Positions 1-64,000 of a DNA stretch of 64,000 nt are shown here, in pieces. The translations under genes were made by a program, and so were the position numbers. The stretch spans positions 1,182,501 to 1,246,500 of the forward strand of contig NZ_PGEN01000001.1 of the NCBI RefSeq assembly GCF_002797435.1. Direction: 5' to 3'. The notes under the pieces were generated by a model, which saw only the letters and a program-made list of their open reading frames with translations, searched no databases and had not been told where the DNA came from. Position 1 is the first letter of the stretch, and the number at the start of each line of letters is the position of its first letter. The DNA comes from Sphingomonas koreensis. GTDB taxonomy: Bacteria > Pseudomonadota > Alphaproteobacteria > Sphingomonadales > Sphingomonadaceae.

Positions 1-2
1 AA

Positions 3-1103
3 GCGCTGCTCCGGGAACTTCCGCGCCTGATGCGGATCGCGGGCGTACCCGGTGTCGCGATCGCGGTCGTCGACCGCGCGAAACCTGCCTGGAGCGGCAG
101 CTTCGGCGTGAAGAACATGCTCACCCGCGACCCGGTGCGCGAGGATACGCTGTTCGAAGCCGCATCGATGACCAAGCCGGTCTTCGCCTATGTCGTCATG
201 CGGCTGGTCGACGAGAAGCGGCTCGACCTCGACAAGCCGCTCGCCGCCTACCGCCCGCCGGCCAGTCCCGGCAACGATCCCAATCTTGAGCGCATTACCG
301 CCCGGCACGTGCTGGAGCATTCGACCGGCCTGCCCAACTGGTCCTCCGAGCCGCTCGTCACCAGCCAGCCCCCCGGATCGGGCTTCACCTATTCGGGCGA
401 AGCATTCGTCTGGCTCCAGATGGTCGTCGAGAAGATCATGGGCGCGAGCCTTGGCAGCGTGATGCAGGCGAAGCTGTTCGACCCGGCCGGAATGTCCCGC
501 AGCAGCTTCGGCTGGGACGAAGGAATCGCAAATGCGCTGGTCTTCGGCCATTCCGAACCCCCGGAGGGCGAACAGAAACTCCCGCGCCAGCCCACGCGCG
601 AGATGGGCGACCGGCTGCTTCCGCTCGCGGCGAAGTGGCGCAAGCCGATCGCGTCCTGGACCTATGAGGATTCGGTCGCAGCGATGCGCGAGACGGATCC
701 GAAGACGCCGCCATCGACTCACGGCCTGCTGGTCAATACTGCGGGCGGGCTGCTGACGACCGCGTCCGACTATGCGAAGTTCATGGTCCTCATGATGGAC
801 CGGCCGAACCGGGCGGCGTGGGAGATCGGCGATGCTTCCCGGCAGGCGATGCTCGCCCCCCGGCTCGAGATACGCGGGCGCGATATTTCGCGGGCGCTGG
901 GCTGGGAGATCGAGCAGGGCCCGCCCGGCCCGCTGTTCCAGCATAGCGGCAGCAACTACGGCATCTTCAAGACGCTGGGCGTCGGCGATGCCCGGCGCGG
1001 GCGGGCGATCATCGTCTTCACCAACGCCGCGAACGGGAATGCGCTCGCGGCCCGGATCGTTCGCGAGGCAACGGGGATCGACCGGTTGAAGTCGCTGGTC
1101 TGA
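3..1103 (+). CDS. Serine hydrolase, beta-lactamase/CubicO fold (5' end missing)
   Basis: Class C beta-lactamase-like or esterase-type serine hydrolase. Counting from the ATG at 30, SMTK (residues 46-49) is the SxxK nucleophile motif, a YSG triplet around residue 125 occupies the YxN position, and QHSGSN near residue 310 fits the third (KTG/HxG) box. The frame stays open from base 3 upstream of the ATG at 30, and no signal peptide is visible after that ATG, so the true start probably lies outside the window. The substrate cannot be told from the sequence: the family includes beta-lactamases, D-amino peptidases and esterases. The gene is convergent with the next gene and separated from it by 42 bp, so it need not be functionally linked. 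Confidence 0.85.
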   Translation, partial: ALLRELPRLMRIAGVPGVAIAVVDRAKPAWSGSFGVKNMLTRDPVREDTLFEAASMTKPVFAYVVMRLVDEKRLDLDKPLAAYRPPASPGNDPNLERITARHVLEHSTGLPNWSSEPLVTSQPPGSGFTYSGEAFVWLQMVVEKIMGASLGSVMQAKLFDPAGMSRSSFGWDEGIANALVFGHSEPPEGEQKLPRQPTREMGDRLLPLAAKWRKPIASWTYEDSVAAMRETDPKTPPSTHGLLVNTAGGLLTTASDYAKFMVLMMDRPNRAAWEIGDASRQAMLAPRLEIRGRDISRALGWEIEQGPPGPLFQHSGSNYGIFKTLGVGDARRGRAIIVFTNAANGNALAARIVREATGIDRLKSLV

Positions 1104-1145
1104 TCGGCGCGGTCGCGACCCCGCGTCCGATCATTCGCCGCCGGC

Positions 1146-3881
1146 TTACAGCGGTTTGCCTCCGATCTTGTAGGTCAACTGCATGAAGACGCTGCGGCCG
1201 ACGCTGTCGAACCAGGCGGTGTTGTAATAGGGATAGCTCGACCAGGTGTCGTCCTTGACCGGCTTGGTATCGAACAGGTTGCGCACCGTCAGCGATCCGC
1301 GCAGGTGATCGGTGAAGTCGTACTGGACGGTCGCGTTGAACAGGGTGCTGGCCTTGAGGAACGCGTCCTCGTCATAATTGGGCAGCTTGCCCAGCCGCGT
1401 GCCGGAAACGGTGAGCTTCAGCCCGTCATGGTCCCAGCTGATGCTGCCGCTAGACTTGTCGCGCGGCATGTAGAAGCCGCTGTCATACGCCAGCTTGTTC
1501 TCGATCGGATCGCCCGGATATTGCTGATAGGTGTGCTTGAACACGTGGCTGTGCGCCAGCGACAGGGTGAAGTCGCCGAAGCTGGTGGGCAGCGTGCCGC
1601 GGAAAGAGACGTCGATCCCGCTGGTCTTTTCGCGCGAGATATTGATCGGGTTGACGCGGATCGCTTCGATCTTGCCCGCGGAACCGCCGCTCGCAAAACG
1701 CCGGATCCGTGCGAGCGCGTCCACGCAGGTCGGTGAATTGGGGTCGAGCTTACCTCCAACATCGGGGCGGCAATCCGCCTCGTCGCGGGTGATCTGATCG
1801 ACACTCAGGTCGGTGACCTGATTGTCGAGCGTGACGCGGAAATAATCGACCGAGATATGCAGCCGGCGCGATGGCGAGAACACCATGCCAGCGGTCAGCG
1901 ACTTGCCCGTTTCGGGCTTCAGGTTGCGGCTACCCGTGCGGTTGACGACGATGCCGGTCTCATAGTCCTCGCAGTCGCTGACCCCTGCCCCGGGGATATC
2001 CTGCCGACAGGTGGCATAATCGATTACATTGCCTTCGACATTGCCCGGCCCGGTGAACACGTAATGGAGGTCGGGCGCGCGGAAGGCGGTGCCATAGGCG
2101 GCACGGAACAACAGGCTGTTGGTCGGCCGAACCTCGATTCCGCCGTTATAGGTGAACTTGCCGACATTGCGGTCGGCAAAGCCGAACGTGTCGTAGCGCC
2201 CCGCGCCGGTCAGCGTGAGGAAGTTGAGCACCGGGACACGCAATTCGCCGCCGATAGCCGCATGGCTGCGGCTGCCCGAGCCGTCGCTGTCCTTCCAGCT
2301 GAAATAATAGTCGGTCAGCGCCAGCGGATCAGGGCGCAGATTATAGCCCTGCTTGCCATATTCGGCGACCGCCGCGAACCCGACCGGACCCGCGGGCAAC
2401 CGGAACAGTTCACCGTTGGTCAGCGTCGCCTGCGCATTGCTGGTCCAGCTATAGGGGCGATAGACGGTATCGGCGGAGATACCCGCATATTCGGCGGGGG
2501 TCAGCGCCGTGTAGAGCCGTGCCGGATTGGCATTGTAGATCGGATAGCCGCTATCCGCGTCGATGCCGAGCCGATCGCCCAGGAACAGCTTCTGCGCCTT
2601 GCTGTTGATGATCTGCGGCCAGCGCACGATCGATTGATAGCGGCTGTAGTTGAACGACAGCTCGTAATTCCAGGTGCCGCCGACGGTGCCGCGGATCCCC
2701 GGCGTGATGCTGTAGGTGGTCTGCTTGATCCGCTGCATCTGGAAGCCGCCGGTTTCCTCCGGCGTGAACTGGCGCCCCCAATCCTCAATCTGGTCGGTGA
2801 AGCTGTTGTAGAAGTTGTTGTCGGCGCTGCTCGACACCTGTTCGAACGACCATTTCGTCACGTCGTACATCAGGCGTACTTTGCTGATCCCCAGCTGGAA
2901 GTCAGCGAACAGCTTGGCATTGTCCGACAACTCGTACGACATCGTGCCGAAGCTGTTGAATCCCTTGCGGCCGGACACGATCGTTCCATATGCGATCGAG
3001 TCCTGGCTGCCGCAGAAATCGCCATAGCGCGGACGATTATACTGGCGGATGCTGCCCCGGTTGAGTCCCGCCAGTGCGGCGCAAGCGCCCGCCGGCGGCG
3101 TAAGATAATCGACATCCTCGTTGGCGCGATAGAAAGTCCGCCGCGCCAGCGTGTTCACCGGGCTGTCCAGGGTGCTGTCCTGGATGTCGCGATCGAACGC
3201 CCAGAGCGGCCGCTGGTCGAGATATTCGATGCCGCCCGCAATGCTGAAACGGCCGGACGACCAGCCGCCCGTCGCGGTGATCCGATGCGACAGCCCGCCG
3301 CCATGCTCGGTGCGGCCATGGCGATAGTCGAGCGTGATGCCGTCGAGCTTCTCCTTCATCTTGAAGTTGATGACGCCGGCGATCGCATCCGAGCCATAGA
3401 TTGCGGAGGCCGCGCCGCTCAGCACCTCGACGCGCTCGATCAGGCTGACCGGGATGTTCGAGATATCGGTGAAGTTGCTCCGCCCGATATAGGGAAGCGG
3501 GAAATCGGCGATCCGACGGCCGTTGATCAGCACCAGCGTATGGTTCGGCCCCAGCCCGCGCAGATCGACCTGTTGTGCGCCCGGGGTGAAATCGGAACTG
3601 CTGCCCGACTGCGGGCTTTGCGTCTCGCCGCTGTTCTGCGGCAGGGCGGCCAGCATTTCGGGAACGCTGGTATAGCCGTTCGACCGGATCGTATCGGCAT
3701 CGATGACGGTGACCGGGGCCGGACCTTCCTTGATCGTGGGAATGCGCGATCCGATCACGACCACTTCGCGGGGCTGTTCCTCGGCGGGAGCGTCCTGCGC
3801 AAAGGCCGGCGCGGCAAGCGCGCTCGCACAGCAGCCGATGGCCAGATGAACCCGAAACGCGCGGCGCATCGAATATGTCAT
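1146..3881 (-). CDS. TonB-dependent outer-membrane receptor
   Basis: 911-residue TonB-dependent receptor. A signal peptide ends near AFAQDAPA (about residue 29), and VVIGSRIP follows as the segment before the plug. The plug domain contains the typical LRGLGPNHTLVLINGRR and SAIYGSDAIAGVINF stretches (about residues 105-170), followed by a long barrel. Paired cysteines in the barrel (CRQD..DCED and CRPD..TCVD) resemble the peptide-type receptors abundant in sphingomonads. It is divergent from an exported cyanophycinase/isoaspartyl-peptidase fusion, with a 153-bp shared upstream region, so import of peptide or amino-acid products is a reasonable inference. The ligand is not shown by sequence. 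Confidence 0.93.
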   Translation of the reverse strand: MTYSMRRAFRVHLAIGCCASALAAPAFAQDAPAEEQPREVVVIGSRIPTIKEGPAPVTVIDADTIRSNGYTSVPEMLAALPQNSGETQSPQSGSSSDFTPGAQQVDLRGLGPNHTLVLINGRRIADFPLPYIGRSNFTDISNIPVSLIERVEVLSGAASAIYGSDAIAGVINFKMKEKLDGITLDYRHGRTEHGGGLSHRITATGGWSSGRFSIAGGIEYLDQRPLWAFDRDIQDSTLDSPVNTLARRTFYRANEDVDYLTPPAGACAALAGLNRGSIRQYNRPRYGDFCGSQDSIAYGTIVSGRKGFNSFGTMSYELSDNAKLFADFQLGISKVRLMYDVTKWSFEQVSSSADNNFYNSFTDQIEDWGRQFTPEETGGFQMQRIKQTTYSITPGIRGTVGGTWNYELSFNYSRYQSIVRWPQIINSKAQKLFLGDRLGIDADSGYPIYNANPARLYTALTPAEYAGISADTVYRPYSWTSNAQATLTNGELFRLPAGPVGFAAVAEYGKQGYNLRPDPLALTDYYFSWKDSDGSGSRSHAAIGGELRVPVLNFLTLTGAGRYDTFGFADRNVGKFTYNGGIEVRPTNSLLFRAAYGTAFRAPDLHYVFTGPGNVEGNVIDYATCRQDIPGAGVSDCEDYETGIVVNRTGSRNLKPETGKSLTAGMVFSPSRRLHISVDYFRVTLDNQVTDLSVDQITRDEADCRPDVGGKLDPNSPTCVDALARIRRFASGGSAGKIEAIRVNPINISREKTSGIDVSFRGTLPTSFGDFTLSLAHSHVFKHTYQQYPGDPIENKLAYDSGFYMPRDKSSGSISWDHDGLKLTVSGTRLGKLPNYDEDAFLKASTLFNATVQYDFTDHLRGSLTVRNLFDTKPVKDDTWSSYPYYNTAWFDSVGRSVFMQLTYKIGGKPL

Positions 3882-3961
3882 GTCGCTCCCCCTCTTGCAC
3901 GCCAGCCGACCTTCACCCGTCGAGATGACGGATCGGAAAGTTCAACATATCGTCGAAATTG

Positions 3962-4012
3962 GCAATCAAATTATTGCATACGGCCTCTAAACTGTATCAA
4001 ACTGCGTACAAT
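3962..4012 (+). promoter_or_regulatory. Putative operator/promoter between TonB receptor and peptidase fusion
   Basis: The 153-bp divergent region is visibly AT-rich compared with its surroundings. GCAAT-N6-ATTGC (3962-3977) is a short perfect inverted repeat, and TACAAT (4007-4012) could serve as a -10 box for the rightward gene. No convincing -35 box is seen. An Lrp/AsnC-type regulator is encoded two genes down in the same transcript, and such proteins bind AT-rich dyads, so autoregulation here is possible. This is inference. Confidence 0.3.
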
Positions 4013-4034
4013 CTGTTCAACGGAGCCGTTTTCA

Positions 4035-5954
4035 ATGCGGGTATTGCTTCTTCTGGTTATCGCGACCCTCGGATTTGTCCCCGCTGCGGCAGGCGCCAAG
4101 ACCAAGACGTTCGACCGCTATGTCGAGGGCAAGCTTTCCGCGCCGACGCCAGGACAGCGCTCGGGCGGGCTGCTCCTGATGGGTGGCGGCGACCGCAATC
4201 ACGACGCCATGCGCTGGTTCTTCGCCAAGGCCGGGAACGGCCATATCGTCATCCTGCGCGCCTCCTATGCGGGCGAGATCGGTAAGGAGTTCGTGAAGGA
4301 GATCGGCGGGGTCGCCTCGGCCGAGACCTTTGTTTTCCACGATCGCGCCGCCGCCTCCGATCCCCGGATCCTGGCGGCGCTTCGCCGCGCCGACGGCATC
4401 TTCCTCGCCGGCGGCGATCAGGCAAATTATGTGCGCTACTGGAAGGGTACGGAGGTCGCGCGCCTGCTCACCGCGCATGTCGCGGCAGGCAAGCCGCTCG
4501 CCGGCACCAGCGCGGGTCTCGCGATGCTGGGCGAAGCGCTCTACGGGGCAAGCGACGGCGGCAGCATCAAGTCGCCCGAGGCACTCGCCGATCCGTTCGG
4601 CCCGGCGAACACCATCGAACGCGACTTCCTCGACATCGCACTGCTCAAGGGCGTGGTGACCGATACGCATTTCAAGGAGCGCGACCGGCTCGGCCGCCTC
4701 TTCGCCTTTGTCGCCAAGGCCCAGCTTGGGCGCCCGTCGGACTCGCCGGCGATGATCGGCGTCGGAGTGGATGAAAGCGCCGCAGTCGCGGTCGAGGCCG
4801 ACGGCCGCGGACGCGTCTATGCGATCGAGCCCGATGGCGGCGCCTGGATCGTCGATGGATCGGCGCTGCGCGTGGCGCCGTCTCGCGGCGTGCTCGTCGC
4901 GGATCGGATCAAGGTCACGGTCATGAACACCGCATCCGTCCTCCATCTGCCCTCGGGCCGGGTCGATAATCCCGCCTCTGTGCGCCGCTATGCGGCGGCC
5001 GGCGGCGAGATTTCGGAAATGCCGCGCTGGTCGCTCGCGATCCATGGCGGTGCCGGCGTCATCGAGCGCGGCACGCTGACCCCGGCAAAGGAAGCCGCCT
5101 ATCGGGCCGGCCTTGCCGAAGCGCTGCGCGCCGGCGGTGCGGTCCTCGATCGCGGCGGCCCGGCGCTCGATGCGGTCGCCGCGGCTGTCCGCATCCTGGA
5201 GGACAATCCCCTGTTCAATGCCGGTCGCGGCGCGGTGTTCACCGCGGAGGGCCGCAACGAACTCGACGCGGCGATCATGGACGGTGCCACGCAAAAGGCG
5301 GGTGCCGTCGCCGGAGTCACCCGAACGCGGCATCCGATCGACCTTGCCCGGGCAGTGATGGACAAGACCCGCCATGTGATGCTGGCCAGAGACGGCGCCG
5401 ATCGCTTCTCGATCGAACAGGGTCTCGAGCAGGTCGCCCCCGAATGGTTCCGGACCGAAGAGCGCTGGCAGCAATTGCAGGCGTGGCGCAACAAGCAGGC
5501 GGGCGCGGTCGATCGATCCCATTTGTTCGGAACAGTAGGCGCGGTGGCGCTCGACGCCGACGGTAACCTCGCCGCCGCCACTTCGACCGGCGGCATGACC
5601 GGAAAGCGCTGGGGCCGGGTCGGCGATTCCCCGATCATCGGCGCCGGTACGTATGCGAAGAATGGCCAGTGCGCGGTATCGGCGACCGGGTCCGGGGAGT
5701 ATTTCATTCGTGAGAGCGCGGCGCGCCAGGTCTGCGATCGCGTCGCCTGGAACGGCGAGACCCTTGCAAACGCCGCGCAGGCGACGATCATGGCGGTAGG
5801 ATCGATCGGAGGCGACGGAGGGCTGATCGCAATGGGTTCGAATGGCAAGCCGGCGTTCGCGATCAATGATCTCGGCATGTATCGCGGCCGGATCGGGCCG
5901 GGGAGCGAGCCGCAAACGGCGATCTTCGCCGACGAGCGTTTCCCGGAACGCTGA
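4035..5954 (+). CDS. Exported cyanophycinase-isoaspartyl peptidase fusion
   Basis: 639-residue two-enzyme protein. Residues 1-20 form a signal peptide. Residues about 42-320 are a cyanophycinase-like S51 peptidase: GGDQ (126-129), the nucleophile elbow GTSAG with Ser159, and the DTHF motif with His212. Residues about 331-639 are an isoaspartyl peptidase/type 2 asparaginase (Ntn hydrolase): AIHGGAG (336-341), FNAGRGAVF, GTVGAVALD with the predicted self-processing Thr500, then TSTGG and GSGEYFIR. Cyanophycinases release beta-Asp-Arg dipeptides, and isoaspartyl peptidases split those to Asp and Arg, so the fusion would carry out both steps outside the cytoplasm. The ATG at 4035 is chosen because it starts the signal peptide; the frame is open far upstream but lies antisense to the receptor gene. 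The stop overlaps the next start by one base (TGATG). Confidence 0.9.
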   Translation: MRVLLLLVIATLGFVPAAAGAKTKTFDRYVEGKLSAPTPGQRSGGLLLMGGGDRNHDAMRWFFAKAGNGHIVILRASYAGEIGKEFVKEIGGVASAETFVFHDRAAASDPRILAALRRADGIFLAGGDQANYVRYWKGTEVARLLTAHVAAGKPLAGTSAGLAMLGEALYGASDGGSIKSPEALADPFGPANTIERDFLDIALLKGVVTDTHFKERDRLGRLFAFVAKAQLGRPSDSPAMIGVGVDESAAVAVEADGRGRVYAIEPDGGAWIVDGSALRVAPSRGVLVADRIKVTVMNTASVLHLPSGRVDNPASVRRYAAAGGEISEMPRWSLAIHGGAGVIERGTLTPAKEAAYRAGLAEALRAGGAVLDRGGPALDAVAAAVRILEDNPLFNAGRGAVFTAEGRNELDAAIMDGATQKAGAVAGVTRTRHPIDLARAVMDKTRHVMLARDGADRFSIEQGLEQVAPEWFRTEERWQQLQAWRNKQAGAVDRSHLFGTVGAVALDADGNLAAATSTGGMTGKRWGRVGDSPIIGAGTYAKNGQCAVSATGSGEYFIRESAARQVCDRVAWNGETLANAAQATIMAVGSIGGDGGLIAMGSNGKPAFAINDLGMYRGRIGPGSEPQTAIFADERFPER

Positions 5955-6397
5955 TGTCGGGCCAGCCGAACCTCGACGAGGTCGACGTCCGGCTCCTCGG
6001 CCTGTTGCGCGACGATGCGCGCCAGCCGATCGCCCAGCTTGCCAAGGAACTCGGCATTTCCCGCGGCCAGCTCTACTCGCGCCTCGCCCGCCTTGAGGAG
6101 AGCGGAGTCGTCGACGGATATACCGTCAGGCTTGGCGACGCCTTTGCCCGCAGCCGCCTGCGCGCGCATGTCATGATCAAGACCGCGCCGCGCTTCCGCC
6201 GCGAGCTCGAATCGCTTCTTTCGGAGATCGTCCAGGTCTCGGCGATCCATGCGATCAGCGGTGAGTTCGATTATATCGCGATGCTGGAAGCCGAGGACGG
6301 GGTGGAACTGAACCGGCTCGTCGACGAGATCGGGATGCTGGACGGTGTCGAGTTCACGCGCAGTTCGGTCATTCTGGCGACCAAGCTCGAACGGTGA
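5954..6397 (+). CDS. Lrp/AsnC-family transcriptional regulator
   Basis: 147 residues. The N-terminal winged HTH has the family's typical opening (LDEVDVRLLGLLRDDAR..IAQLAKELGISR) and the C-terminal half is an RAM-type ligand-binding fold (VQVSAIHAISGEFDYIAML). These regulators usually sense amino acids and act as dimers or octamers. Its start codon overlaps the stop of the peptidase fusion, so the two are probably translationally coupled. Asp, Arg or a related amino acid is a plausible effector, given the upstream enzyme. It is convergent with cueR, 18 bp away. Confidence 0.93.
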   Translation: MSGQPNLDEVDVRLLGLLRDDARQPIAQLAKELGISRGQLYSRLARLEESGVVDGYTVRLGDAFARSRLRAHVMIKTAPRFRRELESLLSEIVQVSAIHAISGEFDYIAMLEAEDGVELNRLVDEIGMLDGVEFTRSSVILATKLER

Positions 6398-6415
6398 AAT
6401 GAGTGTGCGTTGCCG

Positions 6416-6913
6416 TCAATGCGCGGACGCCTTGCGCGGCTGAGGGCCTTTCCGTCGGGCGGATTGCTCGCCGGGATCGCCGAAGCGATGAGGTTCCCGG
6501 GGTTGCAGGTCCGGCAAGCCGCACTCGCCCTCCGCCAGCCCTTCGATGATCGGGCAATCGGGGCGGTCGTCCCCGTGGCAGTGATTCGCCAGCGTCTCGA
6601 GCGTGCGAACCATCGCCTCGATTTCCGTAACCTTGTCCTTGAGCCGCTCGACATGCTCAAGCGCGATCGCTTTCACGTCGGCGCTGGCCCGGCTGCGGTC
6701 CGACCACAGCCCGAGGAGGTCACCGATCTGCTCGACCGCAAAGCCCAGGTCGCGCGCGCGTCGGATGAATCGCAATCGATGCACGTCAGCATCGTCATAG
6801 TCGCGATACCCCGACTCCTGGCGCAACGGCTGGGGGATGAGCCCGGTTTGCTCGTAATAGCGGATCATCTTGGCCGAGACGCCCGACAGTTTAGCGGCGC
6901 GGCCGATGTTCAA
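6416..6913 (-). CDS. cueR: CueR-type Cu(I)-responsive MerR regulator
   Basis: 165-residue MerR-family activator. The HTH is at the N-terminus ([21 protein letters not shown]), followed by a dimerisation helix and the metal loop [12 protein letters not shown], with Cys112 and Cys120 at the spacing and numbering of known CueR proteins. This predicts Cu(I)/Ag(I) sensing. The C-terminal tail after about residue 135 is longer than usual and is Arg/Lys-rich. Its start overlaps the copA stop by 4 bp, so it is the second gene of a copA-cueR transcript and would be autoregulated through the CueR box upstream of copA. Confidence 0.95.
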
Positions 6914-9444
6914 CGCGCTTCTCCTTGATCATGCCGGCTGGCGGCGATCGCCGGCCGGAAGGCCTTCAGCCGGAGCGCGTTGGTTAGCACGAAGATGCTC
7001 GAAAGCGCCATCGCGCCCGCCGCGAAGATCGGTGACAGGAGTGCGCCGTTGAGCGGATAGAGCGCACCCGCGGCGACCGGGATCAGCGCCACATTGTATC
7101 CGAAGGCCCAGAACAGGTTCTCCCTGATGTTGCGGATCGTCGCCTTGGACAGGGCGATCGCATTGACCACGCCCCTGAGGTCCCCGGACATCAGCACGAC
7201 ATCGGCGGACTCGATCGCGACATCGGTACCGGTACCGATCGCAAGCCCGACATCAGCCGAAGCGAGCGCCGGCGCGTCGTTGATGCCGTCTCCGACGAAG
7301 GCGATTTTGCGGTCGGCGGCGCGCAGGCGGTGGAGCGCGGCGACCTTGCCGCCGGGAAGAACCTCGCCGATCACCTCGTCGATCCCGAGCGTGCGCGCCA
7401 CGGCATCGGCCGTCGCCTGATTGTCGCCCGTGATCATCGCGACCTTGAGCCCGAGATCGTGCAGCGCCCGAATCGCCTCGGGCGTCGTCTCCCTGATCGG
7501 GTCGGCGACCGCGATGATCGCCGCGAGGCTGCCGTCGATCGCCGCATAGAGCGGCGTCCGCCCCAGCGCGCCCAGTTCGGCTGCCTTGCCAGCGAAGGCG
7601 GACACGTCATGACCGAGCTTCGCCATGAAGCGATCGGCGCCGACCTGCACCGCCCGTCCCCCGACCTGCGCCGACACGCCATATCCGGGTGTCGCCTCGA
7701 ACGCCTCGGCCGGCGGCACCGCAAGACCGCGCGCCCTCGCCGCAGCGACGATCGCCCCGGCAATGGGGTGCTCGGACCGCGCTTCGACCGCGGCGACCAG
7801 CGCGAGCGCCGTATCGCGCTCGAACCCCTCGGCAGGCTCGAGGTCGGTCAGCTCCGGACGCCCCTTGGTCAGGGTTCCGGTCTTGTCGAGCGCGACGACG
7901 CTGACGTCGCGCAGCGTCTGCAGCGCCTCGCCCTTGCGGAACAAGACGCCGAGTTCCGCCGCACGCCCGGTTCCGACCATGATCGATGTGGGCGTCGCGA
8001 GCCCCATGGCGCACGGGCAGGCGATGATGAGAACCGCGACCGCATTGACCAGCGCGAAGGTCAGCGCCGGATCGGGACCGAAGACGAGCCAGATCGCAAA
8101 GGTCAGCGCCGCGACACCCATCACCACGGGCACGAACCAGGCGGTGACCTTGTCGACCATCGCCTGGATCGGAAGCTTCGACCCCTGCGCCTGTTCGACC
8201 ATGCGGATGATCTGAGCGAGAACCGTATCCGCGCCGACCTTTGTCGCGCGGAAGGTGAAGGCGCCGGTGGTGTTGATCGTGCCGCCGACCACGGCAGCGC
8301 CCGCCGCCTTGGCGACCGGAACCGGTTCGCCGGTGATCATCGATTCATCGACATAGGAGCTGCCCTCGACGACGTCGCCATCGACCGGCACGCGCTCGCC
8401 CGGACGCACCTCGACCGCATCGCCCGCAACGACATCGGCCAGCGCGACGTCGAGAACCGCGCCGTCGCGCACGACGCGCGCGGTCTTGGCCTGGAGCCCG
8501 GCAAGACGCTTGATCGCCTCCGACGTCCGCCCCTTTGCCCTGGCCTCGAGATAGCGGCCGAGCAGGATCAGGGCGACGATCACCGCCGCCGCCTCATAAT
8601 AGACATTGGCGGTACCGGCCGGCAGAACCCCCGGGGCGAAGGTGGCGACGAGCGAATAGCCCCAGGCGGCGCTGGTGCCGAGCGCGACGAGCGAATTCAT
8701 GTCGGGCGTGCCGCGCAGGATCGCGGGAACGCCCTTGCGGAAGAAGCGCAATCCCGGCCCGAACAGCACGAGCGTGGTGAGCACGAACTGGATCAGCCAG
8801 CTCGCCTGCATCCCGATCGTCGCCATCACCCAATCATGAACCCCGGGGATGAGGTGCGACCCCATTTCGAGCACGAACACCGGCAAGGCCAGCGCCGCCG
8901 CCAGGACGAGCGAGCCGCGAAGGCCCCGCAGCTCGGCATCGCGCGCAGCAGCTTCGCGATCGGGCGCTGTACGATCGGTTTCGAGGCGCCGTGGCGTGTA
9001 GCCCGCACGACGGACCGCGGCCTCCAGATCCCCGAGCGTGGCAATCCCGCTGCGATAGCGGATGCTGGCGCGTTCGGTCGCCAGGTTGACGCTTGCCGCC
9101 GTGACCCCCGGTACGCCGGCAAGCGCCTTTTCGACATGGCCAACGCACGACGCGCAGGTCATCCCCTCGACGCCGAGTTCGGTCTCGATCTCCGGCACCT
9201 GATATCCGGCATGTTCGATCGCCTGAATCACCGCCTGCGGATCCGGCGCGCCCGCAAAGGTGACGTCGGCCCTTTCCGTCGCCAGATTGACGCTGACGGC
9301 GACGACCCCGGGCAGGCGAGCGACCGCCTTTTCGATGTGACCGACGCACGAGGCACAGGTCATGCCGGCGACGGCGACGCTCATCGGCGCCGTCCCGCTC
9401 GCGGGAGCGACCGACTTCCTGTTCAATTCCATGACGTTGGACAT
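6910..9444 (-). CDS. copA: Copper-exporting P1B-type ATPase
   Basis: 844-residue Cu(I) efflux ATPase of the inner membrane. Two N-terminal heavy-metal-binding domains carry MTCASC (Cys30/Cys33 and Cys97/Cys100). The transmembrane copper site is CPC at 476-478, the phosphorylated Asp is D520 in DKTGTL, TGEP (about 371) is the actuator loop, and SEHP marks the nucleotide-binding domain. The C-terminal hinge ([10 protein letters not shown]) is present, and the length is normal for a two-HMA CopA. It is transcribed from a CueR-type promoter immediately upstream and is followed by cueR with a 4-bp overlap. Confidence 0.97.
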
Positions 9445-9477
9445 CGCAGCACACTCCGGCTTTCCTTGTTCGACCGG

Positions 9478-9508
9478 AATGTGGGGCTTCCCATCATGGG
9501 AAGGTCAA
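9478..9508 (-). promoter_or_regulatory. CueR-type promoter of copA
   Basis: On the minus strand this reads TTGACC-N19-CACATT (-35 at 9508-9503, -10 at 9483-9478). The over-long 19-bp spacer contains the dyad CTTCCCATGATGGGAAG. A 19-20 bp spacer with a centred dyad is the hallmark of MerR-family activated promoters, and the dyad matches the CueR consensus (ACCTTCC..GGAAGG). It lies 34 bp upstream of the copA start. Confidence 0.85.
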
Positions 9509-9534
9509 GGGGCAAGACAACGCGCGCCAGGCGG

Positions 9535-9565
9535 TTGACCTTACCATGATGGCAAGCCCCATCTC
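9535..9565 (+). promoter_or_regulatory. Second CueR-type promoter, for the copZ-like gene
   Basis: TTGACC (9535-9540) is followed by a 19-bp spacer holding CTTACCATGATGGCAAG, a near copy of the copA operator in the opposite orientation. The -10 box (CATCTC at 9560) is weak. The site sits 31 bp upstream of the small copper-chaperone gene and about 26 bp from the copA box, giving two back-to-back CueR sites for divergent transcription. Confidence 0.75.
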
Positions 9566-9596
9566 CACGCCTCCACCAAGATCAGGAGGTTCCAAG

Positions 9597-9794
9597 ATGA
9601 TCCGTTTGAACATCCCCGGGATGACATGCGGCGGCTGCGCGCGTTCGATCACCAACGCCATTCAGGACGTCGATGCGGACGCCCGTGTCGAGGCCAATAT
9701 CGCGGAAAAGAGCATGAGCGTGGAGACGCATGCCGACCGCGACACGCTCGCCAAGGCGATCCGCGAAGCGGGCTATGAGGTCCGGTACGCCTGA
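9597..9794 (+). CDS. copZ: CopZ-like heavy-metal-binding chaperone
   Basis: 65-residue single-domain HMA protein with the metal site GMTCGGC (Cys11/Cys14) and the babbab HMA pattern, ending in AGYEV. It probably carries Cu(I) in the cytosol to CopA. The start at 9597 is chosen over the in-frame ATG at 9546 because AGGAGG (9584-9589) lies 7 bp before it, and because the earlier start would fall inside the CueR promoter. It is divergent from copA. Confidence 0.9.
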   Translation: MIRLNIPGMTCGGCARSITNAIQDVDADARVEANIAEKSMSVETHADRDTLAKAIREAGYEVRYA

Positions 9795-9898
9795 CCGAGA
9801 GGCGGCACATCGCGCCTTCCGGCAGCGATCGATCGGTGCGGTGAACAGCAATGCGGCGTACGGGGTTCGCGGCTGACCGGCGTTCGCAGCCGGTTCGC

Positions 9899-11128
9899 TC
9901 AATCCGGTCGTAGCGGCGGCATCGCCAATTCGATCAACTCGCGCGCCTGCTGGGCGAACCAGCCGCCCGCCGCGGGCGCCACGACGCCGCGCTCCGGATC
10001 ACCGGGGCCGCCGGTACCGCGATGGCATTGACCATCGGATTCGCCCGGCACCTTGATCCACAGGAACGCATCCACATAGGCATTGCCGGTATCGAGCGTC
10101 GGACGCCGGCCCAGCCCGCGGCCGGGGGGATTGCACCACACCTCCGCATCGCGATACCGGCCCGCCTTGGGCTGCCATGAACCGAGACCGTTGCGGCTGG
10201 TGTCGATCACCGCATGTTTCTGGGCCGAAGGGTCCCGCCGCAACCTCGCGGCATCGAACAACCGGTCATAGACCCGGTCGGTCCGCCGCCAGCTTGAGAC
10301 ATCGTCGAAACGAGCCGGATGATACTGGCTGGGGCATTGCCGCGGATCGAGCCTGGCGCGAGTCACGAGCGCGATACAGTCGCTGATCCAGCGCGCGTAG
10401 TGCGAGAGACGCCTGTCGTCTTCATAGTTGGAGACATTGAGGAAGAAGCCTGCGGTCTTGTTGACGTCCGCCTGCACCAACCGGCTGGCCGCCTCGGCAG
10501 GCGAAAGCCAGCTGCTGGTCGTCCCGTCGAGATAGACGCGCGCGCGGGGCCGCGAGGACAGGATGTCGACCGCACCGCGCAACTGGGCAAAGCGCTCCGC
10601 GGTCGCGCCGTCCTTCTCCCTGCCCGCGGGCCGGCAGGCCTCGAGTTCCCCCGACAGCGTGCGATGCCATGGGATGACGCCCAGGCCATCGGGTTCGAGG
10701 ATGACGATGGCGTCGCGCTCACCGATGCCGGCAGCAAAGCCGCGGATCCAGTCGAGATAGGCCGCGCTGTTCGCCGCGCCCCCTGCGGAATAGAGCGCGC
10801 AATCGCGGAAGGGGATATTGTACGCGACGAGCACGGGCAGCTTTCCTTCGGCCGCGGCGCGATCGACGAGTTCGCGCACCTTCGCCTCGACCGCGGCCGG
10901 CGTTCCGCCGGTGAACCAGGTCGCGGACGGGAACCTGGCAAGCAGCAGCGCGTCGCGCCGCGCCTCCCCTTCCAGGCGCGCAGCCGCATCGATGGTGGTG
11001 CTGCGCGAATCGACGAAAAGCCTCGCCTCCTGCGCCGTAACCGGGGATATGAGCCCAAGCGCCGCGACAATGGCAATGGCGGATCGCGCAATACCTGGCA
11101 GGTCGCGGTGGACGCGCGCTTCGGCCAT
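9899..11128 (-). CDS. Glycoside hydrolase family 6 (beta-1,4-glucanase)
   Basis: 409-residue exported GH6 enzyme. The signal peptide covers about residues 1-32 (cleavage near TAQEA). Both classical GH6 signatures are present: VAYNIPFRDCALYSAGG (101-117) with the candidate catalytic Asp109, and VILEPDGLG (142-150) with Asp147. Family members are inverting cellobiohydrolases or endoglucanases acting on beta-1,4-glucan. No carbohydrate-binding module is visible, so soluble or short glucans are likelier substrates than crystalline cellulose. It is the last gene of a GH3 -> TonB receptor -> GH6 run, 89 bp after the receptor with a strong hairpin in between. GAGGAGA precedes the ATG. Confidence 0.93.
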   Translation of the reverse strand: MAEARVHRDLPGIARSAIAIVAALGLISPVTAQEARLFVDSRSTTIDAAARLEGEARRDALLLARFPSATWFTGGTPAAVEAKVRELVDRAAAEGKLPVLVAYNIPFRDCALYSAGGAANSAAYLDWIRGFAAGIGERDAIVILEPDGLGVIPWHRTLSGELEACRPAGREKDGATAERFAQLRGAVDILSSRPRARVYLDGTTSSWLSPAEAASRLVQADVNKTAGFFLNVSNYEDDRRLSHYARWISDCIALVTRARLDPRQCPSQYHPARFDDVSSWRRTDRVYDRLFDAARLRRDPSAQKHAVIDTSRNGLGSWQPKAGRYRDAEVWCNPPGRGLGRRPTLDTGNAYVDAFLWIKVPGESDGQCHRGTGGPGDPERGVVAPAAGGWFAQQARELIELAMPPLRPD

Positions 11129-11181
11129 GGATTTCTCCTCTCATTCCGCCTTCGACAGGCTGCCGGACAAACCCGGACAAC

Positions 11182-11209
11182 CGCCTGCGCCGGCGAACCG
11201 GCGCAGGCG
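11182..11209 (-). terminator. Strong hairpin between TonB receptor and GH6 gene
   Basis: A perfect 12-bp inverted repeat (11182-11193 with 11198-11209) closes a CGAA tetraloop. No U-run follows in the minus-strand transcript, so it is more likely an mRNA-stabilising or partial-attenuation element inside the operon than a complete intrinsic terminator. Confidence 0.55.
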
Positions 11210-11217
11210 CCCCCTTA

Positions 11218-13830
11218 TCAGAATGTGATCCGCGCCCGCAGGCCGTAGCTGCGCGCATCGTTGAGGAAGCGGATGTTGAGCGACGAACCGACCAGCGCCT
11301 TTTGCGACACCTCCTCGTCGAGGAAGTTGCTCGCCCAGGCCTCGAGCCGGAAATTGTCGATCGTGTAGCCGATCCCGAGATTGACCGTGGTGTACCCCTT
11401 TTGCCGGTCGGGGAAGCCGGCCTGCATCGCCGTCTGGCGCGCGCCGTTGAGGAAGACGATGTCGTCCTCGTTGAACTGGCTGAGATAATAGGACGAGCGG
11501 TAGTTGATCAGCGCCTGCCAATCGAGACGGCCCGGCCCCGCATCGAACCACTGCGACAGCCGGGCGCTGAGGTTCATCTTCGACGCGAGCGGCAGGCGAT
11601 TGCCCACCAGGCTGATCAGCGGCGAGTTTCCACCGGCGCTGTGATCCTGTGCGCGCGCATCCGCCACCGTGCCGCGGGTGATCCTGGTATCGAGATAGGC
11701 GGCATTGAGATCGAGCCCGAAATGCCCCGGCAGCTTGAGGCGAAGCTCGGCCTCGGCCCCGTAGATGCGCGATGCGCCGATATTGCGGTTGACCAGCGAA
11801 TAGCCGTTGCAGACCGGCGGCGTCTGAGTGCTGTCGAGATTGATGCAGGTCAGGTCCTGGAAGACCTGATTGGTGTAATCATAGTAGAAACCGGTGAGGT
11901 TGAAGACCGATCGCCGCCCGAACAGGTCGAAGCTGTTGCGGCTGCCGACCTCATAGACGAGCAGCTTTTCCGGGCTGAAGGTCTCAGGGATCGGCGATGC
12001 GTTGAAGCTGTCGTTGAACCCGCCCGATTTATGCGCGGTCGAGACCTTCGCATAGACCATGTTGTCGTCGGTGATGTCGAATTCGACACCCGCGCGCCAG
12101 TCGATGAAATCGAACTTCGAGCTGCCGGACTGCTGGCCGGGGATCGTCAGATTGGCGTAGCTGAAGCTCCCGCTGGCGGGGCAGTCGACGAAGCCATTGT
12201 CGATATCCGGCCGGTCGATGCAGGTTCCATTGGGGTTCGTGCCGTTCGCGATCGAACCGATCTGGGCGATCAGCGTGTCGCGCAGGCCGGGTGTCTTGAC
12301 CCCCTCGATCAGGAACTGCGCCATGCCCTGCCGGGTGGTGATGCCGCTGACGTTGAAATTGGGCCGGTCGAGCAAGGCCGGACGGAAACCCTCGGTGCCG
12401 ATGCGCGTCGCGAAGCAGCAGGCGTCCCCTGCCCCGCCCAGCGTCAACGCCCAGTTGCCGCCGATGCCGTAACGCGACTTCTTTTCCTCGGTATAGCGGA
12501 TACCGGCAAGGACACGCAGCCGCGCGGTCACGTCGAAGGTGCCGTCGGCGTAGAAGGCGAAGCTCTCACCATCCACATCGGGCATGGTGAACTCGGTGCC
12601 CGAATAGCAGCAATAGCCGCGATCGGCGAGCGCGAGATAGCCGACCGCCTGGTCTTCCTTGAAGTAGAAGCCGCCGACGTTCCAGCGCAGGCGCTGGTCC
12701 TCATCGGCGAACAGGCGCGCCTCATAGACCTGGCTCTTCGAACGGGTCTGCCAGAAATTGCCGGAGAAATTGTCGTACTGGACGGCGGAGAGATCGCGTC
12801 CCGGATAGTCGATGCCGTCGCTGCTGGCGTTGACCTGGTAGAAATCGACCGAGCGGTAGCTGCCCGTCACTTCGGCCGAGAAGCTACCGAAATCGTAGCT
12901 GATCTTGCCCTGCACGCCCCACAGCTCATTCTCCATCTCACCCTGCAGGCCGCGATAGACGACGCGCTTGAGATCGAGCTGATCGGGGCGCAGGCCGCTT
13001 CCCATCACGGCGCTGAAGATGTTCGCGCCGGGATAGCCGGTCCCGGTTTCCTTGCCATAATCGCCGACGATCGAGACCGTCAGGCGATCGCTCGGCTCCC
13101 ACAGCAGCGAGAGGCGGCCGGCGTAATTCTCCTCGAGCCCGGCGGGCTTGAGATCCTTTGCGGGCGCGCCGGTCGAGACATTCTTGAAGCCATAGTCGCG
13201 GTTGACGTAATAGCCCGCCGCACGCAGCGCGAACGTCTCGCCGAGCGGGATGTTGATCGCGCCTTCCGCCGCATAGGAGGACCGGTTGGAGACCTCGGCC
13301 TGCGCATAGCCGCCATATTGGCCGAGGCGCGGCTTCGCGGTGATGATGTTGAGCGTGCCGGCGAGCGCGTTGCGCCCGTAGAGGGTGCCCTGGGGCCCCT
13401 TGTTCACCTCGACCCGTTCGAGATCGTAGAACATCAGGCCGAGGCCGCGCGGCCGCGGGATATAGGTGCCGTTGAGATGCGGTGCGGCACCCGGATCGCC
13501 GAGCTCGGTGCTGTTCGCCGATCCCACGCCGCGAATGAAGATTTCGACATTGCCTTCCTGGTTGGCGATGCTGAGGCCCGGCACCGCGGCCTGGAGCTGG
13601 CGGAGCTCGGCGATGCCGTCCTGGCGCAGCTGGTCGGCGCTGAACGCCTGTACGACGCCCGAGACGTCCTGCAGATTCTCCTCGCGGCGATTGGCCGTGA
13701 CGACGACGGTCTCGTCGCTTTCCTCGACCGCCGGCCCGGCGGCTGGCCGGTCCTGCGCATAGGCGGGCATCGCCGCCGCGCTGGAAAGCAGCATCAGCAG
13801 CGCCGAGCGCGTGAAAATTCCCCTGTTCAT
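11218..13830 (-). CDS. TonB-dependent receptor of the beta-glucan locus
   Basis: 870-residue outer-membrane receptor. The signal peptide ends at about residue 26 (PAYAQ), EETVVVTANRREENLQDV is the TonB-box/plug entry, the plug runs to about residue 160, and the barrel ends in RARITF with the terminal Phe needed for assembly. It starts 19 bp after the GH3 stop and is followed by GH6, so it is probably the uptake channel for gluco-oligosaccharides released or trimmed by those enzymes. The exact ligand is inferred from context only. Confidence 0.93.
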   Translation of the reverse strand: MNRGIFTRSALLMLLSSAAAMPAYAQDRPAAGPAVEESDETVVVTANRREENLQDVSGVVQAFSADQLRQDGIAELRQLQAAVPGLSIANQEGNVEIFIRGVGSANSTELGDPGAAPHLNGTYIPRPRGLGLMFYDLERVEVNKGPQGTLYGRNALAGTLNIITAKPRLGQYGGYAQAEVSNRSSYAAEGAINIPLGETFALRAAGYYVNRDYGFKNVSTGAPAKDLKPAGLEENYAGRLSLLWEPSDRLTVSIVGDYGKETGTGYPGANIFSAVMGSGLRPDQLDLKRVVYRGLQGEMENELWGVQGKISYDFGSFSAEVTGSYRSVDFYQVNASSDGIDYPGRDLSAVQYDNFSGNFWQTRSKSQVYEARLFADEDQRLRWNVGGFYFKEDQAVGYLALADRGYCCYSGTEFTMPDVDGESFAFYADGTFDVTARLRVLAGIRYTEEKKSRYGIGGNWALTLGGAGDACCFATRIGTEGFRPALLDRPNFNVSGITTRQGMAQFLIEGVKTPGLRDTLIAQIGSIANGTNPNGTCIDRPDIDNGFVDCPASGSFSYANLTIPGQQSGSSKFDFIDWRAGVEFDITDDNMVYAKVSTAHKSGGFNDSFNASPIPETFSPEKLLVYEVGSRNSFDLFGRRSVFNLTGFYYDYTNQVFQDLTCINLDSTQTPPVCNGYSLVNRNIGASRIYGAEAELRLKLPGHFGLDLNAAYLDTRITRGTVADARAQDHSAGGNSPLISLVGNRLPLASKMNLSARLSQWFDAGPGRLDWQALINYRSSYYLSQFNEDDIVFLNGARQTAMQAGFPDRQKGYTTVNLGIGYTIDNFRLEAWASNFLDEEVSQKALVGSSLNIRFLNDARSYGLRARITF

Positions 13831-13849
13831 GTCATCCTCCCTTTTCGAT

Positions 13850-16354
13850 TCATTTGCATGCGAGTTGCGGGCCCGAAGGCGATGTGATGCGCGCCGAGGA
13901 CAGAGTGAGGTCGAGGCTCCCCGCGGTCGCGATGGACAGCGGCGTCTCGACGCGCGTCATGTCGACGCCCGCCTTCTCGAAGCAGCGAAGCGGTACGGCC
14001 ACGCGTGTCCACTTCCCGGTCTTCGCCGCTTCGCCGAGAATGCCGCGCACCGGGAATCCGCCCGCGCAATCCGTCCCGCAGCGCATCAACAGGCTCACCT
14101 CGGCAGACGGCGCGGCATTGACCTTCAGCTCGAGTTCGAGCGCCAGATCACCATTGGCCTGGCGGGAAAGATCGACTGGCACGTCCTGCACGATGGCGGC
14201 GACGGCCTGGCCGGCCCCGGTCCAGCGGATCCGCAACGAATCCTCCTGCGCCGAACGATCGGCGGGGCGCGCATCGATCAGCTCGGGTCCGGGATTGGCC
14301 GCGAGCTCGCCCGGCCGCCCGAGGAGCAGGCGCCGACCTCCGCCCGGTTTGCCGGCGGTGAACAGGATGCCTGTTTCGGCCGCCGCAGCGGTCGCGCGCG
14401 TCTCGGGCAGCGCGGCGAGGTCGCCACGGTCCGCGACCTTCAGCCCGAAGCCGTAGGGGAACAGCGGATCATAGTTGCTGTCGCCGATATTGACGGTGGT
14501 CTGGTCGCTCGATCGCGGCCAGCTATAGCCGAGCTTGCCGCTGAAATCGGACTTGCCGAACAGGACATCCGCCACCCCGCCGCCCTCCGAACCGGGGAGC
14601 CATGCCGCGACGAAGGCGTCCGAGGCATTGAGAAAGGGATTGACCCACATCGCCCGCCCCGAGAGGAACACCGCGACGGTGGGAACGCCCGCGGTCTTCA
14701 GGGTGCGCAACAAGGCCAGGGTCTTCGCATCGTCATAGCCGACGTCGGGGCGATCCCCCTGGAACTCCGCATAGGGCTCCTCGCCAAACACGACGATCGC
14801 GGCATCGGGCTTGGCTGAATAGCCGCCCTCGACGGAAAGCGTTGCGGTGCCGCCCGCGGCCTTGACCGTCGCTTCGATGCCTTCCCAGATCGACTGGGCA
14901 TTGGGGAAATCGGATCGCTGCGTTCCCGTACCCTGCCAGCTCAGCGTCCAGCCGCCGGTCTGCTTGGTCAGATTGTCGGCACCGTCGCCGGCGACCAGGA
15001 TGCGGCCGCCCGGCTTGAGCGGGAGCAGGCCATTGGCGTTCTTGAGCAGCACCAGCGACTGCCGCACCGCTTCGCGCGCCAGCGCGCGATGTTCGGCACT
15101 GCCGAGAAGCTCATAACGGCCCGCATAGGGACGCGACGAAGGCTTGCCTGCCTCGAACAGGCCAGCGCGGATCTTGACCCGCAGGATGCGCCGGACCGCG
15201 TCGTCGAGCCGGTCGATCGGCAAGGTGCCGTCGCGCGCCTGGCCCAGCGTCGCCTCGTACAGCGCCTTCCAACTGTCGGGAGCCATGTACATGTCGAGCC
15301 CGGCGATCGCCGATTGCGGGCAATTCGTCGCCGTGCATCCCGCGACCTGACCGTGCCCGTTCCAGTCGCCGACCAGAAAGCCGTCGAAGTTCCAGCGCTG
15401 TTTGACGACCCCGGTGAGCAGCGACTTGTTGCCGTGCATCTTGGCGCCGTTCCAGCCAGAGAAGCTGACCATGACCGATTGGACGCCTGCATCGAGCGCG
15501 GGCAGATAGGGCGGGCTGAACAGGTCGCGCAGCCCCGCCTCGCCGATTTCCGTATCGCCCTGATCCTTGCCGTTCCTGGTTCCGCCGTCGCCCAGGAAAT
15601 GCTTCGCCGTGGCGATGATATGCGGGCCGCGCAGCCAGTCCTTGTCGCCGATCTTCCCTTGCAGCCCTTCGATGAGGGGCGCCGCATATGCCGTCGCGAT
15701 TTCGGGTGTTTCGCCGAACCCTTCATAGGTGCGGCCCCATCGGTCGTCGCGGACCACCGCCAATGTGGGTGCGAAGGTCCAGTCGAGTCCGGTGACCCGC
15801 ATCTCGATCGCGGTCGCTTCACCGATACGGCGGATCAGATCGGGATTACGCGCAGCGCCGAGCCCGATATTGTGCGGAAACAGCGTGGCGCCGACGACAT
15901 TGTTGTGCCCGTGCACCGCATCGCTGCCCCAGATGACCGGGATGCGCGGCAGTGCGCCATTGGGCTGCATCGACGCGGCATAGAAGGCATCGGCTGCGGC
16001 CAGCCAATCCCTGGGCGGGGCGTTGTAGCGCCCGCCCGGATCCGAATTGCCGCCATTCAGCACGGAACCCAGATGGTAGCGATGGACATCGGCGGGCGTG
16101 ACGCTCGCGATATCCGCCTGGATGATCTGCCCCACCTTCTGCTCAAGCGACATCTTCGCGAGCAGATCGGCGACCCGCAATTCGACCGCGGGGTCGAGCG
16201 GAACCGTCGGGCGACGCTCGGGCCACATTGCCGGATGCGCCTGCGCCGCATCGTCCCGCGCGGACGCCGTTGCAGCCATGACGACGGGCAAGCTCGCCAG
16301 CATCGCCGACGAAAGAAGCCTGAACATAAGCTTGGGCTTACCCGTAGGCACCAT
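13850..16354 (-). CDS. Glycoside hydrolase family 3 beta-glucosidase
   Basis: 834-residue exported GH3 enzyme that releases glucose from beta-gluco-oligosaccharides by a retaining mechanism. The signal peptide lies within residues 1-32; the Met at residue 10 is an alternative start that would give a tighter signal sequence. KHFLGDGGT (251-259) and VGDWNGHGQ, with the predicted nucleophile Asp330, mark the TIM-barrel domain, and the alpha/beta sandwich follows. The last ~200 residues form an extra C-terminal beta domain, as in exo-1,3/1,4-glucanase-type GH3s. It is the first gene of the operon, divergent from the LacI gene, with two operators in the gap. Confidence 0.94.
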   Translation of the reverse strand: MVPTGKPKLMFRLLSSAMLASLPVVMAATASARDDAAQAHPAMWPERRPTVPLDPAVELRVADLLAKMSLEQKVGQIIQADIASVTPADVHRYHLGSVLNGGNSDPGGRYNAPPRDWLAAADAFYAASMQPNGALPRIPVIWGSDAVHGHNNVVGATLFPHNIGLGAARNPDLIRRIGEATAIEMRVTGLDWTFAPTLAVVRDDRWGRTYEGFGETPEIATAYAAPLIEGLQGKIGDKDWLRGPHIIATAKHFLGDGGTRNGKDQGDTEIGEAGLRDLFSPPYLPALDAGVQSVMVSFSGWNGAKMHGNKSLLTGVVKQRWNFDGFLVGDWNGHGQVAGCTATNCPQSAIAGLDMYMAPDSWKALYEATLGQARDGTLPIDRLDDAVRRILRVKIRAGLFEAGKPSSRPYAGRYELLGSAEHRALAREAVRQSLVLLKNANGLLPLKPGGRILVAGDGADNLTKQTGGWTLSWQGTGTQRSDFPNAQSIWEGIEATVKAAGGTATLSVEGGYSAKPDAAIVVFGEEPYAEFQGDRPDVGYDDAKTLALLRTLKTAGVPTVAVFLSGRAMWVNPFLNASDAFVAAWLPGSEGGGVADVLFGKSDFSGKLGYSWPRSSDQTTVNIGDSNYDPLFPYGFGLKVADRGDLAALPETRATAAAAETGILFTAGKPGGGRRLLLGRPGELAANPGPELIDARPADRSAQEDSLRIRWTGAGQAVAAIVQDVPVDLSRQANGDLALELELKVNAAPSAEVSLLMRCGTDCAGGFPVRGILGEAAKTGKWTRVAVPLRCFEKAGVDMTRVETPLSIATAGSLDLTLSSARITSPSGPQLACK

Positions 16355-16376
16355 TTCCTCTCCCCATATCGTTGAC

Positions 16377-16413
16377 TGACAACGTTTACCGATTCTCTGA
16401 CAACGTTTACCGA
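16377..16413. promoter_or_regulatory. Tandem LacI-type operators
   Basis: TGACAACGTTTACCGA occurs twice (16377-16392 and 16398-16413), with start-to-start spacing of exactly 21 bp, two helical turns. Each copy is centred on the AACGTT dyad typical of LacI/GalR operators. They fill the gap between the GH3 start (16354) and the LacI gene start (16427), so one regulator could control both directions. Confidence 0.8.
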
Positions 16414-16426
16414 CAGCGCTCGACAG

Positions 16427-17530
16427 ATGTCAACCAACTCGCTAGGCGTGCTTCCAGCCGGCGGGACCTATCGGGTTTGTCGCCGCCGCATTGATCTGGA
16501 GCCGCGCATTTCCAAGCGAACGACCATCGTTGATGTGGCTGAGGTCGCAGGCGTTTCGGTGAAGACCGCATCCCGCGCGCTGAATGATGCGCCGCATGTC
16601 AGCGCGGCGGTGCGCAAAAGGGTCAAAGAAGCGGCGGCGGCGCTGGATTATCATCCCAATATCGCCGCCCAGAGCCTGATCGCCCGGCGCAGCTTTCTGA
16701 TCGGCCTAACCTATGAACGGCCAAGCCCCTCCTATGTGGTGGAGCTGCAGAATGGGGCGCTCAGCCGCCTGGAGAATACGCGCTACCGGTTGCTTGTCCT
16801 CCCCTTCTCGGAGGTCGCCAGGCGTCCGGCCGAGCTGGGGAGCCTGCTTGTCCGTGCCGGTCTGGATGGCGTGCTGCTCGCCCCGCCCTCCTGCGACCAG
16901 CCGGAACTTCTCGATATGCTGGAGCGGCATAAGCTGGCCTATGCCCGCATCACGCCGCACCAGGATCTGGCTCGCGGCCTGGTTGTCGTAATGGATGAGG
17001 CCGCCGCCGCGCACGCGATCGCCGCCCATCTCCTGCAGCTCGGTCATCGGCGTATCGGAATTGTCATGGGCGATCCGTCCCATGCGGCGAGCGCCGCGCG
17101 CATGCAGGGGTACCGGCGGGCATTTGCGGAAGCCGGCGTGCCGGTGGACGACAATTGGGTCGTCACGGGCGATTTCACCTACGAGCTCGGCTACAGCGTC
17201 GCCTCGCACCTCTTGCAGCGCACGCCGCCGCCCACCGCCATTCTCGCGCAGAATGACGACATGGCCGTCGCGGCAATGGCGGCCGCCCGCGATGCGGGGT
17301 TGTCGGTACCCGCCGACATCTCGGTCGTCGGGTTCGATGATTCCGAGATATCGCGAACCGCGTGGCCACAGCTGACCACCATTCGCCAGCCCGTCCAGCA
17401 AATGGCCTGGGATGCGACGGATCGGTTGGTGGCCCAGATCGATGAATCTGCGAACTTGTCGCCCGTTCGCCGGCGGGACTACCCCCACGAGATCCTGGTT
17501 CGCGCATCGTCAGCCCCGCCGAAACGATAG
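16427..17530 (+). CDS. LacI-family transcriptional regulator of the beta-glucan locus
   Basis: 367 residues. The LacI HTH and hinge are at about 33-90 (TTIVDVAEVAGVSVKTASR ... LDYHPNIAAQSL), followed by a periplasmic-binding-protein-like sensor domain. The ~32 residues before the HTH are unusual for the family, which normally starts within 5-10 residues of it, so translation may begin downstream; no ATG or GTG is available just ahead of the HTH. It is divergent from the GH3-receptor-GH6 operon across paired operators. The likely inducer is a beta-gluco-oligosaccharide or glucose, inferred from context. Confidence 0.92.
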   Translation: MSTNSLGVLPAGGTYRVCRRRIDLEPRISKRTTIVDVAEVAGVSVKTASRALNDAPHVSAAVRKRVKEAAAALDYHPNIAAQSLIARRSFLIGLTYERPSPSYVVELQNGALSRLENTRYRLLVLPFSEVARRPAELGSLLVRAGLDGVLLAPPSCDQPELLDMLERHKLAYARITPHQDLARGLVVVMDEAAAAHAIAAHLLQLGHRRIGIVMGDPSHAASAARMQGYRRAFAEAGVPVDDNWVVTGDFTYELGYSVASHLLQRTPPPTAILAQNDDMAVAAMAAARDAGLSVPADISVVGFDDSEISRTAWPQLTTIRQPVQQMAWDATDRLVAQIDESANLSPVRRRDYPHEILVRASSAPPKR

Positions 17531-17738
17531 CGGCTTGTTCTGCGTACCGGCACGGCTAGCGCAACCATTGCAACCCTTCGCGGACCTTGATCGGGCCAGG
17601 ATCACCGCGGGATGCTTCCTGCAGCGGATAGCCGGCTCTCCGCGCAGACTACATGCTGTGCCAGATACGACCCGCGATCATGGCCTGAGCAACTTGAGCT
17701 CCCTGTTGGCGGCCAAGTTGCAACTTTTGGGCCAGTGA

Positions 17739-18504
17739 CTAGGCCGTAGACTCATAAACGCGGAGCCAAATCCGCATTGAAGCCATCTGGACCATCGCGA
17801 GGAAGTTCTCGGCCAGCTTGTCGTAGCGGGTGACGACGCGGTGGAAGTGCTTCAGCTTGGAGAAGAAGCGCTCGATCAGGTTACGCTCGCGATAGAGCCA
17901 CGTGCTGAAGTACGGTTTCGACCGTCGATTGGACTTCGGCGGGATGTTCGCAAAGGCTCCCTTTCGCGGAGGGACGCCCGGATGCGATCAGCGTCATATG
18001 CCTTGTCCGCCACCACGATCGTTCCGGCACCAACATGATCGAGCAAGGCGTCAGCGGCTTGCCCATCATGGCTTTGCCCTGCGGTCAGGCTCAGCCGGAT
18101 TGGGAGGCCTTGCCCATCGACGACCGCATGGATTCTCGTCGTGAGCCCGCCTCGGGAAAGACCGAGACAATGATCTCGATCCCCCTTTTTGCCGTCGCGG
18201 CATGCTGGTGGGCGCGAACGGCAGTGCTGTCGATCATCTGGATGTCGCCGTCGTGAGCGGCGGTGATGGCGTCCATCATCCGATCCCACACACCGGATTT
18301 TCGCCACCGTACAAAGCGGTTGTAGCAGGTGGTTCGCGGGCCATAGCGTTCCGGCAGATCGCGCCACGGCGCACCGGAACGTAGCACCCAGAAGATGCCG
18401 TTCAGCACGCGGCGATCATCGACGCGTGGTACACCGCGGGGCTTGTTGGGGAGCAGCGGCTCGATCACGCGCCACTCGAAGTCGGTCAGGTCGTATCGGC
18501 TCAT
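17739..18504 (-). pseudogene. IS5-type transposase, two frame changes
   Basis: The N-terminal part (MSRYDLTDFEWRVIEPLLPN, 18504 down to ~18190) carries the first DDE Asp in MIDSTAVRAHQ. The middle part continues in the -1 frame (TTRIHAVVDGQGLPIRLSL). The shift falls at a GCAAAAAGG run, consistent with the programmed -1 frameshifting used by this group. A second shift near 17955 at a GGG run is needed to reach the C-terminal YRERNLIERFFSKLKH block with the catalytic Glu; one missing G would explain it. The stop codon lies at the left IS edge. It is probably inactive unless the second shift is a sequencing error. Confidence 0.8.
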
Positions 18505-18909
18505 GCAAAGCCTGAATCACGTTTTCGGAGCCAACGAAAGCAGATAAGCGTGGCCTTCGCGGAGGATGAGCGATGCTGGATGATGCTCATGAAACCTGGC
18601 TGCTGGACGAGGGCGATCAGATCATCGAGCAGAAGGCCGCCAAAGGCTATTCCTCTCTCACCCCGCGTGCGCGACTGATCTACTGCGTATGAGCTGCGGA
18701 CTACGGAATGCGCAATGCGGGCGATCTTACGACCGCCGCCGACCTTCTTGGTTGATGGACAGTCCGCCGCGCACGAACTCGGGCTTCCTCACGCCACTGC
18801 TGCTTCTCACTGACATCTGAGGAGCTTGAACGTCAGTATTTCGATCTATTCGACGACATCGTCGCTGAGATCAGGGCCGCCTGATCAGCCCGTTTATGGG
18901 TTCACGGCC
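17742..18909 (-). mobile_element. IS5-family (IS427-like) insertion sequence with passenger remnant
   Basis: 1168-bp element. The terminal inverted repeats are 17742-17760 (GGCCGTAGACTCATAAACG) and the complement of 18891-18909, matching at 16 of 19 positions. TA flanks both ends, consistent with the short target preference of this group. It contains an IS5-type transposase on the minus strand and, between the transposase start and the right end, a decayed non-transposase gene. Typical IS427 elements are ~0.8-0.9 kb; the extra ~0.4 kb is the passenger segment. Confidence 0.8.
18573..18884 (+). pseudogene. Decayed passenger gene inside the IS
   Basis: Reading from the ATG at 18573 gives a protein-like segment (MLDDAHETWLLDEGDQ..RLIYCV) interrupted by TGA where a Trp codon is expected, then AADYGMRNAGDL, another stop, and finally LERQYFDLFDDIVAEIRAA in a different frame, ending at 18884, 6 bp before the right terminal repeat. 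It resembles a conserved small cytosolic protein of sphingomonads (DMP19/DUF4375-like from memory, uncertain). Its function is unknown and it is clearly broken. Confidence 0.6.
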
Positions 18910-19030
18910 TAACCAAAAGCGGACGAAATGTGATTGAACTATCGTCCCAGATTTTCGCTGTTGATCCGCCGCACGTCGGAGGACTCAAGGAACGTGGAAT
19001 ACTGCATTGTTTGCCCGGGGCTTCGATCCC

Positions 19031-20101
19031 TCATCCGATCCCCTGGAAATGGAAGGCCGGCGCCTCGATGAATTCTCTGCCGACGTCGCCTGAAAAGACA
19101 TTTGCCTGATCGACGCCGAGGTCGAGCCTGCGGATCCTTCCTGTCTCCTTCGTGAAATCGATCTTGTTCAAATCGACCCAGAAGGTGTTCGGTGTCGTCG
19201 CCGATTCAAAGAAATAAAGTCTTCGCTTATGATCGAATATGGTGCGCCACCGCGTCGACGAAATTTCGGGCTGGTCGGGCGACGCTATGCCAAGCGGAAC
19301 CGAGACGTTGCGGATGACGCCAAAGACACTTGCCAGCAACCTGTTCGGATCGCCGGTTTTCGGGATGGCGTTCACGTAGAAGGACGCACGCGCGAAGCGA
19401 TCCGCCGCACGATTGGTACCGGGAAGAACGGTGGTTCCCCCGATCGACTGCCAATAGGCGTTGAGCGCAAGTTGCTGGTCATAGGTCGGCGAATTGGTCA
19501 TCACCTGATACTGTCGGCCGTGATGAATGACCTGCTTGCCGTCGATATACTCGATGATGGCGCTATCCCCCGTCGCATCCGAAAGCGACAAATGGAGGGT
19601 GGTCAGCCGGTCCTGCCCCGGAACATTGTCGGTCACGATCGTGAAGGGCTCTTTTCGCAGTTCTGCAACCGCGGCCTCGACCGTCGGAAAGCTGTCAAGA
19701 ACATATTGGGCCCAGGCGGCAATGGTCAGCCCCGGCTTACTCCCTTTCTCGAACTTGGGGTATTCGGACTCGGTGAGCCACAGGACATTGGCGACTAGCC
19801 CAGCCTCATTGGCACCATCGGTTGTCGAAACATCGTAACCCGTCGCGACGACCGATCCGTACTTGGCTGTCCAGCGGAAGGAATTGGGCCCCGCCTCGCC
19901 GCTGCGCGCGATGCCCCGCGGCAGGATATAGAGGTTCGTTCCGATATCATATTTCCAGTCCATCGAGCGCGCCGTGATGACATGTCCCTTGTCACCCAGA
20001 TAAACGAGGCGCGAGCAGGCCTGGGTGGTCTGCGGCGTGCCGGCCAACGCGAACGCGCAGACCATCGCCGCGGCTTTGAAGAATCGAATATCGAAAACCA
20101 T
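19031..20101 (-). CDS. Exported choloylglycine-hydrolase-family amidase
   Basis: 356-residue Ntn hydrolase of the conjugated bile acid hydrolase/penicillin V acylase family. A signal peptide covers residues 1-28, and cleavage would expose Cys29 (TQA-CSRLVYLG), the N-terminal nucleophile of the family. The ARSMDW motif follows, with the Arg and Asp expected near the active site, and further on TNSPTYDQQL carries the conserved Asn. The start at 20101 is preferred to an upstream in-frame start because it begins the signal sequence. It is the last gene of a four-gene operon, 7 bp after the HdeD-like gene. Substrates could be N-acyl amino acids, acyl-homoserine lactones or bile salts; the sequence does not decide. 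Confidence 0.88.
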   Translation of the reverse strand: MVFDIRFFKAAAMVCAFALAGTPQTTQACSRLVYLGDKGHVITARSMDWKYDIGTNLYILPRGIARSGEAGPNSFRWTAKYGSVVATGYDVSTTDGANEAGLVANVLWLTESEYPKFEKGSKPGLTIAAWAQYVLDSFPTVEAAVAELRKEPFTIVTDNVPGQDRLTTLHLSLSDATGDSAIIEYIDGKQVIHHGRQYQVMTNSPTYDQQLALNAYWQSIGGTTVLPGTNRAADRFARASFYVNAIPKTGDPNRLLASVFGVIRNVSVPLGIASPDQPEISSTRWRTIFDHKRRLYFFESATTPNTFWVDLNKIDFTKETGRIRRLDLGVDQANVFSGDVGREFIEAPAFHFQGIG

Positions 20102-20108
20102 GGCGTCC

Positions 20109-20642
20109 TCACTCCCTCGCGCCCGAAAGAAACCGGCGTCCCAGTGCGGCGACGGCGAGCAGCGCCAAGCCATTCAGCATGAGTTCGACGCCGAGAAATA
20201 TTCCGATGATCGCCGACCGCCCGCTAGCGATGTGGCGGTAGACCAGCAGCGCGAGCAGGAGCGAGATCAGCCCCGAAATCAGGAGCGGCCAGAAGCTGGA
20301 ATCCATCCGGTGTGCGACGCTCCAGCCAAGCTTGGCAAGGCCCGACAGCAGAAGTAGCAGACCCATCAAAATCGTCAGCGCTCGCGCCCCGGCTACTGGG
20401 TGAAAAAGGATCGAAAGGCCGAGCGCCAGCGCCGCCGCGGCGACGAGCAGCGATGGCGCGCGGGCGTGCCAGTCGGGTTCGGAAAAACCACTGACGAACT
20501 GGATCGCACCCGAAAGCACCAAGGCTAGGGCGGCGAGCGTTACCGCCGCCATCGTCGTCGCGAGCGGGTTGAGGATCGCGAGCACGCCACAGAGCAGCGA
20601 AACGCCGCCCGCGAACCGCAGCATCGTCGAAACTACGGGCAT
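20109..20642 (-). CDS. HdeD-like (DUF308) membrane protein
   Basis: 177-residue integral membrane protein with about six hydrophobic segments in the alternating pattern of HdeD/DUF308 proteins (AGGVSLLCGVLAILNP, LLLLLSGLAKL, ISGLISLLLALLVY). HdeD is linked to acid resistance in Escherichia coli, but the biochemical role is unknown. The ATG at 20642 is preferred over an in-frame TTG 7 codons upstream because GGGAGG lies ~10 bp before it. It lies between the amidohydrolase and the Ntn amidase genes, with a 7-bp gap to the latter. Confidence 0.85.
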   Translation of the reverse strand: MPVVSTMLRFAGGVSLLCGVLAILNPLATTMAAVTLAALALVLSGAIQFVSGFSEPDWHARAPSLLVAAAALALGLSILFHPVAGARALTILMGLLLLLSGLAKLGWSVAHRMDSSFWPLLISGLISLLLALLVYRHIASGRSAIIGIFLGVELMLNGLALLAVAALGRRFLSGARE

Positions 20643-20719
20643 AGGCTCACCATCCTCCCTCAATCCCTACCCAATCCCAGGCTCAAAACAGTCGCGCTGC
20701 ACCCGACCAGCGAAGTCGC

Positions 20720-22072
20720 TCAATCGACGCCCTTGTATAATCTCCCGCCCTTCATGATGACGTCGAAATTCGCCTTCGGATCGCCCAGCAGATCGATTTG
20801 TGCGAGCGGATTGCCGTCGACGAGGAGCAGGTCGGCAAGCGCCCCTTCCTCCACCACACCAAGCGCACCACGATAGGGCGACCGCGGCCCCGACAAGGCA
20901 AGGAGCTGGGCGTTGTCGTAAGTCACCATCTTGACGATCTCCGCGGGCGTGAACCAGCTCTTCAACCGCACCAGATAATCATTCTGCTCGGCATTGAGCG
21001 CGGGGTCGAACAGGAAATCGGTGCCCCAGGCGAGTTTCACTCCGAGCTTCTTCGCATTCTGCCAGAGCGCCGAATTGTTCGCGAGAATTTCGCGCCTTTT
21101 TTCGCGACGCGCGGGGTCGACATTCGGGCTGTCGTCGGAGAGCGTCTGGGTCGACAGCCAGATACCCTTGTCAGCCATCAGGCGGAGCGTCGCTTCGTCG
21201 AGAAGCTGGCCATGTTCGATGCACTTCACCCCCGCCTCGATCGCACGCCGCACCGCGCGGGGCGTATAGGCGTGGACCATCACATAGCTGTTCCAGTCCT
21301 CTGCCGCATCGACGGCGGCCTTCATTTCTTCGAATGTATATTGGGTAACGTCGATCGGGTCGTAATCACTGGAGGTCCCGCCGCCCGCCATCAGCTTGAT
21401 CTGGCTTGCTCCGAAGCGCAGATTCTCGCGCGTCGCGGTCAGCACCTCGCTCGTCCCGTCGGCGATGAAATTGGCGCCGAACAGTTCCGACCGCGAAACG
21501 CCGCCGCCGAATTTGCGTGACCGCTCATTAGGCATCCGGAAATCGCCGTGCCCACTCGTCTGTGAAATCACCGCACCAGACGGCCAGACGCGCGGTCCGG
21601 CAAGTTCGCCCGCATCGATGCGGCGTTTCAATCCAAAGACAGGTCCGCCGGCATCGCGCACCGCGGTGAATCCGCGCAGCAGCATATCATGCGCTTGCTG
21701 CCCCGCTGCGGCTTCGGCCTTCTCGGGAGTGAGGTCAGGCGACATCATCTGGGGCATGGTGAGGGCACTGAAGGTCAGATGGACGTGCATGTCGATCATG
21801 CCAGGCATCAGCGTGCGGCCGCGGCCTTCGATGATCCTCGCCTGTCCACGTGCCGTCACGTCGCCGCCGATCCGCACGATCCGGCCATCAGCAACCAGAA
21901 CATTGGTCGGGGCGCCGAGCTGGCCCTTGACGACGTCGAGGACGCGGACGTTGCGGAACAGCGTTTCGGGAGATGCCGCTTTCGGCGCCTGCGCCGTCGC
22001 CGCCGCTACGGCAAGTGACGAGATCAGGAGAGTCACAGCCAGTTTGGAGCTTCGACGAGAAAATCGCTTCAT
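20720..22072 (-). CDS. Exported metal-dependent amidohydrolase (Xaa-Pro dipeptidase-like)
   Basis: 450-residue amidohydrolase-superfamily enzyme. The signal peptide spans about residues 1-28. The binuclear metal site is complete: HVH (96-98), Lys226 in QIKLMAGGG (carbamylated in the family), His267 in VHAYT, His287 in EHG and Asp352 in GTD. This subgroup contains periplasmic prolidase/carboxypeptidase-like enzymes, lactonases and ochratoxinase-type amidases. The start at 22072 is chosen because it begins the signal peptide. It is second in an operon after an outer-membrane barrel and upstream of an N-acyl amidase-like gene, so hydrolysis of an amide-linked compound in the periplasm is a reasonable inference. 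Confidence 0.92.
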   Translation of the reverse strand: MKRFSRRSSKLAVTLLISSLAVAAATAQAPKAASPETLFRNVRVLDVVKGQLGAPTNVLVADGRIVRIGGDVTARGQARIIEGRGRTLMPGMIDMHVHLTFSALTMPQMMSPDLTPEKAEAAAGQQAHDMLLRGFTAVRDAGGPVFGLKRRIDAGELAGPRVWPSGAVISQTSGHGDFRMPNERSRKFGGGVSRSELFGANFIADGTSEVLTATRENLRFGASQIKLMAGGGTSSDYDPIDVTQYTFEEMKAAVDAAEDWNSYVMVHAYTPRAVRRAIEAGVKCIEHGQLLDEATLRLMADKGIWLSTQTLSDDSPNVDPARREKRREILANNSALWQNAKKLGVKLAWGTDFLFDPALNAEQNDYLVRLKSWFTPAEIVKMVTYDNAQLLALSGPRSPYRGALGVVEEGALADLLLVDGNPLAQIDLLGDPKANFDVIMKGGRLYKGVD

Positions 22073-22145
22073 TGCCTGTCCCCTGTCCGTTTCGCTATGA
22101 TCGCCCTGTCTTTTCCAACTCTGATCTGGACACTCTGCACCCGCG

Positions 22146-22925
22146 TCAAAAAGCGACGGTGGCGCCAAGCAGCGGACCCGCAAGCGCCGCGGTCGTCCGC
22201 ACGCGCCCGCTCTTGTAATCGACGTAAAGATAGCGATAGCCGCCCGAGAGCCAGATATTCCGGGCGACCTTCACGTTCGCGGTCGCGACGGCTTGCCCGG
22301 TGACCTCCGAAGCAGCGCCGAAGCCTCCGATATCGCCATAGAGCAGCAGCGAGAAGCGCGACGACGCCTTGATGTTGAGGCGGGTTGCGAATACCGGGTC
22401 GACGAAACTGGCCTTGGCGCTTGCCGTCAGATTGAGCGCGGGCACGGACGCTTTGGGGCGGATCCACCAAGCGCGACCGCCAACAAGTACATCGAGCGAT
22501 GCGCGCCCCTGTTCGATCGCCCGATAACCGACAAGGGCGGTCGCCGACGTCTGGCGCAGGCTTCCCCCGGCAGGCAAGACCGGAACCGTCGGATTACCCG
22601 TCGGCACCAGCCCCTCTCGCGAGGAAGAAGAATGGGTGAGGTCGGCCAGCACTACCAGCCGCTCGTGTCTCACGAGACCGCTGATGAAAAAGGCGGCATC
22701 GAGATCCTCCAGGAGTTCACCGAAGCTTTTGTCGACCGTCACGGTCGGCGCAACCGCGCCGGGGCGGAGTGTTCCACCGAAACCGGAAGCCCAGACATAG
22801 GGCGTGACCTGGATGGTTGTTCGGCTGTCGTCAGGCTCGGTTTGCGCCAGCGCTGGAGAGGAGAGTGCCGAGAGCACCAACACCATGGCCGCGGCTGCAC
22901 GCTCAAGCCCGGATCGCTCCACCAT
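22146..22925 (-). CDS. Outer-membrane beta-barrel protein
   Basis: 259 residues. The signal peptide covers about residues 1-27 (cleavage at ALAQTEP). The rest is an amphipathic beta-strand pattern (TPYVWASGFGGTLRPG, ALVGYRAIEQGRASLDVLVGGRAWW, IWLSGGYRYLYVDY) ending in the aromatic terminus VAF. This suggests a small porin or OmpW/MipA-like barrel. The ATG at 22925 is chosen for the signal peptide; the upstream in-frame extension has no such feature. It is the first gene of the four-gene operon. Confidence 0.8.
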   Translation of the reverse strand: MVERSGLERAAAAMVLVLSALSSPALAQTEPDDSRTTIQVTPYVWASGFGGTLRPGAVAPTVTVDKSFGELLEDLDAAFFISGLVRHERLVVLADLTHSSSSREGLVPTGNPTVPVLPAGGSLRQTSATALVGYRAIEQGRASLDVLVGGRAWWIRPKASVPALNLTASAKASFVDPVFATRLNIKASSRFSLLLYGDIGGFGAASEVTGQAVATANVKVARNIWLSGGYRYLYVDYKSGRVRTTAALAGPLLGATVAF

Positions 22926-23063
22926 CTGCTTTGCCCCTGCCAACCCGTTCGCGAGGCGATCTAAAACCAGGCTCGGCCAAACGGCGGCCGCGACTAGCTC
23001 AACGCCTATCCGGACCCAAGTCGCCTTCACTAACCGGCAACGGAAAACTTCAGCTTTGATAAA

Positions 23064-23091
23064 TTTCTATTTTCAACTCAACGTTTGTCAA
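23064..23091 (-). promoter_or_regulatory. Sigma-70 promoter candidate for the four-gene operon
   Basis: On the minus strand TTGACA (23091-23086, a perfect -35) is followed by a 16-bp spacer and TAGAAA (23069-23064). It lies in a low-GC stretch about 140 bp upstream of the outer-membrane-protein start at 22925. Confidence 0.5.
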
Positions 23092-23228
23092 TCGCAATCG
23101 CTTCGATTCTTGAGCAAAAATAGGTTTGCAAGGTGTGAACCATTTCGAACGAATAGATCCGTTACTGCATCATCCCTTGCACTAAGCGCCAGCAGAGAGC
23201 CTTCCATTGTCCAGGTGAAGACGCTCAT

Positions 23229-23502
23229 CTGACCCTAGTGCTTCCAACGATTGTAGAGCGTCTTGTGCGGGCCGCAATCCTTCGGCGCATCCCGCCAGCG
23301 CAGGCCGGTACGATTAACGAAGCTGATCCCGCTCAACACGCGCCGATGATCGTCAATCCTCGGCCTGCCATGGCTCTTCGGAAAATGCGGCTCGAGCGGC
23401 GCCATTTGCTCGACCGTCAGCTAGTGCAGGTCGCTCACAATCGGTCTCCTCGCAAAGCCTGAATCAGATCGCGCCTCTCACATCAATGCGTCCTGACCCT
23501 AG
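23229..23502 (-). mobile_element. IS5-family remnant
   Basis: The minus strand from 23438 (GTG) encodes the start of an IS5 transposase (VEQMAPLEPHFPKSHGRPRI, then GLRWRDAPKDCGPHKTLYNR) with a stop replacing a residue after SDLH. It is cut off near 23238. CTGACCCTAG occurs at both edges (23229-23238 and 23493-23502) as a direct repeat. The right-hand sequence, read outward, looks like this IS group's terminal repeat (GGGTCAGGACGC). Only ~200 bp of the transposase gene remains. Confidence 0.75.
23239..23438 (-). pseudogene. IS5 transposase N-terminal fragment
   Basis: About 66 codons of the transposase N-terminal domain, with an internal TAG at codon 6 and no DDE catalytic residues. It is non-functional. 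Confidence 0.75.
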
Positions 23503-23657
23503 CATCCGCAGCAGGTCCGACACATCAACGGCACTTCCGTAGGCATGCTGAAGATCGCCCCAACGAGGATCATCAAGGGAAAGCATCGCCCCGCTTTAGC
23601 GACTGTCCTTGCGGCATCAATCTGCCGCCCCCCTATCGATTTATGAGTTCGCGACCT
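23503..23657 (-). pseudogene. Truncated passenger gene and IS end
   Basis: 23638-23657 resembles the right end of the IS at 17742-18909 (complement reads GGTCGCGAACTCATAAATCG). Just inside, on the minus strand from the ATG at 23586, a short reading frame (MLSLDDPRWGDLQHAYGSA..) runs ~28 codons until it is cut by the IS5 remnant at 23502. It looks like the start of a small cytosolic protein that I cannot name. This second copy supports the idea that these elements carry non-transposase genes. Confidence 0.45.
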
Positions 23658-23694
23658 AGTGCGAACCGACAGAATATTCCGGGAGATGATTTGA

Positions 23695-25155
23695 ATGAAA
23701 CAGTTCTTGCTCGCCGCTGCCGCTTGTAGCGCCCTGACGGCGGGCGCTGCCACGGCGCAGTCCGCGCCGGCGCTTCCTTCCGCAACGAGCGCGCGCCTCG
23801 ATGCGATCTTCAAGGATATCGGCGCGGACGCCCCGGGCTGCGCCATCGGGGTCTATCGCGACGGCAAGCTGCTCGCCGCGCGTGGCTATGGTCTGGCGAA
23901 TGTCGAACTTCGCGTGCCGATCACGGATGCGACGGTGTTCGATATCGGGTCGGTGTCGAAGCAGTTCACCGCGATGGCGGCGATCCTGCTGGCCCAAGAC
24001 GGCAAGATCTCGCTCGACGACGATATTCGCCGCTTCATGCCCGAACTGCGCGATTATGGCAGCAAGATCACGGTCCGCCATCTGATCCATCACAGCAGCG
24101 GGATTCCCGATTTCCTGAACCTCATGTTCCTGCGCGGGCAGAAAGAGCGTGACGGGATCTCGTTGCCCGAGATTTTCGATCTGATGGCGCGTCAGGATGC
24201 GCTGATGTTCGCGCCGGGCACGGGCTTCAGCTACAGCAATACCGGCTATGTCCTGTTGGGGGAAATCGTCGCCCGCGCTTCGGGCAAGTCCCTTGCCGCC
24301 TTTTCCGATGAACGCATCTTCAAGCCGCTGGGCATGGCCAACACCCATGTCCATGACGATGCCGGCCGGATCGTGCCCAGGCGCGCCTACGGCTATCATG
24401 CCGATGAGAAGAAGGGGCTGACCGTGGGCGGCAGCAACCTCGAAGTACCGGGCGATGGCGCGGTCTTCACCACCGTCGGCGATCTTCAGAAATGGGATGC
24501 GGATTTCGACCGGGGGGCCGTCTGGACCCCGGCGGTGAAGGCCGAAATGCTGCGCGTCGCCCATTTCCCGAACGGCAAGCCGGTGGCGACCGGCTCCGGT
24601 ACGATCTATGCGGGCGGGGTTGGGCTTGGCCGTCATCGCGGGCTGGACGTGGTGCGTCACGGCGGGTCCTGGGCGGGCTATGTCGCCGATCTGGTCCGCT
24701 TTCCCAAACAGCGTTTCGGTGTGTCGGTGCTGTGCAACGTCGATTCCGCCGATCCGGCGGCCCGAGCCAACCAGATCGCCGATCTGTTCCTGGCCGCTGA
24801 GTTCACGGAGCCGCCGCGCGCGCCGGGCAGCGACGATGACATGAAGCTGCCCGATGGCGCGGTGCCGATTTCGCCCGCACTGCTGGATGCAATCGCTGGC
24901 CGCTATCGCAGCGATCAGATCGATGCCGACTATGTGATCCGCCGCAATGGCGCGTCGCTGGTGATCGAGGCCGGTCCGCGCCGCACGCCGTTCGACTTTG
25001 CCGCGATGGGGCTGCCGCTGTTCCAGATCGGCGGCGACCGGATCGTCTCGCCGATGTTCCAGCTGCAACTCAGCAAATCGGGCACCCGCATCGATGGATT
25101 CGCGCTCGAGATGGACGGGACGGCGCCGGTTCGCTTCGTTCGCAAACCCGACTGA
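23695..25155 (+). CDS. Exported serine hydrolase, beta-lactamase/CubicO family
   Basis: 486 residues. The signal peptide is residues 1-21 (ATA-QSAPA). The catalytic motifs are SVSK (86-89, SxxK nucleophile), YSN (180-182) and VRHGGSW near 322 (third box). A C-terminal ~90-residue lipocalin-like domain (AGRYRSDQIDADYVIRR...) follows, as in many periplasmic D-peptidases and esterases. It is a monocistronic plus-strand gene placed immediately after IS remnants. The substrate is unknown; true beta-lactam hydrolysis is not implied. Confidence 0.92.
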   Translation: MKQFLLAAAACSALTAGAATAQSAPALPSATSARLDAIFKDIGADAPGCAIGVYRDGKLLAARGYGLANVELRVPITDATVFDIGSVSKQFTAMAAILLAQDGKISLDDDIRRFMPELRDYGSKITVRHLIHHSSGIPDFLNLMFLRGQKERDGISLPEIFDLMARQDALMFAPGTGFSYSNTGYVLLGEIVARASGKSLAAFSDERIFKPLGMANTHVHDDAGRIVPRRAYGYHADEKKGLTVGGSNLEVPGDGAVFTTVGDLQKWDADFDRGAVWTPAVKAEMLRVAHFPNGKPVATGSGTIYAGGVGLGRHRGLDVVRHGGSWAGYVADLVRFPKQRFGVSVLCNVDSADPAARANQIADLFLAAEFTEPPRAPGSDDDMKLPDGAVPISPALLDAIAGRYRSDQIDADYVIRRNGASLVIEAGPRRTPFDFAAMGLPLFQIGGDRIVSPMFQLQLSKSGTRIDGFALEMDGTAPVRFVRKPD

Positions 25156-25367
25156 TCCAGGGGGAGGGGGAAGGGCGGCATCCTTAGGAGCGCTGCCCGG
25201 ACCCGGCGGTCTCACCGAGGGAGTTTGGTTGCCGCGTCCCCAACGGGAACGCGGTATCGGCGGCCGCCATAAAGGTTTGAGCGACTACCGGGGCAAGACC
25301 GGAATGACTGATCTCGGGGTTATGTCCGTTCGTCTTGAATCGCGGCTATTGGGGCGCGTAGCTGACG

Positions 25368-25981
25368 CTATTTCCCGAACGGCGCCTTAGCCTGCTCCCG
25401 GTCAACGATCTGATTCCATCGATCCGGATCTGCCTTCGCCATCATGCCCTGTCCGGCACGCCACATGTCAGTCCCCAGCATGCGGGCTGCAATCCGCTCG
25501 AGCACAGCCCAACGCACTGGCAAGGACCGCGCAACAGCACCCGGGAGAATGGCGAACGTCACCATGCCGGCAACCCCGAACGCGATACGGTTCCTGAATA
25601 ACTCGCGGTCCTGCTCGGCGATTGAGCGCGACCGCGCAACTAAGGCATGCGGCTGGCGCTTGCATCTATGGCGGCCGTAGCTCTTTCCAGCAAACGCGGA
25701 TCGTCTGCGCGACTGCCCGCCGCCGCGGTGGCGATCTCATTGCCGAGGCTTTCGGGCGTCAGCTTCAACGCAGGCTTCTCGGACACACGCTGCGCCCATA
25801 CGCAGACATCCTCCAGCCGCTTGCTGATCCCCTCCAAACTCGGCGCATAATCCGGCTGCGAGGTCCATTCGTCGGTCAAGCGTTCGACCGCCCGGCGAAG
25901 CAGGCTGATCTCGGCGCGAAGCTCGCCAGACGCGTGAGCGGCGAGGCTAGTATCGATGCTAGGGGCGCTGTTCTGATCCAT
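25368..25981 (-). pseudogene. DUF6118-like mobile-element protein, frameshifted
   Basis: The N-terminal part from the ATG at 25981 (MDQNSAPSIDTSLAAHASGE ... RAVERLTDEW) runs in one frame to about 25645. The C-terminal part (SRSIAEQDRELFRNRIAFGV ... DMWRAGQGMMAKADPDRWN, ending at 25368) continues in another. Restoring one G at an ATG-CC junction near 25645 joins them as SRMALVARSRSIAEQ. The joined protein has a membrane-like stretch and matches, from memory, DUF6118 proteins found with sphingomonad conjugative genes. It is broken unless the base is a sequencing error. Confidence 0.65.
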
Positions 25982-25991
25982 GTGACGTGGT

Positions 25992-26339
25992 CTATCGGCC
26001 CAGCCCGCGGCCGCGCGAGAGGCCGAGCCAGTCCTGGATGCTGTGGGATATCGAAGCACCCTCGCGTGCACGGATTCCAAGCTCGGGGAGCCGTTTGCGG
26101 ATCAACGACTCGGCCTGCGCGACACCCCAGATCAGCACGTCGATCGCACGCGCCAGCTCGCGCTCCACGGCCTCGATCGACATGCCGAGCTGCGCGCCGA
26201 TCGCCGCCACCTCCAGCCCGTCCAGGTGACGCAACAGGAACACCGATCGCGGCAGCTCCGGCATCGCGTCGAGCCGGGCACCGATCAGCTCCGGGGTCAA
26301 CTCGGCATCGGGCAGGCGGTCATGCGCCCGCTGGGCCAC
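25992..26339 (-). CDS. Orphan sigma-70 region-4-like DNA-binding protein
   Basis: About 115 residues (GTG at 26339; an alternative GTG at 26369 overlaps the upstream gene). Residues ~25-80 form a sigma region-4 helix-turn-helix (LPRSVFLLRHLDGLEVAAIG, then LGMSIEAVERELARAID), but there is no region 2, so it cannot act alone as a sigma factor. It may modulate transcription of the island. It lies 5 bp after the DUF6881 gene in an apparent operon with the toxin-like YD-repeat gene. Confidence 0.7.
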   Translation of the reverse strand: MAQRAHDRLPDAELTPELIGARLDAMPELPRSVFLLRHLDGLEVAAIGAQLGMSIEAVERELARAIDVLIWGVAQAESLIRKRLPELGIRAREGASISHSIQDWLGLSRGRGLGR

Positions 26340-26344
26340 GGCGC

Positions 26345-26623
26345 TTACTCGGCCTTCGCCTGCTCCCACACCGTCTCGAACTCGGCGGCAGAGATGGTCA
26401 TCGGCTCGAACTCGGGATCAGCCGCGATCTCGTCCAACGGGGGCAATGGTTCTATGCCGAGCTTCGTGCTACCGGAGCGTCCCTCGCGATCTGCAAAGTC
26501 CATCCGGCCATCGGCATAGACCTCGACCTTGCGGACCTCCCACAGCTCGGGATTGAGTTCGCTGTAGAGCAGCACCGGGGTGTCATCCAAGGAGTGCAGC
26601 CACTTCACCTTGACGTATTTCAT
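26345..26623 (-). CDS. DUF6881 protein, candidate immunity protein
   Basis: 92 residues, small and acidic, beginning MKYVKVKWLHSLDDTPVLLY and ending EFETVWEQAKAE. This matches the DUF6881 pattern I recall. Its start overlaps the stop of the giant YD-repeat gene by 4 bp, the usual arrangement of an immunity gene following a polymorphic toxin. Immunity function is inferred from position and size; no mechanism can be read from sequence. Confidence 0.8.
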   Translation of the reverse strand: MKYVKVKWLHSLDDTPVLLYSELNPELWEVRKVEVYADGRMDFADREGRSGSTKLGIEPLPPLDEIAADPEFEPMTISAAEFETVWEQAKAE

Positions 26624-29600
26624 TTCACTGGAACCCTTCCACTGCTGATCAGCCTGCCCGTGAGATCAAGCGGCACTTCGTTGGGAATAACATAGACGCC
26701 AGCGCGGCCCTGCACCGCTCCTAGCCCCGTCGCGTCAATCTCAACATAGTGCGTGAAACGATTACCTTGGAATGGCTGGCCGAGGAACTCCCTCGACAAC
26801 TGGGCGGGTGTCTTCGTGCCGGGGATGATGTCAGAGACATACTGCCCGTTACCGTATCGGACATCCTTCGTGCCGACACGCCACAGGGACGGATTGAGCG
26901 AGCCGCTCTCGGCGATGCCCGCTGCGCCCGCCTCGTTGGTGTAGTGATACAGGACTTGCCGCCCGCCGCTGCCGCCAACGCCTGCTGTCTCTGCGGCAAC
27001 GACCACATCGCCAGCAATGCCAGGTGAGCGAAGCCGGCCAATCGCGCCGGCTTTGGTGGCCGGAGCAAAGACGGTAGCAACCTCAAGACCTGCGACCGAG
27101 AAGTTACGGGTACCACGTTCGATCTGCGCCACGTTGCCGCTGGTCACGTCCGAGAGGGCACCGCTGAAATGCGTTTTGATATCGCTCACCATACCGTTCA
27201 CGGCGTACTGGCCCGTTGCGACGACTTGAGCCATAATATTGTTGGCAATCGACCCGTGGGATCCAAACAGCGTGTTCACAGCGAAGTTGGCTGTGCCGCC
27301 CAACGACTTGATAAGAAATTGTCCCCGTGCTCCGGTGACACCGCGAACCACCGCCGCAGCTCGCGGCATGCCACTGGCTTCCAGAATTCTTGATATTGTC
27401 CCACTACGCTGTGCGTTGATGTTGACCTGGTTCGCCGAGTTGATCGCGCTGGATATTTTGCTCGACAGGAATTCCCGAACATATCTGTTCGTATCAAAGC
27501 TCGCGATACGCGATATGTTGCTCGCAACCCGCCGCCCCGTGATGACGATATCCTGCCCGTCAAACGAGCCGTTTCCGTCCGCATCGAGCTGTTGACCCGC
27601 CCAGTCCCTCGCGCCCGTGACCGGATCGACAACCCACGTCTTGATCGTACCAGTGACCCAGTCTCCCCAGCTTTCGGAAGCATGGGCTGCGAATGAGCTA
27701 CGGGAAAAGATTTCACTTCCGGGGAAGCTGGCCGCCTTGAGGCGTAGCTTACCGGCCAGCCCAATCTCATAGCCGGAGTTTTGTCCGTCGCCGCCGCGGC
27801 TCACCAGCTCTGGCGCCCCCCGCAACTCACCCGCCACGGCGCCGCCGATAGTTGAGCCGATGACATCGGGAAGCGCAGCCAGAATGTTGTCTCCGAAGCT
27901 GCTACCAGTGAGCAGGCTACGTGCCGCCGAACCCGCGATTGCGCCCGCGGTACTGGCGACTAACTGCTTGCTCATGTTGGCAGCATTGATGCCGCCATCC
28001 CAATCGACCCCGAGCGTCTTGCCGAGGCCACCGACCACGCCGCCGACCGCCGCACCGACCGCGACGCCGGCAAAGTCGAACTTGCTCTGAAGGCCGGTAG
28101 CGATCCCAACGCCCTGAGTCAGTGCGTTGCCGAGTGCCCCGCGCACCGCGCCGCTCAGGAACGGGCTACCTGCGATGTCCTTGAGCGCCGAAATCGCGCC
28201 CAGCCCGCTACCGATCCCTGCTCCGATCGCGGATAGCCCAACCCCCTTCCAGTTGAACCCGCCCTGCTGGATGCCGGTCGCCAGTCCAAATGCCTGACTC
28301 GCCACGCTGCCAACGGCAGCCGCGCCAATCGTGCCCGCGATACCGGCCGCGCTCGTTGCGCCGATCGAAAGCCCGGCCCCCGCCGTGGCTATAGCAGTGC
28401 CCGAACCCACAGCAGACCCCAGGCCGAGGTTGGCGAACAGCTTGGCCGCTGGGACACGCAATGCGACCGTCACCGCCACGGCGATTGCCACCATCAGGAT
28501 TTGCCCGAACACGCCGCATTTGTTGCCCTTCTTGGGCTTTTGCGGGGTTGGGGTGGTGGGGTTGGTGTCGCCGAGGGTTTCGGCGGGGTCGTAGGGGGTG
28601 AAGGTCGTCGCATTATGCTGCGAGCGGCTGACACCGGAGGGGATGTGGAGTGTCTGGCCCGTGACCAGGCTGGTGCCGGCGGACAGGCCGTTGGCCTCGG
28701 CCAGCTTGTACCACAGGCTGGAATCGCCCCACATCTGTGCGGCGAGGCCCTCGAGCGTCTCGCCGCCACGCACGGTGTAGCTCCCGCCCGCGCCGCCCTG
28801 GCTGTGGCTGGTGATGCCCTCGTAGAACTGGTCGAAATCGGCGTAGGAGCTGCCGTAGCTCGCCCCGTTGTGGAACGCGCCCGACCCTTGCGTCAGCTCG
28901 CGCCCGTCGACCGAGGACTGGTAGTCGGTGTTGAGCGTGCCGTTGTTGCCGACATAGCCCATCTGCTTGCCGTTGAAACGGTACCAGATCTCCTGCGGGT
29001 CCCCGGTGGCGGCATAGTCCTGCTCGTTGCGGCGGAGCACCTGGCCGTTGACATCGTTATGGTAGGTCACCTTGCGCTGGCGGCCGTCGACGATCTCTGC
29101 CCTGTCGAGCACGCCCGACCCATTGCGGTGGTAGGTGGTGGTGCCGCTGGTGGTGCCGCTGAGCGTGGTCGAGGCGAGCACTGCGCCGTCGCGCCACTCA
29201 TAATAGTTGTTGACGGTCGAGCTCGACCACGGGGTGTTGGTGCGCGATACGCTGGTGAAGCTGCGCACCACGGCACCCAGCGCATAGTCGCCGAGGGTCG
29301 CGTCGTTATAGTCGCTGTCGTAGTAGTTGGTGGTCGTGCTGGTCTGAGCGATGCCGCCGTCGCGTTGGACGACGGTCTCTGAGCTGACCTGGCCCTTGTC
29401 GTTGTAGATGAGGGTCCGGTCGTAAATCGCCTGCCCCAGTGCGTTGGGATCGTTATTCGGGTCGGTTGGCTCGATCGACCAATCGACCTGATGGGTGAGC
29501 CGGCCGAGCTGATCGTACCAGTAGCTGGCCTTGAGCGCGCCGGCGCCGGGCAGCGGCCCATCCGGCCTGACCGTGCCATCGCCGTTGTCGATATAGCCCG

Positions 29601-32600
29601 TCTTGGCGATCCGCACCTCGCGCAGCTGGCCGCCGGACCAATAGGTATAGTCTTCGCGCAGATCCGCCTGATAGGGGGCCTCAACATACTGCCAAGTGGA
29701 TTCAGGCCAGCCATAAATCTCGGCCCAGGCTTGGCCCCACGCCGTCACCGTGCGCAGTGATTGGACGCGATTACCAGCGGCATCGTAGAGAATATCGACA
29801 CCTTGGGTGCCGCGGGCGATGCCGCTGCCGGTCTGCACACCCTTGGCGGTGACCACGCGGTTCATGCTGTCATAGCGATACCAGTGATCGGTGGTGGTGA
29901 CGGTGCCATAGGGCGCGCCATAGGGGTCGAGGTGCCGGAAGCTGGCGGTGGTGCGGCGGATATTGCCGTTGGCGTCATAGGCGTGGGCGGTGCTTGCCTC
30001 CGCCGCGGTGGTCGTCCCGGCCTCGACCCAGTTGGTCAGGCGATTGAGCGCGTCATAGGTCGCGCTGGCGTTCTGGAGCGTCTGTCCGCTGGGATAGTAC
30101 CACTCGTAATATTCGCCGTTGATGAACTGCAGATCCCAATCGCCACGTTGCTTGCTGGACACCTCGCTGACCTTGTTCCCGTTGGCGTCATAGGCGGAGG
30201 TCTGGACGGTGAACGCGAAGTTGTGGCCCGGGCTGTGCGGGGCGCTGACGGGGTCGCCATAGCCCGTGGTGATCGTGCCGATCAGGTTGCTGTTGAGCCA
30301 GCCATAGGTCGTGGTTTCGTTGCCGGTCACCCGGCTCGCCATTCGGCCCGCGCGATCAAAGGTCATGTTGGCGACATTGCCGCCCATGTCGGTGGTCTGG
30401 ACGGTGTGGCCGAACATGTCGGCCTTCTCGATGCTGGTCTTGCCGTTGTGATAGGTAGTGGTGGTTGTCCACCCGCCGAATGTGCCGAGGCCGCTGGTGG
30501 CGAGGGTGTAGCTCCACTGGTAGCTGGTGGAGGTGGTGTCGCCGCCGATCGCGACCGATGAGATGACGCGGCCCTGCGCGTCATAGTCGGTCAAAGCCTT
30601 GTTGCCCGAGCCCTGGAACGAGTTCCATTGCTGGATGCGCTGGCCAAGCCCGTCATAGGCGAAATACTCGGTAAGCTGGCCCCAGCCGGGATTGTCGCGG
30701 CGGATGATCTGGGTGACCCGGCCCATGCCGTCATAGCTGTGCTGCTCGTCCTTGCCGAGCTCGTTGCGCAGGATGCGCGCGTCGCCATAGCCGTCGTAGA
30801 AGGTCTGGAGCACGCCGCCATCGGCGTGGAATTCCTTCGCGGTCAGCGCTTCGCTGCCGCCATGGCCGGTGCCGGCCAGGAGCAGGCGAGTGGTGAGGTT
30901 GCCATTGGCATCGACCGAGCCGATCAGACGACCCGAGATGTCGTAGCGATAATGCTCGGTCGGGTTGACGGTGGAGACGACGCCGCTCTCGCTGGTAACG
31001 CTGACCTGCGGCGATACCCTGGTCAGCAGCCGGCCCATGTTGTTGTATGTGAAGCTGGTGGTGTAGCCGCGCGCGTCGGTCTCCGAGAGGACTTCGCCGA
31101 ACGCGTTGTAGCTGCGCGAGGCGATGATGTCGGTAGTGGTGGAACTGGTCGTCGAGAGATTGCGGCCGGGCGCGCGGGTCTGGGTGACCATGCCGCGGCG
31201 ATCATAGACGGCCAGCGTTGCGGCGATGCCGGAATGGGCTGTGTCGGCGTTGCCGTCGATCGCGTCGATCAGGTCGGTATAGTTGATCGCGGTGAGATCG
31301 ACCGAGCCTTCCGACGTCAGGGTGAGGGTCTGGTTGCCGGCCTTGTCATAGGCGAAATATTTGACCACGCCGTCGCCGGCATTGCTGCGCAGCACGCGGC
31401 CGCTGGCGTCATAGTCGTAATATTCCTGATAGGCGGCCGTCGCCCAGGGGCCCGCGGTGATGCCGCGGCCGGTGAGCTCGCCATGCGCGTTGTAGCGCAT
31501 CCGCGTGGCGTCGTAATATTGACCGCTCGCGTCGGTATGGGTCCAGCTGCCGTTCTCGAAGCGCGCGAAGCTCTGCGTGACCACGCGGCCCGCGGCGTCG
31601 TGGACGTAGAAGATCGCTTCCCTGACAGTCGTCCCGTTCGACAGCTGGCGGTCATAGCTTTCGGCGACCAGCCGGCCCATCGAGTCATAATGATAGTTGC
31701 GCGTGAACCCCGACGCATCGGTGGTCGAGGTCAGCCGCCCGTCCTCATAGGTGTTCGAGGTGGTGCGGTGGAAGAGGGAGCTACCCACTTGGCGGGTGAA
31801 GGTAAGCTGGTCGAGTCCGTTGTAGAAATAGCGCAGCTCCGGCGCGACCAGCGCCCCGGTATAGTCGTAGTAGGACGCACGCGTTTCTTTGATCAGGCGG
31901 CCGGCATTGTCGTAGGTGTAGGTGGTGACGTCGCCATTCGCCTCGGTCTTGGTGAGCACCTGGCCGAGGGCATTATAGGTGTAGGTGATCGTCGCGTTGC
32001 GATTGTCAGCGGTGAGCGTGCCGGTTCCGGTATCGATCGACCACGCCTCGACCCCATGGCGGGTTTCGGTGAGGCGGCGACCGAGCTTGTCGTAGCTGAA
32101 CAGCGTGACGCGGTCGCTCGCGGTCTCGCCGATCACCGGCGGCGCGGCGGTGGTCGGCGTGCTGCCCTGGATCGCATAGCGGCGCTCGGTCAGGACATTG
32201 CCCTCCGCGTCATACTCCCATTTGGTCAGGAAGTTCTCGCGATCGACCTCGTGCGTCTTGCGGCCGAGCTTGTCGTAATAGGAGAAAATGGTGGCGCCGT
32301 TGGGATCGGTGGTCTTGATGACGTTCCCGGCGGCGTCATACTCGTAATAGGTGAAGGCGGAGCCAGTCTGGGTGACGAACGCCAGGCCGTTCCAATAGCC
32401 CGTGCGCCCGGCATCCTTGTAGCTCGAGGTCAGGCGATTGAGGTTGTCGTAATTATAGTAGGTGTCGCGCGCGGTGCCGCCAGGCAGGGCGAGGGTGCCG
32501 CCGGGTGTCGCCGGCAGCGTGACCAGCGTGTCGAAAGCGCGGGTCTGCTTGAGGTTGCCCGCTGCGTCGTAGATATACTGCGTGACCGCGCCGGTCGCAT

Positions 32601-35600
32601 CGATCTGCGCCACCTTCCGGTCGAGATCGTCGTAGTAATAATAGAATAGCGGGCGACCATTCGTCGCATCCTTGGTCTGGATCAGGTTGCCGCGCTTGTC
32701 ATAGGCATAGGTCTCCACCGGGGTATTCATGACCCCCGACAGGCCGACTTTGACGTCGCCCCCTGTCTTCGAGATCAGCCGGTTCGCCCTATCGTAGGCG
32801 AATGCCGTGTCGCGCTGCTCGGGCTGCCCCCATGCCTCGATCAAATGAACGAGGTTGCCGCGAGAATCATAAGAACGCACATTATAGGACTGGTCGGCAA
32901 CCTGGTTGCCCGAGCTGTCATGGACTGGCGCATAGGTCGTCTGCCAGCGCTGAAGCCCGCGTCGATCATAGCTGTATTGGATGACCCCGCCGAGCTTGTT
33001 CTGTGTCTGCGTAAGATTACCGAACGCGTCGTACCAGCGATACTCGACCTTGCCTTCGGCATCGGTGGTGCTGGTGACCCGTCCAAGCTTGTCATAGGCG
33101 AAGGTCGTGGTGGCGTCGCTGGCGTGCGCATCATAGGAAGGCAGCGTATCGACGCTGGGGGTGCCGGTCGCCTTGCTGAAGCGCCGCGTGATGTTCGCGA
33201 TCTCGCCGAACGCGGTGTAGCGGGTCTCGGTGACATAATTTTCGGCATCGCGCGACGAGAGAACACGGCCGTAGCTGTCGTAGTAGTTATAAGTCGAGTT
33301 GCCGCGCTGGTCGGTGGTGCGCACGACATCGCCGAATGCGTTATACTGGTAGCTGACCGTACCCGACGCGGCATCGGTCTGCGTCAGGACGCGGCCAAGA
33401 CTATCGTGCGTGTAGGTCGTGGTACGGTGGAGCGGGTCCGAGACCAGAATGAGATTGCCAAGGCCGTCATAGACGAACTGGGTCAGCGCCTGCTCGGGCG
33501 TGTCATAGGCATCATAATGATGCGTCTTCCGGCCGGCGGCATCATAGACATAGATGGTCCAGGTCTGATCCGCGGTGCCGTAGCCCGTATATACATAGGC
33601 GAGCTTACCGGTCGCATAGTAGACATAGTCCTTCCGGTTGAACTCGCCATCATACTCCAGTGTCAGGCGACCGGCCGGGTCGTAGTAGAAGAGATTGGTG
33701 ACATAGGTGCCGCTCCAGGCGTTGAACACATCGGCGATGGTCCAGCTATCGGCGGCTGATACCGCGGTGTCGTATCGTACCGTCTGAGTAACACGCCCCT
33801 CGGCATCATAGTCGGTGCGCGTGAGATAGCCTTCAGCGTCGATGGCGAAGCGCAGCTGTCCCCGGGCGTCGTAATAGTTGCGGGTGACGCGGTCGACGGC
33901 CGTCGGGTTTGCCGAGGCCCAGCTGTCCATGTCGGCCTGGCTCGGCAGCGACGTGGTGGCGCGCAGCGTCGCATACTGGACCTGCTTGGTGACGCGGCCG
34001 CTGGTGTCGTAGCTGAAGCCGGTGACCGCGCCACCAGCGTCGATCGCATAGGCGACGCGCCCGGCGGTGTCGTAGACCGCCCAGCTGGTGCGGTTGGCGG
34101 TGTTGCTGGCGGCGCCCGACGACGCGATCGCCGCCTTGACCGCTGCAAAGGTCAGACCCGAAGGGAAGCTGATCGCGGTCGCATAGGTCGTGACCTTGCG
34201 CGCCAGCCCGATCGAGCCCCAGGCGACATCGGATTCATAGCCATATTCGGTGACCTGGCCGAGCCCGTCGATCTGATACCGCAGTAGGCCCTGACCGTCA
34301 TAGACATAGTCCATCTGGCGGTTGGCGGGGTCGGGGTTGGGACCCGTGCTGTTGATCAGCTGCTGGAAGGTACCGCTCGCGCGCAGCGCGGAATCGGTCG
34401 CCTTGGCGTAGGCGACCTCCTTCACCTTACGGCCAGCCCGGTCATAGGCCACGCGCGTCAGATAGCCCATGCCGTCGAGTGCACCGATGGTGCGACCATC
34501 CTTGTCGTAGAAGACCCGCGCGACGGCATCATTGGCGTGCGCCGGCGGCAGCACGACCGTAGTCGGCGTGGTGGCCTGGAAGGCGGCGAGCTGCGCAGCG
34601 GTCAGCTTGTTGACATAGCCGGTCGTGCGGATCAGCTGGCCCGACGCGTCATAGTCGTAGCTGGTGGTCGAACCGTCGCCGTCGATCGCCTGGAGCACGC
34701 GGCCTTCAGCATCGTAAACGTGCCAGGTCCAGATATCATAGGCGTGTACCGCGGGGCGGATCGTCGCCACGTCGATCGTCGAATTGGGGTCAGCGACCAA
34801 GGCGAGGTGCGTACTGCTCACGTTGAGAGCGAAGCGCGCGGTTGCGACGAGGCGATTGCGCGCGTCGTAGCGATACTCGATCAGGTTGCCATTTTCGTTG
34901 ACCTCGGCGGTCTTCCGGCCGAGCTTGTCGTAGAGATAGTAATGGGCGACGCCCGACGCATCGGTCGCGGAGCGCAGGCGGCCGTTCGCGTCATAGGCAT
35001 TGTTGGCGGTGCTGTCGGTGGCATAGGCGCCGCTCTCGGTGACGCTCAGCAGCTCGCCGGCCTTGCTGTAGGTCGAGACCTGCACCAGTCCGCCCGCCAG
35101 CGTCACCGTGGTCTGCGTCGCCGCGTCGTTGAAGTAGATGCTGGTGACGCCGCCGTTGAGATCGGTCGACGAGGTCAGTCGCCCGAGACCATCATAGACG
35201 AAATGCTCGGTGTTCTGCGTCGCGGTAACGCGGTTCAGCAGCTGTCCGGCCTGGTCGTAGGTGTAGTATTTGTGCGTGTAGCCATCTGCGGTCGATGCGT
35301 TTCCATCCGCATACGTCGCGCCATAATGGATCCGTTGGTGCAGGTTGCCGCGAGCGTCGAAATAATCGACCTGGACGTTCTGCATCTTTGTCTTGTCCGG
35401 GTTCGCGTTCCACCAGCTGGTGAGCTGCGCGAGCGAAAGGGCCGTATCGGACGAAAGGCCGCTCACATCATAGTGATATTCGGAATAGTTTTCCGACCAG
35501 TAGCGCTCGCCATAGCTATTATACCAGTAGCTCGTCACGAGTCCTTCGGCGCTCACGACATGCTTGAGCAGGTTGGCTGCGTCGTAGACGTAGCGGGTGG

Positions 35601-36843
35601 TGTGGCTGGCGTTCGCTGAATCCCGGTCGGAGCCCATGCGCGTTTCGGTCAACACCTGATTGGCCGCGTTGTAGGTGCGGGTGATGGTGTTTCCGGTCCG
35701 GTCGATGGCGGTGAGGACGTTGCCGTTGCCGTCATAGGTGTAGGTCGATGCCAGGCCGGCTGCGTCGGTGACGCTGGTGAGATCGCCGTTGCCGTTATAG
35801 CCGAACTGGACAATCTGGGCCGCTGCGCCGGCATAAGCGGGCGGCGAGGCGATCTGGGTGAGCTGGCCCGCGCCATCATAGTATAGCGTGACAGCCTGCC
35901 CCATCGGATCGGCGACCGTCGTATAGCCCGCGCCATAGGCGATGGTGGTGGTGCGGGTGATGCCGCTCGCCACGGTCTGGGTGATGGAATCGACCCGGCC
36001 GGACCCGTCATAGGTGAAGGCGACATGGGAGCCATCGGTCTGGCTGATGCTCGCGACCAGCTTGGACGTGCCGTGATAGCTGTAGGTCGTCGTATAGGCG
36101 TTGCCGTCGCCGACGCTGGCGTCGTTGGGCGTGAGATCGACGGTGACAGTCGAGAGGCGGTTGTACCCGTCATAGCTGTAGCGGGTGCGGGTGAGGCCGA
36201 TGCCGTGGCTATAGGTGACCAGGCTGGTGATGTTGCTGCCCGACCAGGTAAGCTGGGTGTAGCCGCCATCGGCGGTGGTCACCTGGGTCAGTTTATCGCC
36301 GGTGTAGGTGAAGGTGAGGCTGTTGCCGGCTACGTCGGTCTGCGAGACGATCTGCCAGTCCACGCCATTGAGGGAGGTATAGACCTCGGTGACCCGGCTG
36401 TCGCCGTCGGTCCAGGTCCAGTTGCCGTTATAGGTGAGCGTGTCGTAGCTGCCCGACCCATCGGTCGCGACATAGGCCGAGCCGTTCCAGCTATACTTTA
36501 CCTCGGCGCCGTCCGCACCGCGGCGCATCACATAGCTGCCGGCGGTATTGACGGTTCCCGTGAACCCGAACACGCGCCGGTCCATGCTCTGGCGCCAATT
36601 GTCGCCATTGTCGTCGCTGAAGTTGCCGAGGCTGTTATAAGTGCGGTTGATGCCGATATCGGGACCGCGGCCGGAGAGGAACTCGTCCTGGCGGCTGATC
36701 AGCAAATTGCCGTTGGCGGCATTGAGAAAGATATTGTCACCGCCGCGCCCTTGTGCTGCCGAGCCCAGTAGCCCGCCCCCGCCAATGACGTTCCCCGATC
36801 CGCGCTCGAACCCCGTCCCGGCTCCGGTGAAAATGGCAACCAT
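26620..36843 (-). CDS. Giant YD-repeat (Rhs-like) protein with LysM and C-terminal HYD1-type ADP-ribosyltransferase toxin
   Basis: 3407 residues. Residues ~60-2640 are RHS/YD repeats (many copies of YDxxGRL and relatives). ~2688-2735 is a LysM peptidoglycan-binding domain (YTVRGGETLEGLAAQMWGD). ~2772-3000 is a Lys-rich hinge then a Gly/Ala-rich hydrophobic stretch (GQILMVAIAVAVTVAL..). Residues 3298-3407 are the toxin-like tip: LYHYTNEAGAAGI, then RYGNGQYVSDI and RFTHYVEID, as in the HYD1-type ADP-ribosyltransferase family. No PAAR domain, no recognisable signal peptide and no DPxGL core-tip boundary were found, so the export route is unclear. The DUF6881 gene overlaps the 3' end. The 267 bp upstream to the relaxase gene hold no gene. 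Confidence 0.93.
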   Translation of the reverse strand: MVAIFTGAGTGFERGSGNVIGGGGLLGSAAQGRGGDNIFLNAANGNLLISRQDEFLSGRGPDIGINRTYNSLGNFSDDNGDNWRQSMDRRVFGFTGTVNTAGSYVMRRGADGAEVKYSWNGSAYVATDGSGSYDTLTYNGNWTWTDGDSRVTEVYTSLNGVDWQIVSQTDVAGNSLTFTYTGDKLTQVTTADGGYTQLTWSGSNITSLVTYSHGIGLTRTRYSYDGYNRLSTVTVDLTPNDASVGDGNAYTTTYSYHGTSKLVASISQTDGSHVAFTYDGSGRVDSITQTVASGITRTTTIAYGAGYTTVADPMGQAVTLYYDGAGQLTQIASPPAYAGAAAQIVQFGYNGNGDLTSVTDAAGLASTYTYDGNGNVLTAIDRTGNTITRTYNAANQVLTETRMGSDRDSANASHTTRYVYDAANLLKHVVSAEGLVTSYWYNSYGERYWSENYSEYHYDVSGLSSDTALSLAQLTSWWNANPDKTKMQNVQVDYFDARGNLHQRIHYGATYADGNASTADGYTHKYYTYDQAGQLLNRVTATQNTEHFVYDGLGRLTSSTDLNGGVTSIYFNDAATQTTVTLAGGLVQVSTYSKAGELLSVTESGAYATDSTANNAYDANGRLRSATDASGVAHYYLYDKLGRKTAEVNENGNLIEYRYDARNRLVATARFALNVSSTHLALVADPNSTIDVATIRPAVHAYDIWTWHVYDAEGRVLQAIDGDGSTTSYDYDASGQLIRTTGYVNKLTAAQLAAFQATTPTTVVLPPAHANDAVARVFYDKDGRTIGALDGMGYLTRVAYDRAGRKVKEVAYAKATDSALRASGTFQQLINSTGPNPDPANRQMDYVYDGQGLLRYQIDGLGQVTEYGYESDVAWGSIGLARKVTTYATAISFPSGLTFAAVKAAIASSGAASNTANRTSWAVYDTAGRVAYAIDAGGAVTGFSYDTSGRVTKQVQYATLRATTSLPSQADMDSWASANPTAVDRVTRNYYDARGQLRFAIDAEGYLTRTDYDAEGRVTQTVRYDTAVSAADSWTIADVFNAWSGTYVTNLFYYDPAGRLTLEYDGEFNRKDYVYYATGKLAYVYTGYGTADQTWTIYVYDAAGRKTHHYDAYDTPEQALTQFVYDGLGNLILVSDPLHRTTTYTHDSLGRVLTQTDAASGTVSYQYNAFGDVVRTTDQRGNSTYNYYDSYGRVLSSRDAENYVTETRYTAFGEIANITRRFSKATGTPSVDTLPSYDAHASDATTTFAYDKLGRVTSTTDAEGKVEYRWYDAFGNLTQTQNKLGGVIQYSYDRRGLQRWQTTYAPVHDSSGNQVADQSYNVRSYDSRGNLVHLIEAWGQPEQRDTAFAYDRANRLISKTGGDVKVGLSGVMNTPVETYAYDKRGNLIQTKDATNGRPLFYYYYDDLDRKVAQIDATGAVTQYIYDAAGNLKQTRAFDTLVTLPATPGGTLALPGGTARDTYYNYDNLNRLTSSYKDAGRTGYWNGLAFVTQTGSAFTYYEYDAAGNVIKTTDPNGATIFSYYDKLGRKTHEVDRENFLTKWEYDAEGNVLTERRYAIQGSTPTTAAPPVIGETASDRVTLFSYDKLGRRLTETRHGVEAWSIDTGTGTLTADNRNATITYTYNALGQVLTKTEANGDVTTYTYDNAGRLIKETRASYYDYTGALVAPELRYFYNGLDQLTFTRQVGSSLFHRTTSNTYEDGRLTSTTDASGFTRNYHYDSMGRLVAESYDRQLSNGTTVREAIFYVHDAAGRVVTQSFARFENGSWTHTDASGQYYDATRMRYNAHGELTGRGITAGPWATAAYQEYYDYDASGRVLRSNAGDGVVKYFAYDKAGNQTLTLTSEGSVDLTAINYTDLIDAIDGNADTAHSGIAATLAVYDRRGMVTQTRAPGRNLSTTSSTTTDIIASRSYNAFGEVLSETDARGYTTSFTYNNMGRLLTRVSPQVSVTSESGVVSTVNPTEHYRYDISGRLIGSVDANGNLTTRLLLAGTGHGGSEALTAKEFHADGGVLQTFYDGYGDARILRNELGKDEQHSYDGMGRVTQIIRRDNPGWGQLTEYFAYDGLGQRIQQWNSFQGSGNKALTDYDAQGRVISSVAIGGDTTSTSYQWSYTLATSGLGTFGGWTTTTTYHNGKTSIEKADMFGHTVQTTDMGGNVANMTFDRAGRMASRVTGNETTTYGWLNSNLIGTITTGYGDPVSAPHSPGHNFAFTVQTSAYDANGNKVSEVSSKQRGDWDLQFINGEYYEWYYPSGQTLQNASATYDALNRLTNWVEAGTTTAAEASTAHAYDANGNIRRTTASFRHLDPYGAPYGTVTTTDHWYRYDSMNRVVTAKGVQTGSGIARGTQGVDILYDAAGNRVQSLRTVTAWGQAWAEIYGWPESTWQYVEAPYQADLREDYTYWSGGQLREVRIAKTGYIDNGDGTVRPDGPLPGAGALKASYWYDQLGRLTHQVDWSIEPTDPNNDPNALGQAIYDRTLIYNDKGQVSSETVVQRDGGIAQTSTTTNYYDSDYNDATLGDYALGAVVRSFTSVSRTNTPWSSSTVNNYYEWRDGAVLASTTLSGTTSGTTTYHRNGSGVLDRAEIVDGRQRKVTYHNDVNGQVLRRNEQDYAATGDPQEIWYRFNGKQMGYVGNNGTLNTDYQSSVDGRELTQGSGAFHNGASYGSSYADFDQFYEGITSHSQGGAGGSYTVRGGETLEGLAAQMWGDSSLWYKLAEANGLSAGTSLVTGQTLHIPSGVSRSQHNATTFTPYDPAETLGDTNPTTPTPQKPKKGNKCGVFGQILMVAIAVAVTVALRVPAAKLFANLGLGSAVGSGTAIATAGAGLSIGATSAAGIAGTIGAAAVGSVASQAFGLATGIQQGGFNWKGVGLSAIGAGIGSGLGAISALKDIAGSPFLSGAVRGALGNALTQGVGIATGLQSKFDFAGVAVGAAVGGVVGGLGKTLGVDWDGGINAANMSKQLVASTAGAIAGSAARSLLTGSSFGDNILAALPDVIGSTIGGAVAGELRGAPELVSRGGDGQNSGYEIGLAGKLRLKAASFPGSEIFSRSSFAAHASESWGDWVTGTIKTWVVDPVTGARDWAGQQLDADGNGSFDGQDIVITGRRVASNISRIASFDTNRYVREFLSSKISSAINSANQVNINAQRSGTISRILEASGMPRAAAVVRGVTGARGQFLIKSLGGTANFAVNTLFGSHGSIANNIMAQVVATGQYAVNGMVSDIKTHFSGALSDVTSGNVAQIERGTRNFSVAGLEVATVFAPATKAGAIGRLRSPGIAGDVVVAAETAGVGGSGGRQVLYHYTNEAGAAGIAESGSLNPSLWRVGTKDVRYGNGQYVSDIIPGTKTPAQLSREFLGQPFQGNRFTHYVEIDATGLGAVQGRAGVYVIPNEVPLDLTGRLISSGRVPVK

Positions 36844-37110
36844 CGCAAATCCCCCAACCGCGTCGGCCGCAAAACCGGCCTTTCAGAGAGGAGATCGAAG
36901 GAATCCGGACAGAGTTTAGGAAAATACTTCACGGCGTCTCGCCGGCGCAAACCATCCGTGGCGATCTCCGATCATCGGTGTTGCCCGGCTGAGACTCCAA
37001 TGTCTGCTTACGCGGTAGCCTCAACCGAGAGCCGCCAGTCCGCCATCGGCCCAGAATCTGCCGGTAGGGAGTTAACGAGCACATGGTCGAAAAACTCAGC
37101 AGAACTTCCG

Positions 37111-39092
37111 TCATGAAATGCTCGGGCCGCCCCGTCCCCGTCCGAAGCTCCAGCTGATGCCGTTGCCGCGAACAATCCCGGATACGGTCTTGCCGGCCTG
37201 ACGTTCGAGCACCGGCCACCATGGCACGAGCGTAAACTCACGCGATTTTTCGATCAGCGCATATCGACCGCTGAGCATGTCGATATGTCGTCGATAAATG
37301 CCCGTCACCTGCCCGCCCGTCTCGGTCTCGGCGAAGGGAATGCCGAGCCCCTTCGACAACTGGGCACCCACGCGCATCAACTCAAGCCGCCGTAACGTCT
37401 CGATCATATCGGGTCGATAGCTTACGCCCCCGCCGGATTCCTGTGCCAGCCCCTGTGCGACTAGCCATTGCCGACGGCGTCCCTGCGCTTCACGCACGTC
37501 ATGACCGAAACCGGCGCCGCGCAACGGCATAGGTTCGGCAGAGATCATTTCGCGATCGAGCCAGCTCGCGGCATCGACGGGGACAAGTTGCTCCAAGGGC
37601 TGCGGCGACAGCGTCTCCACGATCACCGGCCGATCTTTCGCGCACGCCGTCTCATAGGCCGCAGCACGGGCCAGATGATCGGGCGCGATGATCCATGTCC
37701 CATCGGCCTCGCGCGTGACGCCGTCCGTCAGTCGGCGGATCGCTTCCAGGTGACGAACATGCGCCTCGGCAAACGCCTCGGTCGCAGAAGGGTCGTGTCG
37801 CAGGTGCAGATCGACATCGTAGTGGCCGTCATTGGCCGCAGCGATCTCGGCGACGACGCGATCAGAATCGCGCACGCCGAATGCCATAGGCTCGACGCGC
37901 ACGATCGCGCCGGCGGAATGCACCTCGAGATATTCGCCCTTTCCGACCTCGACATAATGGGTGCGACCGTCAGTCGCATCGACCAGCAGATAGTGGCGAT
38001 CGTTGAGCTCGTCGGACAAGCCCGTTCGACGATTCTCCCGACAATCGGGCGCACGCCCTCAACCGCTGGATCATAGATGGCCTGATTGGTGAGCGCCCGC
38101 ACCTGGCCTCGCGCGGCAAAGGCTCGCTGCATGGTCCGGATGATATCGCCGCGCTCACCCATGCGGCGGAGGGTTTCGGCGGTATCGGGTGCAAGCCGCC
38201 AATGCGCCCCGCCGACCCGCTCCGCCAACCCCATCCGCTCAAGCTTGCGCAGACGCCCCATTCGGACCGCCTGGTCGAAGGCGTCGCGCCCCGCGGTGCT
38301 GACGAGCACGTCCGCATCCGCTTCGCGCAGCAACGCCCGATCGATACTGGTCAGCCGTTCCTGCTCGACTTCGGTGCGCAGCCTTGCCCGGATCGCGTCG
38401 GTGGAGCGCGGGCCAAGATCGAGGTCGACCAGTTCGGCGGCGCGCTCTCGCATACCCTCGGTCATATATTCGCGGGCGATGATCAAATCCTTGTCGCGAT
38501 CGTCCTTCCCCCGCACGATGATACGGCTGTGCGGGTGGCCGGTGTTGAAGTGATCGACCGCGACCCAATCCAGCCTGGTGCCGAGATCCTGTTCCACTCG
38601 CTCCATCAGCCGTCGCGTCAGCGGCTTCAGATCATCATATTCGGCGCCATCCTCCGCCGAGACGATGAAACGGAACTGGTGGCGATCGCCCGTCTGCCGA
38701 TCGAGAAAAGCCATCCCGTCGACTTGATCCGCCTCGGCCCCGTAGAGCTGTCCTCGTCCACAATCGCGGGTCGTGCCGTCACGCTCGATATAGCGGAGAT
38801 GGGCGCGCGCCGCCGCCCTGCCCTTGCCTGCCAGTTTGACGATGCGGGATTTGGCGATGACCCGGCGCTGGCGAAAGGCCCCATAGACATCGCGGCTGGC
38901 GAGCACGCAGCCAACGCCCGCGCCACGTCCGATCCGACTGCCGTCGAAACGGTTACTCCGTCCGCCCGTCGCGCTGCCAGCCTGTGCGAGATTTGCCGCG
39001 GCGAGGACGCGATGAAGGAACTTCCGGCCCTGCCCCTTCCCGCTGGCTCGCATACGCCTCAATCGAGGCTCGAGTTCGTCGTCGTCACTCAT
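37111..39092 (-). pseudogene. DUF3363-type relaxase/mobilisation nuclease, frameshifted
   Basis: From the ATG at 39092 (MSDDDELEPRLRRMRASGKG) a VirD2/MobP-like relaxase runs ~355 residues, including VDHFNTGHPHSRIIVRG, the His-rich metal motif of the family. The frame is then lost at a CCC/GGG run (38021-38023). The second half (LSDELNDRHYLLVDATDGR ... to 37111) continues in another frame and is the DUF3363 region. One extra G would restore ERGLSDEL. As given, no full-length protein is made. Its oriT would be expected nearby, probably in the 310-bp gap upstream. Confidence 0.8.
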
Positions 39093-39154
39093 GGCCGGCT
39101 CACTCGGAATCCATCCGAACGCCAGTGTGCGCGTCACCGGCGCCCAGGAAAACC

Positions 39155-39301
39155 GGTGCCAAATTTCGTCAGGATTGGAGCCGCCTTGCGCCATGCCTGG
39201 CACCACCTCCACCAGAGAGGTGCCGGAAATCGAGCGTCAGACTCGAGAATAACGATGTGCAGACAACCGCTTATGGTGCCGGCTCGCAGAGTTGGCACCA
39301 T
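39155..39301. other. Inverted-repeat cluster upstream of relaxase, oriT candidate
   Basis: The 310-bp gap before the relaxase gene has five copies of GGTGCC or its complement (39155, 39199, 39219, 39275, 39294). Two pairs form hairpins: 39199-39224, and 39273-39301, where ATGGTGCC and GGCACCAT flank a 13-base loop. MobP-type oriT sites commonly lie directly upstream of the relaxase and carry such dyads. No nic consensus could be assigned. Confidence 0.4.
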
Positions 39302-39402
39302 TGCTTCATCTTGCCTTACCCGCCCTCACCCTCTCCCCTCAAGCCAAGGCACAGAAAAGGAGACGGCGCCCGCTCGAGCACCGTCCCCTCGCCCCTGCCG
39401 GG

Positions 39403-39762
39403 TCATGCATCGGCAAGAGCCGATCGCGCGTCCGCCTCGCCAGCCAGGTCGCGCCGTCCGGTCATGCCGTGCGCGGCCCCATCGCCATCGACGATCATCG
39501 TCGCGACGAACCATCTGCCGTTCAAAAACCCGATGATCCGCACGCGATCGAGCTCGACCTCAGGTTCGCTTTCGCTCGTTCCGTAATAGCCGAGCCAGCG
39601 CTCCGCGAGGCGTGCTTCCCAGCAGAATTCGACCGCTTCCGCTGCCAGAAATCGCTGCGCCAGAGCCCCGCCCGCGCCACGCCCGAACTCGATTTCGAGC
39701 CCCGCAACCAGCGTCTCCATCACGCGATCCGATACGCATCCAACTTGCTCGAACATGCCCAT
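39403..39762 (-). CDS. Hypothetical protein of the mobile region
   Basis: 119 residues, not recognised. The ATG at 39762 is chosen because GGAGG lies 5 bp upstream; an in-frame GTG at 39774 overlaps that site. The sequence is acidic in the first half (VMETLVAGLEIEFGRGAGG, LAAEAVEFCWEARLAERWLG) and has a beta-rich segment (VELDRVRIIGFLNGRWFVAT) typical of a small soluble alpha/beta protein. No membrane segment. It lies between the ParB-like pseudogene and the relaxase, in the same direction, so it probably belongs to the mobile-element operon. Confidence 0.6.
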   Translation of the reverse strand: MGMFEQVGCVSDRVMETLVAGLEIEFGRGAGGALAQRFLAAEAVEFCWEARLAERWLGYYGTSESEPEVELDRVRIIGFLNGRWFVATMIVDGDGAAHGMTGRRDLAGEADARSALADA

Positions 39763-39777
39763 GGGAACCTCCACACT

Positions 39778-40062
39778 TCATGTCCTCATCTTGAGGACAT
39801 CGCTTCGAGGGCGGGCGGCGCGGCGGCTGTCAGGGCCGCGCCGGCTAGCCGGGGCGATGGTTTCGCAGGCTCGCGGCGCTGCCAGCCAGGCGCTTTCGAA
39901 CCCCGGATGGTCCGTGGCGAAGTAACGGATAGGGTTGCCTGCCGTGATCCTGAACAGGTCGGGACGGCGCCGGTTTCCTGCCGATCCGGGGATCGGTTCG
40001 CCGCCAATGCGGGTCTCGACGACATCAGGAACGAGCGGCGCGGCCCTGCCCGACCGCGCCGC
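39778..40062 (-). other. Open frame without a start codon, possible gene remnant
   Basis: The minus-strand frame ending at 39778 is open for ~95 codons and protein-like (TRIGGEPIPGSAGNRRRPDL, ATDHPGFESAWLAAPRACET), but no ATG, GTG or TTG occurs before the upstream in-frame TGA. It may be a small accessory gene that lost its start or shifted frame. An overlapping frame with a start (39786-40073) has low-complexity composition and is less likely. Confidence 0.3.
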
Positions 40063-40073
40063 TCAAGACGCAC

Positions 40074-41724
40074 TCAGGCGGCGAGGCGTGCCGTCCCGGT
40101 TTCGCTTCGCGCTACCTCGACGGCGGCGAGCCGCGCGTGCGCCGCGACGCTGCCGACACCGCCGCGCGCGGTATAGGCGGCGGGCGGGAACGCCATCCAG
40201 CGCGGCACCCAGCGCTCCACTTTCGTGCGGCCGCCCGCGCCGTCGAGATGGTCGCGGACGATGCGTTTCATGATGGCGGTCTTCTCGCTGGTATTGGCGC
40301 GCGCGACCAGTTCGCCCGCGACCTCGTCGACCAGCGCCTGCGCCACCTCGCGGTCGCGGATGAGGTCGAACAGCGTATCGTCGGCTTGCCACCAGTCGGC
40401 CATGTCGATGCCGATCCGTGCGCCCGCCGCCTCGACCGCATCGCTTCCTGCCGCCAAGCTCTCGCCCATCACCACCGCGACGCAATCGAGCAAGGCGGCA
40501 TCGGGGAGATCGAGCAGACGCAGGAACAGCGCGGTCAGCGCCTCGCCGTCGCCGAACCGCTGCACGAGCGAAGCGCAGTCCGCATCAAACCCGAGCAGAT
40601 CGAGCACCGCGCGGCGGCGCTCGGCGAACACGGCCTCGGCCGGACTTGCGGCGATGCTCGCCGCGATCGCCGGGTTACGCGTCGCCTGCGGCTCGGGATC
40701 GACGCGCCACAGCGGCGACCCCGCAATGGCGTGCGCGACCATGAGGCGCAGCGCGATGCCGGGCTGGGCGGTGAGCGCCGCGCGCGCGCGCGCGAGCTTC
40801 CTTGCGGGTCTGATAGCCCTCGTGGAACAGGACTTCGCCATTGCTGCGCAGCTCGACATAGACGCGCCCACCCTTGCGCTTGGCCGCGCGCGCATATTCC
40901 CAGCCCTGGAAATAGTCGCCGACCGCGAGCACCACGACATCGCTCCAGCCCTCGGCGAGATAGGCGTCGCGGCGCGCGGCGATAGCGTCGTTCTGGGCTG
41001 CCCAGAAGGCATCGGCATCGGCAAAATAGCGGTCCTCGCCGAACAGGTCGGCGATCAACACGCCCTTGTAGGCGTCGAGGTCGAACAATGCGTGGCGCGC
41101 CGGGATCGACTGGCCGCCGAACAGCCATGCCTTCAGCTGGTGGCCGACCGGGGCATAGGCCTGCGGATCGTCGCGCAGCGCGAGCCATGCCGCCTGCTGC
41201 TTCTTGGACGCCATGGTCAGATGGCGGATGGTGGCGGGGTCGATTTCTTCGGCGCGGTAGAGGGTGCGGATGCGCGGCAGCAGATTGCCGAGCGCGAGGA
41301 TGAGCCGCACCCCGTCTTCGGGAGTACCGAAGGTCGCGCCGAGATCGGCGGGGTCGCGACCTTGCCTGACCAGCTTGACGAAGCTTTCCCATTGGCTGAC
41401 CTCGTCGGGGTCGCGGCGCACGACATTCTCGATCAGCGAGGCCTCGATCGCATCGGCGTCGTCGCCGTCTTCAAGGATCGCACAGGGCAGCGGATCGGCA
41501 TGGCCGGTCTGTTCGGCAGCAAGCTGCGCGGCGCGGAACCGCCGCGCACCGGCGACGACGCCATAACATCCCTCCTCGCCCTCGGGCCGCACCGCGAGCG
41601 GCATAATAATGCCGCGCTTGAGCAAGGTCGGCAGGATATCCGATACGTCGGGTGGCTTCTTGCCATGCCGCATGTTGAGCGGGCTGACCGTCAACTTGTC
41701 GAGTGGAATGAAGTCGAGTTTCAT
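40074..41724 (-). pseudogene. ParB/RepB-like nuclease-domain protein, frame broken at a (CG)8 run
   Basis: From the ATG at 41724 (MKLDFIPLDKLTVSPLNMRH) a ParB N-terminal domain is clear: GIIMPLAVRP, VAGARRFRAAQLAAE and EASLIENVVRRDPDEVSQWE. The frame reads to about residue 310 (GYQTRKEARARA), where a (CG)8 dinucleotide run (40779-40794) occurs. The continuation AALTAQPGIALRLMVAHAIA ... to 40074 is in the +1 frame. One more CG unit would rejoin them into a ~550-residue protein, the size usual for these mobile-element ParB-like proteins. Role: partition-like or regulatory function on the element. It is either truncated, phase-variable, or a sequencing artefact. Confidence 0.75.
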
Positions 41725-41796
41725 CGGTCTCCTCCTTGAGCCGGTCCCGGCCTTGCCGGGACCGGCTTCATGTTCGGCGGCGAACGGCCGCCCGCG

Positions 41797-42225
41797 TCAG
41801 CCGCCGCTGGACCTGTCGCGGTCCGGCGGCGGAAGCTCGGCATCGGGCGGCAATGTCAGCGCGACCCGGTTCAAGAGGGTTTCCGCCCAGAGGATCGACC
41901 CGGCGCGGCGCGACCAGTCGGTCCAGACCGACAGGCCGAACCGGGTCGCGAAGGCGATGTCGCGCTCGATGGCGAGACCATAGGGGAGCTTGACGCTGGC
42001 GATCTCGGCGAGGCTGAAGCTGCCGAGTTCGGGGCAGCCAAAGCCGAGATCGGCAAGGCCGAACAGCGTGTCGCCATCGGTGTCGAGTTCGCTCGCGAGC
42101 CATGTCGCGGCGCCCAAGGGGTTGAAGAATTTGACGAGCGGCTTGGGGTCGAGGCGCGGGTCGGCGGCGGTGGCGCGGGCATTGGCGTGCAGCGCCGCGC
42201 GCAGGTCGGGCGGGAGCAGGATCAT
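41797..42225 (-). CDS. DUF2958 protein
   Basis: 142 residues beginning MILLPPDLRAALHANARA, a close match to DUF2958 (VKFFNPLGAATWLASELD, LGFGCPELGSFSLAEIAS). The family is almost confined to plasmids and integrative elements and its biochemical role is unknown. The start at 42225 overlaps the stop of the ArdC-like gene (ATGA), which supports this start over upstream in-frame codons. It lies upstream of the ParB-like gene in the same direction. Confidence 0.9.
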   Translation of the reverse strand: MILLPPDLRAALHANARATAADPRLDPKPLVKFFNPLGAATWLASELDTDGDTLFGLADLGFGCPELGSFSLAEIASVKLPYGLAIERDIAFATRFGLSVWTDWSRRAGSILWAETLLNRVALTLPPDAELPPPDRDRSSGG

Positions 42226-43175
42226 GCCGCGATCCTTTCCGCTTGCGGAGCCTCGAGCGCCGCCGCCTTCGCCTCGCCGCGCAGCGCGAGCAGATGGTCT
42301 GCGGCACGCGAGGCAGCGGCGGCGGCGCGGAAGATGGCGCGATTGTCGGCGCGCAGCACGGCGAGCCACGCACCGAGATAGTCGGCATGGCGCACGGTCG
42401 GATGAATACCGAGCGCCGCGCAGAGAAACGCCGCGCCCATCTCGGCGACCAGTTCCTCGCGGGCGTATTTGGCCGAGCCTAACGGCCCGGAAAGGTCGCG
42501 CGCGAGGCGCGACCCGTGTCCGGTCCAGTGGGTGAGTTCATGAAGCGCGGTGCGATACCAGTTGATCGGGTCGCGGAACGCGCTGTGCGGCGGTACCTGC
42601 ACATAATCCTCGCCCGGCGCGTAGAAGGCGTGCGCGCCGCCGATACGAAAGTCGGCGCACGACGCGTCGATAATCGCCTCGGCGGCGGGCGCGATGCCGC
42701 AGCGCCGCAGCGGCGCGGGGTCGTCGGCGAGACCGGGGCGCAGCCCGTCGCATTGCGCGATGTTGAACACGGTGAAGCGCTTGAGGAACGGCACGGCCTT
42801 GGCGGCCTCGCCATCGCGGGCGGCGCGTTCCAGCTCGGACTGGGGAACGAACCGGTCTGCGAAGACGACGCAGGTGCCGCGCTCGGCCTTGCGCACGCAG
42901 CCTCCGGCCTGCTGGGCCTGACGGAAGGTCAGCCAGCTTTGCGAGGAATAGCCGCCCGCGACGCCCGCCGCCCAGAGGATGAGGATATTGACGCCCGAAT
43001 AGCAGCGCGCGGTGAGTGCATTGCGCGGCAGCGAAGGCGCGGCGGCGGCACTATCCCAAGGCTGAACCCAAGGGAAGCAGCCCTGTTCGAGTTCGGCGAC
43101 GATGCGCTGCGTGACCTCGTCATAGAGGCTGGCGCGCGGCGCGTCTTCGGGATGGCGCTGACGGTGATGCGGCAT
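42222..43175 (-). CDS. ardC: ArdC-type antirestriction/ssDNA-binding zincin
   Basis: 317 residues. The N-terminal ssDNA-binding domain (LYDEVTQRIVAELEQGCFPW, NALTARCYSGVNILIL) is followed by a metallopeptidase-like domain with HELTH at 212-216 and a downstream Glu in YAREELVAEMGAA. ArdC proteins protect incoming plasmid DNA against host restriction. The ATG at 43175 is preceded by AGGAGGAG; the upstream in-frame extension lies in the GC-rich gap and is not credible. It is the first gene of the ArdC-DUF2958-ParB run. Confidence 0.92.
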   Translation of the reverse strand: MPHHRQRHPEDAPRASLYDEVTQRIVAELEQGCFPWVQPWDSAAAAPSLPRNALTARCYSGVNILILWAAGVAGGYSSQSWLTFRQAQQAGGCVRKAERGTCVVFADRFVPQSELERAARDGEAAKAVPFLKRFTVFNIAQCDGLRPGLADDPAPLRRCGIAPAAEAIIDASCADFRIGGAHAFYAPGEDYVQVPPHSAFRDPINWYRTALHELTHWTGHGSRLARDLSGPLGSAKYAREELVAEMGAAFLCAALGIHPTVRHADYLGAWLAVLRADNRAIFRAAAAASRAADHLLALRGEAKAAALEAPQAERIAA

Positions 43176-43627
43176 CGTCTCCTCCTCGCCGCCCCAAAAC
43201 CAGCATGGCCCCCGGCAGCGGGGGTGGGCGGCGAGCGAGCAAGGAGGCCGGTTCCCAAAGGGGCGCCGGCACCCGAAGGGGCGGAACGAAGAGGAGCAGC
43301 CGGGCAAGGCCCGGCTTGCCGGCGGCCCGAACCGGCCTTTGCTGCGAGCGGTCGCCCATCCCCGCTGCCGGCGGGCCGCCAACAACGCCGCCGCGCGAGC
43401 GGCGACCGCTGGCCCGCAGGGCATATGCGCCAGCGGGCGTTACCGCATGGCCGAGACCCCTAGGGGGCTCGGTGGCAAGGCGCAGACGCGCCATAGCACG
43501 CGGCCGTCCGGCCCCGGACGGGGCGCCGGGCAGTTCAGATACGCTCAACGTGTCAGCGGGTCGGAGACGCGATCACGCCCGGAGCCATCAGGAGCAGATC
43601 CCGCGTGGGAGCGGACGGGTGCCGAGC
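43176..43627. other. GC-rich non-coding gap
   Basis: No credible gene. The stretch is very GC-rich with many short dyads (for example GCCGGCGGGCCG and GCCGGGCAAGGCCCGGCT-like hairpins near 43300-43380). It lies upstream of ardC, so it should hold the promoter of the mobile cassette, but no consensus could be assigned. Confidence 0.5.
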
Positions 43628-43745
43628 TCAGTCCAGTCGCTTGATGACCAGCGCGATGCCCTGCCCTCCCCGATACACATCGTGACGAGGCCCAGGCGGC
43701 CCCCCGACCGCTGGAGTTCGTAGAGAAGCTCGACGGTGTCGATCG
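43628..43745 (-). pseudogene. Thiolase (acetyl-CoA acetyltransferase) C-terminal fragment
   Basis: The minus strand reads ELLYELQRSGGRLGLVTMCI, the C-terminal signature of thiolases including the catalytic Cys region (MCIGEG). After one frame change it continues GQGIALVIKRLD-stop at 43628. Nothing upstream resembles thiolase. This is a ~40-codon relic, probably left at an insertion or deletion boundary of the mobile island. Confidence 0.65.
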
Positions 43746-43916
43746 CCCGACCCTGGCGTCGAAATCCTGGCATGATCGTCGAGGACACACCCTGGTTCAT
43801 CAGCTCAGAGACTTGACTGATCACGCAATCCATCTCGCCAGCGAGACTAGAATCCGAACTTCGGCAATTATAGCCGCCGAAAACTCACCCCAGCAGCATC
43901 CACTTCCCGGAGCGGC

Positions 43917-44951
43917 TCAGCGCAACTGCTGTATCCATTCCCACATGTGCTGTTTCATCAGGTCCTCAGCCGGCGACGGCGCGTACTGACCTGCGAGAGC
44001 CCGAGCTTCCCGGGGCGTCACCCCAAAACGGGACCGGAAGGTCCGCGCAAAATTGGTCCGCCACGAGAATCCACAACTCTGCGCGATATCTGCAACGCTT
44101 CTTCCATGCTGCGTGGGATCCCGCAGCATGGCGTGAGCGAGGTGCAGACGGCGCTCGCGGACACAGGCTGTAAAACCGCCATTCGGTTCCATGAGATAGT
44201 AAAGCTTGCGGCGCGATATGCCGAGGCGTTCCGCGACGCCCTCGGCCGATAGCTCCGGATCAACCGCCCGATCAGATATCAGACGATGAATCTGGGCAGT
44301 CAGAAGGGGGTCTACGACATGGAGGCTTCTCTCGGGCGCGTCCGTATTGAGGACCGCCGCCGCCATCGCCAATGTGGGAGCGACGAGCGATTCCGCCTCA
44401 CTGACGCTCATCACCGGGGCGGCGGCGAACAGGCCGATCAGGTGATTGCGGAACAGCGCGACCAGGGGCGCCGAGCCGGAGATGAGCCTAAGATTCTGTT
44501 CGTCCGGAGCCCTGAGGAGCGGTGCGAGCAACCGCCGCGGAACCGTCAGGTTGAGGCTGTCAAAATCGCTTGTGCAGGTCGCATGGGGTTGCGCGAGGTC
44601 AGCGATGAGCAAGTCGCCCGGGCCGGCCTCCGCGCCTCCAGCTCCGTCGCGAGAACCATGCCTGCCGGATAGGCAGAACTGCAGGGTGTAATGGTCGATT
44701 CCGTCCCGCCCGATCCGCGCCCGAGACCGATCGAAAGTCTGTGCAAGGCAGCGATAGGCGGTAACCACCACCTCGCCGAAATGGTAGGCTTCGGCGCGAG
44801 CCTGAAACGCAGCATGATCGACGCAGAGACGAACGTCATAGATCGCATCCATGCTGTCCTTCCAGATCGCCAGCGCCGCTTGGCTTGCGAGGCTGGTGCT
44901 GTCGAACAGGCTGTGGGGAATTGAGTGACCTGCTGGATGAACGTCCGTCAT
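43917..44951 (-). CDS. AraC-family transcriptional regulator
   Basis: 344 residues. The N-terminal sensing domain is of the AraC-binding-like type (FGEVVVTAYRCLAQTFDRSR, DHYTLQFCLSGRHG). Two C-terminal HTH motifs follow (LSAEGVAERLGISRRKLYYL and SVADIAQSCGFSWRTNFART) with the closing FRSRFGVTPREARAL. The start at 44951 is chosen for the GGGAGG..GAGG upstream and because the extension to 45071 is low-quality. It lies 180 bp downstream of a large autotransporter gene, in the same direction, so it may regulate that gene; this is inference. Confidence 0.92.
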   Translation of the reverse strand: MTDVHPAGHSIPHSLFDSTSLASQAALAIWKDSMDAIYDVRLCVDHAAFQARAEAYHFGEVVVTAYRCLAQTFDRSRARIGRDGIDHYTLQFCLSGRHGSRDGAGGAEAGPGDLLIADLAQPHATCTSDFDSLNLTVPRRLLAPLLRAPDEQNLRLISGSAPLVALFRNHLIGLFAAAPVMSVSEAESLVAPTLAMAAAVLNTDAPERSLHVVDPLLTAQIHRLISDRAVDPELSAEGVAERLGISRRKLYYLMEPNGGFTACVRERRLHLAHAMLRDPTQHGRSVADIAQSCGFSWRTNFARTFRSRFGVTPREARALAGQYAPSPAEDLMKQHMWEWIQQLR

Positions 44952-45131
44952 AGCCTCGCCTCCCCGTCGCTGATCCAGCCGAAGCCTGGACGGCGCTGGC
45001 CCGAATTCTAGCGCGCCAGCTCCTATCCAGCCAAGGATATCAAAATACATCAAACCCTCCGGACGGCGCATGGCCGCCCGGAGGGCCCGGTCGGGCTCAG
45101 GAACGAGGGCCCGACCGCCGAAGTCAGGCCG

Positions 45132-48100
45132 TCAGAAGGCGACCCTGAAGACTCCGGTGACAGCGTGATCGACGCCGTCGCTGCCGAGAACGCCGCCATA
45201 ACCCACGCCGAACCCGATGCGGGGCGTCAGTCGCCAGCGCGCCTCCAGCCTGGCCACCGCAGCGTTCTCCGACTGAGCGGCGCCCAGGACTTCGAAGACG
45301 TCGCCGCCTTCGAACCGGTGACGCCCGACCGGATCGACATCGCCCCAGTTCCGCTGCCAGCCGGCCATGCCGCGGACCGAGAAGGAACCGCTCTGGGCTG
45401 TCTCGAACCGGATACCCAAGGTCGAGATCACCGCTTCCTCGTTGATCTTCTCGCCGGACAGGGCGGCGTCCCCGCCCTTCTCAACGAAGGCGTCGCTCTG
45501 CGCGCGGACCGCCGCCACACTGGCGAAGGGTTCGACCCAACCCCCGCTCACGGGCACGCGATAGCCGGCCTCAAGGAAGCCTTGCAGCACCGACCCATCG
45601 TACTTCGCTTCGACCGCGTCCTGGAATCCCGGGAAGGCGATGGAGCGCTTGGTCTGCGTCACTGTCCGGGCATAACCCAGGCCGGCCGAAACCCGCCAGG
45701 CGCCGAGATACACACCGCCATAGACCACGCCGTGGATGCTCTCGACTTCGCCTCGGCTGGCGCGACGATCGACCTCAACCTCGGTCTTCATGACCCCCAG
45801 GGCGGCGCCGATCGTCGCCGCTCCGCCGACCGAGCGGTCCAGGCCCACCATCATGCCGCGTCCATCACGGTCACCGCGGGCGGCGTTGAAGTTTCCGTCG
45901 CTGACGCCGCCGCCTTCGAACGCACGGGCCCAGATCGAGCCCGAACTGTCGGCGTCGGCCAACCGGTCCAGCACCGCTTCGCGCGGAACACGGCTGTCCT
46001 CCACCAAGGCCGTGCGGACGGTCGCATGGACCTCCCCGGACAGTTGATCGAAGGCGCCCCTAGCGACCTCGTCCGAGGCCAACATCAACAAGGCATCCTT
46101 GAGCGGATTGCCAGCCTGGAGGCTGTCGGCGCCGCCGGCGGCAGCCTTCTGGTTCGGCGTCAGCCCCGCCTCGGCCAGCGATCGGAGCTGACCGAACTCC
46201 ACATAGGCCTGGGTCGCCGTATAGCCGTCGCGCAAGCCCGCAAACGCGGTCAGGTAGACGTCGTCGAAGTCAAAACGGCCGGTGACACCCTGCTGCGCCT
46301 CAGCGACAACATAGCGATGATGAAGCGTCAGCGCGCCGACCTGGTTGAGCGCCAGTTTGGAGCCGGTCTGAATCTCCAGCGCCCCTTCGGTGAGGAAGAC
46401 ATCGGAGGCCACGCCGCCGAAGTCTACGCCGAGCGTCGAACCCGCCTGGAACACCGAGGCCGCCGAGGTCAGCAGCGTGTCGCCCGCGCCGCCGTCGATC
46501 AGCCAGAGCGAACCCCCATTGTCGAAGCGCTCAAGGCCGGTCCAACGCGTGGTTTCCGCCGTGAAGGCGTCGCCGGCCGCAAAGATCAGGCCACCCGCGA
46601 GGTTTATCACCTGGTCGCCGGCGCCCGAGAACAGGCTCTCGCCGTTGCTGGTGTTCCAGACGTCGGCGTTGCGCAGCCGGGCGCTGTCGCCCCATAGCTC
46701 TACCGTACCAAGCAGCACGCCCGCGTTCTCAAGCGTGATCGCGCCGCCCGAAGCGCGCACCGCCCGGGATGTTGGCAGATCCTGATCTCCGCGGATGCTG
46801 CCGAAGTTGCCCATGATGATATCACCGCCGGTCAACGAGGAGACATTGATGCCGGCGTCAGCGCCTTGAACCAGCCCGTGTGTGGTGATGCTGGTCAGAC
46901 CCGCGCCCTGGTTCAGGGCAGAGATGCCGTTCGCGGCGCCGACAGCGTGCATGGTCTCGATGACGAGGTCGCCCGTGTCCTGGCCGTTATTGACGGCGAC
47001 GCCGTCCTGCTGATTGCCGACCACCCAGCCAGTCGAACGGACGGCCGTGTCGCCGCCGCCGAAATTGTTGACCGCAATACCGTTCTGACCGCCGGTCACG
47101 GCCGAAGCGTTTACCGTCGTCCCCGTGCTCTGGGCGCCGGCGTAGACGCGGATGCCATCCCCCCCGGCGCCGATCACCGACGCCGACGTGTTGACCGTGG
47201 CGACGCCGGTTCCGGTATGGCTGGCCGAGACCCCGTTGTCGCCGGCCATCACCGTATCGACATCGATGCGCAGGCTCTGGCCGAGTTGGCTGCTCGAGAC
47301 GCTGACGCCATCGCCCTGAACCGTGGTCACAACGCCTTCGGCGACCACCAGGGTCTCGCCAGTTCCTCCGTTGTCGACGCTGATGCCCGCCCCGTTTGCC
47401 TGAACATTGCCGGTGAAAACCGTCAGGCCGCCAGCGGACGCGCCGTTGTCGACGCTCAGGGCCGTGCCTTCGGAAACCAGATCGCCCGTCCGGATGAAGG
47501 TGTTGGAACCGCCGTTGTTGATCGCGATGATCGCCGCATCGACGCCCGAGACATCGGCGACGTCGATGAGCAGTTCGCCTGAGCCCGTTTCGTTCTCAGT
47601 ACGAATGCCGATCTCGTTGGAAAGGATCGGACCCGCAGCGCGGAGCACCGTTCCGCCGAGCCCAGAATTGTCGATGCGGACACCATAGTCATTGCCCATG
47701 ACCGCTTGCAGATCCACAGTGACGTAACCAGACGACGGTCCCGCCTCGACCCAGACGCCGTCCTCCTCCTGGCCAACGACGTCGCCGGCGGCCGCTACCA
47801 CGATCCCGCCCGTACCGGAGTGATCGACCTTCAAGCCCCAATCGCGGCCTATGACGTCTTGAGCAGCGGTCACACTGACGTTCGTCGCCTGAACGCCGGT
47901 CCGTACCGAGATTCCGGAGCCCTCTTGGCTGACGACTGTTCCGTCGGCACGAACGTAGACAGACCCATTGCCCTCCTGGGAAGCACCGATGCCGCTGCCG
48001 TTGTCGGCTCGAACGTCCTGGGTCCAGATCGAGATGTTCCCGGCGAGAACGTCGTTGAAGGCGCTCACGCCGCTCCCTCCTGCGACCATGCTTCCCTCAA

Positions 48101-49163
48101 CCGTAATCGAGGTGTTACCCGTTCCCTCGTTTGCGACCGAGATGCCGGTGCTGCCGGCCATGACATTGCGGGTGATGACGGCGATGTCTCTCGCCGTCGT
48201 GGCATTGTGCGTCTGCAGGCCAGTGCTCTGTGAGTAGACGTCGCGGGTCCGAATGAAGGTGTCAGACGTCCCGTAGTTGTTGCCGAAGAAGGCGGGGTCC
48301 ACCCCGTAGAGGTCCGCAACATCGACGAACAGCGCGCCGGAGCCGACTTCGTTGGTGACCCGGACGCCAAGAATGCCCGAGATGGGGCCCGTCGCCCGGA
48401 TGAAGGTGTCGCCGGTTCCTCCGTTGATGACGTTGACGCCGCGGCCGGTGGCGGTGACGCTTTTCAGATCGAGAGAGACGTCGCCTGTCGAGTCCGGGCC
48501 AGCCGTGACCGAAACGCCGCGCGTGCTGACGCTGGTCACGTCGCCGGTCACTTTCAAACTCACGCCGCCCGGACCGTTCTGGTCGATCTCGATGCCCCTG
48601 TCCTGCGCTCGGACCGACGATAGCAGGAGGTTGACGTCGCCCGTGCCGATGACCCGGACGCCGTCGCCGCTCGAGTTGTCGATATGGCCGTTCCAGGTGA
48701 CGTTGATGTCGCCGCCATTCGCCGTCGCGAGGCCTAGGCCCTGCAACCCGAGATCGGAATCGATCTCGCCGTTCGAGACGATGATCAGGTCGCCCAAGTC
48801 CGAGGAGAAATATGCGCCGCCGCCAGCCAGACGCGAACCCTCGATATCGATGTAGCTGACGGTATCCTGGCCGTTCACCTCGAAGCTGGATCCACCCCCG
48901 TTCGAGATGGTGTCGACCGTGAAACCGGGTGTGGTCGTGATCGAAACGGTCGGTCGATTTATCGTCTGGGTCGAGTCCAGCGATCCCGAGCAGGTGAAAA
49001 CATTTGCCGGATTCTCGACGCACTGGGCCTTGGCGGGAGAAGCCAAGCCCACGAGGCTCATCGAGCCGACCATCAGCGCAAGGCCGGACACGGTGCGATG
49101 CAAAGTCGAAGCACGCCGGCGGCGCGATTCAGGGGGAAGCGAATGAGTAAGCAGCGAAGCCAT
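45132..49163 (-). CDS. Autotransporter (type Va secretion)
   Basis: 1343 residues. The long signal region (Arg-rich n-region, hydrophobic SGLALMVGSMSLVGLASPA, cleavage near AKAQ at 47) is followed by a Gly/Ser/Thr/Val-rich passenger with repeated beta-helix-like turns of about 20-25 residues (for example STGLQTHNATTARDIAVITRN). From about residue 1070 comes the translocator barrel (GSIWARAFEGGG ... GVYLGAWRVSAGLGYART ... VTGVFRVAF), ending in the required Phe. The passenger is probably displayed or released at the surface; its function is unknown. The divergent 518-bp gap to the XRE gene holds its promoter. Confidence 0.92.
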   Translation of the reverse strand: MASLLTHSLPPESRRRRASTLHRTVSGLALMVGSMSLVGLASPAKAQCVENPANVFTCSGSLDSTQTINRPTVSITTTPGFTVDTISNGGGSSFEVNGQDTVSYIDIEGSRLAGGGAYFSSDLGDLIIVSNGEIDSDLGLQGLGLATANGGDINVTWNGHIDNSSGDGVRVIGTGDVNLLLSSVRAQDRGIEIDQNGPGGVSLKVTGDVTSVSTRGVSVTAGPDSTGDVSLDLKSVTATGRGVNVINGGTGDTFIRATGPISGILGVRVTNEVGSGALFVDVADLYGVDPAFFGNNYGTSDTFIRTRDVYSQSTGLQTHNATTARDIAVITRNVMAGSTGISVANEGTGNTSITVEGSMVAGGSGVSAFNDVLAGNISIWTQDVRADNGSGIGASQEGNGSVYVRADGTVVSQEGSGISVRTGVQATNVSVTAAQDVIGRDWGLKVDHSGTGGIVVAAAGDVVGQEEDGVWVEAGPSSGYVTVDLQAVMGNDYGVRIDNSGLGGTVLRAAGPILSNEIGIRTENETGSGELLIDVADVSGVDAAIIAINNGGSNTFIRTGDLVSEGTALSVDNGASAGGLTVFTGNVQANGAGISVDNGGTGETLVVAEGVVTTVQGDGVSVSSSQLGQSLRIDVDTVMAGDNGVSASHTGTGVATVNTSASVIGAGGDGIRVYAGAQSTGTTVNASAVTGGQNGIAVNNFGGGDTAVRSTGWVVGNQQDGVAVNNGQDTGDLVIETMHAVGAANGISALNQGAGLTSITTHGLVQGADAGINVSSLTGGDIIMGNFGSIRGDQDLPTSRAVRASGGAITLENAGVLLGTVELWGDSARLRNADVWNTSNGESLFSGAGDQVINLAGGLIFAAGDAFTAETTRWTGLERFDNGGSLWLIDGGAGDTLLTSAASVFQAGSTLGVDFGGVASDVFLTEGALEIQTGSKLALNQVGALTLHHRYVVAEAQQGVTGRFDFDDVYLTAFAGLRDGYTATQAYVEFGQLRSLAEAGLTPNQKAAAGGADSLQAGNPLKDALLMLASDEVARGAFDQLSGEVHATVRTALVEDSRVPREAVLDRLADADSSGSIWARAFEGGGVSDGNFNAARGDRDGRGMMVGLDRSVGGAATIGAALGVMKTEVEVDRRASRGEVESIHGVVYGGVYLGAWRVSAGLGYARTVTQTKRSIAFPGFQDAVEAKYDGSVLQGFLEAGYRVPVSGGWVEPFASVAAVRAQSDAFVEKGGDAALSGEKINEEAVISTLGIRFETAQSGSFSVRGMAGWQRNWGDVDPVGRHRFEGGDVFEVLGAAQSENAAVARLEARWRLTPRIGFGVGYGGVLGSDGVDHAVTGVFRVAF

Positions 49164-49681
49164 AGTGGTGATCTTTCGTTCCTGATTGGGGGCGCCGCCC
49201 CGGCGCGATCAGGTTCGAAAATTCCCACGAACACGGCGCTACGGCGGACGCGGCTCATGTTTAGGCAATCGCCGTTCCACGTAGAGTTGCACCGACCGTC
49301 ACCGAACGTCGCTGTTTCCATGCAACCGTTGCACGATGCCCGGCACCATTTTCGTGCAGTCGTGGGTCCGCATAGTTGCTCTGCGATGCGGAAAGAGCCG
49401 GATTCGGACGTGCTTTTCCGATGAGGTGAGCATTCCGACGATGCGTGCAACCCCACGCAAGTTGGCCCCTTCCTCGGCACAGTTGATACGTTCTTTGCAC
49501 TCAGTGATACATCCTCCGCGATCGCGGGCGGGATGCTTGCATAGGGGGCGTCCAGTCGGCTCCAAGATTACGAAGGCCAGCTGGCCGGGCCGCAATCACT
49601 CCGCCACCTCAGGCGCAAGGGACGCTATCCTTTTGCTCAACGTCCAACTCCTGCGCTGTATGATCGCCGAGTTTGAGACGG
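49164..49681. promoter_or_regulatory. Divergent intergenic region with a 13-bp palindrome
   Basis: 518 bp without a credible gene, between the autotransporter (minus) and the XRE regulator (plus). TGCAAC-C-GTTGCA (49321-49333) is a perfect palindrome about 160 bp upstream of the autotransporter and is a candidate operator. Nothing else could be assigned. Confidence 0.3.
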
Positions 49682-50638
49682 ATGTCTGACGACTTCGCAC
49701 AACGGCTGACTTTGGCGCTGAAGGCTCTTTCGATGAGCCGCGGCAGACTGGCCTCGGAAATGGGCGTCGACAAGTCGCTGGTCGGACGATGGGCATCGGG
49801 CAGCGTGCGGCCGTCATCTCATAATCTGGAGCGGCTGACGCATTTCCTGGCGAAGAAGCAGCCAGGCCTGACACTGCTGGACTGGGATCGCAGCTTGCCC
49901 GAGTTCGCCACGCTGTTTGGCGTGGCTGCCGCGGTCGAGGCCAAAGCAGGACACGGCGCAGGCCTTTCCGGAGCGCTGCGAGCCATGGTGCGCAACGCAG
50001 TTGATTCGGATTTGACCGCTTATGAGGGCTTCTGGCGCACCACGCACGCCTCGGTGTTTCAACCCGGGCGCTTCTGCCAGCAACACGGGATCATTCGTAT
50101 CGAAGACGACGAGTTGCACTTCGAACTCGGCGCGGACGGCATTCGCTACGGGGGGTCGATGTCCCCCGTGGAAGGGCAGGTGTTCGCCATCGCGAGCGAT
50201 AGCGTGCGCCAAGTACCCTCCTTTCTCATACTGAACGTCGTACCCATGCCCAAGATCGTTCTGATGGACGGAATTTTGATCGCGGCCAGCAGCTCTCTGC
50301 GCATACCCTCCGCCTATTCGATCATCTTCGAGCGGGTTGGGGATCTCTCGGGAAATGGAGCCGCCGATGACGCCCATGCCGCGAGTTTGATGCAACGGCC
50401 CGAGTTCGTCCACGACGACGACGTAGCAGAGGTGGTTCGACAACATTTGCTGCGCGATTTCGGCCCCAGGGCGGCCCGAGAAGGCGGGGAGATGATGCTC
50501 ACCGCGGCTCTGACGCCGCGGCTGGCGCAAATCATGGCGCTATCCCAGGCTCAGGTGGCTCAAGTTTCAACCGCAAACAGCCGGTCGCTCGTTTCCTTGC
50601 AACATCGACGCTGGGTGCAGCGCAGCATCTCCAGCTGA
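49682..50638 (+). CDS. XRE-type HTH protein
   Basis: 318 residues. The N-terminal HTH (FAQRLTLALKALSMSRGRLA, MGVDKSLVGRWASG) is of the Cro/CI type. The remaining ~250 residues (LTAYEGFWRTTHASVFQPGR, FVHDDDVAEVVRQHLLRDFG) are not recognised and may sense a signal. The ATG at 49682 is used; an in-frame TTG three codons earlier is less likely. It is followed within 7 bp by an integrase remnant, so it may have come from a mobile element. Confidence 0.75.
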   Translation: MSDDFAQRLTLALKALSMSRGRLASEMGVDKSLVGRWASGSVRPSSHNLERLTHFLAKKQPGLTLLDWDRSLPEFATLFGVAAAVEAKAGHGAGLSGALRAMVRNAVDSDLTAYEGFWRTTHASVFQPGRFCQQHGIIRIEDDELHFELGADGIRYGGSMSPVEGQVFAIASDSVRQVPSFLILNVVPMPKIVLMDGILIAASSSLRIPSAYSIIFERVGDLSGNGAADDAHAASLMQRPEFVHDDDVAEVVRQHLLRDFGPRAAREGGEMMLTAALTPRLAQIMALSQAQVAQVSTANSRSLVSLQHRRWVQRSISS

Positions 50639-50644
50639 GCGTCG

Positions 50645-50778
50645 ATGATCTACAAGCCGACCGGCAACCTGCGCGCGATCCGGATTCTCTGGGTCACACG
50701 AAGATCGAATATACGGTCCCATATCTCGGCGTCGATATCGAAGATGCCCTAATCCTCGTAGAGCGAACTGAGATTTGA
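50645..50778 (+). pseudogene. Tyrosine recombinase (integrase) C-terminal remnant
   Basis: MIYKPTGNLRAIRIL is followed, after a frame change, by LGHTKIEYTVPYLGVDIEDA and the stop at 50778. This is the conserved C-terminus of phage-type integrases, containing the LGH box and the Tyr of the active site (YTVPYLG; the usual form is TVRYLG). All upstream domains are missing. Only ~45 codons remain. Confidence 0.7.
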
Positions 50779-50782
50779 CGCT

Positions 50783-50817
50783 GGAGCGGCCCATCTGAGC
50801 CCGAGATGGGCCGCTCC
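50783..50817. terminator. Perfect 14-bp hairpin
   Basis: GGAGCGGCCCATCT (50783-50796) pairs perfectly with 50804-50817 around a 7-base loop, 4 bp after the integrase-remnant stop. It could terminate the XRE/integrase transcript. No T-run follows, so a purely structural role or a recombination end is also possible. Confidence 0.55.
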
Positions 50818-50889
50818 AATATCGAACGGGCATGCGCCCCAATTTTGGTCGTTCAGCGTATCATCTGCGGTCCTAAAGCGGTCGTTCAG

Positions 50890-51588
50890 TTAGCGCCAGC
50901 CCGCATCCCGAGCGGCGCGCTCCGCTGCAGGACCGAATGGATCGCCTGCCATCATCGCCTGTGCGTCGGCCATCATCGCCGCGGCCGGGGAGCTGGCCTG
51001 GCGATAGGCGCCCTCCTGCCGCGACATACCGCCATACAGCCGCTCGATCCGCCAAGCCTTGCCGTTGGCGCAGGCGATGCCGCCGGTCGCCCCGGATTCG
51101 AAGGTGCGGCAATAGCGCTGCGCGCGGTCGCGGAAGGTGACGCCCACGCGGACGGCCGCCTCGGGCGTCGGCGCCGAGGCGAGCTGCGTATCGAGTGCGC
51201 GCGCGACCTCGCCGCTCGCGATCGCGGTGCCGCCATGCATCGCGATGCCGCCCGTGTCGCGCGGCAGCACCAGCGGTCCGGCGAGAAAGCCCGCGATCAG
51301 GCTCGCCGCCACCGCGCCGAGCCAGAGCGACCGCTCGCGCCGAGCAGGTCGGGAAGGGAGCAGCACGACCCTGGCAGAATCGCGCAGCGCGGTCTCGACC
51401 ACGGACGGAATCGGCACGGCGGCGATGGGATCGAATGCCGCACGGAGCGATGCGGTAAGCTTGCGGTGCTGCTCGACCTGCGCCGCGAGGCCCGGGTGGG
51501 CGGCGATCGCCTGCTCGACGCGCTTGGCCGCGATGGGATCGAGTTCGCCATCGGCATAGGCCATCAGCGTCTCGGGATCGATCGTCAT
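50890..51588 (-). CDS. Anti-sigma factor (membrane-anchored)
   Basis: 232 residues starting MTIDPETLMAYADGELDPIA, the usual opening of the anti-sigma zinc-finger-like domain, but the HxxxCxxC motif is absent. A transmembrane helix follows near residues 92-112 (LWLGAVAASLIAGFLAGPLV) and a periplasmic domain with two Cys (YCRTFES, IACANGK) comes after it. The start at 51588 overlaps the sigma gene stop by 4 bp. The long in-frame upstream extension is antisense to nothing functional and is rejected. It should hold the neighbouring ECF sigma factor inactive until signalled. Confidence 0.85.
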   Translation of the reverse strand: MTIDPETLMAYADGELDPIAAKRVEQAIAAHPGLAAQVEQHRKLTASLRAAFDPIAAVPIPSVVETALRDSARVVLLPSRPARRERSLWLGAVAASLIAGFLAGPLVLPRDTGGIAMHGGTAIASGEVARALDTQLASAPTPEAAVRVGVTFRDRAQRYCRTFESGATGGIACANGKAWRIERLYGGMSRQEGAYRQASSPAAAMMADAQAMMAGDPFGPAAERAARDAGWR

Positions 51589-52121
51589 GCCGTTTCTCCC
51601 AGCCGCGCCATCAGCGCCTCGCGCCCGCGCACCAGACGCGAGGTGAGCGTGCCCATCGGGATCTCGAGGATCGCGGCCGCCTCCTTGTAGGCAAACCCCT
51701 CGATCACCACGAGCGCCACCGCCTCGCGCTGCTCGGGCGGCAGCGCGCGCATCGCCCTCGCGACGTTGCCCAGCTCCACCGTCATTTCCTGCCCGCCGTC
51801 CGCGCCGACGATCTCGCCGGTCTGCGGTGCGACGAAGGTCTCGCAGCGGCGCGTTTCGGCGCGGATGGTGTCGATCCAGAGGTTGCGCATCAGTCGGTAC
51901 ATCCAGCTGTCCAGTCGCGTTCCCGGTACCCATTGATCGCGTTTGAGAAGTGCGCGCTCGACCGATGCCTGCAGGAGGTCGTCCGCATCTGCCGAGCTGC
52001 GGGCGAGCGCGTGCGCGAAGCGGCGCAGCCGCGGCAGGTGAAGCAGCAATTCGTCCTCGAAACGCAATCCGTGAAAGCCTCTCGCTTGCGGGGATGAAAC
52101 GGACGCCGCCATGCGTTTCAT
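51585..52121 (-). CDS. ECF sigma factor
   Basis: 178 residues from the ATG at 52121. Region 2 (LRRFAHALARSSADADDLLQ, then LDSWMYRLMRNLWIDTIR) and region 4 (LPPEQREAVALVVIEGFAYK, GTLTSRLVRGREAL) are typical of group IV sigma factors. The start is uncertain: the ATG at 52121 leaves only 5 bp to the divergent protease ORF, and a TTG at 52067 with GAGAGG upstream gives a ~160-residue protein that fits the promoter-like inverted repeat at 52092-52123. It is followed by its anti-sigma gene with a 4-bp overlap. Confidence 0.93.
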   Translation of the reverse strand: MKRMAASVSSPQARGFHGLRFEDELLLHLPRLRRFAHALARSSADADDLLQASVERALLKRDQWVPGTRLDSWMYRLMRNLWIDTIRAETRRCETFVAPQTGEIVGADGGQEMTVELGNVARAMRALPPEQREAVALVVIEGFAYKEAAAILEIPMGTLTSRLVRGREALMARLGETA

Positions 52122-52123
52122 CC
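52092..52123. promoter_or_regulatory. Perfect inverted repeat, putative ECF promoter pair
   Basis: GGATGAAACG (52092-52101) and its complement (52114-52123) form a perfect 10-bp inverted repeat with a 12-bp centre. On each strand this reads GGATGAAAC-N13-CGTT. The same GGATxAAAC-N13-CGTT pattern is found upstream of the secreted-protein gene at 53434. I read it as a candidate recognition element of the adjacent ECF sigma factor, arranged for both directions; the spacing is shorter than classical ECF promoters. Confidence 0.5.
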
Positions 52124-52126
52124 AGC

Positions 52127-53425
52127 ATGACGCAGAAAAATCGCAAGTCTAGGATGCGGGGCATGGGCTGGAGCGCGCGCATGGCGACAATCGGCGCCGC
52201 GGGCACATTGCTGTTCGCGGTGCCCGGCGGCGCGCAGCTGCTGCCGCAATTGCCGCTGCCGGTGGGCGGCGTGGTGGATCGCGTGACCGGAACGGCCGGG
52301 GACCTCGAGCGGACGCTCGACGACGCCAGCTCGCTGGTGCGAGCGCAAGTCGCGCGGACGCGCGATCTCGTCCGCCGCCATCCCGACCGCATCGCGCTCG
52401 ACCCCGAGGGCAATGCGGTCCGCGCGCGCGAACTGGTGATGCTGGACGCGGACCGGGCGGCGATCGACGCGGCCGCCGCGGCGGGTTTCCGCCTGATCGA
52501 GCAGGTCGAGCTCGGTGAACTGGGCATCGGCTATGCGCGGTTCGAGACGCCGCGCGGAATGGCGATCGGCCAGGCGCGGCGCAGGCTGCACAAGCTCGCC
52601 GGTGGGCGCGAGGTCAGCGCCGATGCGCTCTATTTCGCGAGCGGGAGCGGCGCGACGCCTGCCCCGCCCCTCGCCCCCGTACCGCCGCAAGCTGCCGCAG
52701 CCGGGCGGATCGGCATCATCGACGGCGGCGTGCGGCCGGGCACGGCCGGCCTTGCCGCGCAGCAAGGGTTCGCCAGCGGCGCCCCGCGTGCGAACGATCA
52801 TGCCGCGGCGATTGCCTCGCTGCTCGCGGGCGGCAACGGAATCCGCGCGAGCGCGCCCGGTGCACGGCTCTATGTCGCCGACATCTATGGCGGCGATCCG
52901 GCGGGCGGTAACGCCGCGGCGATCGGCCAAGCGCTCGCCTGGATGGTGCGCCAGCGCGTACCGGTTGTGGTGGTGAGCCTGACCGGGCCGCACAACCCGC
53001 TGCTCGAGCGTGTCGTCGGCGCGGCACGGCGGCTGGGCACGGTGGTCGTCGCCGCGGTGGGAAATGACGGCCCGGCCGCACCACCCGCCTACCCGGCTTC
53101 CTACCCACAGGCGATCGCGGTGACCGGCGTCGATGCGCGGGGTCGGCCCCTGATCGAGGCGGGACGCGCGCGCAAGATCGACTATGCCGCCCCCGCTGCA
53201 GACCTGCTCGCGGCGGATGCAACGGGCCGGGCGAAGCGGTTGCGCGGCACGTCCTATGCCGTTCCCTTCGTCGCAGCGCGGCTGTCGGCGCATCTCGGCA
53301 GCGGCGGCATCGACGCCGCGATCCGCGCGCTCGACCGCGAAGCGCGCGACATGGGCAAGCGTGGTCCCGACGGGCAGTTCGGCCGCGGGCTGGTCTGCGG
53401 CGATTGCGCAACCCGCCCGCGCTGA
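52127..53425 (+). CDS. Exported subtilisin-like (S8) serine protease
   Basis: 433 residues from the ATG at 52127. The catalytic triad is Asp199 (IIDGG), His225 (NDHAAAIASLLAG) and Ser376 (GTSYAVPFVAARL), with oxyanion Asn313 (AVGNDGPA). The N-terminal signal-like segment is MGWSARMATIGAAGTLLFAV, so translation may really start at 52154 or 52163, which would also leave room for the promoter. A propeptide-like region (~45-190) precedes the catalytic domain. It is divergent from the ECF sigma gene and is the natural regulon member or signal processor of that module. Confidence 0.9.
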   Translation: MTQKNRKSRMRGMGWSARMATIGAAGTLLFAVPGGAQLLPQLPLPVGGVVDRVTGTAGDLERTLDDASSLVRAQVARTRDLVRRHPDRIALDPEGNAVRARELVMLDADRAAIDAAAAAGFRLIEQVELGELGIGYARFETPRGMAIGQARRRLHKLAGGREVSADALYFASGSGATPAPPLAPVPPQAAAAGRIGIIDGGVRPGTAGLAAQQGFASGAPRANDHAAAIASLLAGGNGIRASAPGARLYVADIYGGDPAGGNAAAIGQALAWMVRQRVPVVVVSLTGPHNPLLERVVGAARRLGTVVVAAVGNDGPAAPPAYPASYPQAIAVTGVDARGRPLIEAGRARKIDYAAPAADLLAADATGRAKRLRGTSYAVPFVAARLSAHLGSGGIDAAIRALDREARDMGKRGPDGQFGRGLVCGDCATRPR

Positions 53426-53433
53426 AATTCTTG

Positions 53434-53459
53434 GGATTAAACCTCTACTCGCATTCGTT
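53434..53459 (+). promoter_or_regulatory. Second GGATxAAAC-N13-CGTT element
   Basis: GGATTAAAC (53434-53442), 13 bp, CGTT (53456-53459). It has the same elements and spacing as the inverted repeat at 52092 and lies 50 bp upstream of the secreted-protein start. It is a candidate ECF-dependent promoter. Confidence 0.45.
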
Positions 53460-53509
53460 CCCCGATGAAGCGCGCCGCAAAGCCAGGCGTGCGGATGAAG
53501 GAGGAAGCG

Positions 53510-54439
53510 ATGAAGACCCTGTTTCTTTCGGCTGCTGCGGTTGCGGCCGTTATCGTTGCGGCTCCCGCCTCGGCGCAGCTGCTGGGCGACGGTGGCGGAC
53601 TGACCGGCGGACTCGGCGGCTCGCTGGGCGGCACGATCGCCCGTCCGATTGGCGGCACGCTCGATCGCACGATCAGCCGTCCCCGCGTGCCGCTCGATCA
53701 GCTCGACGCGCCGGTCGAGACTACCACCCGCACCGCCAAGCGCGCGCGCGGCTCGGCCGAGGTCGAACGCAGCCTTGACCGCCGCAGCGGTAAGGCGGCC
53801 GCCAGCAGCCGTGCCGATGGCGGCATCGGCGGCACGCTCGACAACCAGACCAGCGCGCTCGGCCGCAGCGTCGGCCTGTCGGGGAGCGGCGACGCGTCGG
53901 GTGGGGCATCGGGCGGCGCATCGGCCGACCTGGTCGGTACCGACGAGGTCCGTGGCTTCACCCGCCAGCTTCGCGATCGCGCGGGCAACACCGTGACGAC
54001 CGCGCGCGGCACCGCCGCGGGGGCGGCCGAACGCACGCGCGGCGTCGTAGGCCGGGCCCGCGATACGCTTGGCAACGCGGCGGGCGGTCTTGGCGGCTCG
54101 GCTGCCAGCAGCGGCTCAGGCAGCGGGGCCACGGGCGGCTCGGTCGGTGGCGGCAGCGCCTCGGGCTCTGCTTCAGCGGAAGGCGCGGGCACGCTTTCGG
54201 CCGCAGGCAATACCGCCTCGGCGCTTGAGCCCGGCGCGCGAGTCGAGGATGCCCGCGGGCGCCTGATCGGCAAGCTCCAGCGCGTCAACCGCGACGCACG
54301 CGGCCGGATCGAATCGCTCGACGTTGCGGTCGGTCCCAAGGTGGCGACCCTGTCCGCGAGCAACTTCAGCGCTAGCGGTGACGTGCTCGTCTCGGCGATG
54401 AGCAAGGGTGAGGTGAAGGACGCCGCGCGCGCAGAGTGA
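53510..54439 (+). CDS. Secreted Gly/Ser/Ala-rich protein with PRC-like C-terminus
   Basis: 309 residues. The signal peptide is residues 1-22 (ASAQLLG). A low-complexity Gly/Ser/Ala-rich middle (GGGLTGGLGGSLGG; SGSGSGATGGSVGGG) is followed by a C-terminal ~65-residue beta-rich domain (ARVEDARGRLIGKLQRVNRD ... IESLDVAVGPK) resembling PRC-barrel-like domains. Cell-surface or matrix function is possible. AAGGAGG precedes the ATG at 53510. It follows the protease by 84 bp and carries its own candidate ECF promoter. Confidence 0.8.
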   Translation: MKTLFLSAAAVAAVIVAAPASAQLLGDGGGLTGGLGGSLGGTIARPIGGTLDRTISRPRVPLDQLDAPVETTTRTAKRARGSAEVERSLDRRSGKAAASSRADGGIGGTLDNQTSALGRSVGLSGSGDASGGASGGASADLVGTDEVRGFTRQLRDRAGNTVTTARGTAAGAAERTRGVVGRARDTLGNAAGGLGGSAASSGSGSGATGGSVGGGSASGSASAEGAGTLSAAGNTASALEPGARVEDARGRLIGKLQRVNRDARGRIESLDVAVGPKVATLSASNFSASGDVLVSAMSKGEVKDAARAE

Positions 54440-54453
54440 CCGGCACCGGTGGG

Positions 54454-54478
54454 CGCCCGGCGGCATGCCGGCCGGGCG
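54454..54478 (+). terminator. Hairpin after the secreted-protein gene
   Basis: CGCCCGG (54454-54460) pairs with CCGGGCG (54472-54478), and the loop contains the palindrome CGGCATGCCG. TCGCCTTTGCC follows. It is a probable but weak intrinsic terminator 15 bp after the stop. Confidence 0.45.
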
Positions 54479-54546
54479 TCGCCTTTGCCGTCCAATTTGT
54501 ACGTGGCTAGCCTGGAAGCGGCTTCGGCGTCGTATTCGACGACGGC

Positions 54547-54572
54547 TAAGCGCCCTCATAGCCGCCGTTCAA
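54547..54572. repeat. Dispersed intergenic repeat, copy 1
   Basis: TAAGCGCCCTCATAGCCGCC.. at 54547-54572. It is one of three copies in the window sharing GCGCCCTCATxGCxGxCxTTCA. It lies between the secreted-protein gene and the MerR-type promoter of the metal cluster. Confidence 0.6.
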
Positions 54573-54610
54573 GACGAGCGAACACAACCCCAAAAGCAGT
54601 CATTCCGGTC

Positions 54611-54641
54611 TTGACCCTGTAGTCGCTCCAACCTTTATGGC
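54611..54641 (+). promoter_or_regulatory. MerR-type promoter of the TonB receptor
   Basis: TTGACC (54611-54616), a 19-bp spacer carrying CTGTAGTCGCTCCAACC, then TATGGC (54636-54641). The spacer is over-long and resembles the CTATAGTTACTACAGCC operator of the CDF promoter at 57327-57358, so both promoters probably answer to one MerR-family metal sensor. Confidence 0.6.
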
Positions 54642-54698
54642 GGCGGCCGATACCGCGTTCCCCTCGGGGGCGCGGGAGCCATCAGTCCGGGGTTCATC

Positions 54699-56673
54699 GT
54701 GCTGTTTCAATCGCTTTCGCTTCGCGCCGCGCCGCGCCGCTGACGCTGGTCGCGCTGGTTCCGCTTCAGGCCGGGATGGCGGGGGCAGAGGCGCAGGAGC
54801 ATCATGGCGAGGAAGCCGAGGAGGGCGAGGAAATCGTCGTCCAGGCGACGCGCACCGGGCGGCGGGTGCAGGACGAGCCGATCCGCGTCGACGTGATCAA
54901 TCGCGAGGAGATCGAGGAAAAGCTCCTCATGACGCCCGGCAACATCGCGATGCTGGTGAGCGAGACGCCGGGGGTGCGGGTGCAGGTAACCTCGCCCGCA
55001 TTGGGCGCGTCGAATGTGCGGATGCAGGGGCTGAAGGGCCGCTACACCCAGATCCTCGCCGATGGGCTGCCGCTCTATGGCGGGCAGACGCCGTCGATCG
55101 GGCTGTTGCAGATTCCACCGACCGATCTGGGACAGGTCGAGGTGATCAAGGGCGCGGCATCGGCGCTGTACGGGCCGTCGGCGCTGGGCGGGGTAATTAA
55201 CCTCGTCTCACGCCGTCCGGGCAATGCAGCGCAGGGCGAGCTGCTGCTCAACGCCACCACGCGCGACGGACAGGATGTCACCGGCTATGCCGCGACGCCG
55301 CTGGGCGACGGGATGAGTGCATCGCTGACCGCGGTGTATAGCCGTCAGTCGCAGCAGGATCTGAACGGCGACGGCTGGGCAGAGATGCCAGGCTATGCAC
55401 GCTGGACCGCGCGCCCGCGGCTGTTCTGGGAGGGCGCAACGGGGACGAAGGCGCTGCTGACCTTTGGCGCGATGACCGAGCAGCGCGAGGGCGGTACGGT
55501 GCCCGGCCGCACAGCGCCCGACGGCGCGCCTTTCGTCCAGGCGCAGCACAGCGAGCGCTTCGACCTCGGGCTCACCGCGCAGACGCCGCTGGAGGGTGTC
55601 GGCACGCTGTATCTGCGCGCGTCGGGGGTGACCCAGTCGCACCGGCACCAGTTTGGCGCGGCGACCGAGCGCGACCGGCACCGAACGGGGTTTGCCGAGG
55701 TCTCGCTGGGGGGCGAAGCTGGGAAGGCGAACTGGCTGGTCGGCGCGGCATTCCAGGCCGATGGCTATCGATCGCGCGCTGCCGGCGTTCGACTATAGCT
55801 ATGCCGCGCCCGCGCTGTTCGTGCAGGGCGAGAACGAGGTCGCCGAGGCGCTGACGCTGGCGGCGAGCGCGCTGGGACGCGCACAGCGAATATGGTTCGC
55901 GCGTCAGCCCGCGGCTGTCGGCGCTGTACCGGCCCGGCCCGTGGACGATCCGCGCATCAGTCGGGCGCGGCTTCTACGCGCCGACGCCGCTGGTCGAGGA
56001 GATCGAGGCGAACGGGCTGTCGCGCGTGGCACCCTATGCGAAGCTCAAGGCCGAGACCGCCAATACCGCGTCGGTCGACTTCGGATATGCGAACGGGCCG
56101 ATCGAGGCGAATGTCAGCCTGTTCGCGTCGAACATCGACCGCGCGGTGCAACTGCGCGAACTGAGCGCGACCCGCGTCACGCTGGCCAATGCCGACGGGC
56201 TGACCAAAACCCGCGGGGTGGAGGTACTGCTGCGCTATCGCTGGGAAGCGTTCACGCTGACCGGCAGCTATGTCCATATCGATGCGACCGAGGCCGATCC
56301 CGATGCGGCGGGGCGCCGTCGCGTGCCGCTGACCCCGCGCAACACCGCCGGGCTGGTGGCGATGTGGGAGAAACACGGCAAGGGGCGGATCGGGGTCGAA
56401 GCCTATTACACCGGCATCCAGTCGATCGACGACAATCCCCGGCGCACGCGCAGCCGGCCCTATGTCGAGTTGGGGCTGATGGGTGAGCTGGTGCTGGGCA
56501 AGGTGAGCCTGTTCGTCAACGCCGAGAATCTGCTCGATGTGCGCCAGACGCGCTGGGACACGGTGCTGCTCCCGCAGCGCGCGCCGGTCGGCAGCTGGAC
56601 GGTCGACGCATGGGCGCCGAGCGACGGACGAGTGATCAACGGGGGGATACGGTTCCGCTTCGGCGGGGCGTGA
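54699..56673 (+). pseudogene. TonB-dependent receptor, three frame changes
   Basis: The main plug frame (GEEIVVQATRTGRRVQDEPI, QVEVIKGAASALYGPSALGG) runs to about 55775. LPAFDYSYAAPALFVQGENE continues in another frame to ~55870, and SEYGSRVSPRLSALYRPGPW ... GGIRFRFGGA in a third to 56673. At the 5' end a GTG-initiated signal peptide (LFQSLSLRAAP) is out of frame with its continuation LTLVALVPLQAG because GCGCC occurs three times (54724-54738); two copies would join them. The joined receptor would be ~650 residues, near a CDF transporter and MerR gene, so metal import or export is the likely context. Confidence 0.75.
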
Positions 56674-57295
56674 CCTGACCCGAGCGCAGCTCGGCGAGCG
56701 CCTGACGGATGATCTGCCACCCGCCCGAGATGCCGAGACCGGCTAGCACCAGCGCGACCGCGATGTCGGGCCAGGCCGTGCCGGTGCCGAACACGCCGAA
56801 TGCCGCGGCTACCACGGCAATGTTGCCGATGGCGTCGTTGCGCGAGCAGATCCAGACCGAGCGGCGATTGGCGTCGCCCTCGCGATGGCGCCAGAGCATC
56901 AGCGCGCAGACGAGGTTGGCGACTAGCGCGACCACCCCGATGATGCCCATCGTCTCGGCGCCGGGTAGGGTGTTGTTCATCGCCATCCAAACCGTGCTTG
57001 CGAGTACCCAGCCGCCAAGCAGCAGCAGCGACCCGCCCTTGGCCAGTGCCGCACGGGCGCGCCAGCGGAGCGCGAGGCCGGAGACCCCGAGGCTGATCGC
57101 GTAGTTGGCCGCGTCGCCAAGAAAGTCGAGCGCGTCGGCCTTGAGCGCTGCCGAGTGCGCGGCGACGCCTGCGACGATCTCGACCGCGAACATCGCCGCG
57201 TTGATCGCCAGTGCGGTCCACAGCACGCGGCGCCAGGCGCGATCTTCAGCCTGGCCAACCGAAGCCTCACCTCCACCGCAGCAACCGCCAGCCAT
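56636..57295 (-). CDS. Cation diffusion facilitator (CzcD-like) metal transporter
   Basis: 219-residue inner-membrane protein with four to six hydrophobic segments. The N-terminal MAGGCCGGGE has paired Cys for metal binding, and the family motif is in the second helix (ALKADALDFLGDAANYAISL). It is shorter than CzcD (~300) and lacks the C-terminal cytoplasmic domain. Predicted role: efflux of a divalent metal such as Zn, Co or Cd. It is divergent from the MerR gene and preceded by a MerR-type promoter; its 3' end overlaps the convergent TonB receptor by 38 bp. Confidence 0.85.
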   Translation of the reverse strand: MAGGCCGGGEASVGQAEDRAWRRVLWTALAINAAMFAVEIVAGVAAHSAALKADALDFLGDAANYAISLGVSGLALRWRARAALAKGGSLLLLGGWVLASTVWMAMNNTLPGAETMGIIGVVALVANLVCALMLWRHREGDANRRSVWICSRNDAIGNIAVVAAAFGVFGTGTAWPDIAVALVLAGLGISGGWQIIRQALAELRSGQVTPRRSGTVSPR

Positions 57296-57326
57296 GTCGT
57301 AACCCTCGAAATCAACGGACGGACAG

Positions 57327-57358
57327 CTATATGGAGGCTGTAGTAACTATAGGGTCAA
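57327..57358 (-). promoter_or_regulatory. MerR-type promoter of the CDF gene
   Basis: On the minus strand TTGACC (57358-57353), a 20-bp spacer with the dyad CTATAGTTACTACAG, then ATATAG (57332-57327). The dyad is the pattern of MerR/CadR/PbrR-type operators. It lies between the MerR gene and the CDF gene. Confidence 0.75.
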
Positions 57359-57368
57359 GACCATCGCA

Positions 57369-57764
57369 TTGACGATCGGCGATCTGGCCAAGGCGACCGG
57401 TACCAAGGTCGAGACAGTGCGCTATTATGAGAAGATCGGTCTGCTGCCCAAGCCCCCGCGTACCGGCGGAAACTAGTGGGATTATGGCCAAGCCGAGCTT
57501 GGGCGACTGTCGTTCATCGGCCGCGCCCGTGACCTCGGGTTTTCACTTGATCAGGTGCGGGCGCTGCTCAGGCTGTCCGACGACAGGAGCCATGATTGTG
57601 CCGGGATCGACCGGATCGCCGAGGCGCATCTGCTGGAGGTCGACCGCAAGCTCGCCGACCTCAAGGCGCTGCGGCGCGAGCTCAAGGCCGTGATTGATTC
57701 CTGCGACGGTGGTATGATCGCTGAGTGCCGGATCGTTGAGGCGCTTGGTCCAAGGGCTGCTTAG
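57369..57764 (+). pseudogene. MerR-family metal regulator with internal stop
   Basis: From TTG at 57369 the frame reads LTIGDLAKATGTKVETVRYY ... PRTGGN, then TAG (57474-57476), then WDYGQAELGRLSFIGRARDL ... ending CDGGMIAECRIVEALGPRAA at 57764. The metal-type C-terminal Cys pair (CDGGMIAEC) is intact. The stop is in frame and falls in the HTH wing, so as given only ~35 residues are made. A neighbouring base also differs from expectation (YRDYG expected, stop-W-DYG seen). The promoters it should control are intact. Confidence 0.8.
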
Positions 57765-57786
57765 CGCCCTCATAGCGGTCATTTCA
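57761..57786. repeat. Dispersed intergenic repeat, copy 2
   Basis: TTAGCGCCCTCATAGCGGTC.. at 57761-57786, overlapping the MerR stop codon. It matches copies at 54547 and 58764. Confidence 0.6.
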
Positions 57787-57825
57787 CCGACGACTGAAGG
57801 CCCCGCGAGCTGACGTTCAATCAGC

Positions 57826-58152
57826 CTACTCTGGTTGAGAATCGAAGTTGGCTCGGAGGCCTTGCTCTACCTCGACGAACAGCTGGCTGGTTTGCTGCGG
57901 TATGCGCCCCTCGCGCTTGAACGCATCAATTTGATCCTTGTCATCCACCTCCCCATCCGCTGCGCGGTTCGACAATCGTCCTGACATGGCGGACCGCCGA
58001 TCAGCAAGCTTGCGGTCTGACTGCGCTTTCAGGACGGTCGCATAACCATTGGCAGCTTCGCGGATCACAGCGGCAATGCCTTCCAGTGTGCCTTTCCTGA
58101 TCAGCCACGGCGAAACCACCAGCCAAGGCAGAACGATCAGCCATTCGATCAT
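57826..58152 (-). CDS. Hypothetical protein with N-terminal membrane segment
   Basis: 108 residues from the ATG at 58152. Residues 1-18 are hydrophobic with three Trp (MIEWLIVLPWLVVSPWLI), then a soluble Lys/Asp/Glu-rich part (KLADRRSAMSGRLSNRAADG). It looks like a small membrane-anchored protein. No homologue recognised. Confidence 0.45.
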   Translation of the reverse strand: MIEWLIVLPWLVVSPWLIRKGTLEGIAAVIREAANGYATVLKAQSDRKLADRRSAMSGRLSNRAADGEVDDKDQIDAFKREGRIPQQTSQLFVEVEQGLRANFDSQPE

Positions 58153-58360
58153 CGCGCTCGCTCCACAACCATCACCCTCCCGTGCACCGCCAGTATCGGC
58201 GCTCAAAAATCGAGTGATTCGAGCATGGGCGCGGCCCTATTGTCTCGCGTGCAGACTGGGCTGGGAATCCCGATCTCACTTTTGTGGAAGTGCGACCTCT
58301 TGTGGTTTTCCGAGTGCCCGACTCGAATGGTCGTGACCTATTCGGCATTCCGCCGGTCCC

Positions 58361-58546
58361 TCAGAAGAGATTGAAGAACACTTGGCGCGGCGGACTCCCG
58401 ATCAGGTAGTTCAGGGTCACCCCGCGTCGCTCTAATGAGCTTCGCGCGCCCGTTGAACCAAGCTGTGACCAAGCTCGCCAGGCCGTCAACAGCACGCCGC
58501 CCGCCAGCATGAATGGTATCGCTTGAGATAGCATAAACAAACCCAC
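58361..58546 (-). CDS. Possible small membrane protein
   Basis: 61 residues with a hydrophobic helix (LFMLSQAIPFMLAGGVLLTA) and a short basic tail. An overlapping frame (58338-58559) is less convincing. Support is weak; composition and length are the only evidence. Confidence 0.25.
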   Translation of the reverse strand: MGLFMLSQAIPFMLAGGVLLTAWRAWSQLGSTGARSSLERRGVTLNYLIGSPPRQVFFNLF

Positions 58547-58559
58547 CCACGTTCAACAC

Positions 58560-59084
58560 TCAGTCGGCTCTACCTGCCCCGGATGGGGTGGTTACCGCCG
58601 TCAGCGCACAATCGTGCTTCGTTTCGTGGCAGGCGGGCCTGTTTCGATGGCCCTGAGGCATTGTGCAGGGGTTCTCGCGCCCGTCAAAATGCTCGCGGGG
58701 TTTATCATGTGGACGAGAGGCGCGTTATAGCGCCTTAAGTCTCGATTGTTGGGCGCATGGCAATTATGCGCCCTCATTGCTGCCATTCAGTTCGGTCCCG
58801 TGAAAGCCTGAAAGCGGTCTTTCGTTTAGCACCGACGAAGCAACTCCGACGCATCGAAGCAGACCACGGATGTTCCTCGCCCTCACTAGCTCTCGACCAA
58901 CAGACAGCTGTCGCTTCGCATGGCTCGCTTGAGTCAGGCCCGCCTGCTTTCATCGGCCGACAACATCCGCACCCTCGACCGCGTCGGAGGTCATATCACC
59001 TGACATTGGTGATCTTCGATATTGCGGCCGGACGAACGTTGGACGGCTCTGGACCGAAAGCAAAGCGCCGCTAGGATCGGGCGA
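58560..59084. other. Gap without recognised gene
   Basis: 525 bp. It contains the third copy of the intergenic repeat (58764-58789) and an AAGCGGTCTTTCGTTTAGC stretch (58811-58829) resembling AAGCGGTCGTTCAGTTAGC near 50876. No convincing coding frame on either strand. Confidence 0.5.
58764..58789. repeat. Dispersed intergenic repeat, copy 3
   Basis: TTATGCGCCCTCATTGCTGC.. at 58764-58789, aligned with copies at 54547 and 57761. Confidence 0.55.
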
Positions 59085-59282
59085 ATGGGGGACGAATCTC
59101 AATCCGTACCGGCGCTCGAGCCGCTAACCTATCATCGTGTGATCGTCGATCATCTCCGCGAGCACGAGCCTGAAATCTGGTCTTGGGGCAGATCGCGGCA
59201 AACGCGCGAGGAACAGGTGCAGGAAAAGCGTTCCTACCTGCTACGCGAAACCTACCGCCTCGACGTGACAGCGCATCCTTGA
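59085..59282 (+). CDS. Hypothetical protein, possibly truncated
   Basis: 65 residues from the ATG at 59085 (MGDESQSVPALEPLTYHRVI ... SYLLRETYRLDVTAHP). The composition is protein-like (alternating charged helix). The end (LRETYRLDVTAHP) stops abruptly, and I suspect a truncated N-terminal segment of a larger protein, perhaps a metallopeptidase. The gene lies 33 bp before the YcaQ-like gene. Confidence 0.4.
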   Translation: MGDESQSVPALEPLTYHRVIVDHLREHEPEIWSWGRSRQTREEQVQEKRSYLLRETYRLDVTAHP

Positions 59283-59315
59283 CGCGGTTCGCGGCGAGCG
59301 GTCAAGCAGGGCAAT

Positions 59316-60494
59316 GTGACAACATGCCTTTCACTCGAAGAAGCACGACGCATTGCTCTTGCAGCGCAGGGGTTCGGCATCCGGCGCTCCGAACAGCCAA
59401 TCGCGAACCATGTGCGAAGGACACTCGATCGCCTCGGGCTCTTTCAGATCGACAGCGTGAACGTGCTGACCAGGGCGCACTATCTGCCGGCCTTCTCACG
59501 GCTGGGATGTTACGATCATGCGATGATCGAGCGTGACGCTTGGGGCCCGAAGCGCCAGCGGCGTATGTTTGAATATTGGGCGCACGAAGCCTCCCTGCTC
59601 CCGCTCGACCTGCATCCCCTGCTGCGCTGGCGGATGGCCCGCGCCGAACGTGGCGAGATCGGTTACCAGGGATTGCGGCGGTTTGCGGTCGAACGGAGAG
59701 CCGAAGCGCAGGCGGTACTCGATCGCATAACCGCGGAGGGACCAATGGCCGCCGCGGACTTTGAAGACGGGTCAAGCAAGAGCGGATGGTGGGAATGGAG
59801 CCACACCAAGCACGCATTGGAATGGCTGTTCTGGGCGGGCAAGATCACGACCGCCACGCGCCGCGGGAGCTTCGCGCGGGTCTATGACCTGCCCGAGCGT
59901 GTGCTGCCCAGGGCCATTCTCGATCTGCCGACCCCGGATGCGGCAAGCGCGCAGCGTTCATTGATCGAACGCGGCGCCCGAGCGCTGGGCGTCGCAACCG
60001 CTGCAGACTTGCGCGACTATTATCGGCTCAAGCCCGAAGAGGCTGATCACGCCATCGCGGCCGAGGTGGAAGCGGGAACGCTAATCCCGGCCCGCGTCCA
60101 GGGCTGGAGTCAGAAGGCGTGGCTGCACCACAAAGCCCGCCTACCTCGCAGCGTGCGTGCCGGGTCATTGCTTGCCCCATTCGATCCCTTGATCTGGGAG
60201 CGCAGTCGCACCGAACGCCTATTCGGATTTCGCTACCGCCTCGAAATCTATGTGCCGCCGGACAAGCGCACCTACGGCTACTATGTCCTGCCCTTTCTCA
60301 TGAACGAGGCGCTCGTCGCGCGCGCAGATCTCAAGGCCGATCGCCAGGCCGGAATACTGCTCGCGCGTCGCGTGACCCTTGAGCCCGGCGCGCCTGCCGA
60401 GACCATTGAGCGACTGAATGTCGAACTGGACCGGCTCGCTACATGGCTTGGACTCGCTGGCGTTCGAGTTCGCGAGATTGTTCAGTTATCCTGA
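59316..60494 (+). CDS. YcaQ/AlkX-like DNA glycosylase
   Basis: 392 residues with a winged-helix DNA-binding fold of the HTH_42 family. FQIDSVNVLTRAHYLPAFSR carries the catalytic QxD motif (Gln44-Asp46), which distinguishes the AlkX subfamily from AlkZ (QxQ). These enzymes excise bulky or crosslinked bases. Conserved WEWSHTKHALEWLFWAGKIT and LLAPFDPLIWERSRTERLFG are present. GTG at 59316 is the start. Confidence 0.9.
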   Translation: MTTCLSLEEARRIALAAQGFGIRRSEQPIANHVRRTLDRLGLFQIDSVNVLTRAHYLPAFSRLGCYDHAMIERDAWGPKRQRRMFEYWAHEASLLPLDLHPLLRWRMARAERGEIGYQGLRRFAVERRAEAQAVLDRITAEGPMAAADFEDGSSKSGWWEWSHTKHALEWLFWAGKITTATRRGSFARVYDLPERVLPRAILDLPTPDAASAQRSLIERGARALGVATAADLRDYYRLKPEEADHAIAAEVEAGTLIPARVQGWSQKAWLHHKARLPRSVRAGSLLAPFDPLIWERSRTERLFGFRYRLEIYVPPDKRTYGYYVLPFLMNEALVARADLKADRQAGILLARRVTLEPGAPAETIERLNVELDRLATWLGLAGVRVREIVQLS

Positions 60495-60557
60495 GCTCAA
60501 GATAGCCGACCGCGGGCCGGCCGGGCGCCGTCCCGAAGTCGCCAGCGTTGGCGAATT

Positions 60558-63500
60558 TCAGAAGGCCAGACTGAGTGCGACGCGTGCCCCATGCTCGCGT
60601 GCACCGCTGCCCAGAAGGCCGCTATAGCCGATACGCAGGCTGAGCTTCTCGGTGACATCGGCGGTGACATTCACGTTCGCTACAGCGGCAAAGCGATCGA
60701 TCGTTGCAGAGCGTATGTCGAACGCCTGGCTTGGGGCCGCTGCCAGTGCGATCGCCGGGCTCGGTGCGCGGTCGCCAAAGGCAGCGCGTAGCCCGACATT
60801 CCCGCCCAGTCGGATGTCGCTCGTTTCTCCGCGGACCAGCGGCACCTCGCCACGCAGGCCCAATTCGCCGATGCCGAGCACGCTTTTCTGCGTGCCCACC
60901 ATCAGCGTCGCCGGCCCGCCACGCTCCACAAAGCGACCGAAGGTCACCCGGCTTGCGCTGCCGGCCAGATAGTGTTCGACAAAGCTGTTCGCGCCGGTCT
61001 CGAACCGGTAGCTGAGCTCGCTGAGGGTCTGGAGCATCACCCCCCGGGCCTTGCCGCGCACGCTGGTGATGAGCCCGGGCACCACGATCGTGCGCTCTGC
61101 CTTGAGGTCGAGCACCGAGACCGTCGCGGCGGTACGGACCCGCCAGCCGCCGATTACGGCACCGGCATAGACGCCGCCGCCCGTCCACTCGATCGTCGCG
61201 TGGCTGCCACGCGCCGGGGCGGGCACGGTGATGCTGGTATATTGGCCCAGTACCCCGGCACGCCATGAGCCCTCCGCGGTCGCATCGCCGGTATCGATGC
61301 CCATCAGGAAGCCCTTGCGGTCGATGTCATAGCCGGCGGCGTTGCCATCGCTGCTCACGTTGCCCCAGCTGCCGATCGCCTGTCCCCAGGCGCTGTTGCC
61401 CGAAAGCCCCATGGCCGCGGCGTCGCCCAGCCGGCTCACCACCGCTTCGCGCACCACGCGCTCGTCCTCAAGCGCGGCGCGCGTGGCATCGGCATAGATT
61501 TCGCCGGAGAGCTGATCGAGCGCCGCCGGAATTGCGGCCGGCGACAGACTGTACAGCGCGCTCAGCGGGGTCGGATCATAGCCGCCGGTCATCACCGCCG
61601 CATCGATGCGCCCAATCGTGCTCGCCTGATTATAGGTGAGCGGCACACCGGTGCCGAGCACCGCCGAGAGCTGGTTCGGCGCAAGGAACAACTGCACCTC
61701 GTTGGCCGTGTAGATGATCTTTGGACGGTAGATGAGGCCGAAGCTGCTGAGGTTTGCGACGGTGAACGTGCCGCTCACCCCGGCATCGGCGCGGAGCAGC
61801 ACATAGGTGCTGTTGAACGCATAGGTGCCGCCCAGATTGATGATTTGCAGCGTGCCGCCCAGTGCCGCCGTTCCCGTTGCCTGGATGCGGTCGCTGCCGC
61901 TGGCGTGAACCTCGGCCGCGAACAGCGAGCCCGTCTGGAACAGGACATTGCCGGTGACATTGAGGGTGCCGACGCTGTTACCCGGCGCGATCGTGCCGCC
62001 GCTCTGGGCGACGAGGCCGCCGGCCGTGCCGGTGCCGCTCAATGTCGCGCCGTTGCTCACTGTGATGACAGAGCGCGAGAGCAGGCCGTTGAGCGCCAGC
62101 CCGCCGCCGATCACGTTCGTCGGGCCCGTGAAGGTCGCGCTGTTGCCGACCAAGTTGAGCATGCCAGCGCCGGTCTTCTCGAACGCGCCCGCGCCCGAAA
62201 GGCTGCCGCCATAGGCGCCGGTGCTGGTCTGGGCGAACTCCAGCGTGCTGTTGATCTGGATCGCGCCCTGAAGCGAGGCGGTGTCGCCGCGCAGGCGCCC
62301 GGTCGAGACGAGTGTGCCACCGGTATAGCTGTTCGCGCCGGTCAATGTGGTTGTCCCGGCGCCCGCCTGGACGAAGCCGCCGGTGCCCGACACGGCGTTA
62401 GAGAGCGTCACCGCGTCGCTGCGGCTGACCACCAGCAGGCCGTTGTTGATGATCGCGCCGGCAAGCGAGCCGGCGGCGCCGCCGGTCCCGATCTGCAGCG
62501 CGCCGCCCGAGATGGTCGTGCCGCCGCTGTGAGTCGCCGTGCCGGTCAGCACCAGCGTGCCGGTGCCGGTCTTGGTCAGGCTGCCGGTCCCGGAGACAGT
62601 ACCGCCATAGGACGAATTGCCGTTGCCGTTGCCGATCGTCAGCGCACCGGTACCCAGATTGATCGCGCCCGCTCCGCTGAGCGTCTCCAGCGATACGCCG
62701 AAGCCGGCAAGATCAAGGGTCCCCGTCCCGTCCTGTTGCAGCGCGGCGATCGTTGCGGCGCCGGTGAAAGTCGCCGCGCCGTTGTTGATCATGCCGTTGC
62801 CGATCGTGCCGGCCAGCGACGCAGTGCCGTTGTTGAGCAGTCCGCCAGCAAGCGTGCCGGTGCTGGTGAGCATAGCGTCGTTCCGCACCATGCCGGCCAC
62901 GGTGCCGGCATTGGTGAAGTTCGCCTGATTGAGCACCGCGCCCGCGAGGCTGCCGGTCGCGCTCACTGCCAGCGTGCCGCCCGCCACCGTCGTGGTGCCG
63001 GTATGGCTGTTTGCGCCGGTCAGCGTGACGCTGCCCGTGCCGGCCTTGATCAGGCCGCCGCTACCGGTGATGCTGCCGCCGAAGCTGGATATACCGCCGC
63101 CGTTCAGCGTGAGCGTCGCCCCGCCCGTAAGGACCGTGCCCGCCCCGGTAAGGCTGCCGATGCTCGTGCTGAAGCCATTCAGGTAGAAGCTGCTGCCGGC
63201 CGTCTGGGTCACCGTTCCGATACCGCTGGTGCTGCCGACCAGGCCCATGACGCCGTTGTTGGTCACCGCACCGGTCAGTGTGCCCGCGATCGCGGCGGTT
63301 CCGCTATTGCTCAGCCCGCCCGCCAGCGTGCCGGTACTGTAGAGATCGCCGGTGTTGGTCACCAGGCCGTTCACCCGTCCGGCATTCTCGAAATTCGCGT
63401 TGTTGTGCACCGCGCCCTGAAGTTCGCCGGTGCTGGCGAGCATGAGCGTGCCCGCGCTGATCGTGGTGATCCCGGTATAGCCGCTGGCGCCGGTCAGCGT

Positions 63501-64000
63501 GAGCGTGCCGGTACCGATCTTGGTCACATTGCCACTGCCGCCGATCACGCCGCCAAAGCTGGTCGAGGCGTTATTGCTGCCCAGAGTAAGCGTCGCGCCG
63601 CCCAGCGTCACGGTGCCGGCGCCGGCCAGGCTGCCGAAGCCGGTGTCGTGGCCGTTCAGTTCGAATCGGCCCGTGCCGCTCTGCGTCACCGCGCCGATGC
63701 CGGTGGTGACACCGGTCAGCGTGATCGTGCCGCTGTTCGTCACCATGCCGTTCAACACACCGGAGACCGAAGCGGTGGCGCGATTGTTCAGCCCGCCGTC
63801 CAGCGTGCCGGTGGAAGTCATCACCGCATTGTTGGTCACCAGCCCGGCGATCGTGCCGGCGTTGTTGAACATGCTGTCGTTAACGACGGCTCCCGCAAGC
63901 GATCCGCCAGCCGTCAGGTTCAGCGTGCCGCCCGACACCGTCGTGACACCGGCATAGCTGTTCGCGCCGCCCAGGTTGAGCGTGCCGTCCCCGGTCTTGG
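60558..64000 (-). CDS. Autotransporter with autotransporter-associated beta-strand repeats (5' part outside window)
   Basis: At least 1126 residues; the frame remains open to base 64000. The passenger has three consecutive ~160-residue repeats (starting GTLNLTAGGS, GTLMLASTGE and GTLAVSATGS), each ending in a LTGAxxxTGxTT turn, the PATR/beta-strand pattern. A linker (GGTIAPGNSVGTLNVTGNVL) leads to the translocator barrel from about residue 870 (SAWGQAIGSWGNVSSDGNAA) ending RVALSLAF. Surface exposure or secretion is expected; function unknown. Confidence 0.9.
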   Translation of the reverse strand, partial: KTGDGTLNLGGANSYAGVTTVSGGTLNLTAGGSLAGAVVNDSMFNNAGTIAGLVTNNAVMTSTGTLDGGLNNRATASVSGVLNGMVTNSGTITLTGVTTGIGAVTQSGTGRFELNGHDTGFGSLAGAGTVTLGGATLTLGSNNASTSFGGVIGGSGNVTKIGTGTLTLTGASGYTGITTISAGTLMLASTGELQGAVHNNANFENAGRVNGLVTNTGDLYSTGTLAGGLSNSGTAAIAGTLTGAVTNNGVMGLVGSTSGIGTVTQTAGSSFYLNGFSTSIGSLTGAGTVLTGGATLTLNGGGISSFGGSITGSGGLIKAGTGSVTLTGANSHTGTTTVAGGTLAVSATGSLAGAVLNQANFTNAGTVAGMVRNDAMLTSTGTLAGGLLNNGTASLAGTIGNGMINNGAATFTGAATIAALQQDGTGTLDLAGFGVSLETLSGAGAINLGTGALTIGNGNGNSSYGGTVSGTGSLTKTGTGTLVLTGTATHSGGTTISGGALQIGTGGAAGSLAGAIINNGLLVVSRSDAVTLSNAVSGTGGFVQAGAGTTTLTGANSYTGGTLVSTGRLRGDTASLQGAIQINSTLEFAQTSTGAYGGSLSGAGAFEKTGAGMLNLVGNSATFTGPTNVIGGGLALNGLLSRSVITVSNGATLSGTGTAGGLVAQSGGTIAPGNSVGTLNVTGNVLFQTGSLFAAEVHASGSDRIQATGTAALGGTLQIINLGGTYAFNSTYVLLRADAGVSGTFTVANLSSFGLIYRPKIIYTANEVQLFLAPNQLSAVLGTGVPLTYNQASTIGRIDAAVMTGGYDPTPLSALYSLSPAAIPAALDQLSGEIYADATRAALEDERVVREAVVSRLGDAAAMGLSGNSAWGQAIGSWGNVSSDGNAAGYDIDRKGFLMGIDTGDATAEGSWRAGVLGQYTSITVPAPARGSHATIEWTGGGVYAGAVIGGWRVRTAATVSVLDLKAERTIVVPGLITSVRGKARGVMLQTLSELSYRFETGANSFVEHYLAGSASRVTFGRFVERGGPATLMVGTQKSVLGIGELGLRGEVPLVRGETSDIRLGGNVGLRAAFGDRAPSPAIALAAAPSQAFDIRSATIDRFAAVANVNVTADVTEKLSLRIGYSGLLGSGAREHGARVALSLAF

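Follow-up and report, generated by a model that had tools for sequence, protein, structure and literature searches.

A cyanophycinase-isoaspartyl peptidase fusion in a conserved TonB receptor module, most likely a two-step beta-aspartyl polymer depolymerase with cyanophycin as its predicted substrate

Cyanobacteria, along with some bacteria of other groups, store fixed nitrogen as cyanophycin, and the access of Gram-negative neighbours to this store is, to our knowledge, poorly understood. A 64,000-nucleotide stretch of the Sphingomonas koreensis genome, referred to here as the window, contains one open reading frame that joins a cyanophycinase-like half to an isoaspartyl peptidase half, which raises the question of whether a single protein could take the polymer to free amino acids. 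The reading preferred below, which we consider probable, is that the fusion is an exported two-step cyanophycin depolymerase with TonB import and Lrp control that scavenges the cyanophycin of other microbes.

A search with Pfam places the protein in two families, Peptidase_S51 (PF03575; residues 109-222, 43.5 bits against a cut-off of 23.9) and Asparaginase_2 (PF01112; residues 332-622, 348.2 bits against a cut-off of 27), and the fusion is the sole match to either family in its own genome at E <= 0.001. The two-enzyme frame proposed in the initial annotation is thereby confirmed, and the motifs that it had named, GGDQ (ending at Q129), GTSAG (Ser159), DTHF (His212) and Thr500, are all located where it had put them. 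An S51-alignment scan of genome contigs yielded 449 relatives. The best 80 of these, ranked by similarity to the query, were retained, a choice that favours close relatives. Both halves share one open frame in 71 of these 80 loci (2 are contig-cut, and L063, in which both halves precede the first stop, is counted), so a chance read-through is ruled out; the S51 half stands alone in the other 9. According to the record titles, the 80 loci are mostly from Sphingomonadales and Lysobacteraceae, with some MAGs that are classified to phylum at most, and one locus with the S51 half alone (L071) is from a Hyphomonadaceae MAG.

The N-terminus suggests that the fusion is probably exported, as had been proposed from the window sequence. 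The 10-residue mean hydropathy there is 3.3 in the window protein, and a hydrophobic N-terminal stretch of 10 residues (mean hydropathy >= 2.0) is present in 80 of 82 related S51 genes and, in each of five internal stretches, in 0 of 82; AxA follows the hydrophobic stretch in 77 of the 82. The threshold of 2.0 was chosen because a laxer one is met by one internal stretch in 43 of 84 proteins. The 84 related loci are L041-L046 and L054-L133 (86) minus L057 and L078, with the window uncounted, and the 82 genes are those of the 84 loci minus L043 (frames broken) and L131 (contig-cut).

Table 1. Positions of the features of the locus in the window
Feature	Position	Strand	Details
TonB-dependent receptor (plug and barrel), divergent from the fusion	1146..3881	-	Pfam Plug 87.1 bits, TonB_dep_Rec_b-barrel 111.2 bits
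Operator-like 61-bp block, presumed site of the Lrp-type regulator	3940..4000	+	conserved block; matrix score 22.2
Cyanophycinase-isoaspartyl peptidase fusion, predicted exported	4035..5954	+	639 aa, ATG start
Signal-peptide-like N-terminus, aa 1-21	4035..4097	+	by eye; possible cleavage after AGA
S51 cyanophycinase-like half	4161..5021	+	Q129, S159, D210, T211, H212, R216, R218, R221, E247
Isoaspartyl peptidase / type 2 asparaginase half (Ntn hydrolase)	5025..5951	+	nucleophile Thr500 at 5532-5534
Lrp/AsnC-type regulator	5954..6397	+	Pfam AsnC_trans_reg 48.5 bits

The two active sites and the predicted substrate

In an alignment that includes 3en0, S159, H212 and E247 coincide with the catalytic triad Ser132-His174-Glu201 of CphB, in which Glu201 is the number that we take for the third residue and that agrees with the alignment. 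Both S159 and H212 are invariant among 35 aligned fusions, and E247 is conserved in at least 90% of them. The CphB pocket residues described as critical, Gln101, Asp172, Gln173, Arg178, Arg180 and Arg183 (PMC3235067), correspond to Q129, D210, T211, R216, R218 and R221 of the window protein. The same source describes the extracellular CphE as retaining all of these except Gln173, which is replaced by Thr, and judged by the residues listed there the window protein has the CphE-type pocket (Gln, Asp, Thr for Gln173 and three Arg). Additionally, the equivalents of His174 and Arg178, which are reported to be required for binding of the substrate dimer in CphB (PMC12661447), are both retained. GGDQ, GTSAG and a D[T/S]HFxxRxRxGRL block occur in every one of the 84 related loci; the T/S position of the block is Thr in 79 of them and Ser in 5. 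By the published residue list, the S51 half carries the CphE signature, which predicts a cyanophycinase-like action.

Two results count against this assignment. The score for the CphB equivalog TIGR02069 is 86.5 bits with a cut-off of 126.6, and the window protein is therefore not classed as CphB; five scanned relatives of the same type also fall below the cut-off (83.9-108.7 bits), and two classical CphB proteins score 263-283. The closest solved structures by sequence are the cyanophycinases 7uqv, 3en0 and 7uqw, at 41-50 bits, and the identity to solved cyanophycinases is approximately 25%.

The same architecture might instead serve another natural beta-aspartyl substrate, such as iso-Asp peptides of aged proteins, beta-Asp-Lys polymers or iso-Asp natural products, with the S51 half acting as a broader iso-Asp exopeptidase. 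We regard this as possible and rather unlikely: every pocket residue listed for CphE is retained, the three arginines are found in 84 of 84 loci, and structural matching of the S51 half places cyanophycinase above PepE-type folds by approximately 10 Z units. In its favour are the score below the cyanophycinase cut-off and the presence of the "pseudo-CphB" 7uqv among the top structural matches. A substrate other than cyanophycin would also accord with the reported promiscuity of IaaA enzymes even when they are clustered with cyanophycin genes (PMC10206079) and with the cleavage of other iso-Asp compounds by S51 relatives, e.g., MccG (PMC9239234).

For the second half, the best solved structure is EcAIII (2zak), with 269 bits, 48% identity and a TM of 0.95. 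Residues N395, T500, T518, R528, D531, T551 and G552 align with EcAIII, and all seven are invariant in the 35 aligned fusions. In addition to the PF01112 profile, the half thus has what we take to be the Thr nucleophile, the Asp-binding Arg and Asp and the oxyanion Thr-Gly, and the full isoaspartyl-peptidase motif set noted earlier from the sequence is borne out, with Thr500 at the nucleophile position. The catalytic residue sets are intact on both sides, as the alignments with CphB and EcAIII reveal. The beta-aspartyl-peptidase equivalog PRK10226 (NF007589) is not reached (295.3 bits; cut-off 567).

It is very unlikely that the protein is mainly an exported scavenger of asparagine or iso-Asp nitrogen with an S51 half that is vestigial or changed in function. 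The isoaspartyl half does score higher than the S51 half (348 vs 43.5 bits) and is 71-87% identical to that of the remaining Sphingomonadales fusions of the scan, whereas the catalytic residues of the S51 half vary little or not at all, and the nine loci without an isoaspartyl half all (9/9) have the S51 gene by the same receptor, a count that is favoured by the collection of the loci through S51. Because 9 of the 80 loci lack it, the isoaspartyl half is dispensable, which counts against the depolymerase reading that we prefer.

Distribution and history of the two halves

That the fusion is an artefact of annotation or assembly, or a functionless local accident, deserves next to no credence and is refuted by independent genomes, since no support for it was found apart from one relative with broken frames, the halves are fused in 71 of the best 80 loci and in two orders of different classes, and a match across both halves occurs, among the matches listed, in at least 8 of 297 genomes of the order and at least 3 of 397 genomes of the phylum. 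Weak S51-only cases may escape among the matches listed in these two surveys. Among 100 genomes (that of the window and its relatives), three (G000, G043 and G005) have one match across both halves, and G048 has it with a frame break; G007 has pieces at contig ends, and in G045, G046 and G054 the S51 half is alone beside the receptor. In the G048 locus (L043), the S51 frame is broken near residue 65 and the receptor frame is broken as well, through decay or sequencing error; this locus was omitted from the operator scoring and from alignments A2 and A3.

The halves are present as separate adjoining genes in eight genomes (G328, G188, G243, G464, G393, G346, G192 and G435), and each of these genes has, by eye, its own hydrophobic leader. 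A TonB receptor homologue lies near seven of the eight pairs; the exception is L144, in which the S51 gene is approximately 1.1 kb from the contig start. The fusion therefore joins two apparently exported enzymes beside a receptor.

The trees of the two halves are discordant. In the S51 tree (51 rows), a clade with support 96/98 comprises the seven separate pairs used together with L041, L042, L045, L046 and L152, and the halves from Lysobacteraceae fusions, like those from Sphingomonadales fusions other than L041 and L042, lie outside it. In the IaaA tree (68 rows), L041, L042, L152 and the separate pair of G393 belong to a Sphingomonadales-type clade (100/100), and the other six separate pairs fall into a Lysobacteraceae-type clade (100/100). 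In an AU test with 46 rows, for which one tested group was defined after the first tree had been seen, a tree that holds the Sphingomonadales and Lysobacteraceae fused IaaA halves together, away from all others, is rejected (p-AU 6.8e-46), and the Lysobacteraceae fusions alone as one clade are not rejected (p 0.061). The discordance indicates that the halves have different histories, with joining, splitting or exchange more than once, and such repeated joining or exchange of the two enzymes supports their sequential action.

Receptor, regulators and the intergenic block

Both neighbours claimed in the initial annotation, the TonB receptor and the Lrp-type regulator, are real according to Pfam. 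The receptor gene starts 153 bases upstream of the fusion, and the ATG of the Lrp gene shares one base with the TGA of the fusion (TGATG). A survey of the triad of receptor, fusion and Lrp gene upholds the receptor, which has a divergent homologue in 76 of the 80 loci (75 of 76 among loci with at least 3 kb upstream), and limits the Lrp gene, found downstream in 32 of 80, to a subset. FecR and FecI homologues accompany 40 of the 80 loci, neither type of regulator is present in 8, and both occur in none. Pfam searches of representatives detect FecR in L098, L133 and L046, a sigma-70 family factor in L095, and an STN domain in the receptor of L101, the sole FecR-type receptor scanned. When 87 loci were clustered by likeness, no further gene cluster occurred in more than 16 of them. 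The receptor and regulator genes that also accompany the relatives suggest a kit with which nitrogen is scavenged from other microbes.

Other features of the neighbourhood count against the preferred reading. Locus L046, from the same genus and outside the 80, has FecI/FecR homologues near its Lrp gene; at L046:10854-13396, the Lrp gene is followed by FecR and FecI homologues and then by a partial second receptor homologue, and this is the sole locus seen with both kinds of regulator. In addition, no inner-membrane uptake gene, and none for Arg or Asp, was identified in the unit, so the earlier description of it as a self-contained scavenging unit is too strong. For the Lrp protein itself (5954-6397), the top NCBI family is LysM, at 85.7 bits with a cut-off of 180, a weak hint of a basic-amino-acid ligand.

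Alignment of 19 intergenic regions from Lrp-type loci reveals a conserved block of approximately 61 bp with three AT-rich elements, and the Lrp protein may bind the corresponding block of the window. A matrix was made from 17 ungapped training regions and applied with leave-one-out scoring, in which near relatives of each scored locus stay in the training set. The window block, which is outside the training set, scores 22.2, compared with a top score of 9.2 in 40 FecI/FecR-type loci. For 33 of 37 Lrp-type loci, the top-scoring site of the locus falls within the intergenic region and on the + strand, with a score of only 11.2 in one of them, L042; the four exceptions are L041, L045 and L046, with the best site on the other strand (6.8-12.1), and L131, in which the contig end cuts it. 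The corresponding count is 2 of 40 for FecI/FecR loci, both with negative scores, and 5 of 9 for loci with neither regulator, where L071 has a negative score and L067 is contig-cut before a possible Lrp gene. In L058, L063 and L090, the operator-like block is retained with no Lrp gene downstream, and the regulator may be elsewhere. Inside the window block, positions 3962-3977 form a perfect inverted repeat, GCAAT-N6-ATTGC; the intergenic regions of the remaining Lrp-type loci do not show it in this form.

The remainder of the window contains several other loci, all on the - strand. A CueR-type copper regulator above the NCBI cut-off adjoins a copper-translocating P-type ATPase at 6416-9444, and Pfam identifies a GH6 glycoside hydrolase, a second TonB receptor and a GH3 protein with an Exop_C domain at 9899-16354, a grouping that suggests a distinct locus for beta-glucan utilization. 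A 3407-aa ORF at 26620-36843 is polymorphic-toxin-like, having LysM, 14 stretches of RHS repeats and, at its C-terminus, a Tox-ART-HYD1 ADP-ribosyltransferase domain, and two autotransporter proteins of 1343 and 1126 aa are encoded at 45132-49163 and 60558-63938, the second with passenger repeats.

Substrate source, proposed route and known systems

The genome that carries the window has no match to TIGR02068 above the cut-off (best 80.7 bits; cut-off 850) and thus combines the predicted degradation with the lack of a recognisable cyanophycin synthetase. At E <= 1e-50, the synthetase is absent from 16 of 17 genomes with the module or parts of it, our own included, which favours scavenging. The sole exception, G464 (L147), encodes a cyanophycin synthetase (1122 bits) alongside its unfused S51 and IaaA pair, and is counted against the preferred reading.

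In the proposed route, the CphE-type S51 serine-peptidase half would free beta-Asp-Arg (or beta-Asp-Lys) from cyanophycin or its fragments. Self-cleavage before Thr500 would leave the S51 half and the alpha chain together up to residue 499 and release residues 500-639 as the beta chain, and the isoaspartyl peptidase half matured in this way would split the beta-Asp-Arg or beta-Asp-Lys units, yielding free Asp and Arg. The divergently encoded TonB receptor may import soluble fragments across the outer membrane. Control of both transcription units may fall to the Lrp-type protein encoded downstream, via the operator-like block between them. A cell with no cyanophycin synthesis of its own would in this manner scavenge the cyanophycin of other microbes.

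In a wider version, toward which we lean only slightly, the locus is one form of a TonB-linked polymer-utilization module that would be a general cyanophycin route in Sphingomonadales and Lysobacteraceae: a self-cleaving two-step depolymerase whose halves are repeatedly joined, split or exchanged, with the receptor kept and one of two control heads, either an Lrp-type protein that has a conserved operator of its own or a FecI/FecR pair for surface signalling. The set of receptor, enzyme and regulator could serve as a genomic and metagenomic marker of cyanophycin use, and amino-acid polymers would be a candidate class of TonB substrates. The predicted conversion of the polymer into free Asp and Arg by one protein is directly testable.

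The extracellular cyanophycinase CphE, encoded by a 1260-bp gene, is described from Pseudomonas alcaligenes DIP1 and P. anguilliseptica BI (PMC3235067). By that description, rather than by sequence identity, the fusion, itself probably exported, resembles CphE as an S51-type enzyme with a Ser-His-Glu triad, Gln, Asp, three Arg and Thr for CphB Gln173, and differs in that CphE is not described there as joined to an isoaspartyl peptidase. Cyanophycinase-iaaA or cyanophycin utilization clusters occur in genomes without cphA1 (PMC10206079), and these resemble the window locus in that the same two steps are linked in one locus with no synthetase; the words fusion, fused, TonB and secreted are absent from the main text of that source. 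CphB of Synechocystis (PDB 3en0, 7uqw) is an intracellular cyanophycinase. Four classical proteins of this kind, taken from the genus or order (L049, L050, L051 and L053), carry DQHF where the window protein has DTHF; the three with a judgeable N-terminus have no hydrophobic leader. IaaA/EcAIII (2zak) has the Thr nucleophile and Asp-binding residues in common with the second half of the fusion, which differs in being joined behind an S51 half and in being probably exported.

Citromicrobium belongs to Sphingomonadales. In Citromicrobium sp. JLT1363, a TonB transporter adjoins a cyanophycinase gene, and cyanophycin was proposed as the substrate (Tang et al. 2012, PMC3400609). The view in the initial annotation that such a unit had not been described is therefore superseded for the receptor-cyanophycinase neighbourhood and for the scavenging clusters (PMC10206079), and it stands for the fused protein, which was not found in the titles and abstract openings searched, a coverage outside which most subscription journals lie. 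The passage on JLT1363 mentions no isoaspartyl half, Lrp or FecI/FecR heads or conserved operator; what it describes in common with the window is the neighbourhood of receptor and cyanophycinase (PMC3400609).
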